This document shows positions 1-36,057 of a stretch of 36,057 nucleotides of DNA, piece after piece; position 1 is the first letter of the stretch; the number at the start of each line of letters is the position of its first letter. Under the pieces are notes generated by a model that worked only from the letters and a program-made list of their open reading frames with translations, searched no databases and was not told where the DNA came from. The translations under genes and the position numbers were made by a program. The stretch is from Clostridia bacterium (GTDB lineage Bacteria > Bacillota > Clostridia > Oscillospirales > CAG-272): assembly GCA_017468385.1 (NCBI GenBank), contig JAFUIQ010000015.1, positions 79,726 to 115,782 on the forward strand, written 5' to 3'.

Positions 1-615
1 GTGCATCTGTACAACGTGCTGACCGGCTTTAAATTCATCGGCGAGGTCATCAAGAATCACGAGATTTCCGGACACGGTACGTTCCTGTTGGGATTCGAAG
101 AGAGTTACGGATATCTGAAGGGTACTTACGCGCGTGATAAGGATGCTGTGGTGGCTTCCCTTCTCATCTGTGAAATGGCCGCCTATTACAAGACGCGCAA
201 TATGACCCTGATCGATGCGCTGAATGAGATTTTTGAAAAATACGGCTACTTCCGAGAGAGCGTGATTAGCATTTCCATGAGCGGCGTGGACGGAAAAGAA
301 AAAATGGCCGCTATGATGAGCGGACTGCGTCAGAATCCTCCTACGGAGATTGGCGGAAAGAAAGTAGCCATCTTCAAGGACTTCCTGGAGGAAAAAGCCG
401 TGGATCTGCGCAGCGGAGCTGCGTACGGCACGGGACTTCCGAAATCCGATGTTCTTTACTACCTGATGGAGGATGACAATCTGGTTGTCGTTCGTCCGTC
501 AGGCACCGAGCCGAAGGTAAAGGTATATATTCTTGCCAACGGCAAAGACGAAGCGGCTGCCAACGTCAATGCGGAGACCTGCATTGCCGGTGCGCGCAAG
601 CTGATGGAAGCATAA
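1..615 (+). CDS. phosphoglucomutase/phosphomannomutase family enzyme, C-terminal part (5' truncated by window)
   Basis: The frame is open from the first base and ends at TAA 613-615, so this is the last 204 codons of a gene that begins outside the window. Domain 3 carries the sugar-binding loop GFEESYGY (fragment residues 31-38). Domain 4 carries the phosphate-binding loop RPSGTEPK (165-172), both diagnostic of the alpha-D-phosphohexomutase family, which interconverts sugar 1- and 6-phosphates through a phosphoserine. The phosphoserine and metal loops lie in the missing part. The GTG at base 1 is probably an internal valine, because the preceding half of the protein is absent. I infer a PgcA-like phosphoglucomutase, but mannose or glucosamine specificity cannot be decided from this end. 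A strong hairpin follows at once. Confidence 0.9.
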   Translation: MHLYNVLTGFKFIGEVIKNHEISGHGTFLLGFEESYGYLKGTYARDKDAVVASLLICEMAAYYKTRNMTLIDALNEIFEKYGYFRESVISISMSGVDGKEKMAAMMSGLRQNPPTEIGGKKVAIFKDFLEEKAVDLRSGAAYGTGLPKSDVLYYLMEDDNLVVVRPSGTEPKVKVYILANGKDEAAANVNAETCIAGARKLMEA

Positions 616-621
616 TACAGA

Positions 622-653
622 AATGGCGGGACAACGCAGATTGTCCCGCCATT
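622..653. terminator. bidirectional intrinsic terminator
   Basis: A perfect 13-bp stem (622-634 with 641-653) closes a 6-base loop between two convergent genes. T/A-rich sequence flanks both sides. It can end the phosphohexomutase transcript on the plus strand and the GNAT transcript on the minus strand. Confidence 0.85.
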
Positions 654-655
654 AT

Positions 656-1231
656 TTACTTATCTATAAAATCGGAAAACAAGATGGCACAAATACCAAT
701 ATCCCTGTACGAATCACGGATGTACATAGACTCACGCTGGATTCCCTCAAAGACCATTCCGGCTTTTTCCATAACGCGTCGGCTGCGATCGTTTCCTACC
801 ATATATTTTGCTTCAATTCGATGCAGATTCAAGGTGAAGAAGCCGAAGCGCATAACGGCGCGAACTGCCTCTGCAGCAATCCCCCGTCCCCAGTAATCCG
901 GATTCAATACGTATCCGATTTCGCCCACATTGTGCGGATAGGAAAAAGAGGTAAATCCGCATGTACCTATCATTTTGCCGCTGTCCTTCAACGTCACAGC
1001 CCAGTCGAAAAATTCACCGGCACGATATCGTGTGGCCACATAGGCAAGATATCGAATGGTATACGTAGGATTCGGGTGCGGCTCCCAGGTGAGATACCGA
1101 GTTACCTCCGGATTGCAGGCATATTCATACATATCCCGGTAATCCGTTTTTTTCATGCGACGAAGAATCAGGCGATCCGTAACGATCTCGGGAGGATCCC
1201 GAAAATAGCGAATAACTGTATCTTTGTTCAT
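656..1231 (-). CDS. GNAT-family N-acetyltransferase (RimJ/RimL-like)
   Basis: A 191-residue protein that begins after its own GGGAG ribosome-binding site, 6-7 bases before ATG 1231. Longer in-frame extensions run upstream over the promoter and are not credible. The N-terminal segment 'VTDRLILRR' and the acetyl-CoA segment 'PDYWGRGIAAEAV' (the R/QxxGxG/A pattern) place it in the GNAT_3 group. This group acetylates ribosomal-protein N-termini or small amines with acetyl-CoA. The late segment 'HRIEAKYMVGNDRSRRVMEK' also fits, with the N..S..V.EK helix. The substrate cannot be inferred. The gene stands alone, convergent with the mutase and divergent from proC, with its own promoter at 1266-1294. 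Confidence 0.88.
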   Translation of the reverse strand: MNKDTVIRYFRDPPEIVTDRLILRRMKKTDYRDMYEYACNPEVTRYLTWEPHPNPTYTIRYLAYVATRYRAGEFFDWAVTLKDSGKMIGTCGFTSFSYPHNVGEIGYVLNPDYWGRGIAAEAVRAVMRFGFFTLNLHRIEAKYMVGNDRSRRVMEKAGMVFEGIQRESMYIRDSYRDIGICAILFSDFIDK

Positions 1232-1265
1232 AAATCTCCCGTACTCCCAAAGGATGTTCGTATTC

Positions 1266-1294
1266 ATTATATACAATATTTTTCGAGTTTGCAA
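1266..1294 (-). promoter_or_regulatory. sigma-A promoter of the GNAT gene
   Basis: Read on the minus strand: TTGCAA (1289-1294), a 17-base spacer, then TATAAT (1266-1271). The predicted start near 1259 leaves a leader of about 28 bases before ATG 1231. Confidence 0.7.
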
Positions 1295-1336
1295 GATTGT
1301 AATATATTTTGGAATTGTTAAATTATATATTTGGCA

Positions 1337-1365
1337 TTGAAGAATGATGAAAATTGTGGTATTAT
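1337..1365 (+). promoter_or_regulatory. sigma-A promoter of proC
   Basis: TTGAAG (1337-1342), 17-base spacer, TATTAT (1360-1365). The predicted start near 1372 gives a leader of about 26 bases. It is divergent from the GNAT promoter, with 42 bases between the two -35 elements. Confidence 0.6.
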
Positions 1366-1397
1366 ATAGTATATTGCATGAATCGGAGAACTGTGCT

Positions 1398-2201
1398 ATG
1401 ATAAAATCAATCGCCTTTATCGGCGTGGGAAATATGGGTTCCGCTATTCTGAACGGTATGCTGCAAAGCCAATCGTTCTCACCGGAGGACATCATTGTAT
1501 TTGACACGGATGCGCTTAAATGCCATCCTTTTACCGAAATGGGATGCCGATGTGCATCCGATACGGTTTCCGCTGTATCACAGGCTGATGTCGTGCTGTT
1601 GGCGGTAAAACCTCAGTTGATTGACAGCGTGATGGCAGACTTTGCTGCCAGTGCTTCGGGAAAACTGATCATTTCCATCGCAGCCGGCGTCACCATTGAT
1701 CGTATTGCCGCCGCCTTGCCGGGCGCCAAGGTGATTCGCGTTATGCCCAATACGCCTCTACAGGTCGGCGAGGGTGTCAGTGCGCTCTGCCGCGGCGAAA
1801 ATGTCACGGACGAGGAGTATGCCCTGGCCTGCCGGATTTTCTCCTGCTCCGGCATGATATTTGAAACTACGGAAAGTTTACTGAATCCCATAACGGCACT
1901 GACATCCAGCTCTATTGCCTATTTTGCCCGCTTTATCGGTGATATGTGCGCATGGGGCAAAAAGAACGGATTTGAAGATCCGGATGCCCTGCTTGAGCTG
2001 GTGTGCCGCTCCGCCATAGGCACGGCAGAAATGCTTATGCAAACAGAATTCGCCCCCGATACTTTGGAAGCCGCGGTCACATCCCCCCGCGGCACCACAG
2101 AGCGAGCCATGGCTGTTTTCACCGAACGGGATTTAAGTAATATTGTATCCGACGCCATGGATGCATGCCGCAATCGGGCAGATGAGCTTTCCGGAAACTG
2201 A
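1398..2201 (+). CDS. proC: pyrroline-5-carboxylate reductase
   Basis: 267 residues, the normal family length. It catalyses the last step of proline synthesis in the cytoplasm: NAD(P)H-dependent reduction of 1-pyrroline-5-carboxylate to L-proline. The Rossmann glycine motif is GVGNMG (residues 9-14). Also visible are the 'VMPNTPLQVGEG' segment and the C-terminal signature region with 'TALTSSSIAYFARF' and 'VTSPRGTTERA', where the family usually has SPGGTT. I chose ATG 1398 rather than 1344 because GGAGAA sits 8-9 bases upstream and the Rossmann strand starts at once. It is the first gene of an apparent three-gene unit with two membrane proteins of unrelated appearance. Confidence 0.95.
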   Translation: MIKSIAFIGVGNMGSAILNGMLQSQSFSPEDIIVFDTDALKCHPFTEMGCRCASDTVSAVSQADVVLLAVKPQLIDSVMADFAASASGKLIISIAAGVTIDRIAAALPGAKVIRVMPNTPLQVGEGVSALCRGENVTDEEYALACRIFSCSGMIFETTESLLNPITALTSSSIAYFARFIGDMCAWGKKNGFEDPDALLELVCRSAIGTAEMLMQTEFAPDTLEAAVTSPRGTTERAMAVFTERDLSNIVSDAMDACRNRADELSGN

Positions 2202-2263
2202 TTCATAGATCGGGACAAGGGTGCATATATTCAACCAAACGAAATTTTGAGAGGTTGTAAGTC

Positions 2264-2800
2264 GTGAATGCTCCCGTTTCCGCTCCCCGAACGTCCTGGA
2301 ATCGCGCTTTTTGCTCCGCCATGTTCGTGCTGGCTGTAACCGCGCTTGCCGTTGTTTCCGGATTCTATCTTGCAAAATTGCTTTACGGAAGTACACTGCT
2401 GCAGTTACATATTCAAAGTTTAGATCCCTATGCCGGCTGTGACTTTTTCACGGAATATGCCATGTGCGCCGCCCGTCTGTGCCGACCGCTTCTTCTGCAG
2501 GCTTTGATTCTCTGGTTGGCTCCGTACACGGCCTTTGATCTGCCGCTTGCCTTGGCTGTATTTCTGGCACGCGGGATATCCCTTGGTTCCGCCTTATATA
2601 TTTGCCGCATGACAACCGGGAATATCCACATGCTCTCGTTACCTGTTTTGTATGCGGTTATCAGCGCTATATTCGTAATTTTCTCGTATTCTCTACGTGA
2701 TCACCACTGCATTCGCCCTTTACGTGAAACCAGCGTTCATTTTTTGATTGCGGCCGGTTTCGCTTTATCCATTCAGATTCTCTCACCCTTTATTTTATAG
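2264..2800 (+). CDS. multi-spanning membrane protein, possibly SpoIIM-like
   Basis: 178 residues from a GTG start preceded by GAGAGG. Four or five hydrophobic helices are visible: about residues 15-40, 70-88, 90-112, 120-145 and 158-177. The central stretch has a long helix pair with 'LPLALAVFLARGISLG'. This resembles the P..L..F..KG...G segment of stage II sporulation protein M, which helps drive engulfment in the mother-cell membrane. Similarity is by topology and this short segment only, so the call is tentative. It lies 62 bases after proC and 21 bases before the DUF624 gene, probably in the same transcript. No catalytic motif is seen. Confidence 0.6.
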   Translation: MNAPVSAPRTSWNRAFCSAMFVLAVTALAVVSGFYLAKLLYGSTLLQLHIQSLDPYAGCDFFTEYAMCAARLCRPLLLQALILWLAPYTAFDLPLALAVFLARGISLGSALYICRMTTGNIHMLSLPVLYAVISAIFVIFSYSLRDHHCIRPLRETSVHFLIAAGFALSIQILSPFIL

Positions 2801-2821
2801 GAAAGGATACCTTCTTTTGAA

Positions 2822-3796
2822 ATGAACCGAAATTACACAAATGAACAGGAAGAAAAAAAGAGTCGTTTCAACTTTTTCGATCGTATACGCAAAGAACGGG
2901 AGGGTGTTTCCCCCGATGAACCGAAGATTCTTGATAATCCCACGCTGGGAAACTTTTTCAAGCTCCTCGGCCGGAAGATCAACACGCTGCTTACCGTGAA
3001 TCTGCTCTTCGTGTTCGGTAACTTCCCTGTTTTCTTTATTCTGCTGGGCGCAACCGGTTATTTTTCCATCCAAAGCTTCGCACCCTACTATCAGCAGTTT
3101 GCTCCCCTTCTGGGTGCTTCCTATTTTGATCAATCCCCGCTTATGGCCGCATTGATGGGCGTCTACGGGATTCAGGCCACTGTGTCGGTTCCCTCCACTA
3201 CCACATACATTTTGTACGGTCTGGGCGCTCTGCTTCTGCTCACATTCGGCCTCGTAAACGTGGGAACCACCCACCTACTGCGCAGTATGGTGCGGGAAGA
3301 AGGCATGTTTATCATGTCCGATTTCTGGCAGGCCATCCGGCGCAATTTCAAGCAGGGGTTACTTTATGGCATCCTGGATCTGCTGATCATGGGAATTCTC
3401 GGATACGACTTGCTGTACTTCTACTTGAACCTGTCCTCCGGCGACACAATGATTTACATTTTCTTCTTCCTGACATTCGCTATGTGCATTGTATACACCT
3501 TCATGCGCATGTACATATATCTTATGATGATCACGTTTGATCTGAGCATTATGAAACTGCTGAAAAACGCACTGTTCTTTGCCATTCTTGGCATCAAGCG
3601 GAACATCATGGCGCTTCTCGCAGTAATCGTCGTAGTTGCTTTCTGGTACGTGCTGCGCATGGCGTTCTTCCCCTTGGCTGTGATTCTTCCGTTCATTCTG
3701 ATGTTTTCCGTATGCGGTCTGGCATCCGCTTATGCCGCCTATCCCAAAATCAAAGAGATCATGATCGATCCCTACTACAAAGAAAACAGAGAATAA
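2822..3796 (+). CDS. DUF624 (YesL-like) integral membrane protein
   Basis: 324 residues. A charged cytoplasmic N-terminus (about 50 residues, rich in K/R/E) is followed by hydrophobic helices near residues 57-80, 130-150, 180-200, 212-232, 255-280 and 283-305. The mix of a short F/G-rich first helix and an amphipathic loop ('MSDFWQAIRRNFKQG') is typical of the DUF624 family, found in Firmicutes often near sugar-uptake genes, with no known biochemical role. The ribosome-binding site (AAAGGA, 2802-2807) is about 14 bases from ATG, longer than usual, which suggests weak or coupled translation. A perfect terminator follows. Confidence 0.78.
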   Translation: MNRNYTNEQEEKKSRFNFFDRIRKEREGVSPDEPKILDNPTLGNFFKLLGRKINTLLTVNLLFVFGNFPVFFILLGATGYFSIQSFAPYYQQFAPLLGASYFDQSPLMAALMGVYGIQATVSVPSTTTYILYGLGALLLLTFGLVNVGTTHLLRSMVREEGMFIMSDFWQAIRRNFKQGLLYGILDLLIMGILGYDLLYFYLNLSSGDTMIYIFFFLTFAMCIVYTFMRMYIYLMMITFDLSIMKLLKNALFFAILGIKRNIMALLAVIVVVAFWYVLRMAFFPLAVILPFILMFSVCGLASAYAAYPKIKEIMIDPYYKENRE

Positions 3797-3800
3797 TGAT

Positions 3801-3833
3801 AAAGACTGCTGCGAGATACTCGCAGCAGTCTTT
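3801..3833. terminator. bidirectional intrinsic terminator
   Basis: A perfect 15-bp stem (3801-3815 with 3819-3833) closes a 3-base loop. A T-run follows on the plus strand and an A-run precedes it. It separates the DUF624 gene from the convergent deacetylase gene. Confidence 0.88.
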
Positions 3834-3845
3834 TTGGTTCCACCG

Positions 3846-4553
3846 TTATTTGGAGTGAATCAGTTCGGACACGCTGACAAAGGTGTAGCCCCTCTGCAGC
3901 AGTCTGGGAATCACCAACCGGATCGCATCCGGTGTGGGCGACGGATCGCCGCCAATAAAATCGTGGCACAATATGATGTCCCCGCATTTGATATTGCTTT
4001 CAATTGTAACGGCGATCTCCTCAGAGGTAGGATGTGTCCAATCCAATGTGTCCACGGTCCACAGGATAATGTCATAATCCAATTTTCGGGCCGCATCACA
4101 TACTTGTTGGTTGTACAATCCGCCCGGCGGGCGTAGCAGCTTCGTTCTCTGCTCGGCAATGCGAAGAATCGCATCCTCCGCGTGGGTAATTTCATCACAG
4201 ATGCAGTTTACCGAATGCTCTTTCAGATTTTTATGCAGATACGTATGATTGCCAATCTCATGACCCTCCTGCTGTATTCTGCGAACCAAATCCGGATATC
4301 TCTCAGCATTTTCTCCGATAATAAAGAACGTCGCACGCACGCCGTGCTCTTTCAGAATGTCCAATATGATCGGAGTGTAGACAGGATGCGGACCATCGTC
4401 AAAGGTCAAGGCTATCTTATTCTGCTCATTCATATGGGAGGAATACACATACTCCGGCCTTGCTCCCGTATATTCACCGTGAACAGGAATCGATGCCCCG
4501 CCTGCCATTACAAGCACACTCATGATACCTGCCACTATCCGTGATTGCTTCAT
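3846..4553 (-). CDS. secreted polysaccharide deacetylase (CE4, NodB homology)
   Basis: 235 residues. An N-terminal signal peptide (residues 1 to about 26, 'SIPVHGEY' near the cleavage region) leads into a NodB domain. All CE4 motifs are present: TFDDGP (50-55) with the catalytic and metal aspartates, H103 and H107 as zinc ligands in 'GNHTYLH', RPPGG (141-145), the DW pair (171-172) and the LCHD histidine (197). The family removes acetyl groups from N-acetylglucosamine or muramic acid in peptidoglycan or chitin-like polymers outside the membrane. AGGAG lies 7 bases before ATG 4553. It sits 21 bases behind pdaA, so the two are probably co-expressed. The exact substrate is not deducible. Confidence 0.9.
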   Translation of the reverse strand: MKQSRIVAGIMSVLVMAGGASIPVHGEYTGARPEYVYSSHMNEQNKIALTFDDGPHPVYTPIILDILKEHGVRATFFIIGENAERYPDLVRRIQQEGHEIGNHTYLHKNLKEHSVNCICDEITHAEDAILRIAEQRTKLLRPPGGLYNQQVCDAARKLDYDIILWTVDTLDWTHPTSEEIAVTIESNIKCGDIILCHDFIGGDPSPTPDAIRLVIPRLLQRGYTFVSVSELIHSK

Positions 4554-4574
4554 TGTCGCTCCTGCCTTTGCCCT

Positions 4575-5375
4575 TTATGCCGCGTTCTCTTGCGCTGTCA
4601 GCTCATCCAGCGTTCCAAAACGGTATCCTTTTGCCTTTAATTCTGTAATTAGTCGTCCCATGATTGCCGCATTCGTTGCCGATGTGGGATGCAGAAGCAG
4701 CACCTCTCCGTTGTGCAAGCCGCCGAGTATTTTATTCATCGCATCATCCGGGCTCATCTGCCGCTCATTGTCCCAATCCACATACCCGAAACTCCAGAAA
4801 ATCGTTTTGTATCCGCCGTCATTGGCGAATTGCAGATTTTCCTCAGAGAATCTCCCCTCCGGCGGGCGATAATATTTGCTGATTTCTACCCCAGTGGTGT
4901 CCGTACAAATTTTCTCCAGATTGGCCAATTCTGCAAGAAATGTCTCGCTCGTGTGATATTTTGTCATATCGTGATGCTTGGCGGTATGATTGCACACAAG
5001 GTGTCCTTCCTCTGCCATCCGTTTGATCAATTCCGGATTCTTGGAGATCAGATTTTCCAGAACGAAAAAGGCTCCGGGAACGTTCTCTGCTTTCAGCGTA
5101 TCCAGGATTTTGGAAATATTGCCGTTTTCGTATCCGGCATCAAACGTCAGATAAATCACTTTTTCCGCGGCGGTGGGATCACTGTTCTTCCTATCAATAT
5201 AATAGCCGTTGTACTTTTCAACAAAAGACAGCTCCGCATCGCACGTGGGCTGTGTTCCGTCTTTCACGTGACAGCAGTACCAGTTGTAGGGCTTGGTTTT
5301 ATTGTCCGCGCCATAAACCGGCGTTGTCATCAAAACGCATAACATACATGCCAGAATTCGTTTCATAATGCTCAT
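4575..5375 (-). CDS. pdaA: PdaA-type delta-lactam-biosynthetic de-N-acetylase
   Basis: 266 residues with a signal peptide (about 1-23) and the N-terminal 'YNWYCCHVKDGTQPT' to 'EKYNGYYI' region typical of PdaA ahead of the NodB domain. The first CE4 motif is the PdaA variant TFDAGYENG (77-85) instead of TFDDGP, followed by H130 and H134, RPPEGRFS (170-177), the VDWD segment near 199 and LLHP (227-230). Known PdaA enzymes deacetylate muramic acid after amidase action, which leads to muramic-delta-lactam in spore cortex. This gene is therefore the best hint of sporulation here. The start at 5375 follows AAAGGAGA. A 12-codon upstream extension to 5411 lacks a better site. Confidence 0.9.
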   Translation of the reverse strand: MSIMKRILACMLCVLMTTPVYGADNKTKPYNWYCCHVKDGTQPTCDAELSFVEKYNGYYIDRKNSDPTAAEKVIYLTFDAGYENGNISKILDTLKAENVPGAFFVLENLISKNPELIKRMAEEGHLVCNHTAKHHDMTKYHTSETFLAELANLEKICTDTTGVEISKYYRPPEGRFSEENLQFANDGGYKTIFWSFGYVDWDNERQMSPDDAMNKILGGLHNGEVLLLHPTSATNAAIMGRLITELKAKGYRFGTLDELTAQENAA

Positions 5376-5475
5376 TTTTCTCTCCTTTCGTATCTGTCCA
5401 TAGTCTGTCACATTCCGCGATTGTTAACCGTTGTAAAACTTCCCTTGCGTACCGTATGTATATTTCCATTTGCCA

Positions 5476-5493
5476 TGTGAATATTTATTCGAT
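5476..5493. promoter_or_regulatory. ArgR (ARG-box)-like operator
   Basis: The 18 bases fit the ArgR/AhrC consensus wnTGAATwwwwATTCAnw with one mismatch: TGAAT (5478-5482) and ATTC (5487-5490), then G where A is usual. It lies about 80 bp before the argG -35 element. A second GAATAT-N6-ATATTC inverted repeat (5541-5546 with 5553-5558) lies 14 bp before that -35. Regulation is inferred. Confidence 0.5.
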
Positions 5494-5572
5494 CATTATT
5501 TAAAATAATGTATATTATTCAAAATGCACGAAAAATCGAGGAATATTATTTCATATTCGTATGGCATTATGC

Positions 5573-5601
5573 TTGACTTATTTCCACGGGAGTTGTATAA
5601 T
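5573..5601 (+). promoter_or_regulatory. strong sigma-A promoter of argGH
   Basis: TTGACT (5573-5578), exactly 17 bases, TATAAT (5596-5601). The predicted start near 5608 leaves a leader of about 30 bases, with GGAGG at 5627-5631 before ATG 5638. Confidence 0.85.
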
Positions 5602-5637
5602 GTTAGTATTGTAAAAATATATTTGCGGAGGCATATC

Positions 5638-6861
5638 ATGAAAAAGGAAATCAAAAAGATTCTGCTTGCATATTCCGGCGGCCTGGATACTTCTATCATC
5701 ATTCCGTGGCTGAAGGAGCACTATGAGGGATGCGAAGTTATCGCTGTATCTGCCGATGTGGGCCAGGGTACTGAGTTGGACGGTCTGGAGGAAAAGGCTC
5801 TCAAAACCGGCGCATCAAAGCTCTACATCGAGGATCTGCGTAAGGAATATATTGAGGAGTACATTTGGCCCTGCCTGAAAGCCGGTGCCAAGTACGAGGA
5901 ATACCTTCTCGGCACCTCCCACGCCCGTCCCTGCATCGCAAAGCGTCTGGTTGAGATCGCAAAGAAGGAAGGCGCAGATGCCATCTGCCACGGCTGCACC
6001 GGTAAGGGCAACGACCAGGTGCGTTTTGAATTGACCATCAAGGCATTTGCTCCCGACATGGAGATCATTGCTCCCTGGCGTATCTGGGACATTCAGTCCC
6101 GCGAGGAGGAGATCGATTACGCAGAGGCGCACAACATTCCTCTGAAGATCAATCGCGAGACCAACTATTCCAAGGATAAGAACCTGTGGCATCTGAGCCA
6201 CGAAGGTCTGGATCTGGAGAGCCCCGCCAACGAACCCGACTACCTGAAGGACGGCTTCCTGGAGTTGGGCGTATCTCCCGAGATGGCTCCCGATACCCCC
6301 ACCTACGTTACCATTCACTTCGAAAAAGGTATTCCTACCGCGGTTGACGGTGTTGAGATGGATGCGGTAACCCTGGTGGAAACGCTGAACAAGATCGGCG
6401 GCGCCAACGGTATCGGTATTCTGGACATCGTTGAAAACCGCCTGGTCGGCATGAAGAGCCGCGGTGTATACGAAACTCCCGCCGGAACCATCCTCTACAA
6501 GGCACACGACGTTCTGGAGACCATCACTCTGGATAAGGAAACCTCCCACTTCAAGGCAATCGTTGCACAGAAGCTGGGCGAGCTGGTTTACAACGGTCAG
6601 TGGTTCACTCCTCTGTGCCGTGCGATCGGTGCATTTGTGGATGACACCCAGAAGACCGTTACCGGTGATGTAAAGCTGAAGCTGTACAAGGGTAATCTGG
6701 TCAATGCAGGCGTTACTTCTCCCTACACCCTGTATGATGAGCAGACCGCATCCTTCGGCGTTGACGAAGACTACAACCAGAAGGACGCTGAGGGCTTCAT
6801 CAACCTGTTTGGTCTGCCCCTGAAGGTCCGCGCCAAGCTGCTCGGCCCCTGGAACGACTAA
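5638..6861 (+). CDS. argG: argininosuccinate synthase
   Basis: 407 residues, the usual length. It joins citrulline and aspartate with ATP to give argininosuccinate, the seventh step of arginine synthesis. The N-terminal PP-loop is SGGLDTS (residues 13-19). The '[15 protein letters not shown]' segment, conserved across the family, follows near residue 115. The start at ATG 5638 is fixed by GGAGG seven bases upstream. An in-frame ATG at 5524 lies upstream of the promoter and is rejected. argH follows after 22 bases, so the two are one operon. The upstream ARG-box-like site suggests arginine repression. Codon use is strongly biased, as expected for a well-expressed gene. Confidence 0.97.
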
Positions 6862-6883
6862 TTACGCATAATTTGAGGTATTC

Positions 6884-8269
<1,386 letters not shown>

Positions 8270-8273
8270 CAAT

Positions 8274-8303
8274 AAACCGGCTGAGCATTCGCTCAGCCGG
8301 TTT
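8274..8303. terminator. bidirectional intrinsic terminator
   Basis: A perfect 13-bp stem (8274-8286 with 8291-8303) closes the 4-base loop ATTC, with a T-rich plus-strand tail. It lies between argH and the convergent glycosidase gene. Confidence 0.88.
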
Positions 8304-8306
8304 TCT

Positions 8307-10118
8307 TTACGGAAGCAGGGGGATTTCGGTCATACGCAGTTTTGCGCATCCGTAGGGATGCAGTTGGATTTCTTCCACCTCGCCAATCGGATCGCGGGAT
8401 GCCGGAACCTTGGCGCAAACTGTGTTGTAGCCATCCTCGAATCCCCAATCAATTTTCTGCACCTTTGCATGAATAACAATGGGCGGATTAGTGGATGAAA
8501 AAGGATACTCGCCCATCTCACGATTTTCAACGTCAACTTTGTCTGAACTGTACGCATAATTCCAATCCGATGTGGGGATAAACTCATAATCACAATAGGG
8601 GAATTTCCGCTCCACGTCGTGCAGTACATATTCCCGCATTTCCTTTTCGTAGGAGATGGGCACTGCAAATACCAGCGAGCCTCGTCTCACTGTGGCTAAC
8701 TGATTGGGGCGTGTCTCAAAGCATACATCGCAATTATATGCTATGGAAATCTTCTTCTGATCGCCAGGCTGAAATGTAAATACAGCCTCATCTCCCTGGA
8801 ACGGAGCATCGTTCACGCAAACGTTTTTCGCAAACGAAGGGATACGAATACGAAAGACAAACTCCTTTTCCGTCTCAATTGTGTAGGTAAAGGAATTATC
8901 GAACGGATACTCGGTGTCGCAGAGAATATGGATGCCATCGGTATTCAACTCAGACGGAACCGGTACGGCATGGAGGATTTCATGGTCCCGATGCATGTAT
9001 ACGGACAAGGCGAACTTAGGCCATCCCTGATTGAAATTCGCCGTACAGCAGCCGTAGTTCGGCTCCAGTCCAAACAAATGCGCTTCCGGGCCGTTGGTGC
9101 GGAACACGGCTTTTCCGGGGAATCTCCGGCAGGCGATCTGATTGCACATCTGCACATACTGGTGCGTCCACATGTCATCGCTGATCGTAGCTGGCAAGGC
9201 ATTGAATGCGAGCAGTTCCAAGCGCTCTACCCACTTTTTATCGCCCGTGCAAGCGTACAGCATTTCATACGAATACATCTGCTCGACAACACCGCACAAT
9301 TCCGTTCCCTGGATCGGACTCACACCGGATAAGCACTCGTCCCCTGTAAACGTTCCTACAGGTGTACCGTTAAACGTGTTAAGTACGTTGTGCATCGTCT
9401 CTGCACGATCGGTGTATTCCTCGCTGAAAACAGAGGCGGTAAGTGCTTCGTATTTCAACGCCATGCAGATATTGACAATGTGAGTTTCATACGTCCATGC
9501 ATTGAGAGGGCGCTCCCACTTCGGCATAGATGACAGATAATCATGGCCCTGCTGCTGCAGAATCTTTGCCAGATCGATTAGCCATTCTTCTTTATATCGC
9601 TCATACGCCCAATCAATGGCAATAAAACATTCGAACCAGCGGAACTTGCCCCAGGCAAACAAATGAACCGTTCGGTCACACAGCAATGCGTAGTAATTCT
9701 TCAGAATCCGATATATCACGTCGGGTACTCGCTCATCACGGGAACATTCGTAGTACACAGTGAGAACTTTTGTAATCAATTGAACGGCCCATGTGTCGTA
9801 CTTTTCCCGCTGCTCTTTGCTGCAAGGACAGATCCAGCCATCTTCTTCCTGGCGGGCGATAATTGCATCGATATACCGTTTGGCGCGCGCAATCATGTCC
9901 TCGTTCTCCAGCAGATACGCCAGCGGAACAAAGCCATCCAGCCAATACGGTACGCGCTCCCAGCCCTCCGCGTTGCCGCCAATCCACGAACTGTCGCGTA
10001 CATCCCGCCATACCTTATCCAGATTTCCGCTCAGGCCATCGGCCTGTATCTCCAACTGTCTCTTCAGCCAACCCTTTGGTTTTAGTTCATTGGATGTGTA
10101 AAAATCCCATGCACGCAT
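8307..10118 (-). CDS. GH127-family (DUF1680) glycoside hydrolase, beta-L-arabinofuranosidase-like
   Basis: 603 residues, no signal peptide, so probably cytoplasmic. The fold is an (alpha/alpha)6 barrel followed by beta-sandwich sequence. The unusual zinc-thiolate site of characterised GH127 enzymes, which use a cysteine nucleophile, is recognisable: Glu273 and Cys275 in 'GTELCG', then the Cys357-Cys358 pair in 'NYGCCTANF'. The 84-residue spacing between the two is close to that in known enzymes. Likely action is hydrolysis of beta-linked L-arabinofuranose or a related sugar; the substrate is inferred. ATG 10118 is preferred over the GTG at 10127 because GAGGTG lies six bases before it. It is divergent from an AraC regulator, its presumed controller. 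Confidence 0.82.
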   Translation of the reverse strand: MRAWDFYTSNELKPKGWLKRQLEIQADGLSGNLDKVWRDVRDSSWIGGNAEGWERVPYWLDGFVPLAYLLENEDMIARAKRYIDAIIARQEEDGWICPCSKEQREKYDTWAVQLITKVLTVYYECSRDERVPDVIYRILKNYYALLCDRTVHLFAWGKFRWFECFIAIDWAYERYKEEWLIDLAKILQQQGHDYLSSMPKWERPLNAWTYETHIVNICMALKYEALTASVFSEEYTDRAETMHNVLNTFNGTPVGTFTGDECLSGVSPIQGTELCGVVEQMYSYEMLYACTGDKKWVERLELLAFNALPATISDDMWTHQYVQMCNQIACRRFPGKAVFRTNGPEAHLFGLEPNYGCCTANFNQGWPKFALSVYMHRDHEILHAVPVPSELNTDGIHILCDTEYPFDNSFTYTIETEKEFVFRIRIPSFAKNVCVNDAPFQGDEAVFTFQPGDQKKISIAYNCDVCFETRPNQLATVRRGSLVFAVPISYEKEMREYVLHDVERKFPYCDYEFIPTSDWNYAYSSDKVDVENREMGEYPFSSTNPPIVIHAKVQKIDWGFEDGYNTVCAKVPASRDPIGEVEEIQLHPYGCAKLRMTEIPLLP

Positions 10119-10137
10119 AACAATCACCTCATTGTAT

Positions 10138-10165
10138 AGTATATATGGATTTTATCACACGTAAA
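10138..10165 (-). promoter_or_regulatory. candidate promoter of the GH127 gene
   Basis: On the minus strand: TTTACG (10160-10165), 16-base spacer, TATACT (10138-10143). It would give a leader of only about 13 bases. An alternative is TTGTGA (10187-10192) with TACAAT (10165-10170), also at 16 bases, whose -35 lies inside the palindrome at 10178-10192. Confidence 0.4.
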
Positions 10166-10212
10166 TTGTATATACCATTGTGATTTTCACAAACATTGTT
10201 GACAATATCACA
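10153..10212. promoter_or_regulatory. operator region between GH127 and AraC genes
   Basis: A perfect 15-bp palindrome, TTGTGA-TTT-TCACAA (10178-10192), lies immediately before the araC-gene -35. Two direct copies of TATCACA flank it at 10153-10159 and 10206-10212, the second inside the araC-gene spacer. Direct TCACA repeats fit an AraC-type dimer; the palindrome fits a symmetric repressor or Crp-like dimer. Binding is inferred. Confidence 0.5.
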
Positions 10213-10227
10213 GTTTTTTGTTATACT
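10199..10227 (+). promoter_or_regulatory. near-consensus sigma-A promoter of the AraC gene
   Basis: TTGACA (10199-10204), 17 bases, TATACT (10222-10227). The predicted start near 10234 is only about 9 bases before the likely ATG at 10243, so the message would be almost leaderless. Confidence 0.75.
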
Positions 10228-10242
10228 ATCCTTGGTGATGCC

Positions 10243-11010
10243 ATGAGAGGAATTGATCTGAACAAACCAATCACATACCAGTATGCATCCATGCGTTATT
10301 TTTCACCGGGTGAGCGGCACATTACGCGTTTTTGCATGCACGACGTTTTGCTGATGGTATTTGATGGAGTTCTGCGTTTTAGTGAAGATAATACAGAATA
10401 TGAAGTGCATGCAGGCGAATATCACATTCAGAAACACAACACTTATCAGACGGGATATGTTGTGAGCGATTCTCCCAAATATTTATTTGTTCATTTTCAC
10501 GGCAGTTGGCAGGATGATGGACCGGTACTTCCTTTCCGCGGCACGTTCGATTCCGCTCGTCTAAAAGACCACATGGAAGATCTTGATCTGCTGTCGCATA
10601 CCAATTCCTCCCTATTAAGCAAAACGGCGAAATTCCTTGCCTTGCTGGAACTGCTGATCCAGAAGGATTCCGTTCCCACGCTGGCAGATCAAATTGCGCA
10701 ATACATTCAAATGGAAGACTTACAGACAGTTTCCCTTGAAAAAACATGCCATTACTTCAATTTCAGCAAAAACCACATCATAAACACACTAAAAAAGCAA
10801 TACGGTGTCACGCCGGTAGAATACATCCATCGTGTAAAAATTGAGCGGGCAAAATACTTGCTTGAAGTTACCTCGGACTCCACAGAACACATCGCTTCCG
10901 AATGTGGATTTAATGATTATTCTCACTTTTACAAAGTTTTCACACGCACGACAGGGGTGTCACCTACTGTATTTCGCAAATCGAAACAAAGCGCACACAC
11001 TATACAGTAA
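10243..11010 (+). CDS. AraC-family transcriptional regulator
   Basis: 255 residues. The N-terminal part (about 1-135) looks like a cupin sensor domain ('HDVLLMVFDGVLRFSEDN', 'HAGEYHIQKH'). The C-terminal 100 residues hold two helix-turn-helix units. The second contains 'IASECGFNDYSHFYKVFTRT', the standard AraC second-helix pattern. It probably senses a sugar and controls the divergent GH127 gene. I chose ATG 10243; the frame is open further upstream, but that would cross the promoter. There is no clear GGAGG before this ATG, consistent with the very short predicted leader. ATG 10291 is the fallback start. Confidence 0.87.
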   Translation: MRGIDLNKPITYQYASMRYFSPGERHITRFCMHDVLLMVFDGVLRFSEDNTEYEVHAGEYHIQKHNTYQTGYVVSDSPKYLFVHFHGSWQDDGPVLPFRGTFDSARLKDHMEDLDLLSHTNSSLLSKTAKFLALLELLIQKDSVPTLADQIAQYIQMEDLQTVSLEKTCHYFNFSKNHIINTLKKQYGVTPVEYIHRVKIERAKYLLEVTSDSTEHIASECGFNDYSHFYKVFTRTTGVSPTVFRKSKQSAHTIQ

Positions 11011-11042
11011 AAAAGAGATATGCCGTCAGGCATATCTCTTTT
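11011..11042. terminator. bidirectional intrinsic terminator
   Basis: A perfect 14-bp stem (11011-11024 with 11029-11042) closes the loop GTCA, with a T-run on the plus side and an A-run on the other. It separates the AraC gene from the convergent oxidoreductase gene. Confidence 0.88.
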
Positions 11043-11046
11043 TTTA

Positions 11047-12213
11047 TTATTTGTTGCCGTAGGTTCCTTCTGTATCGAACACGACAGAAGGCGCATCTTC
11101 TTTTGCACGGGATGTCTTGATCTTTTCCTGCAAGTATGTCCAGAACTCTTCCCCGTCGTTGGGCAAATCCACATAGTCATTCTTCCAAGTGGAAAGCATC
11201 ATGGCGTTGGAGATGGAAAGTCCGTTGATTCCCTCGTAACCGGGAGCCAGCAGTTCTTCCCCGTTCAGCAGATGATTGGTGAAGTTCTTCAGAATACCGA
11301 CATGCTGCTCGCCGCCGTTGGGGAAACGGATCTGCTCTACAGTGCTGTCCACCTTCTTGAATCCTTCCGTGGTGGTAAAGCAGTGCGTGCGCTCGTCCTC
11401 CACCAACTTTGTATATGTCAAAACACCGCTGTCGTAAACCAATTTGCCCTTGGAACCGCTGATCTCCAGACGGTTGGTACCGGGACACTCGCCGGTGGTG
11501 GTAATGAACACACCAGTGGCGCCGTTAGCGTATTCCGCATACGCGGTAACGTCGTCTTCCACTTCGATATCGTGATATTTGCCGAAAGAACAGAACGCGC
11601 GGATCTTGGTAGGCATACCGAATATCCACTGCCACAGATCCAGATTATGCGGGCACTGATTCAAGAGAACGCCGCCGCCTTCACCGGCCCATGTGGCACG
11701 CCATCCGCCGCTGTTGTAATAAGCCTGTGTACGGTACCAATCCGTGATGATCCATACACAACGCTTCAGCTCACCCAACTCACCGGACTGCACAATTTCG
11801 CGCATCTTCTGATAAGCGGGATTGGTGCGTTGGTTGTACATGATACCAAACACCTTACCGCTATCCTTTGCGGTCTGCATAAACTCAACGATGTTCTTGG
11901 TGTACACGCCGATGGGCTTCTCGCTGAGGACATGGAGTCCCGCCTGGAAAGCGTCCGTACCGATCACTGGATGGAGATAGTGGGGCGTAGCGATCAAGAC
12001 CACATCCATATTGCCGGCAGCAAACATGTCCTTGTAGTCGATGAAATAGGTGATTTCATCACCATAGACGCCCTTTGCCCAATCCAAACGATCCTGCTTA
12101 ATATCGCACACAGACGTGAGAACCGCGCCGGGGATCTTACCGTCTTTGAAACTCTTCAGATGGCTGGATCCCATGTTACCGAGACCGATAATACCGTATC
12201 TAACTTGTTGCAT
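11047..12213 (-). CDS. Gfo/Idh/MocA-family NAD(P)-dependent oxidoreductase
   Basis: 388 residues. An N-terminal Rossmann domain with GLGNMG (10-15) and the EKP motif (Lys99-Pro100) that binds the nicotinamide side are followed by the alpha/beta substrate domain. The catalytic region 'NQCPHNLDLWQW' has His189 and Asp192 in the usual H-x-x-D arrangement. Family members oxidise or reduce sugars, inositols or sugar-like compounds; the exact substrate is unknown. GGAGGAG lies 4-5 bases before ATG 12213. The gene is a single transcription unit with its own promoter and palindrome. Its closeness to the AraC/GH127 pair suggests sugar catabolism, which is an inference. Confidence 0.9.
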   Translation of the reverse strand: MQQVRYGIIGLGNMGSSHLKSFKDGKIPGAVLTSVCDIKQDRLDWAKGVYGDEITYFIDYKDMFAAGNMDVVLIATPHYLHPVIGTDAFQAGLHVLSEKPIGVYTKNIVEFMQTAKDSGKVFGIMYNQRTNPAYQKMREIVQSGELGELKRCVWIITDWYRTQAYYNSGGWRATWAGEGGGVLLNQCPHNLDLWQWIFGMPTKIRAFCSFGKYHDIEVEDDVTAYAEYANGATGVFITTTGECPGTNRLEISGSKGKLVYDSGVLTYTKLVEDERTHCFTTTEGFKKVDSTVEQIRFPNGGEQHVGILKNFTNHLLNGEELLAPGYEGINGLSISNAMMLSTWKNDYVDLPNDGEEFWTYLQEKIKTSRAKEDAPSVVFDTEGTYGNK

Positions 12214-12227
12214 AATCTCCTCCGAGA

Positions 12228-12249
12228 AATGAATATTGTTTTATTCATT
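12228..12249. promoter_or_regulatory. operator-like palindrome at the oxidoreductase promoter
   Basis: AATGAATA (12228-12235) and TATTCATT (12242-12249) form a perfect 8-bp inverted repeat with a 6-base gap. It overlaps the -10 element and the predicted start point of the Gfo/Idh/MocA gene, a position suited to repression. Confidence 0.45.
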
Positions 12250-12275
12250 ATATAATGCATTTTCTGCAAAATCAA
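12247..12275 (-). promoter_or_regulatory. sigma-A promoter of the Gfo/Idh/MocA gene
   Basis: On the minus strand: TTGATT (12270-12275), 17-base spacer, TATAAT (12247-12252). Predicted start near 12240, leader of about 26 bases. Confidence 0.75.
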
Positions 12276-12318
12276 TAGCAAAACAGGTATTTATTGTGGG
12301 AATTTGGTCGGATATGAA

Positions 12319-12349
12319 AACAAGCATGCATCATGGATGCATGCTTGTT
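12319..12349 (-). terminator. intrinsic terminator of the hydrogenase operon
   Basis: A perfect 14-bp stem (12319-12332 with 12336-12349) closes a 3-base loop, 11 bases after the hndD stop and followed on the minus strand by TTTT. It marks the 3' end of the operon. Confidence 0.82.
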
Positions 12350-12360
12350 ACAGTATGAAA

Positions 12361-14097
12361 TTACAGACCGCGCTTTACGTAGTGGGTGTGAAGCAACTCA
12401 TGAGCCTTGTGGCTGTTAGGCTCACCAAGGAAGTCCTCGTAAAGAGCCTTGATAATGGAGTTTTCGTGAGACTTACGAAGATCCATGTTCTTATCGGCCG
12501 TATACAGAACAGCTGCACGTTTTGCCTTCAGATCCACAGAATTGCGGACGGATGCAGGCTGATACGGCTGACCGCCGCCATTCACGCAACCGCCGGGACA
12601 ACCCATGATTTCGATGAAATCCACCTTGTAGGTGCCATCCTGTACGCCCTTAAGCAACTCGCAAGCATTTGCCGTGCCGCTGGCAACAGCAACATTCAGA
12701 GTCAGATCGCCAATCTGGTAGGTAGCGAACTTGATACCGTCAGTTCCTCGAACTTCATTGAATTCCAGCTTCTCCAGGGGCTTGCCAAGGATAACTTCAG
12801 CAGCAGTACGGAGAGCAGCCTCCATAACGCCGCCGGTTGCACCGAAGATAACACCGGCACCGGAACCAACATCCACAGGAGAATCGAACTTGGCATCAGC
12901 CAGAGCGCGGAATTCGATACCGGCAGTCTGGATCATGCGAGCCAATTCACGAGTGGTGATTGCGTAATCTACGCCGGGAACGCCTTCCACATCCTGACCG
13001 TCACGGGTAACCTCGAATTTCTTCGCAGTACAAGGAATAGCCGATACGAATACGACATCCTTAGGATCGATGCCCATCTTCTTAGCGTAGTATGCCTTGT
13101 AGATAGCGCCGAACATCTGCTGAGGAGACTTACAGGTGGACAGATTCTCGGTCATCTCCGGGAAGTAGTGCTCGCAGTACTTAACCCATCCGGGAGAGCA
13201 AGAGGTGATCATCGGAAGAACACCCTTGTTCTGTACGCGGTTGATAAACTCTGTGGCCTCTTCCATGATGGTAAGGTCAGCGGTAAAGTTCATGTCGTAT
13301 ACGCCGTCAAAGCCGAGCATCTTCATAGCGGCAACCATCTTGCCTTCCACATCGGTGCCGGGCTCGTATCCGAAGCACTCACCAATGGTAGCGCGAACGG
13401 AAGGGGCAGCACAGATAGCCACATGCTTGGTGGGATCGTTGATGGCAGCAAATACCGGAGCGGTGTCGTCGCGCTCATAGAGAGCACCAGTAGGACATGC
13501 AACGATACACTGACCGCAGTTGATACAAGAGGTCTCAGCCAATTTCAAGCCGTTCGGGCTCTCAACGGATGCATCGTAACCACGATTGGCCATGCCGATG
13601 GCACCGATACCCTGCAGCTTGTTGCAGGCTGCCACGCAGCGGCGGCAAAGGATACATTTGCTGTTGTCGCGGATGATGGAGACAGAGGAATCATCGATTT
13701 CGAATGCCTTATCATCGCTCTTGAAGTAGTTCTCGTCAACGCCATACTCGTTAGCCAGTTTCTGCAGCTCACAGGTAGTAGAGCGAACACAGGACAGGCA
13801 CTGCTTATTGTGAGCAGAGAGAACCAGTTCCAAATTCATCTTGCGAGCCGCTTTCACCTTTTCGGTGTTGGTGAAAATCTCCATGCCTTCGTTTACAGGA
13901 TAAACGCAGGAGGTGACCAGACCGCGCGCGCCCTTTACCTCAACCAGGCAAAGACGGCAGGCACCGATCTCATTGATATCTTTCAAATAGCATAGTGTAG
14001 GAATATTGATACCTGCACATTTGGCGGCCTCAAGGACCGTCGCATTAGCAGGAACCTCAACCTCAACACCATTAACTTTTACTTTTACCATATCCAT
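12361..14097 (-). CDS. hndD: NAD(P)-linked [FeFe] hydrogenase catalytic subunit
   Basis: 578 residues, typical of HndD/HydA. Domains in order: a plant-type [2Fe-2S] ferredoxin domain (Cys36, 47, 50, 64), a His-Cys3 [4Fe-4S] site (His96, Cys100, 103, 109), two [4Fe-4S] clusters (148/151/154/158 and 191/194/197/201), then the H-cluster domain. H-cluster motifs are ITSCSPGW (297-304), IPCTAKKFE (354-362) and MGCPGGCVNGGG (498-509). A small-subunit-like helical tail follows. It makes or takes up H2, with electrons exchanged with HndA-C and usually ferredoxin (bifurcation). The start at 14097 follows GGGAG by 11 bases; ATG 14091 is possible. Last gene of a ten-gene operon, 19 bases behind hndC. 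Confidence 0.95.
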   Translation of the reverse strand: MDMVKVKVNGVEVEVPANATVLEAAKCAGINIPTLCYLKDINEIGACRLCLVEVKGARGLVTSCVYPVNEGMEIFTNTEKVKAARKMNLELVLSAHNKQCLSCVRSTTCELQKLANEYGVDENYFKSDDKAFEIDDSSVSIIRDNSKCILCRRCVAACNKLQGIGAIGMANRGYDASVESPNGLKLAETSCINCGQCIVACPTGALYERDDTAPVFAAINDPTKHVAICAAPSVRATIGECFGYEPGTDVEGKMVAAMKMLGFDGVYDMNFTADLTIMEEATEFINRVQNKGVLPMITSCSPGWVKYCEHYFPEMTENLSTCKSPQQMFGAIYKAYYAKKMGIDPKDVVFVSAIPCTAKKFEVTRDGQDVEGVPGVDYAITTRELARMIQTAGIEFRALADAKFDSPVDVGSGAGVIFGATGGVMEAALRTAAEVILGKPLEKLEFNEVRGTDGIKFATYQIGDLTLNVAVASGTANACELLKGVQDGTYKVDFIEIMGCPGGCVNGGGQPYQPASVRNSVDLKAKRAAVLYTADKNMDLRKSHENSIIKALYEDFLGEPNSHKAHELLHTHYVKRGL

Positions 14098-14116
14098 TTT
14101 TGTTGTGGCTCCCTTC

Positions 14117-15916
14117 TTACTTTCTGGAAATTGCGCCGAACTTACACTTCTCAACGCAAGCGCCGCATTTTACGCACTTAGCAGGATCAATGACATGAAC
14201 CTCTTTGACCTTACCGGTGATGGCGCCGGCAGGACACTGTCTTGCACAAAGTGTACAACCCTTACACTTATCGGGATCGATGGTGTAATTGAGCAGTTTC
14301 TTACATACGCCTGCGGGACACTTCTTGTCTACGATATGTGCAACATACTCATCGCGGAAATAGCGGAGAGTGGACAGAATCGGGTTAGGAGCTGTCTGGC
14401 CAAGGCCGCAGAGAGAACCGCTCTTAACGTAGTTCGCCAGTTCTTCCAGCTTATCCAGGTCTTCCATCTCACCGTTACCGTCGGTTATCTTGTTCAGGAT
14501 CTCCAGCATACGAACCGTACCGATACGGCAGGGTGCGCACTTACCACAGGACTCATCCACGGTGAACTCAAGGAAGAACTTCGCCAAGTCAACCATACAG
14601 GTGTCTTCATCCATTACGATAAGACCACCGGAGCCCATCATGGAGCCGATCTCGATCAGGTTATCGTAGTCGATCGGAACATCGATCAGAGATGCGGGAA
14701 TACATCCGCCGGAAGGACCACCGGTCTGAGCAGCCTTGAAGTGCTTGCCGTTCGGGATACCGCCGCCGATTTCTTCGATGATTTCACGAAGGGTGGTACC
14801 CATCGGAACCTCAACCAGACCGGTATTGCGGATCTTACCGCCCAATGCAAATACCTTGGTGCCCTTAGACTTCTCAGTACCCATGGAAGCGAACCAATCC
14901 GCACCGTTCAGGATGATCTGAGGAATGTTGGCATAAGTCTCTACGTTGTTGATGATCGTAGGCTTGCCCCACAGACCCTTAACAGCCGGGAACGGAGGAC
15001 GAGGTCTGGGTTCACCGCGATTACCTTCAATGGAGGTCAGAAGAGCAGTCTCCTCACCGCAAACGAACGCGCCCGCACCGAGACGGATGTGAATATCGAA
15101 ATTGAAATCGGTACCGAAGATGTTCTTGCCGAGCAGACCCATTTCTCTTGCCTGTTCAATAGCAATGTTCAATCTCTTAACAGCGATCGGATACTCTGCA
15201 CGAACGTATACCCAACCTTCATCTGCACCGATTGCGTAACCGGCGATGGCCATAGCCTCCAGCAGTGCGTGGGGGTCACCCTCCAGTACGGAACGATCCA
15301 TGAATGCACCCGGATCGCCCTCGTCCGCATTACAAACAACGTACTTTTTGTCGGATACGGATGCGCGAGCAAACTGCCACTTTCTGCCGGTGGGGAATCC
15401 GCCGCCGCCGCGTCCGCGAAGACCGGAAGCCAGGATGGTATTGATAACATCCTCTGGAGTCATTTCCTTAACGACTTTCGCCAAAGCGAAATAGCCGTCC
15501 ATAGCGATGTACTCATCGATAACCTCCGGATTGATTACACCACAGTTGCGGAGAGCAACACGCTTCTGCTTCTTATAGAACTGCGTCTCGGACAGAGAGG
15601 CAATGGTTTCTTCGACCTTAGCATCGTCGGCAGCATCATTGTAAACAAGACGCTCCACGATACGGCCCTTGAGAAGGTGCTCCTCAACGATTTCCGGAAT
15701 ATCCTCAGCGGTCACGCGGCTGTAGAAGGTTCCCTCGGGATATACAATCATAATCGGGCCCAGTGCGCACAGACCAAAGCAGCCGGTCTGGACGATTTTG
15801 ATCTCGTTTTCAAGACCCTTTGCCTGAAGTTCGCTTTCAAGCTTGGTGAACAGCGCCTGGCTGCCGGAAGATGTACAACCGGTACCACCGCAAATCAAAA
15901 CATGTGAACGAAACAT
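14117..15916 (-). CDS. hndC: NAD(P)-linked hydrogenase flavoprotein subunit (NuoF-like)
   Basis: 599 residues. An N-terminal thioredoxin-like [2Fe-2S] domain (Cys9, 14, 46, 50) comes first. The NuoF core binds NAD(P)H and FMN ('GLRGRGGGGFPTG' 165-177; 'NADEGDPGAFMDR' 196-208). An SLBB region and the N3-type [4Fe-4S] site (Cys457, 460, 463, 503) follow, then two C-terminal [4Fe-4S] clusters (551/554/557/561 and 581/584/587/591). This is the electron hub between pyridine nucleotide, ferredoxin and HndD. AGGAGG precedes ATG 15916 by 9 bases. It lies 21 bases behind hndB. NAD versus NADP preference cannot be read from the sequence with certainty. Confidence 0.95.
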   Translation of the reverse strand: MFRSHVLICGGTGCTSSGSQALFTKLESELQAKGLENEIKIVQTGCFGLCALGPIMIVYPEGTFYSRVTAEDIPEIVEEHLLKGRIVERLVYNDAADDAKVEETIASLSETQFYKKQKRVALRNCGVINPEVIDEYIAMDGYFALAKVVKEMTPEDVINTILASGLRGRGGGGFPTGRKWQFARASVSDKKYVVCNADEGDPGAFMDRSVLEGDPHALLEAMAIAGYAIGADEGWVYVRAEYPIAVKRLNIAIEQAREMGLLGKNIFGTDFNFDIHIRLGAGAFVCGEETALLTSIEGNRGEPRPRPPFPAVKGLWGKPTIINNVETYANIPQIILNGADWFASMGTEKSKGTKVFALGGKIRNTGLVEVPMGTTLREIIEEIGGGIPNGKHFKAAQTGGPSGGCIPASLIDVPIDYDNLIEIGSMMGSGGLIVMDEDTCMVDLAKFFLEFTVDESCGKCAPCRIGTVRMLEILNKITDGNGEMEDLDKLEELANYVKSGSLCGLGQTAPNPILSTLRYFRDEYVAHIVDKKCPAGVCKKLLNYTIDPDKCKGCTLCARQCPAGAITGKVKEVHVIDPAKCVKCGACVEKCKFGAISRK

Positions 15917-15937
15917 TTTATCGATCCTCCTGTGGAA

Positions 15938-16309
15938 TTACTGCTTAGCCGCGCCAATGGTATACTCTGCGATTACGGCGCCGCCTTTAATATGCTTTTC
16001 GACAACTTCTGCTGCCTTTTCAGGGGTCATTTTTACGTAGGTAACCTTTTCCTTGTCCTTCTCGAACACCTCAACAACGGGCTCGTACTGGCAAATGCCG
16101 ATACAGCCGGTCTGGGTTACGGTGATCTTATCGGACAAACCTGCTGCGGAAATGGCATCAACAAAGGCATTGAGTACAGGTCGTGCGCCGGCTGCGATTC
16201 CGCATGTAGCCATACCGACTACGATTCTGGTTTCGCCGCTGCCTTTACGGACGGCAATCTTGTCCTGCATTTTCGCTTTGATCGCCAAGAGTTCTTCTAC
16301 AGACTTCAT
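15938..16309 (-). CDS. hndB: thioredoxin-like [2Fe-2S] hydrogenase subunit (HndB-like)
   Basis: 123 residues. An N-terminal helix is followed by a thioredoxin-like ferredoxin fold with 'ATCGIAAGARPV' (Cys36) and 'TGCIGICQYEP' (Cys69, Cys73). Only three obvious conserved cysteines are visible, so the cluster ligation may differ from the four-cysteine HndA and HndC domains. HndB is a small subunit of the tetrameric NADP-reducing type hydrogenase. AGGAAAGGA lies about 10 bases before ATG 16309. It opens the structural block hndBCD at the 3' end of the operon, right after the second ATPase gene. Confidence 0.88.
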   Translation of the reverse strand: MKSVEELLAIKAKMQDKIAVRKGSGETRIVVGMATCGIAAGARPVLNAFVDAISAAGLSDKITVTQTGCIGICQYEPVVEVFEKDKEKVTYVKMTPEKAAEVVEKHIKGGAVIAEYTIGAAKQ

Positions 16310-16338
16310 AACTGGTGGATCCTTTCCTGTTATATAAA

Positions 16339-16890
16339 TTATTCAAATAACTGATATTGCTCACGCAGATTGCCCTCGATCCATGTAAGGATCTCCGGTT
16401 CTGCAAGGGAAATCTCATCGCCCAGCACGGCACGCAATTCCGCACAGGAGAGATGAACGCTTCCCTTTTCCGTTTGGTGAGTATACGTGAAATTGACATC
16501 AGGGCTGCCCTGAATCAGAGTAGTAACGGTACTGACAATGTCACCCATGGGAACAAAATCAATATGATTCCGGCCGAACCGGCCGTGGATCACGGTACCG
16601 TGGTCAGGGGATTCAGAAGCCAGCGTGGACTTGATCTCCACAAATCCGCCGGTCATTTCCGCAAGCATCGTAAGAAACGGGATGCCCAGGCCCACCTTAC
16701 GGGTAGTGCGTGTGGTAAAAAACGGATCTCGCAATTTAGCAACTTGTTCCTGCGACATACCGCAGCCGTTATCAGCGACAGTAAAGTCCAGCCAATCGCC
16801 GTTTTCAATAATTTCCACGGAAATATCGCTGGCTTTTGCCCGCACCGAATTCATGGTGATATCCAGTACGTAAAGAGAAAAATCTTCCAT
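16339..16890 (-). CDS. GHKL/HATPase_c-fold ATP-binding protein, hydrogenase-associated
   Basis: 183 residues. The whole N-terminal two thirds is a histidine-kinase-like ATPase domain: an N-box asparagine (Asn14 in 'LDITMNSVRAK'), 'ADNGCGM' (39-45) and 'GLGIPF' (67-72). No phosphoacceptor histidine domain or sensor is present, so it is not a complete kinase. A tail of about 60 residues has no recognised domain. Such proteins recur in clostridial hydrogenase operons, but their target is unknown. It resembles anti-sigma or orphan kinases in size. GGGAGG lies 5 bases before ATG 16890; the PHP gene stops 11 bases upstream. Confidence 0.82.
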   Translation of the reverse strand: MEDFSLYVLDITMNSVRAKASDISVEIIENGDWLDFTVADNGCGMSQEQVAKLRDPFFTTRTTRKVGLGIPFLTMLAEMTGGFVEIKSTLASESPDHGTVIHGRFGRNHIDFVPMGDIVSTVTTLIQGSPDVNFTYTHQTEKGSVHLSCAELRAVLGDEISLAEPEILTWIEGNLREQYQLFE

Positions 16891-16901
16891 AATTCCCTCC
16901 C

Positions 16902-17642
16902 TTACACGTCTGTGCGGCGAAGATGTGCAAACAATCTTTCCGTAACCAGTTTGGATGAATAAGGCTCATCGTCCAAAAGGAAGCTATTTTCCGCTTCGGA
17001 TATGGCACCCAATTCATGCGCATCCGAAGAAACAACGTATGTCATCTCACCGATGTGCGGATACTGGCTTCGGTACTCTGTTAAGGATGCGGCATCATGC
17101 AATTCAAATGCAGTAAACGGTGGATCGGCGGGAAAGCCACCGAGCACAGATACCATTCCGTTGGATGTCCGGTCGATGTGAGCGGGATAAGCTATGCCGC
17201 TGCACGACTCCGCCAGGGAGTACGCCTCATCGATCGAGATGGTGGTAGCGTTGATCAGAAGATCCGCTTCCTCATCCAGAATCGTATCATCCTCATCCAT
17301 CACGTACTGATGCCCAAAGATTGCCGGTTTGTTTTTGATCCGAATACGACGCTCATCCACAACTTTTTGGAAAGCGGATGCATCGTCCAATGTGGGAAAG
17401 AGGCAAATGATATGTACATCTTCCGATGTGGTCAATTCCATGCCCGCAATAGGAATCAAGCCGTAACTGCGTGCGGCCTGAAAAAATGCGGGACAATTGC
17501 GAGTCGTGTTATGATCCGTCAGTGCAACGATCTGCAGTCCGTTCAATGCCGCCATACCCGCGATATTGGCAGGAGTTGCGTCATCATCCGCGCAAGGCGA
17601 AAGACAGGAATGAATGTGCAGATCATAGTAGTATCGGTTCAT
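16902..17642 (-). CDS. PHP-domain metal-dependent phosphoesterase
   Basis: 246 residues covering a complete PHP fold. Metal-binding residues are His9 and His11 ('DLHIHS'), Asp43-His44 ('LTDHNT'), Glu69 ('GMEL'), His155 ('AYPAHIDR') and Asp207-His209 ('SSDAHE'). Related single-domain PHP proteins hydrolyse phosphate esters, such as nucleoside 3',5'-bisphosphates or small phosphodiesters; the substrate here is unknown. Its ATG overlaps the stop of the preceding DRTGG gene by four bases (ATGA), so the two are translationally coupled. The placement among ATPase and DRTGG genes suggests a nucleotide-signal role in hydrogenase control, which is an inference. Confidence 0.88.
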   Translation of the reverse strand: MNRYYYDLHIHSCLSPCADDDATPANIAGMAALNGLQIVALTDHNTTRNCPAFFQAARSYGLIPIAGMELTTSEDVHIICLFPTLDDASAFQKVVDERRIRIKNKPAIFGHQYVMDEDDTILDEEADLLINATTISIDEAYSLAESCSGIAYPAHIDRTSNGMVSVLGGFPADPPFTAFELHDAASLTEYRSQYPHIGEMTYVVSSDAHELGAISEAENSFLLDDEPYSSKLVTERLFAHLRRTDV

Positions 17643-17974
17643 TGGTGCTCATCCGCACTTTTTGCGATACTCACGCACAAGTCATACGCGCTCTCGCAGG
17701 AGGAATAGATAGCAATTCCCTTTTCGTTGGCCGCCTCAAACACGTCCGGTGTCAGAGAAACGTTTTCGGCCAGGATAACCGCTGCGGCTTCCGTCAGACT
17801 GGCGACAGCCACCACATTGATGTTGTTCATGATGGTAATCCACAGATTGCCTGCCTGAATATGGCTCATGGCACGGCTTAAAAGATCACCCACATAGACA
17901 CCGTCGAAGTCATCCGCCGTGGGGCCGCAAAGATGTTTAAGGGAAACTGCCTGAGAAAAATCAGAAAGATGCAT
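17639..17974 (-). CDS. DRTGG-domain small protein (second copy in operon)
   Basis: 111 residues matching one DRTGG domain, the alpha/beta module also found in HPr kinase N-termini and pyrophosphatases. Recognisable segments are 'GVYVGDLLSRAMSHIQ', 'LWITIMNNINVVAVASLTE' and the end 'YSSCESAYDLCVSI'. Such stand-alone domains accompany bifurcating hydrogenase and sensory-hydrogenase genes in anaerobes and may bind a nucleotide, though no ligand is established. GGGGTGAT precedes ATG 17974. It overlaps the PHP gene by four bases and lies 23 bases behind the sensory hydrogenase gene. Confidence 0.82.
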   Translation of the reverse strand: MHLSDFSQAVSLKHLCGPTADDFDGVYVGDLLSRAMSHIQAGNLWITIMNNINVVAVASLTEAAAVILAENVSLTPDVFEAANEKGIAIYSSCESAYDLCVSIAKSADEHQ

Positions 17975-17997
17975 ATCATCACCCCGATAAAGGTTTG

Positions 17998-19314
17998 TTA
18001 GGTTTTCTTGTAATTGAGCGGTTTCAGTGCCTCCTCCGCCGCCTTTTCTTCATGCTGTTTCAGATAATCGTGGAACAGTGCCCGCATGATCACGGTGCAT
18101 TCATCTGCGTTTGTTTCGCCTTTGATAATATCCTCAGCGAAAGCGGTACAAGTCGGTGCACCGCAGGAACCGCAGTCCGTACCGGGAAGTGCGCGGCAGA
18201 TCTCCTCGATATCATGAAGCATCTGCATAGCCTTTGTCCGATCCTCAGCTAGACGGGCATTCGGTTCATAGGATAGTGCGGAATTCCGCATGGAGTCCTC
18301 CGGGATGGTATCCCCGGTGGGACGGTTCGGAGAAACGGGCAAATACCGCTTCAGATTCTGCAGTCTCGCCTGAGCGATATACGGATTGGCAACCGTCATA
18401 GCACCGCCGACGCAGCCGCCATTGCAAGCATTCAACTCAACGTAATCCAGATTGTTGATATCCTCATTATCAATCTGCTCCAGCACGCGAATGCAGTTTT
18501 CAATGCCATCCGCTGCCAGATACCGATGGTTGAATGTAGCGGTTGCTTCCCCGCCTGTGGATGCCCAACCGATGCCAACCATGCCGGATTCGGTGGCGGC
18601 ATTGGGTGTGTTTTCCACCTTCATAACCTCCAGCAAGCGGAAGTAGGCATCTCTCACGGAAATCACGTGATCGATGAGCTTTTCCTCGCCGGAGAAACCG
18701 TTCTTCACGTAGCTGACCTTTGCCGGACAAGGCGAGATAAAGAACACACCGATATCATCATTGCTGAGTTCCGGATGCTCTTCCAGCGCCTTCTTCCTGG
18801 CCATTTTAGCGGCTATGTCAACCGGAGGAAGAAGCGGGATAACGTGGTCACAGAGAAAGGGATAGTTCATACTGATAATGCGCATGATGGCGGGACAGGC
18901 CGAACTGATGACAGGCTTCGGAACGTTCGGATTATTCAAGTAAAGCCGTGTATACGCCGAGACGATCTCAGCGGCAATGGCCACTTCAAATACATCGTCG
19001 AACCCGATTGCCAAAAGTCCGGAAATCACATATCCGATATCATCCAGATTATCAAACTGACCGTACAAAGACGGAGCCGGAAGTGCAATTTTGTATTTGT
19101 ACTGATCCAGTTGAGAAAAAGAGTCGTGAATTGCTTTTTTTGCTTTATGAGGGCACACACGTATGCACTCGCCGCAATCGATGCAGCGCACGGAACTGAT
19201 GACCGCCCGACCGTCCCGAATACGAATCGCTTCGGTAGGACAGCGCTTCAGGCATGTTGTGCAACCTTTGCACTTGCTCTCATCAAGCGAAACGGAATGC
19301 TTGTATGTACTCAA
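17998..19314 (-). CDS. sensory-type [FeFe] hydrogenase-like iron-sulfur protein
   Basis: 438 residues. Two N-terminal [4Fe-4S] clusters (Cys15/18/21/25 and 44/47/50/54) lead to a reduced H-cluster domain and a C-terminal Fe-S domain with Cys381, 384, 389 and 406 ('DCGSCGAPTC'). The four H-cluster cysteines are kept: Cys140 in 'SSACPA', Cys196 in 'SPCPAK', Cys297 and Cys301 in 'NACNGGC'. The proton-relay cysteine before Cys140 is alanine (139). Reported HydS-type sensory hydrogenases carry the same change, so this is more likely an H2 or redox sensor than a bulk catalyst. No PAS domain is seen. I chose the TTG at 19314 because GAGGT lies 7 bases upstream; a TTG at 19353 lacks one. Confidence 0.85.
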   Translation of the reverse strand: MSTYKHSVSLDESKCKGCTTCLKRCPTEAIRIRDGRAVISSVRCIDCGECIRVCPHKAKKAIHDSFSQLDQYKYKIALPAPSLYGQFDNLDDIGYVISGLLAIGFDDVFEVAIAAEIVSAYTRLYLNNPNVPKPVISSACPAIMRIISMNYPFLCDHVIPLLPPVDIAAKMARKKALEEHPELSNDDIGVFFISPCPAKVSYVKNGFSGEEKLIDHVISVRDAYFRLLEVMKVENTPNAATESGMVGIGWASTGGEATATFNHRYLAADGIENCIRVLEQIDNEDINNLDYVELNACNGGCVGGAMTVANPYIAQARLQNLKRYLPVSPNRPTGDTIPEDSMRNSALSYEPNARLAEDRTKAMQMLHDIEEICRALPGTDCGSCGAPTCTAFAEDIIKGETNADECTVIMRALFHDYLKQHEEKAAEEALKPLNYKKT

Positions 19315-19358
19315 GACAGCACCTCGCCTTTCGAGCGGCGATATCAAGCACAACTCAT

Positions 19359-19781
19359 TCAGTAATTGACGCGCATGGTAATGGTTGTGCCTACGCCGAT
19401 CTCCGTATCAATTTGCATATAGTCGGTATACTTTTTCATGTTGGGAAGTCCCATTCCGGCACCAAAGCCCAAGGCGCGAATGTTATCGCTGGCAGTGGAA
19501 AAACCTTCCTGCATAGCCTTGTTGATGTCCGGGATACCGGGGCCTTTATCCGCCAGAATGATCTCGATGGCATCCTCACCGACGATTACATCCGCTGTAC
19601 CACCGTGTGCATGAATGACCATATTGATTTCGCCCTCATACATAGCAATGGAAACGCGACGCATAACGTCAGGAGAAAAACCAAGCTGCCGCAGTTTTTT
19701 CTTTACCATGACAGATGCTTCACCGGCGGAGGAAAAGTTTTCCCCATCCACATCGAAGTGGAAGCGAATCGCCTCAGACAT
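19359..19781 (-). CDS. RsbW/anti-sigma-like HATPase, hydrogenase-associated
   Basis: 140 residues, almost entirely one GHKL ATPase domain: Glu50-x-x-Asn53 in 'YEGEINMVIHA' (N-box), 'DKGPGI' (78-83) and 'GAGMGL' (107-112). Size and motif spacing match RsbW/SpoIIAB serine kinases, but no antagonist (STAS) gene is adjacent, so the partner is unknown. ATG 19781 is preferred to upstream in-frame starts because it follows GGGTGA and overlaps the end of the preceding DRTGG gene by only 8 bases. Together with the sensory hydrogenase-like protein it forms the conserved regulatory block of this operon. Confidence 0.84.
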   Translation of the reverse strand: MSEAIRFHFDVDGENFSSAGEASVMVKKKLRQLGFSPDVMRRVSIAMYEGEINMVIHAHGGTADVIVGEDAIEIILADKGPGIPDINKAMQEGFSTASDNIRALGFGAGMGLPNMKKYTDYMQIDTEIGVGTTITMRVNY

Positions 19782-20133
19782 GTTTGTCACCCGCATTGCC
19801 GCGCAGACCGGAATAGTACAAGTGACCACAAGCCTCATACGCACGCATGGGAGAACACATGACGACAATTCCGCATTCGCGGGCAAGCTCTACCATTTCC
19901 TCCGTGGGTGCCTTGTCACGGACAAACACCACACAGATCATGTCCATCATGCTGGCTGTACGGATAACCTGAGGGTTGATCAGACCAGTCAGCAAAACAC
20001 CTTGATCTTTAACATATGCCAAAACGTCACTCATCATATCGCTGCAGCAAGCGGAGTACACTTCATTCTGAAGATATTCCTCTCCGCAAAGCAGTTCTGC
20101 ATGGAGCAGCGACTGAATTTCATACATTTTCAC
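19774..20133 (-). CDS. DRTGG-domain small protein (first copy in operon)
   Basis: 119 residues. After a variable head ('QSLLHAELLCGEEYL'), the DRTGG core reads 'CCSDMMSDVLAYVKDQ', 'LLTGLINPQVIRTASMMD' and 'GIVVMCSPMRAYEACGHL'. It is only distantly similar to the other copy at 17639-17974 and probably plays a separate role. The GTG at 20133 has a GGAT-like site 6-7 bases before it; ATG 20127 is the alternative start. A 73-base gap with two hairpins separates it from hndA, the only sizeable gap in the operon. No function is established for this stand-alone form. Confidence 0.8.
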   Translation of the reverse strand: MKMYEIQSLLHAELLCGEEYLQNEVYSACCSDMMSDVLAYVKDQGVLLTGLINPQVIRTASMMDMICVVFVRDKAPTEEMVELARECGIVVMCSPMRAYEACGHLYYSGLRGNAGDKHV

Positions 20134-20145
20134 GAATGTATCCGC

Positions 20146-20198
20146 GCCGACGGTGTCGGCATCCTTTCACAGTAAGTGTAACGGCGGTAATGCACCGC
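20146..20198 (-). other. two small hairpins between hndA and the regulatory block
   Basis: One stem is GCCGAC-GGT-GTCGGC (20146-20160, perfect); the other pairs GCGGT (20184-20188) with ACCGC (20194-20198). Neither has a T-run on the minus strand, so they look more like processing, stability or translation elements than terminators. Confidence 0.45.
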
Positions 20199-20206
20199 TG
20201 GCGGGA

Positions 20207-20701
20207 TTACTGATATTTCTTAATAATATCGGGGAGCATGGACGGCTCCAGACGTCCGTATACATCCTCGCCGATGGTAAGTACAGGTGCAAGACCGCAT
20301 GCACCGATGCAGCGGGTTGCATCCAGACTGAACTTGAGATCGCTGGTCAGGCTGCCGCACTCGATGCCCAGCAGCTCTTCGCACTTCTCCATCAGTTTGC
20401 CTGCGCCTTTTACGTAGCAAGCCGTGCCCAGGCAGATGCTTACCGGGTTGGCACCCTTGGGGTTGAGCAGGAACTGGGAGTAGAAGGTAACAACGCCGAA
20501 CACCTCGGATACGGGGATGTCGAGACCGGCGGCGATCTCCTGCTGTACCTCAACAGGCAGATAACCGTAGATATCCTGTGCCTCTTGAAGGATGGGCATC
20601 AGAGCGCCTCTCTCATCCTTGTACTTGGCAATAACAGCGTCGAGAGCAGCCTTCTGCTCTGCTGTACCTTCAAAAGGTACAGTGGTCATTTTCTTTTTCA
20701 T
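20207..20701 (-). CDS. hndA: NAD(P)-linked hydrogenase [2Fe-2S] subunit (NuoE-like)
   Basis: 164 residues, the standard NuoE/HndA length. A helical N-terminal half ('LMPILQEAQDIYGYLP', 'VFGVVTFYSQF') is followed by a thioredoxin-like [2Fe-2S] fold with ligands Cys90, Cys95, Cys131 and Cys135. It passes electrons to or from the HndC flavin. AGGAGG lies 11 bases before ATG 20701. It is the first gene of the ten-gene operon, behind its own promoter, and is separated from the other structural genes hndBCD by six regulatory-looking genes. Confidence 0.95.
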   Translation of the reverse strand: MKKKMTTVPFEGTAEQKAALDAVIAKYKDERGALMPILQEAQDIYGYLPVEVQQEIAAGLDIPVSEVFGVVTFYSQFLLNPKGANPVSICLGTACYVKGAGKLMEKCEELLGIECGSLTSDLKFSLDATRCIGACGLAPVLTIGEDVYGRLEPSMLPDIIKKYQ

Positions 20702-20744
20702 GTTTAATCAGTCCTCCTGTATTGATTTCAAATCATTTTTTATG

Positions 20745-20773
20745 ATTATAACATGTTTAGCTATAATTGTCCA
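20745..20773 (-). promoter_or_regulatory. sigma-A promoter of the hydrogenase operon
   Basis: On the minus strand: TGGACA (20768-20773), 17-base spacer, TATAAT (20745-20750). The start near 20738 leaves a leader of about 37 bases. It lies 24 bases past the mrp stop; I see no strong terminator between them, so some read-through from mrp is possible. Confidence 0.75.
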
Positions 20774-20797
20774 CGTTAATTTGTATAAAAGCGCAAA

Positions 20798-21631
20798 TTA
20801 TTTGCAGAAATCCGCTACTGCATCGGCTGCCTTATCCAGGTAGTCGACCTCCATCAGTTCGATGATTCCCTTATCGCAAAGAGACGCCAGGTTCGGATCC
20901 AGAGGAACGCGTCCCAGGAAAGGGATTCCGTAAGTCTCGCACAGAGACTCCGCCTTGCTCTCACCGAAGATGTGCAGTTCCTTGCCGCAATCCGGGCACT
21001 TAACATAGGACATGTTCTCCACCAGACCGATTACAGGAATGTTCATGAGCTGTGCCATGTTCAATGCCTTCTTGACGATCATAGAAACAAGTTCCTGGGG
21101 GGTGGTAACGATGATGATTCCGTCGAGAGGAAGCGACTGGAATACAGTCAGCGGTACGTCGCCGGTTCCCGGAGGCATATCCACAAACATAAAGTCCACG
21201 TCGTTCCAGATCACATCGGTCCAGAACTGCTTCACCGTTCCCGCGATAACGGGACCGCGCCAGACCACAGGACGTGTCTCATCTTCCAGAAGAAGATTGA
21301 CGGACATCATCTGGATGCCTGTTTTGGTCTTCAACGGAATTAAGCCGTTGCCATCGCTGAGTACGTCTCCTGCAGTACCGAATGCCTTCGGAATGGAAGG
21401 ACCGGTAATATCTGCGTCGAGAACAGCCACACCGTAATCACGGCGGCGCATCAATACAGACATCATGGACGTAACGATGGATTTTCCCACGCCGCCTTTA
21501 CCGCTGACGATACCGATGACGTGGCGAACCGTGCTTTGAGGATTCAACGGTTCTTTTTCGATCTGTCCCTTGTCTCTGGACGAGCAGTTCGCTGTACAAG
21601 TGGAACAGTCATGGGTGCATTCTTCTGCCAT
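20798..21631 (-). CDS. Mrp/NBP35 (ApbC) family Fe-S cluster carrier ATPase
   Basis: 277 residues. The N-terminal tail is cysteine-rich (Cys5, 9, 12, 16). The deviant Walker A is GKGGVGKS (44-51), with 'DMPPGTGD' (151-158) and the cluster-bridging CPDC (212-215). The family binds a labile [4Fe-4S] cluster at the dimer interface and hands it to apo-proteins. Next to an operon whose products carry many Fe-S clusters, a maturation role for the hydrogenase is a reasonable inference, though Mrp proteins are general. AGGTGAG precedes ATG 21631. It has its own promoter and ends 24 bases before the hnd promoter. Confidence 0.92.
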   Translation of the reverse strand: MAEECTHDCSTCTANCSSRDKGQIEKEPLNPQSTVRHVIGIVSGKGGVGKSIVTSMMSVLMRRRDYGVAVLDADITGPSIPKAFGTAGDVLSDGNGLIPLKTKTGIQMMSVNLLLEDETRPVVWRGPVIAGTVKQFWTDVIWNDVDFMFVDMPPGTGDVPLTVFQSLPLDGIIIVTTPQELVSMIVKKALNMAQLMNIPVIGLVENMSYVKCPDCGKELHIFGESKAESLCETYGIPFLGRVPLDPNLASLCDKGIIELMEVDYLDKAADAVADFCK

Positions 21632-21675
21632 TGATTAAACTCACCTGCCAAAAGTAATTATAATATATCCATAAT

Positions 21676-21704
21676 ATTATACTGCATTTCGCACATAAAT
21701 ACAA
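21676..21704 (-). promoter_or_regulatory. sigma-A promoter of the mrp-like gene
   Basis: On the minus strand: TTGTAT (21699-21704), 17-base spacer, TATAAT (21676-21681). Predicted start near 21669, leader of about 38 bases. Confidence 0.7.
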
Positions 21705-21741
21705 GTCTTATTCACAAAGAAATTGCTGATTTTGTAAGAAA

Positions 21742-21779
21742 AAAGAGGAATACCGCATCAAGTGAGCGAATTCCTCTTT
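21742..21779 (-). terminator. intrinsic terminator after the P-type ATPase-like gene
   Basis: A 10-bp stem (21742-21751 with 21770-21779) closes an 18-base loop that can itself pair CGC with GCG. A run of T follows on the minus strand. It lies 12 bases after the stop and would end the long ruvC-to-ATPase transcript. Confidence 0.75.
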
Positions 21780-21791
21780 ATTCATGCAAGT

Positions 21792-24434
21792 CTATGACCT
21801 GTTATACAGTTTCATCATCACAAATACGACTGCAGAAGGAAGAAGCGACAGCAGCCATACGCGAAAATCAACAACAGCAAATTTTGTAATGGCCAGATAC
21901 ACCATGGGGCATATCGCGGCGGCAGCAGCCAAGAGATACAGAATGTGGATGACACCTGCCGCAGCGTGCCGCCCGGACGATGATTTCCCCCCCATACTGC
22001 ATGTGTATACGGCAGCCAAAGACACAGCCACTGTGCTGATGACCTGCATGGTAAGGATGGCTTCCGGATCAAAAATCCAGGAAAGATTCCGACACAGCAG
22101 AACAGACAGTGATATAAGCAAACCGGCCAGGATTCCCACGCCAACGGCGGCAAGTACGCCGGTTCTCCAGCCAGGCAAAGTCAGTTGTTCCATTGAAAAG
22201 CTGAATATGTTCTGCCTTGGCTTCCGAAACGCGATCAAAAGAACGGAGAAACAGTCCAGAATGCATCCCAAAAACAGGATTGCCACCGGTGTTAACAACG
22301 GCAACTCCGTCAGAATGGCGGCCAGCATCAAAACAACACGCAAGGTTTGCGTGATCAATAAGTACAGAGAGGCGCATCGCAAATTGGCCATTGCGCTGCG
22401 GCAAAAGGCCAGCATGGGAAGTACGTCGGATGAACCTCCGCTGCCGGGACAACAGCCGGGATCGTCCTTATGGAAAATGATTCCTTCGGCTCGCCGCGAG
22501 AGAATCTCCGCGGTGTTCTCCGCACCTCTTTCCACAACAATGGATACAGAATGTTTCAAACACGGCAAATCTGCCAGAGCATCTCCAACATATACTGTTT
22601 CACTTGCGTGGTTTCGGATTTCACACAGTGCTGCTTCCCTGTCGGACACCGGAATCTGCACCAGCAGATTTCCTGCATCACTCGACGCCAGGGCATCCGC
22701 AATCGCACCAATTCCCGTGCACACACTATCGTTCTCCGTCAAGAGACCGATTTCCGATACAGTATGCTTTGCACTTTGCACATCTTCGCAAAATACGGCC
22801 ATGCGGATTCCGCCCTGTCGGCACGACTCGATCCATGCCGGGATGTCTGTTTCCACCGCGTTATTCACAGAAAAGCATCCGAGGAACGTCATATTGTTCT
22901 GCACAGCGGCGGGCATGGATAAATCCTGAAAAGGAGAGACGCGCCGGGCTATAGCCATCGTTCTGCGGTTGTGTGTTTTTTCCTCGCGTGCGTATGCCAT
23001 CAGGCCGGAATACATCTCTCTTGTGAGAAGCTGCGCTTCACCATGGATCTGTATCCGTGAGCAGCACCGAAGTACATCCTCCACGCTCCCGCACACATAT
23101 GCATACGTTGTATCATTCTCGGAAATATGGGCGGTACAGAGGGAGTTGCAAGTCACCGTTTCAAGACAAGCGGCTTTCTTGACAGAGGTGTGCGTCTCCG
23201 GATAGGAGGCAAGCAAGGCGGTCATGTATGCACGCAAACTGTTTGACGATTGACGTGTGCCCCCGCCGTCCAAAGTCGGAGTGGAGGTGGAGCACTGCAT
23301 CATCAAAGAAGTCAGATGCATCACTTCATTCGGCATGGGAGCATCCGGTGATGCAGGAACAATAATTCCGTCCTCTTTCATCCAGGAATACAGTGACAAA
23401 CGGCCGGATAAAAACAGACGCTCGCTGGAAAATACAAGCCAATCCGCGCGCCCCATCTTCTCCACAGACTTGATAGACTTGATTCGGTCTGTCCCCTTTG
23501 TCTCCAGCTGCAGAAGCTGCATGGAGCAGGCAAAAAAGGCAGTGGCGGCAGTATTCAGAAACTCGCCCATGGACGCAACGGCCAATGCCAACACGGACAG
23601 AAACAGCTGATCCAGGGAGATCCGTCCATCCGAGGTAAATATACCCACAAACAGTAAGACGACACTGATGAGAATCATCCAGAGAGAAACATTCTTACTC
23701 CAACGAGAAACATGCCGAAATGTCTCTGTATCGGTATCCGCGCTGACACGGATATAGCCGCCATTTGCGTATGCATACGTCCGCTCGCCCGTGGCAACCG
23801 CAACGCCGACAGCACTTCCGCCGATTACTGTGGAAGCGGCAAACAAGATGTTACTGCGCTCCCACCAGACCGAATCCTCGGGTACTACATCGCTCGGATT
23901 CTTGTGGACACAACGGCGTTTCCCTGAGAAATATGACTCCGACACCTCTACTTCTCCGGAGAGCAGTCGAGTGTCGCAAACCACCGTGTCCCCGGGGGAA
24001 AACAGGAGAATATCCCCTTCCACTACCTGATCTGCAAACAGATACTTGCATTTTCCGTCGCGCATCACGCGACACCGCGGCGTTTTATATCGCTGTGCAC
24101 GCAGTAATACGGTACGGGATATCAGACACGTTCCCACACGTAAAGCAACCGAAAGAATCAATAGCGCAAGAACCGCCCAGATAGCATCGCCTTTTCCAAA
24201 AAACGCGGTGAGGCAGACGGTCAGAACAAACAATACCGTAGCATAGTCCAGCACCGAGCGTAAAACGGCAGGAGCCAAAGGAGGGGTGTCGATTACCCAC
24301 AAGGAATGACCGCCATTTCTGCGTCGCATGGCAGCAGCGCGCTCGGTTAACCCGATATAGCGGTTGACGGAAAGCGCACGCAGCACATCTTCGGCACGCA
24401 TAGCATGCCAACGATTGGATTTAATATTTCTCAT
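21792..24434 (-). CDS. degenerate P-type ATPase homologue (probable pseudo-ATPase)
   Basis: 880 residues, full length for a P2/P3-like cation ATPase. Helices are near 57-75, 83-105, 248-266, 276-306 and about six from 683 to 876. Each catalytic motif has a recognisable position but a changed sequence. The actuator TGES reads SGKR (170-173). PEGL in helix 4 reads GEFL (290-293). The phosphorylation motif SDKTGT reads SERLFL (337-342), with no aspartate. KGAPE reads CGSVE (448-452). TGD reads CED (549-551). GDGxNDxP reads GDALADLP (617-624), keeping both aspartates. ATP-driven transport therefore looks impossible, yet the frame is intact. The start is six bases behind clpE, so translation is probably coupled. 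A regulatory or scaffold role is an inference. Confidence 0.85.
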   Translation of the reverse strand: MRNIKSNRWHAMRAEDVLRALSVNRYIGLTERAAAMRRRNGGHSLWVIDTPPLAPAVLRSVLDYATVLFVLTVCLTAFFGKGDAIWAVLALLILSVALRVGTCLISRTVLLRAQRYKTPRCRVMRDGKCKYLFADQVVEGDILLFSPGDTVVCDTRLLSGEVEVSESYFSGKRRCVHKNPSDVVPEDSVWWERSNILFAASTVIGGSAVGVAVATGERTYAYANGGYIRVSADTDTETFRHVSRWSKNVSLWMILISVVLLFVGIFTSDGRISLDQLFLSVLALAVASMGEFLNTAATAFFACSMQLLQLETKGTDRIKSIKSVEKMGRADWLVFSSERLFLSGRLSLYSWMKEDGIIVPASPDAPMPNEVMHLTSLMMQCSTSTPTLDGGGTRQSSNSLRAYMTALLASYPETHTSVKKAACLETVTCNSLCTAHISENDTTYAYVCGSVEDVLRCCSRIQIHGEAQLLTREMYSGLMAYAREEKTHNRRTMAIARRVSPFQDLSMPAAVQNNMTFLGCFSVNNAVETDIPAWIESCRQGGIRMAVFCEDVQSAKHTVSEIGLLTENDSVCTGIGAIADALASSDAGNLLVQIPVSDREAALCEIRNHASETVYVGDALADLPCLKHSVSIVVERGAENTAEILSRRAEGIIFHKDDPGCCPGSGGSSDVLPMLAFCRSAMANLRCASLYLLITQTLRVVLMLAAILTELPLLTPVAILFLGCILDCFSVLLIAFRKPRQNIFSFSMEQLTLPGWRTGVLAAVGVGILAGLLISLSVLLCRNLSWIFDPEAILTMQVISTVAVSLAAVYTCSMGGKSSSGRHAAAGVIHILYLLAAAAAICPMVYLAITKFAVVDFRVWLLSLLPSAVVFVMMKLYNRS

Positions 24435-24440
24435 CGCTAA

Positions 24441-26777
24441 TCAAAGGGCCTGCACAAAGAGTTCGCCATCCCGCACATTCACGTGCAAAGCGGACACCTG
24501 GCCCTGCTGATCTATGATTGCGTTGGCAATGCGATCCTCGATCTCCGTTTGAATGAAACGGCGCATATTCCGTGCACCGTACTTCGTGGAATAGGATTTT
24601 TCCGCAATCCGCTTCAGTGCCTGATCGGTCCATGTGAGTTTCATGGACTTTTCAGCCAGAACGGATGCACAATCCGCCATCATTAAAGCCGCGATGCTGA
24701 CAAAATCCTCTTTGGTCAGCGTACGGAATGTGATAATTTCATCCACGCGGTTCAAAAACTCGGGGCGCAGGAATTCAGACAGGGATTTCATAGTACGCTC
24801 GTGCGCAACCGTTTCCTGCTTCTCTGCAAATCCCGCCGTATAGGAGGCATTGGAAGAACCGGCATTGGTGGTCATAACAATGACCGTGTTCTCGAAACTG
24901 ACCACTCTTCCCTGCGCATCGGTGACGCGACCGTCATCCAGAATCTGGAGCAGAATGTTCATCACATCCGGATGGGCCTTTTCGATCTCATCGAACAGCA
25001 CAACAGAATACGGGCGGCGGCGGATCTTTTCAGTCAGCTGCCCGGCATCATCATATCCCACGTATCCGGGAGGCGCACCGATAATGCGCGACACGGAGAA
25101 TTTATCCATGAACTCGCTCATGTCCAGACGGATCAGCGTTTCCGGCGTGGAGAAAAGCTCACTGGCCAGAACTTTTACCAATTCCGTTTTACCCACCCCA
25201 GTAGGTCCGGCAAAAATGAAAGAAACCGGTTTTCTCTTATAAGCCATACCGACGCGGTTGCGGCGTACAGCCCGGGCAACGGCAGACACCGCCTCAGGCT
25301 GTCCGATGATGCGGCGGGACAGATTCCCCTCCAGGCTGGACAGACGTGCGTATTCACTCTCATGGATGCTGGATGCAGGAATGCCAGTCCAAATTTCAAT
25401 CACGTTGGCCAGATCCGCTACGGTCATTTCGATTTTGGCGCAAGCATCGGATACCGTGTTGTACCGTTCCTCCAGGCGGATCAGCTCAACCTTTAGATCG
25501 GCCATGCGCTTGAAGGTCTCCTCATCCGTTTCCCCTTGCGAAGCCTTGGCAGACAACGCATCTGCTTCTGTTTGCAAAGCGCTACGCTTGTCGGACAGCT
25601 CCCGTTTCTCATTGATGTCCGCCGAGGAAAGCGAGATCTGCGATGCGGCCTCGTCGATCAGATCGATAGCCTTATCGGGCAAATACCGCTCTGTGATATA
25701 CCGCTCGCTGAGAGACACAGCGGCATGCAAAACACTGTCGGGAATCAAAATCCCGTGGTATGCCTCGTAATAGTGCTTGATACCGCGCAAAATGGATTCT
25801 GTATCCTCAAGGCTCGGTTCGTTTACCGTTACGGGCTGGAAACGACGCTCCAATGCAGAGTCTTTTTCGATATATTTACGGTACTCTGTCAGCGTGGTCG
25901 CGCCGATCACCTGAATCTCTCCGCGGGACAACGCCGGTTTCAGAATGTTGGCGGCGTTCATGCTTCCCTCTGCGTCACCGGCACCGACGATGTTGTGCAC
26001 CTCATCAATCACCAGAATCACGTTGCCGGCGCTCTTGACATCGGCAAGCAATCCCATCATGCGGGATTCAAACTGGCCGCGGAACTGTGTCCCCGCCACC
26101 AGCGCGGTCAGATCCACAAGACAAACCTCACATCCGCGAAGACGATACGGCACATTCCCCTCGGCAATTCGCTGTGCCAATGCTTCCGCAATGGCCGTTT
26201 TACCAACGCCGGGCTCGCCGATCAAGCAGGGATTGTTCTTCTGACGGCGGCACAAAATCTGTATCACGCGATCCAGTTCCCGATCCCGTCCCACCACGCG
26301 ATCCAATTCGCCGTTTTTGGCACGCTGGGTCAGATTATGGCAATACGTAGCCAGGAATTTTTTCTCTTTCTTCTTTTCGGATGCCTTTTTTTCATTTTTC
26401 GGCGCATCCTGCGGCTTCATGAATGGCATCTGCATAGCACCCCGGAACAATTTCTGCAAATCAATTGCAGGAGCACGGCTCTCACCGGGAAGATCTCCGG
26501 AAGACTTTTCACCATCTTCGCTGCTATCCTCGGACACATTCTCCGATGTATCCTCGCCGCTGTCTTCCATTCCCTCGACCAGGCTTTCCATCTCGGAACT
26601 CATCCGTTCCACATCCTCATCGCTGAGTCCCATATTGGCAATAATATCATTTACGGGTTTGATACCCAGTTCCTTTGCACAGCGAATACACAATCCGTCC
26701 TGCTTGGGAACACCGTTCTCCAAATGAGATATAAAAACAACGGCCATGCGTTTTTTACATCTGGAACACATCACCAT
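24441..26777 (-). CDS. clpE: ClpE-type Hsp100 ATPase
   Basis: 778 residues. An N-terminal zinc finger (Cys4, 7, 30, 33) replaces the usual Clp N-domain, as in ClpE. A D/E/S-rich linker (about 52-100) follows. AAA+ domain 1 has GEPGVGKT (187-194) and VIDEVH (256-261). A short coiled-coil middle domain lies at about 388-450. AAA+ domain 2 has GPTGVGKT (524-531) and LFDEIEK (594-600). A loop 'YTAGFAEK' near 646-653 resembles the ClpP-docking tripeptide, reading AGF. It would unfold damaged proteins for ClpP; no clpP is in the window. GGTGA precedes ATG 26777 by seven bases. No CtsR box is seen. It is coupled to the P-type ATPase homologue downstream. Confidence 0.9.
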   Translation of the reverse strand: MVMCSRCKKRMAVVFISHLENGVPKQDGLCIRCAKELGIKPVNDIIANMGLSDEDVERMSSEMESLVEGMEDSGEDTSENVSEDSSEDGEKSSGDLPGESRAPAIDLQKLFRGAMQMPFMKPQDAPKNEKKASEKKKEKKFLATYCHNLTQRAKNGELDRVVGRDRELDRVIQILCRRQKNNPCLIGEPGVGKTAIAEALAQRIAEGNVPYRLRGCEVCLVDLTALVAGTQFRGQFESRMMGLLADVKSAGNVILVIDEVHNIVGAGDAEGSMNAANILKPALSRGEIQVIGATTLTEYRKYIEKDSALERRFQPVTVNEPSLEDTESILRGIKHYYEAYHGILIPDSVLHAAVSLSERYITERYLPDKAIDLIDEAASQISLSSADINEKRELSDKRSALQTEADALSAKASQGETDEETFKRMADLKVELIRLEERYNTVSDACAKIEMTVADLANVIEIWTGIPASSIHESEYARLSSLEGNLSRRIIGQPEAVSAVARAVRRNRVGMAYKRKPVSFIFAGPTGVGKTELVKVLASELFSTPETLIRLDMSEFMDKFSVSRIIGAPPGYVGYDDAGQLTEKIRRRPYSVVLFDEIEKAHPDVMNILLQILDDGRVTDAQGRVVSFENTVIVMTTNAGSSNASYTAGFAEKQETVAHERTMKSLSEFLRPEFLNRVDEIITFRTLTKEDFVSIAALMMADCASVLAEKSMKLTWTDQALKRIAEKSYSTKYGARNMRRFIQTEIEDRIANAIIDQQGQVSALHVNVRDGELFVQAL

Positions 26778-26793
26778 ATATCGATCACCTTAT

Positions 26794-26808
26794 CTGCGCC
26801 CCGCGCAG
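26794..26808 (-). other. GC-rich hairpin in front of clpE
   Basis: CTGCGC (26794-26799) and GCGCAG (26803-26808) form a perfect 6-bp stem with a 3-base loop, 17 bases before the clpE ATG and next to its ribosome-binding site. No T-run follows on the minus strand, so it is not a standard terminator. Confidence 0.45.
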
Positions 26809-26824
26809 CCTTTCTAAAAACACG

Positions 26825-27550
26825 TTACGGAAGAATCTGTTTGATCACATCATCAACCGAATGATTGGCAAAAAACTTCAAAATTACGGAATTCTCGATC
26901 ACAGACTCACTGAACAAATCCGGCGAGATCGATGCCATTGCATGGATGAACGGCACAGACAACGAGCTAAGAACCCACGCCCACACCAAAGCGATCACCA
27001 CGCCCACAAGCAAGCCGAGCATGGCGTTGGCGGTTTTTAAAACCGGAAGCTGGAAAATCAAGTCCAGGATCCACGTGAGGAGTTTCAGCACAGCCACTGC
27101 CGCGATAAATATCAAAAGGAATGCCAGCACGTTGGAGATCACATCCACCACCGGAGACGCGATTGTGTCGGAAAGCGTGTCCACCACACTCTCGGATGCA
27201 TCCGGATTTACGGGAACCGTCTGGCTGAGGGTGTTTTCATCCGCATTGTAGCGATCGATGATCTGTTGAAATGCATCGGGCATATCCTGGAACATTTTCT
27301 CCAGATCAAACGTGCCCTCGTCGTTCCGGGACAGTGATTTTATGGTATCCCCGATGGATTCGGATACATTCTCCATCAGATCGGAATTACGAATATATTG
27401 TGCAGCAGTAGGGGTGAATGCATACGCCAGGCACAGGGCGGCCACCAGCGTAAACACACCCATTACCGATTTGATAAAGCCACGCTTCGCGCCAAGTATA
27501 ATGGACGTAACACAAACCAACAGAATGATGCCGTCAAATACCAAACTCAT
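26825..27550 (-). CDS. CvpA-family membrane protein
   Basis: 241 residues. Two N-terminal helices ('GIILLVCVTSIILGAKRGF' and 'SVMGVFTLVAALCLAYAF') are followed by a loop of about 80 polar, acidic residues and two C-terminal helices (about 135-165 and 173-197). The pattern G-x-K-R-G-F after helix 1 is the CvpA hallmark. The family is named for colicin V production but is widespread, and its molecular role in Firmicutes is not settled. The loop between helices is longer than in the typical 160-180-residue proteins. GAGGTGA precedes ATG 27550. It lies between the DUF5711 gene and clpE in the long operon. Confidence 0.85.
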   Translation of the reverse strand: MSLVFDGIILLVCVTSIILGAKRGFIKSVMGVFTLVAALCLAYAFTPTAAQYIRNSDLMENVSESIGDTIKSLSRNDEGTFDLEKMFQDMPDAFQQIIDRYNADENTLSQTVPVNPDASESVVDTLSDTIASPVVDVISNVLAFLLIFIAAVAVLKLLTWILDLIFQLPVLKTANAMLGLLVGVVIALVWAWVLSSLSVPFIHAMASISPDLFSESVIENSVILKFFANHSVDDVIKQILP

Positions 27551-27577
27551 AATCGATCACCTCGTATGATATAATAA

Positions 27578-28783
27578 TCAGTTAAAATCCACAGAGGAAG
27601 CTCCGCCCGGGAAGCACAGCACCGCTCGCCCTTCCACTTCGCACACCTGCACCAGACTGCCGACAAACTGCACCGATCTGGCATCGGCTTTGGTGATATA
27701 TTCCACCGTGCTGCCATAGGATATGTAAACACCGTCATGCACGTCCGACGCAGTAACCGACGAAACTCTTTTATCCACCGCGGTATCCATCACAGACACC
27801 CCGTCAAAATTATACACGAGAATCCGATTTGTATTCCCGAGCACATTCTCACTGCACACAATCGCCGCCAGGCGATCGGAAACGTCAAACATAGAAAGCG
27901 TCATGGGGGAAAGCGAAACCTCCGCCATTACATTCCCCTCGGGCGATACAATCATGAAAGAACTGTCACAGACAACAGCTAAATTACCGCCGTTCATATA
28001 TCGGCAATACAGCGGGAGTCTTTCCCCCAGGGAGACTGTACGGGCTTCCTCCGATCCGATCCGCAAAAAGGATATCTCCGATTTCAGTGTCCAATCATCC
28101 GGACGAGAGGAAAGGATGGCGATGTTCTCACCGTCTTCATCCAGCGCAATGCCGGTGACATAAGAATCCCTGTAAATACGCTCAATATTCTTAAAGGATG
28201 CGTTGAATACATCAATCACATACTTCGATTCCGAACTCCGTGAGACAATCGCATATTGTCCTCCATCGCTGATGGAGGCGCAAAGGATGTCCCCCTCCAT
28301 AGTCCCGCCGGATACCCGCGCCAAAGTAGTCAGAAGCGAATACTCCCGACCGCCTTCATCGTAGAGAAGCATATACTTGTTTCCGGTAAGAAGCACCGGC
28401 GTTTTGTAGGAAACAGAATCACGGAACACGGAATTCCCGGCCGCATCGTACAGACGCACCCCGGAAGAACCGGCAACCGCCAGCGTATTTTTGAAAACGG
28501 AGAAGGACATATTCTGTTGTTCTTCATACACAACGGATGCGTATGCCCCGGAGGCTGACGATGAAATATTGAAATCGCGCATCAAGTACAGAAAATTTTC
28601 GTATGTAATACTGCTTCGGCCTGCCACAAGCATACCCGCAAGATATACCGTGAACAGCAAAAGCGTGATCCACTTCGCAGCACAAAAGCGGGAGGATATG
28701 TGCATATAATACCGATTATATGTTTGATTGTCCCGCATGATTGCCTCTGTGCGGATAGGCACCCGCTTATTACTCTGTGCCAT
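27578..28783 (-). CDS. DUF5711-like single-pass membrane protein with beta-propeller-like exterior
   Basis: 401 residues. A cytoplasmic head of about 35 residues and one helix (about 37-56, 'WITLLLFTVYLAGMLV') are followed by some 340 residues outside the membrane. These show repeated short strands such as 'GVRLYDAAGNSVF', 'ASISDGGQYAIVS' and 'GIALDEDGENIAILS', the rhythm of WD/PQQ-type propeller blades. No catalytic motif is visible. I recognise it as DUF5711-like from the layout and its position beside cvpA, an arrangement found in related Clostridia. Function unknown. GAGG precedes ATG 28783 by seven bases. Confidence 0.72.
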   Translation of the reverse strand: MAQSNKRVPIRTEAIMRDNQTYNRYYMHISSRFCAAKWITLLLFTVYLAGMLVAGRSSITYENFLYLMRDFNISSSASGAYASVVYEEQQNMSFSVFKNTLAVAGSSGVRLYDAAGNSVFRDSVSYKTPVLLTGNKYMLLYDEGGREYSLLTTLARVSGGTMEGDILCASISDGGQYAIVSRSSESKYVIDVFNASFKNIERIYRDSYVTGIALDEDGENIAILSSRPDDWTLKSEISFLRIGSEEARTVSLGERLPLYCRYMNGGNLAVVCDSSFMIVSPEGNVMAEVSLSPMTLSMFDVSDRLAAIVCSENVLGNTNRILVYNFDGVSVMDTAVDKRVSSVTASDVHDGVYISYGSTVEYITKADARSVQFVGSLVQVCEVEGRAVLCFPGGASSVDFN

Positions 28784-28813
28784 CGGTGAACCTCCTTGTC
28801 ATACTATTATCTT

Positions 28814-29608
28814 TCACAAGCACATCCAGTGAATTTCCCGATCGTATTTCACGTCGCTGAGATACAATCCGTCCGGCGGCGCGGTGAATCCGGCACTGGT
28901 CCGTCTGCACTCATCCAGCGCCACGCGAATGTCCTCGGATGTTTTTCGTCCGTATGCCACATCCATGAGGGATCCGGCCATAATACGGACCATGTTGTAC
29001 AGAAAGCCGTTCGCTTCCACATGATAAATAATCTGCTCACCGTCCCGGCGCACATTCGCCGCATATACTGTCCGCACAGTATCCTCCACGGAGGAACCGG
29101 CTGACATAAATCCGGCGAAATCATGCTCGCCCACAAACATCTGTGCCACCGCATTCATTTCGCTCAAGGCAGCAGCATCAATGCGTCTGGGCTCATGATG
29201 CGCCCGGTTCATCAGAAACGGATCGCGGTACGGAGCGTTGTGTATACGATACTCGTAGGCTTTGCTGATCACACTGTATCGCGGATGAAAATCATCCGTG
29301 ACGATGGCCGCGGCCACCACAGCAATATCCACCGGCAAAAGCACGTTGACGGCCCGGTGCATCTTCTCTGGCGGGATACGGCACCAATCGGTGCGGGAAA
29401 CGGACTCATCCGCCGGAACTACCGTGGCACAAAAACCAAGGGCATGTACCCCACTGTCCGTCCGACTGCATCCTGTCACATGACACGGAAAGCCAAACAA
29501 GCGGGAGAACGCCTCGGTAAGCACAGCCTGCACCGTAATGCCGTTGGGCTGTGTCTGAAAACCACAGTACCCTGCACCGTTATATCGAATCTTAACAAGT
29601 ATTTTCAT
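28814..29608 (-). CDS. truA: tRNA pseudouridine(38-40) synthase
   Basis: 264 residues. The catalytic aspartate is Asp51 in SRTDSGVHA (48-56). The family segment 'YNMVRIMAGSLMDVAYG' lies near 205-221. It converts uridines 38-40 of the tRNA anticodon arm to pseudouridine in the cytoplasm. The start is four bases after the ecfT stop, so the ribosome-binding site lies inside ecfT. The ecfA1-ecfA2-ecfT-truA order is the standard Firmicutes arrangement, usually found behind ribosomal-protein genes, which are absent here. Confidence 0.96.
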   Translation of the reverse strand: MKILVKIRYNGAGYCGFQTQPNGITVQAVLTEAFSRLFGFPCHVTGCSRTDSGVHALGFCATVVPADESVSRTDWCRIPPEKMHRAVNVLLPVDIAVVAAAIVTDDFHPRYSVISKAYEYRIHNAPYRDPFLMNRAHHEPRRIDAAALSEMNAVAQMFVGEHDFAGFMSAGSSVEDTVRTVYAANVRRDGEQIIYHVEANGFLYNMVRIMAGSLMDVAYGRKTSEDIRVALDECRRTSAGFTAPPDGLYLSDVKYDREIHWMCL

Positions 29609-29612
29609 AGCA

Positions 29613-30437
29613 TTACCATGACAGCATATAGCCGCCGAACTGATTCAGCACAAGAATTCCCGCGCCAAGTGCAATAACAAGGATACAAAACACATAATCC
29701 ATCGCACCGGCGTGGAGCACGTTCATACGGGTGCGTCCGTCACCGCCTGTGTAGCAACGGCATTCCATGGCGGTTGCCAACTCATCGGCACGTCGGAATG
29801 CGGATACAAACAAGGGCACGAGAATCGGCACCAGTGCTTTTGCGCGCTGGAGAAGCGATCCGGTGGAAAAATCCGCACCGCGTGCCTTCTGGGCGTTCAT
29901 GATTTTCTGCGTTTCTTCCGTCAGTGTGGGGATGAAACGCAAGGCAATGGTCATCATCATGGAAAACTCATGCACAGGCAAGCCGATCTTTTTCAGGGGA
30001 GAAAGCAGCTGTTCCAGTCCATCCGTGAGAGCAATCGGCGTGGTGGTGAACGTCATAAAGATCGTGGTACCGACCAGCAGAATGATAATGCGAACCGCGA
30101 TCAAAATCGCATTGATGATGCCTTCCAGATAGATCTGGATAAAGCCGAGGGAAACAAGCAGAGTCTCCCCTTCCATCCAGAAAATGTTGATCACTGCAGT
30201 AAACAACAGGATAATCACCAGCGGCTTCATGCTTTTCAAAACGATCCGCAGCGGAATACCGGACACGGCGATCAAGAAAATGGCCGACAGGAGCAGCAGC
30301 GCAAACGCGTACAGATTTTTGGCGAGAAATACCGCCACGATATACATGATCGCTGCAATAATCTTCGCACGGGGATCCATGCGGTGAAGGATAGAATTCC
30401 CCTCACAATACTGACCAAAGGAAATATCCAGATTCAT
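29613..30437 (-). CDS. ecfT: ECF transporter transmembrane component EcfT
   Basis: 274 residues with hydrophobic helices near 25-60, 70-88, 105-130, 198-214 and 245-265. The coupling helices that plug into the ATPases are recognisable: 'QKARGAD' (183-189) and 'AMECRCYTGG' (223-232), the second having C-R-C where A-R-C/S is more usual. EcfT joins two ATPases to interchangeable substrate-binding S components for vitamin and metal uptake. No S component is encoded in the window. It overlaps ecfA2 by four bases. 'DPRAK' (21-25) after helix-0 is typical. Confidence 0.93.
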   Translation of the reverse strand: MNLDISFGQYCEGNSILHRMDPRAKIIAAIMYIVAVFLAKNLYAFALLLLSAIFLIAVSGIPLRIVLKSMKPLVIILLFTAVINIFWMEGETLLVSLGFIQIYLEGIINAILIAVRIIILLVGTTIFMTFTTTPIALTDGLEQLLSPLKKIGLPVHEFSMMMTIALRFIPTLTEETQKIMNAQKARGADFSTGSLLQRAKALVPILVPLFVSAFRRADELATAMECRCYTGGDGRTRMNVLHAGAMDYVFCILVIALGAGILVLNQFGGYMLSW

Positions 30438-31294
30438 ATCTGACGCCCTCCGATCTTTGAAAGGATCTGCGATGCGGCGTACTTTACTGTGTATATATCC
30501 GCACCGATATCGATGCCATGCTTGCGCAGCTCGTCCGCCACATATGTGATCTGCGGCACATCCAGTCCCACATCCAGCAGTTCGTTATACCGCCCGAACA
30601 CCTCGGAGCATGTACCGTCCATAGCCACTTTACCGGCAGACATAACGATGATCCGATCGCAGTACATGGCCATATCTTCCATGCTGTGGCTAACGATGAT
30701 CACAGAAGTTCCGCTGCTGCGCTGGAACTCCCGGATACGTCCGAGAATCTCCCGGCGTCCGCCCGGATCCAATCCGGCGGCAGGCTCATCCAACACCAGA
30801 ATCTCCGGGCGCATGGCGATAACACCGGCCAATGCGGCACGGCGCTTCTGGCCGCCGGACAATTCAAAGGGGGATTTGTCGAGCAGACTCTCGTCCAGAC
30901 CGGCAAAATGCACCGCATCGATGACGCGCTGCTCAATCTCTTCTTTGCTCAGTCCCATATTCTTGGGGCCGAAGGCAATGTCATCCCGCACTGTTTCGTC
31001 AAACAACTGATACTCGGGATATTGCATAACCACACCGACGCGGAAACGGATATCGCGGATCTTCTTGGGATCCTCCCAGATATCTTTGCCATCGAGCAGA
31101 ACCTGCCCGGATGTAGGTTTCAAAATACCGTTCAGCAACTGCACCAAAGTAGATTTACCGCTGCCCGTGTGTCCCATGAATCCGGTCATCACCGATCCGC
31201 CCAGGTGCAAATTTATATTATCCAGCGCCCGTATTTCGTACGGCTCACCGGCTCCGTATACAAAAGAAACATTTTTCAGTTCAATTTGATACAT
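30434..31294 (-). CDS. ecfA2: ECF transporter ATPase EcfA2
   Basis: 286 residues. ABC ATPase with Walker A GHTGSGKST (41-49), Q-loop Gln91, signature ELSGGQKRR (144-152), Walker B with 'VLDEP' (167-171) and the late 'SHSMEDM' H-loop. The C-terminal extension 'VPQITYVADEL' is typical of Ecf ATPases. It pairs with EcfA1 to drive vitamin or metal uptake through EcfT. AGGAGAT precedes ATG 31294, 31 bases behind the ecfA1 stop. Its stop overlaps the ecfT start, which implies coupled synthesis in a fixed ratio. Confidence 0.95.
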   Translation of the reverse strand: MYQIELKNVSFVYGAGEPYEIRALDNINLHLGGSVMTGFMGHTGSGKSTLVQLLNGILKPTSGQVLLDGKDIWEDPKKIRDIRFRVGVVMQYPEYQLFDETVRDDIAFGPKNMGLSKEEIEQRVIDAVHFAGLDESLLDKSPFELSGGQKRRAALAGVIAMRPEILVLDEPAAGLDPGGRREILGRIREFQRSSGTSVIIVSHSMEDMAMYCDRIIVMSAGKVAMDGTCSEVFGRYNELLDVGLDVPQITYVADELRKHGIDIGADIYTVKYAASQILSKIGGRQI

Positions 31295-31325
31295 TCTGAT
31301 ATATCTCCTTCATACTGAGCAAATA

Positions 31326-32207
31326 TCACTTGCCGCGCACGTCGGTCATACGTTTCATGGCCTCCGCAATCTCGGCCGCACATTCAGCCGGCTCGAAAAT
31401 GTCGGTGCGCACATTCAATCCGTTTTGCTTCAGCAAATACAACAATTCCGTGGTCTGCGGTACATCCAGGCGGATATCCCACAGTTTTTCCGGTTGAGAA
31501 AATACTTCCTCGGGCGTTCCGTCCATGAACACCTTGCCTTGATCCATCACTACGACCCGGTCTGCATGCATGGCCTCGTTCATATAGTGGGTAATGTGCA
31601 AAACGGTAATTCCCTCTTCCCGATTCAGGCGAACGATAGTGTCCATAACTTCTTTCCGGCCGACGGGGTCCAGCATGGCGGTGCTTTCGTCAAAAATGAT
31701 ACATTTACGCCGCATGGCGATGACACCGGCGATGGCCACCCGCTGTTTCTGACCGCCCGACAGTTTATGAGACATATGGCGGGCGTATTTGGTCATACCA
31801 ACAAGCCGCAACGCCTCATCCACCCGATGACGGATCTTCTCGGACGGGATGCCCAGATTTTCCACACCGAACGCCACATCTTCTTCCACGATAGTGGCAA
31901 CAATCTGATTATCCGGATTCTGAAACACCATGCCCACATCCCGCCGGGCTTTGAGGACATCTTCGTCGGTCACATCGTCAGCTGACATGTTCTTGCCCCG
32001 GATGATCACAGCCCCGGAATCCGGTACCAACACCAGACTCATCATTTTAGCAAGTGTGGATTTTCCGCTTCCGTTGTGTCCGAGAATGGCCACAAAAGAT
32101 CCTTCTTCAATAGACAGATTCACATGTTCCAGCGCATTCCGCGCCGCTTCCCCATCCTCTGTAGGATAGGCAAACGTCAAATCTTTGACTTCGATGATTT
32201 TTCCCAT
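31326..32207 (-). CDS. ecfA1: ECF transporter ATPase EcfA1
   Basis: 293 residues. Walker A GHNGSGKST (43-51), Q-loop 'FQNPDNQI' (95-102), signature KLSGGQKQR (148-156) and Walker B 'IIFDEST' (170-176) give a complete ABC ATPase of the EcfA1 type. The phrase NPDNQ in the Q-loop region is characteristic of EcfA1, whereas EcfA2 has YPEYQ, as seen in the neighbour. The start lies only three bases after the preceding methyltransferase stop, so its ribosome-binding site is inside that gene. Confidence 0.95.
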   Translation of the reverse strand: MGKIIEVKDLTFAYPTEDGEAARNALEHVNLSIEEGSFVAILGHNGSGKSTLAKMMSLVLVPDSGAVIIRGKNMSADDVTDEDVLKARRDVGMVFQNPDNQIVATIVEEDVAFGVENLGIPSEKIRHRVDEALRLVGMTKYARHMSHKLSGGQKQRVAIAGVIAMRRKCIIFDESTAMLDPVGRKEVMDTIVRLNREEGITVLHITHYMNEAMHADRVVVMDQGKVFMDGTPEEVFSQPEKLWDIRLDVPQTTELLYLLKQNGLNVRTDIFEPAECAAEIAEAMKRMTDVRGK

Positions 32208-32210
32208 CGC

Positions 32211-33101
32211 TTACTTTCCTTTTCTCTCCCATCGAGCGCTGGCACCGGCAGGCAGATACAGCCCGCTTTGCGTCACAGGCAGTGCCAACTCACCCGTGGA
32301 CAGCATGCCGCTTTTTGCAATCGATTCCGGCAAAAGATCCATCAGCATATATCCCATGGAGGCCGGAGACAAACCTGTCGTATAGGAATTGATCAAGAAG
32401 AACAGGGGCTTGTCTGTCAGAATCTGCACGACCAACGACAGAAGATCGTAGGCGCATTCCTCCAGCTTCCACACTTCCCCGTTCGGTCCCCGTCCGTAGG
32501 ACGGAGGATCCATGATCACGCCATCGTACCGATTACCACGGCGGATCTCACGCTCCACAAATTTCCGGCAGTCGTCCACAATATAACGAACCGGGGCCTC
32601 TCCCAGACCGGACAGACGCAGATTCTCTTTAGCTGCTTGCACCATGCCCTTGGACGCATCGACATGGCACACAGCCGCACCGGCTTTCGCCGCAGCAGCT
32701 GTCGCTCCTCCGGTGTATGCGAACAAGTTCAGCACCTTCGGCTGGTATTCTGGATTTTTTGCACAGGCATCCCGGATGATCCCGGAAAACCAATCCCAAT
32801 TGACGGCTTGTTCCGGAAACAGTCCGGTGTGCTTGAATCCCATGGGGCGGAGTTTGAACTCCAATTCACCGTATCGGATGTTCCAATCCGCAGGCATCTT
32901 GGAGACAACCCACTGGCCGCCGCCGCTTTTGGCGCGGCGATATACACCGTGGGGGTGATTCCACAAGGGATGCCGGCGGGGGGAGTTCCAGATCACCTGC
33001 GGATCCGGACGGATCAGAATATACTTTCCCCATCTTTCCAGACGCTCACCGTTGGTTGCATCCAGCAATTCATAATCTTTCCACTGTTCATTGATAAACA
33101 T
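32211..33101 (-). CDS. class I SAM-dependent methyltransferase, RlmI/RlmK-like (rRNA m5C type)
   Basis: 296 residues. The SAM-binding motif I is LNLFAYTGG (124-132), followed by 'VDAS' (147-150) and the catalytic-side motif MDPPSYGRG (197-205). The 'HTGLFPEQ' segment (91-98) before motif I is shared with RlmI/YccW enzymes, which methylate cytosine in 23S rRNA. Unlike full-length RlmI it lacks an N-terminal PUA domain, so it may be a shorter member with another RNA target. GGAGG lies four bases before ATG 33101. It sits 13 bases behind ruvC and three before ecfA1, in the same operon. Confidence 0.87.
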   Translation of the reverse strand: MFINEQWKDYELLDATNGERLERWGKYILIRPDPQVIWNSPRRHPLWNHPHGVYRRAKSGGGQWVVSKMPADWNIRYGELEFKLRPMGFKHTGLFPEQAVNWDWFSGIIRDACAKNPEYQPKVLNLFAYTGGATAAAAKAGAAVCHVDASKGMVQAAKENLRLSGLGEAPVRYIVDDCRKFVEREIRRGNRYDGVIMDPPSYGRGPNGEVWKLEECAYDLLSLVVQILTDKPLFFLINSYTTGLSPASMGYMLMDLLPESIAKSGMLSTGELALPVTQSGLYLPAGASARWERKGK

Positions 33102-33114
33102 ACTTCCTCCGGAC

Positions 33115-33648
33115 CTATTTTTGTCCTTTCAGCATACCGCCGATGGCCGTAGGCTGATTATAATATTTTCCGAGACCGGATCCACCGGTGTGCGCGTGGC
33201 AAATGGCAATGGCAATGGCGTCCGCCGTATCATCCGGTTTGGGCGGTTCTTTCAGCCCAAGCATAAGCGTCACCATGGAAATCACCTGCTTTTTCTCTGC
33301 CTTACCATATCCGACAACCGCCTGTTTCACCTGCATGGGCGTATACTCATAGATAGGAACGCCATGCTGTTTGGCACAAAGCAAAATGACGCCGCGGGCT
33401 TCCGCCACCACAATTCCGGTGGTCACGTTGGTATTCCAAAACAACTCTTCTACCGCAATTGCATCCGGTTTATACTTTTCTATGATTTCGGAGAGACGCG
33501 AATAAATCTGTGCAAGGCGATCTTCCACAGGAAGGCCGGCCTTCGTCTGAACGGAGCCGTATGCCATAGGTTTGAAGCGGTTCGCGCTGTATTGCAGAAC
33601 GCCCCAGCCTACGATTGCAAGCCCCGGATCTACGCCAAGAATTACCAT
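33115..33648 (-). CDS. ruvC: crossover junction endodeoxyribonuclease RuvC
   Basis: 177 residues. The four acidic catalytic residues are in place: Asp7 ('GVDPG'), Glu67 ('AVEELFW'), Asp140 and Asp143 ('PDDTADAIAIAICH'), matching the usual RuvC D-E-D-D set. As a dimer it resolves Holliday junctions with RuvAB. The latter are not encoded in the window. It is the first gene of the long minus-strand run and has a near-perfect promoter (33677-33705) and a GGAGGAG ribosome-binding site. Confidence 0.96.
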   Translation of the reverse strand: MVILGVDPGLAIVGWGVLQYSANRFKPMAYGSVQTKAGLPVEDRLAQIYSRLSEIIEKYKPDAIAVEELFWNTNVTTGIVVAEARGVILLCAKQHGVPIYEYTPMQVKQAVVGYGKAEKKQVISMVTLMLGLKEPPKPDDTADAIAIAICHAHTGGSGLGKYYNQPTAIGGMLKGQK

Positions 33649-33676
33649 GTTCTCCTCCGATATATGTATTCAGTAT

Positions 33677-33705
33677 ATTATATCACACTCATTATCGCAA
33701 GTCAA
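33677..33705 (-). promoter_or_regulatory. strong sigma-A promoter of ruvC and downstream genes
   Basis: On the minus strand: TTGACT (33700-33705), 17-base spacer, TATAAT (33677-33682). Predicted start near 33670. It is the only obvious promoter I see before the run of ten closely packed genes ending at 21792. Confidence 0.8.
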
Positions 33706-33757
33706 TTTTTTTGATAAAACAATATTCACCAGGCTCTTCTTTTTTGTTGTGTGAAAC

Positions 33758-33786
33758 TTGACAAAAACGGTATATTGTGATACCAT
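33758..33786 (+). promoter_or_regulatory. promoter of the tRNA-Pro region
   Basis: TTGACA (33758-33763), 17-base spacer, TACCAT (33781-33786). The start near 33793 would put both tRNA-like half copies in a precursor of about 500 bases that ends with the intact tRNA-Pro and the terminator at 34301-34346. Confidence 0.55.
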
Positions 33787-33836
33787 AATGAAGTCCGGTA
33801 CGAATTGATCCCCGGGCAAGGCAAGTGAATATTCAT

Positions 33837-34033
33837 CGGGGTGTTGCCTAATGGTAAGGCGCTTAGTTTGGGAGCGTGCCTAGCAGTTACAGCCGAGATT
33901 TTACGGAAGTCCCGAAAAGCCTTTAACGGTGCGGACTTTCGGCACTTTATAAAAGCGCAAAACGGCGTGGAATTTGCGTTTGACCACAGTTTGTCCCACT
34001 TCCACGCAAAGAAAAGAAAAATTGAATAAAAAT
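33837..34033 (+). pseudogene. tRNA-Pro 5'-half remnant, unit 1
   Basis: Bases 33837-33873 copy the first 37 bases of the intact tRNA-Pro (34221 onward) with a single mismatch, up to and including the anticodon loop TTTGGGA. Then the match stops and GCGTGC follows instead of the 3' anticodon stem. The remaining 160 bases contain inverted repeats (CCGAAA 33912-33917 with TTTCGG 33937-33942; GCGTGGA 33965-33971 with TCCACGC 34001-34007) and a TTTGACCACAGTTTG stretch. No coding sequence is credible. It cannot form a working tRNA. Confidence 0.7.
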
Positions 34034-34220
34034 CGGGGTGTGGCGCAGTTGGGAGCGCGCGACATTTGGGAGCGTGCAGTCGTTTTCGGCTGTGATTTTC
34101 AAACAAGCGAGCATTCGGGCGAAAAACGGCGGAAACGCGAGCAAATCGTGATCGAGCGGCGGCGGAAAATGCGGCTTGACCACAGGTTTGACCATAGTTG
34201 AGAAAAATAACTGAATATTT
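34034..34220 (+). pseudogene. tRNA-Pro 5'-half remnant, unit 2
   Basis: Begins CGGGGTGTGGCGCAGTT, a recognisable but different tRNA-Pro acceptor and D-arm, and keeps the loop TTTGGGA (34055-34061). As in unit 1 it then switches to GCGTGC. Its tail again has a CGGCTGTGATTTT segment and TTGACCACAG followed by GTTTGACCATAG, like unit 1. It has no 3' half. The 5' part is closer to the common tRNA-Pro(UGG) sequence of Firmicutes than to the intact gene beside it. Confidence 0.65.
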
Positions 34221-34295
34221 CGGGGTGTTGCCTAATGGTAAGGCGCTTGGTTTGGGACCAAGATGGCGCAGGTTCGATTCCTGTCACTCCGACCA
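34221..34295 (+). tRNA. tRNA-Pro (anticodon UGG)
   Basis: A complete cloverleaf. The acceptor stem CGGGGTG (34221-34227) pairs with CACTCCG (34285-34291) with one G-U. The anticodon stem is CTTGG/CCAAG around the loop TTTGGGA, giving anticodon TGG. The T-arm contains GGTTCGATTCC. Discriminator A at 34292 and the CCA end is encoded (34293-34295). A terminator follows within six bases. Confidence 0.95.
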
Positions 34296-34300
34296 CATGA

Positions 34301-34346
34301 AAATAATCCGAACATTCTCTTATTTGGAGAAGCGTTCGGATTATTT
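34301..34346 (+). terminator. intrinsic terminator after tRNA-Pro
   Basis: A perfect 13-bp outer stem (34301-34313 with 34334-34346) and an inner TTCTC/GAGAA stem are followed by the T-rich TGTTTTATTT. Confidence 0.85.
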
Positions 34347-34390
34347 GTTTTATTTGAGTATCCCAACTTTAATAGTAAGAAATGAAAATA

Positions 34391-34430
34391 GCCGATACCA
34401 CGGTCTTTTGACTATGATATCGGCATTTTT
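34391..34430 (+). terminator. second terminator-like hairpin
   Basis: GCCGATA (34391-34397) pairs with TATCGGC (34418-34424), with two more pairs after a mismatch, and ATTTTT follows. It lies between the tRNA terminator and the XRE promoter and may insulate the two. Confidence 0.6.
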
Positions 34431-34447
34431 GTGCAACCGATTGTTGC

Positions 34448-34476
34448 TCGACAATATAGGTTCTTTGTGATATAAT
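34448..34476 (+). promoter_or_regulatory. promoter of the XRE-methyltransferase pair
   Basis: TCGACA (34448-34453), 17-base spacer, TATAAT (34471-34476) preceded by TGA, which makes an extended -10. Predicted start near 34483. Confidence 0.7.
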
Positions 34477-34500
34477 ATACAACGGAGGGCGGTGATATAA

Positions 34501-35199
34501 ATGTTTGATACAATGAAATTCGGCAAGGCGCTTTCAACACTTCGTAAAGAGGCCGATATGACACAAAACGAAGTGGCTGACAGGCTCAATTTGTCACGTC
34601 AAGCAATCTCGAAATATGAGCGTGGCGAAAGCTTTCCCGATATATCCATACTTGTAATGATCGCGGAACTTTTTAACGTTACGCTCGATGAACTTATAAA
34701 CTACGGAGAGCCGACAAAGGGTGAGTCTACCATCTTAAAAAATGTGGCAAAAGGAAATGCAGATATTATCGCAGAAAATATTGCGGATGTAGTAAACCTC
34801 GCGCCGCTTTTGAAGCCAAGCATTTTAACAAAGCTATCGCACCAATTTGAAAAGCAAGGTATCGATATCTCGGATATTATCACCCTTGCAGAGTATTTGA
34901 ACGACGAATCTGTTGTCACGCTGATAGAAAATGCAACCTTTGATGACATCAATGATGAACTTCTCGAAAAATTCATACCGATGCTCAACCATAACTCAAA
35001 AGAGGCTATATTCCAAAAGATATTGGACGGAGAAATGGATTGGCATTTCATAAAAGCACTTTTGCCGTATGCGGATTATATTACAACACAAATAGAAGCA
35101 GCAGTAGTGGCAGGTGCACTGCCTTGGGAAGTCCTTGATATTTTGAATGATTACTATTGGGACACGAACGGATACCGCCAAAAACAAAGCAAATCATAA
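34501..35199 (+). CDS. XRE-family helix-turn-helix regulator with helical C-terminal domain
   Basis: 232 residues. The N-terminal HTH_3 domain is clear ('MTQNEVADRLNLSRQAISKYE', with the recognition helix SRQAISKYERG). The C-terminal 150 residues are all helical in appearance, with short repeats such as 'LLKPSILTKLSHQFEKQGID' and 'ELLEKFIPMLNHNSKEAIF' that resemble HEAT-like pairs. The ligand or partner is unknown. GGAGG lies 12 bases and GGTGAT six bases before ATG 34501. It is the first of two genes separated by 13 bases. Base composition is more AT-rich than the hydrogenase or ECF regions. Confidence 0.85.
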   Translation: MFDTMKFGKALSTLRKEADMTQNEVADRLNLSRQAISKYERGESFPDISILVMIAELFNVTLDELINYGEPTKGESTILKNVAKGNADIIAENIADVVNLAPLLKPSILTKLSHQFEKQGIDISDIITLAEYLNDESVVTLIENATFDDINDELLEKFIPMLNHNSKEAIFQKILDGEMDWHFIKALLPYADYITTQIEAAVVAGALPWEVLDILNDYYWDTNGYRQKQSKS

Positions 35200-35212
35200 C
35201 ACGGAGAAAAAC

Positions 35213-36057
35213 ATGGAACATTATTATTTATGCCCGAAATGCAAATCAAAAACCTTGTTGCCACGCTGCAACTGCGGATATGAAATTCCTTTTGTTAATT
35301 CGATATACCGCTTTTTTAATGGTGCCTCAGTAAAGCTTGAAGGAGACAAACAGTATATTGGATATGACGATATCGGAGAAAATTTCGAGCCCGAAGTTAC
35401 GTATTGGGATGCAAACAATACCGAACGTTACGGTGTATATGCCGCTTGCGGTGATTTGATTGCGAAGAAGTTCGGCACGAAAATCAACGTTCTCGATTTA
35501 GGCGCAGGCCTGGGCACTGCTTCTATCCCTCTTGCAAAAAACGGAATCTATACGATTGCTGTTGACATATCGGCAGTTATGTTAGACACCGCGGCAAAAC
35601 GCGCCCAAGGACTTTATAATAATCTCATTCTCGCACAAATGAATGCCTACGATATTATGCTTCCGGATAACAGTATGGATATAGTGGTTGAAAACGCTAT
35701 GATACATCTTGTCGATGAGCCTGAACTCGTTATCAAAGAAATATCTCGTGTATTAAAGCCCGGAGGAAAGCTAATCAGATTCGGCTCCCCGGGAATGCCT
35801 ATCACGAAGGAAGAATCAGAACAAAACAAACATTGCAATGCCGTTCTATCCGATATCAGCGACCATTATTACAACTATCTTGAAGGTCACAATTATCAAA
35901 GCACGGCGTTTAATGTTGATTACAGAACGGTACTTTTACAATATTTTGAATCACCATACAATGAAATTGCCGAAGGATTTGAAGAAGTATTCACCGATAA
36001 AATGAAGTTCAGATTACACAGAATGAAAACGGGAGCTCACTCCGATTTACAAAGAAC
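35213..36057 (+). CDS. zinc-ribbon class I SAM methyltransferase (3' end outside window)
   Basis: The frame is open from ATG 35213 to the window end (281 codons) without a stop. GGAG lies six bases before the ATG. The N-terminus has a CxxC...CxC pattern (Cys7, 10, 19, 21) that looks like a small zinc ribbon. The methyltransferase core has motif I VLDLGAGLG (93-101), 'AVDIS' as motif II and 'VLKPGGKLIRFG' as the later strand-turn, as in UbiE/RlmA-type Methyltransf_11 enzymes. RlmA (23S rRNA G745/748 methyltransferase) has the same zinc-plus-SAM layout, but the similarity is only architectural. Substrate unknown. It is probably controlled with the XRE gene 13 bases upstream. Confidence 0.82.
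   Translation, partial: MEHYYLCPKCKSKTLLPRCNCGYEIPFVNSIYRFFNGASVKLEGDKQYIGYDDIGENFEPEVTYWDANNTERYGVYAACGDLIAKKFGTKINVLDLGAGLGTASIPLAKNGIYTIAVDISAVMLDTAAKRAQGLYNNLILAQMNAYDIMLPDNSMDIVVENAMIHLVDEPELVIKEISRVLKPGGKLIRFGSPGMPITKEESEQNKHCNAVLSDISDHYYNYLEGHNYQSTAFNVDYRTVLLQYFESPYNEIAEGFEEVFTDKMKFRLHRMKTGAHSDLQR

Follow-up and report, generated by a model that had tools for sequence, protein, structure and literature searches.

The window, a 36,057-nucleotide stretch of a Clostridia bacterium contig, carries on its minus strand a string of genes encoding a DUF5711 protein, a CvpA/Colicin_V family membrane protein, the unfoldase ClpE and a P-type ATPase-like protein (Table 1). The last gene starts 6 bases after the end of clpE and forms a frame of 880 codons plus stop, free of internal stops. 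The original prediction of an intact P-type frame is borne out, with homology beyond chance: Pfam E1-E2_ATPase (PF00122) matches the protein with E=1.2e-25 (90.5 bits against a cut-off of 28.1), and residues 39–845 align by phmmer to the Listeria Ca2+-ATPase LMCA1, whose structure is solved, with E=3.8e-30. Homology thus covers the actuator (A) domain and the whole length. The NCBIfam model TIGR01494 gives 39.4 bits, below its cut-off of 62.3, compared with 336.9 for a canonical copy from the same genome (L216). A profile (A2) of the pseudo-ATPases of the window's taxonomic family (hereafter f1) matches the known pumps LMCA1, SPCA1 and SERCA1 at 460, 373 and 325 bits, respectively, and canonical P2A-like pumps are the nearest group to the pseudo-ATPases in our first tree. 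At the level of sequence, the gene descends from P2A Ca2+-type ATPases and is devoid of the motifs of phosphoenzyme chemistry.

Table 1. Window coordinates of the pseudo-ATPase gene, its neighbours and its diagnostic sites
Feature	Position	Strand	Basis or count
Pseudo-P2A-type ATPase, 880 aa	21792..24434	(-)	open frame, Pfam PF00122, LMCA1 homology
M6 Asp727, at Asp of canonical N..TD motif	22254..22256	(-)	Asp in 130/131
M6 Gly723, at Asn of canonical N..TD motif	22266..22268	(-)	Gly 129/131; canonical Asn 10/10
M5 Arg699, at Glu of canonical SN..E motif	22338..22340	(-)	Arg 121 and Lys 10 of 131
Gly666-Gly667, clade-specific (canonical Asp-Asn)	22434..22439	(-)	Gly 123 and 124 of 131
GDGxND position, reads GDALAD (residues 617-622)	22569..22586	(-)	residue mapping
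Nucleotide-binding (N) domain, ~residues 353-515, ATP-contact residues lost	22890..23378	(-)	column comparison
DKTGT position, reads SSERL (residues 336-340)	23415..23429	(-)	residue mapping
M4 Glu291 (PEGL Glu), kept	23562..23564	(-)	Glu in 122/131
A domain, ~residues 113-240, best conserved f1 pseudo region	23715..24098	(-)	pairwise identity 0.375
TGES position, reads SGKR (residues 170-173)	23916..23927	(-)	residue mapping
clpE, AAA+ unfoldase, Cys-rich N-terminus and xGF loop, directly upstream	24441..26777	(-)	sequence features
CvpA/Colicin_V family membrane protein, same gene string	26825..27550	(-)	PF02674; upstream in 106/109 loci
DUF5711 protein, same gene string	27578..28783	(-)	PF18975; upstream in 105/109 loci

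P-type ATPases are defined by a phosphorylated aspartate. The window protein has S336-S337-E338-R339-L340 at the DKTGT positions, and no aspartate to phosphorylate. The TGES position (S170-G171-K172-R173) has no dephosphorylation glutamate, and at the GDGxND position (G617-D-A-L-A-D622) both aspartates are present while the motif, and with it the Mg2+ site, is broken. KGAPE is replaced by C448-G-S-V-E452 and TGD by C549-E-D551. The same losses run through 131 aligned f1 relatives. This set comes from 162 positive genomes, part of which were not fetched, and excludes L047 (cut at a contig end) and L212–L214 (each cut or split). DKTGT is intact in none of them, and an aspartate stands at the phospho-Asp position in one; the TGES glutamate is retained in seven, the first GDGxND aspartate in six and the last in 68. 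The columns that we take, from SERCA, to contact ATP are likewise depleted (KGAP Lys 1/131, N-domain Phe 1/131, a second Lys 8/131). The claim that all catalytic motifs are rewritten is slightly too strong: in the M4 PEGL motif Pro and Gly are lost and Glu (E291) stays, and the TGD aspartate (D551) is kept. The predicted reading SERLFL for DKTGT was one residue out of register with our mapping, and neither register contains an aspartate. A large survey of P-type ATPases gives DKTGT in 99.77% of the identified members and 22 exceptions, single point changes only (PMC3896382).

Among 134 fetched f1 matches at E<=1e-150, 131 are single long open frames, two are truncated by the end of a contig, and L212 is split. 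Across 38 pairs of relatives the dN/dS ratio has a median of 0.116 and a maximum of 0.298 (Nei–Gojobori; pairs with at least 68% identity and dS up to 2, more divergent pairs being skipped), and the A, N, P2 and M5–M10 parts each stay below 0.4 where computable; the window's own gene lies outside these pairs, as the sample holds no close relative of it. The ratios, far below 1, indicate purifying selection among the relatives. Because the orthologues also lack intact motifs, the original view of a retained, repurposed pseudo-ATPase is well supported, and a dead pump under selection is almost certain. Decay of this one gene is ruled out by the 131 orthologues and the dN/dS of relatives. The reading as a slowly decaying pseudogene could draw on a rate of evolution above that of clpE, seen in (i) the 33% identity between the window protein and L037 of the same genus, against 71% for clpE, and (ii) a dN/dS higher than clpE's in 33 of 35 pairs that have both; and on (iii) loss or shortening of the gene in some lineages. 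The open frames, the dN/dS maximum and near-invariant clade-specific residues make it a negligible prospect, and dN/dS refutes it for the sampled relatives, the window's own species being outside the pairs. A pump still driven by ATP through a different phospho-acceptor is also highly improbable. In 78 of the 131 copies an acid does lie two residues past the lost phospho-Asp (Glu in 52 and Asp in 26; the window protein has Glu338 there), and one group claims that ERMA/TMEM94 pumps without TGES or GDGVND (PMC13322241). However, ERMA/TMEM94 still has the Asp of its DKQGIL loop, and in our family the acid is not universal, the ATP-contact residues are lost and two copies have no N domain.

The gene is tied by position to clpE, as originally noted: clpE lies upstream in 126 of the 131 f1 orthologues (median gap 23.5 bp; 50 bp or less in 96/126). 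In a second family of the order (f17) a dead copy follows clpE in 12 of 13 genomes, and clpE adjoins upstream in 12/12, the two genes overlapping by 4 bp at one extreme and lying 34 bp apart at the other. The sampled pseudo-ATPases form one clade (47/47, FastTree support 0.999); such support may mislead on long branches, and gene order supports the grouping independently. Since dead copies stand behind clpE in f17 and all 47 fall together, one old catalytic loss before the two families diverged appears likely from the sequences, transfer between the families being also compatible with the data. Bit scores had suggested restriction to a single family, which proved wrong when clpE-anchored checks revealed the f17 copies: profile searches are blind to these because canonical pumps outscore diverged copies. 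The high-scoring matches outside f1 in the class search were all canonical (8/8), and such searches cannot show that diverged copies are absent. A scan of genome contigs gave one distant actinobacterial match.

The association with clpE is not general. Within the DNA retrieved, no ATPase follows clpE at 14 of 22 clpE loci from f1 genomes without a strong match (from 24 genomes with a good ClpE match, G023 and G040 left out), or at 19 of 20 loci from other families of the order (from 30 order-level genomes with a ClpE match; L226, L233 and L234 hold <1.3 kb behind clpE). In genus g44 (L109, L212) the pseudo-ATPase gene does not adjoin clpE. The first 20 flanked loci were hand-picked from among the matches. 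The TruA-DUF5711-CvpA-clpE string upstream is itself conserved, and the adjacency to clpE may therefore be operon inheritance. An altered ClpE in carriers was considered and rejected on the xGF loop, which shows nothing special in carriers and gives no signal: of 115 clpE copies found for a first set, 114 were parsed and all of these have the loop, as do 23 of 24 copies in a second set that mixes carriers and non-carriers. A search for the CtsR box found no exact match and two weak ones, at 32853 and 33979, which is chance level (27/100 shuffles had as many). A promoter scan of positions 20500–29700 gave seven matches against 10.4 expected, none of them in the 6-base gap between clpE and the ATPase gene and one, a weak minus-strand match, inside clpE (25099–25126).

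Sequence constraint in the f1 pseudo-ATPases is distributed differently from that in pumps. Mean pairwise identity is highest in the A domain (0.375), which has most of the invariant columns of alignment A2, followed by M5–M6 (0.317), M3–M4 (0.314), P2 (0.270), N (0.244) and P1 (0.238). Ten canonical sequences, a set less diverged overall, give 0.737 for P1, 0.640 for P2 and 0.545 for A. By this measure, the strongest constraint, which in pumps falls on the P domain, has moved to the A domain and the membrane core. At the columns of the clade-specific Gly666-Gly667, canonical pumps have Asp in 10/10 and Asn in 8/10. Furthermore, the whole N domain is missing from two divergent copies, L180 (698 aa) and L189 (684 aa), so ATP use is not required in those copies.

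The former ion site was read against the matching columns of a canonical pump (L050), with SERCA residue numbers assigned by motif rather than by a SERCA alignment. The P2A site (SERCA Glu309, Asn768, Glu771, Asn796, Thr799 and Asp800) is not preserved in f1, where the 131 copies contain M4 Glu in 122, M5 Asn in 11, M5 Glu in none, M6 Asn in none, M6 Thr in three and M6 Asp in 130. R699 and D727 instead occupy the Glu771 and Asp800 positions in a P3A-like manner, a match of position only. As judged from these columns, M5 Arg/Lys and M6 Asp take over the Ca2+ site in f1. The two are present or absent together in 149 of 150 copies read; the pair is missing from 14 copies, including all 12 of the second family, and therefore cannot be a universal core function.

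Our best overall explanation, to which we give a probability of about one half, is an ATP-independent membrane scaffold or sensor that works with its operon, ClpE being the nearest candidate. The scaffold or sensor role by itself is somewhat more probable than otherwise, and the originally proposed 'sensor, scaffold or regulator' would fit the domain evidence. In such a protein (i) the A domain and the M4–M6 core would do the work; (ii) the P domain would act as a structural connection, and the N domain could be dispensed with; (iii) the Arg (M5)–Asp (M6) pair of f1 would plug or sense the former ion site; and (iv) the protein would act together with its co-translated operon, docking or regulating ClpE at the membrane. 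Direct partnership with ClpE is plausible from gene adjacency and may be entertained tentatively. For ClpE together with a P-type ATPase, the literature matches listed named no such gene in their titles or the starts of their abstracts. A fuller version is doubtful: a first bacterial family of pseudo-P-type ATPases that lost ATP chemistry once and became an ATP-free receptor or anchor placing or controlling ClpE at the membrane, with the M5 Arg/M6 Asp pair as a sensing switch in one family and the N domain discarded in some members. No description of such a bacterial family turned up in our literature search.

Three other functions can be weighed against this scaffold or sensor. An ion channel or passive ATP-free carrier, with the Arg–Asp pair gating a leak of H+ or cations, is rather improbable. 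It would account for the M4 Glu, M6 Asp and M5 Arg/Lys (131/131) retained in f1, and the same arrangement is described in the plant plasma-membrane H+-ATPase (P3A), where the M5 residue Arg655 corresponds to SERCA Glu771, the M6 residue Asp684 overlaps Asp800 and an R655K variant supports growth (PMC5387105). The likeness is one of position; the plant pump is active, whereas catalysis is lost here. Against a channel or carrier, the M6 Asn and Thr of pumps are lost, and the 12 second-family copies keep the gene without the pair. It is unlikely that the protein is a regulatory subunit, a dead paralogue pairing with a live, canonical Ca2+ pump of P2A type in the same cell, although the window's own genome has four DKTGT P-type ATPases, of which one or two resemble Ca2+ pumps (L216, L218). 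A canonical pump gene (L050) does lie convergent beside the pseudo gene in G011, and an ATPase piece cut by a contig end (L064) lies at that place in G116 of the same genus, but such neighbours were seen in that genus only, the stable neighbours being clpE, cvpA and DUF5711. Equally unlikely, and argued by analogy, is a lipid-handling role akin to that of lipid-binding TMEM94, whose membrane core holds a phosphatidic-acid-shaped lipid (PMC12134183).

TMEM94/ERMA resembles our protein in having A, P and N-like domains, ten membrane helices and no TGES, and one group detected no ATPase activity in this P-type-like protein (PMC12134183); its activity is disputed, another group claiming pump function (PMC13322241). 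It differs in being a human ER protein that keeps the Asp of DKQGIL, and the two are likened by description, not by sequence. The degenerate P4-ATPase domain found in guanylyl cyclase beta of Plasmodium is eukaryotic, of P4 type and fused to a cyclase, whereas our protein is bacterial, stands free of any fusion and belongs to the P2 type. With the P2A Ca2+-ATPases (LMCA1, SPCA1 and SERCA) our family shares domain order and full-length profile homology, but it has no phospho-Asp, TGES or GDGxND, and the only ion-site residues left are M4 Glu and M6 Asp. That a whole clade has persisted without the phospho-Asp, with selection acting on it and its locus mostly fixed, shows that this fold can be useful without pumping, and the members without an N domain offer a small, testable version of the pseudo-ATPase. 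Such genes may carry a cation-pump annotation, which calls for caution. In all nine members of genus g53 the C-terminal tail runs to 218–389 residues and carries, close to the end, a conserved G[IL]GYLFS motif.

The original prediction of an intact, full-length P-type ATPase frame was borne out in the window. The encoded protein matches the Pfam E1-E2_ATPase domain (1.2e-25) and, across its residues 39–845, the solved Listeria Ca2+-ATPase LMCA1 (3.8e-30), and its TIGR01494 score of 39.4 bits lies below the NCBI curated P-type ATPase cut-off of 62.3 bits. The DKTGT, TGES, KGAPE, TGD and GDGxND positions read as had been stated when the motifs were described as rewritten, with a DKTGT register that differs by one residue, but the Glu of M4 and the Asp of TGD turn out to be retained.

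Coordinates of the window's gene and of side observations in fetched loci (L) and sampled genomes (G)
Feature	Location	Coordinates	Strand	Remarks
Pseudo-P-type ATPase	window	21792-24434	-	880 residues, zero internal stops
Hydrogenase-linked-like gene run	window	12361-20701	-	behind the dead ATPase; thioredoxin-like ferredoxin, Fe-hydrogenase domain protein, HATPase domain protein
ATPase copy	L049	8169-10940	+	sole copy with phosphorylation-position Asp (DREGA); TGE retained; DKTGT Lys and Thr absent
ATPase copy	L188	3058-6525	+	1155 residues, very divergent, insertions; clpE still in front
ATPase copy	L109 (genus g44)	1984-4734	+	phosphatase-like gene upstream; g44 gene has left clpE
ATPase copy	L212 (genus g44)	3915-6756	+	frame split in two
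Canonical DKTGT pump gene convergent with dead copy	L050 (G011)	6385-9171 beside 9320-12115	+ and -
ATPase piece	L064 (G116, same genus as G011)	7036-7872	-	in same place; cut by contig end

An orthologue with 31–36% identity is present in all four of the other sampled genomes of the window's genus. We chose 20 loci from the orthologue matches and retrieved them together with their flanks; in all 20 the best ATPase match adjoins clpE, usually in the order EcfA-EcfT-TruA-DUF5711-CvpA-ClpE-ATPase. A profile (A1) built from 20 such clpE-adjoining proteins matches, at E ≤ 1e-150, 162 of the 395 genomes of the window's family (hereafter f1), including 70 of 171 good-quality ones, and 41 of its 71 genera. 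We then analysed 131 near-complete copies, including the window's, from 130 genomes, together with 10 canonical pumps for comparison. Decay of a single gene would leave homologues with an intact DKTGT; none of the 131 f1 copies has one.

Catalytic residues are largely lost across this set. Asp occupies the phosphorylation position in 1/131 copies (L049, possibly a least-degraded state), where Pro is the most frequent residue (74/131); the TGES Glu is retained in 7, the first and last Asp of GDGxND in 6 and 68, and the TGD Asp in 51. An acidic residue stands two positions after the phosphorylation site in 78/131 copies (Glu 52, Asp 26), the one sequence feature that could hint at an alternative acceptor. 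Pump-conserved N-domain columns are also gone, i.e. the KGAP Lys (1/131), a Phe (1/131) and a second Lys (8/131, with Arg there in 50/131), all three of which we take to be ATP contacts as in SERCA.

The protein is nevertheless under selection. Among 38 pairs of relatives (identity ≥68%, dS ≤2), none of which includes the window's gene, as it has no close sampled relative, the median dN/dS is 0.116 and the maximum 0.298, in line with the retained protein originally predicted. The A, N, P2 and M5–M10 parts each give values <0.4 where computable, and clpE has the lower dN/dS in 33 of the 35 pairs measured for both genes. In canonical pumps (10 sequences) the P domain is the most conserved (mean identity: P1 0.737, P2 0.640, A 0.545), whereas the pseudo clade ranks A 0.375, M5–M6 0.317, M3–M4 0.314, P2 0.270, N 0.244 and P1 0.238 (1500 random pairs). 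Constraint has thus shifted from the P domain to the A domain and membrane core.

We also searched for clpE in 29 f1 genomes that lack a match at E ≤ 1e-150 and fetched 22 clpE loci. A diverged ATPase relative lies behind clpE in eight (in L181 only as a fragment at a contig end), none with DKTGT, and in the other 14 no ATPase follows clpE within the fetched stretch. In both the 698-residue copy of L180 and the 684-residue copy of L189, the second P-domain half directly follows M4 and the first P strand, with profile coverage of 3–342 then 540–889 and 9–340 then 531–908, respectively. This favours dispensability of the nucleotide (N) domain in at least these two copies.

The membrane site is altered in a regular manner. 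In f1, the M4 Glu (122/131) and M6 Asp (130/131) are retained, while the M5 Glu of pumps is replaced by Arg (121) or Lys (10; n = 131) and their M6 Asn by Gly (129/131); by their motifs we take these four to be SERCA Glu309, Asp800, Glu771 and Asn796, respectively. Further near-invariant residues are specific to the pseudo clade (A199, G666, G667 and Y691). The M5 Arg/Lys and M6 Asp behave as one unit: both are present in 130/131 copies and in the divergent f1 copies L180, L186, L188, L190 and L199, both are missing from L182, L189 and all 12 copies of a second family of the same order (f17), and only L141 is discordant among 150 copies read, although kinship inflates these counts and independent events are few. 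L189 also lacks the M4 Glu, and f17 keeps an M4 acid in 11/12 copies (9 Asp, 2 Glu). In the accessible part of a plant H+ pump study, Arg655 corresponds to SERCA Glu771 and Asp684 overlaps Asp800, a pairing equal to the f1 Arg-Asp pair (PMC5387105). An Arg of LMCA1 fills site I from another position, according to the available portion of PMC11977196.

We favour an ATP-independent membrane scaffold or sensor, with a constrained A domain and membrane core, in which the P domain would serve as a structural link, the N domain would be dispensable in at least two copies and the ion site of one family would be plugged or proton-type. Alternatively, the protein may be a passive channel, a pump regulator or a lipid-handling protein. 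Our literature search, with most subscription papers outside its reach, found no bacterial pseudo-P-type ATPase family; a P-type ATPase survey, in its accessible part, gives 22 exceptions to DKTGT, single point variants only (PMC3896382). Two proteins come nearest as precedents: TMEM94 (PMC12134183), which PMC13322241, in its accessible text, claims to be active, and Plasmodium GC-beta with its degenerate P4 domain (PMC6592433, as far as accessible).

For the scaffold or sensor, ClpE ranks first among candidate docking partners because of gene position, a tentative assignment. A same-strand clpE lies upstream in 126/131 copies (median gap 23.5 bp, ≤50 bp in 96/126, maximum 489 bp). Among the other five, L093 and L165 carry an upstream clpE piece by looser search, and L071 and L072 begin near contig ends, which leaves L109 as the genuine exception; its congener L212 (genus g44) likewise has no clpE upstream. 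CvpA (106/109) and DUF5711 (105/109) are almost as regular upstream, so the gene is part of a conserved string with clpE as its nearest member. The downstream side is variable (e.g. Mrp or NuoE in 35/104 loci).

Some copies carry C-terminal tails, presumably cytosolic by P2 topology, a placement that suits a binding role. In genus g53, all nine analysed (L091, L092, L093, L094, L095, L097, L098, L099 and L101) have long, apparently disordered tails of 218–389 residues, in which a G[IL]GYLFS motif is conserved close to the end. L052, L060 and L082 have a different tail (144–175 residues) with a shared small domain-like end stretch. The four tails compared with Pfam (L060, L091, L099 and L102) gave no domain match.

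Beyond f1, we inspected 20 clpE loci, each from a different genome, that together represent 16 further families of the order. An ATPase of the dead type lies behind clpE in L220 (f17), with CvpA, DUF5711 and TruA upstream, and in none of the other 19. Strong matches outside f1 in the class search are canonical in 8/8, and none of 397 other genomes in a phylum sample reaches E ≤ 1e-164; diverged f17-like copies would escape both profile searches, so absence outside f1 and f17 is not implied. A search based on L220 found a dead copy in 12 of 13 f17 genomes, always adjoining clpE (from a 4-bp overlap to a 34-bp gap), and a canonical pump as the sole match in the thirteenth. One phylogenetic tree unites all 54 f1 copies sampled (46 from the set of 131 plus 8 divergent) in a clade (support 0.954); in another, 35 f1 copies share a single clade with 12 from f17 (0.999), separate from canonical pumps. 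This suggests a single, old origin of the dead ATPases of both families, between which the gene may alternatively have been transferred.
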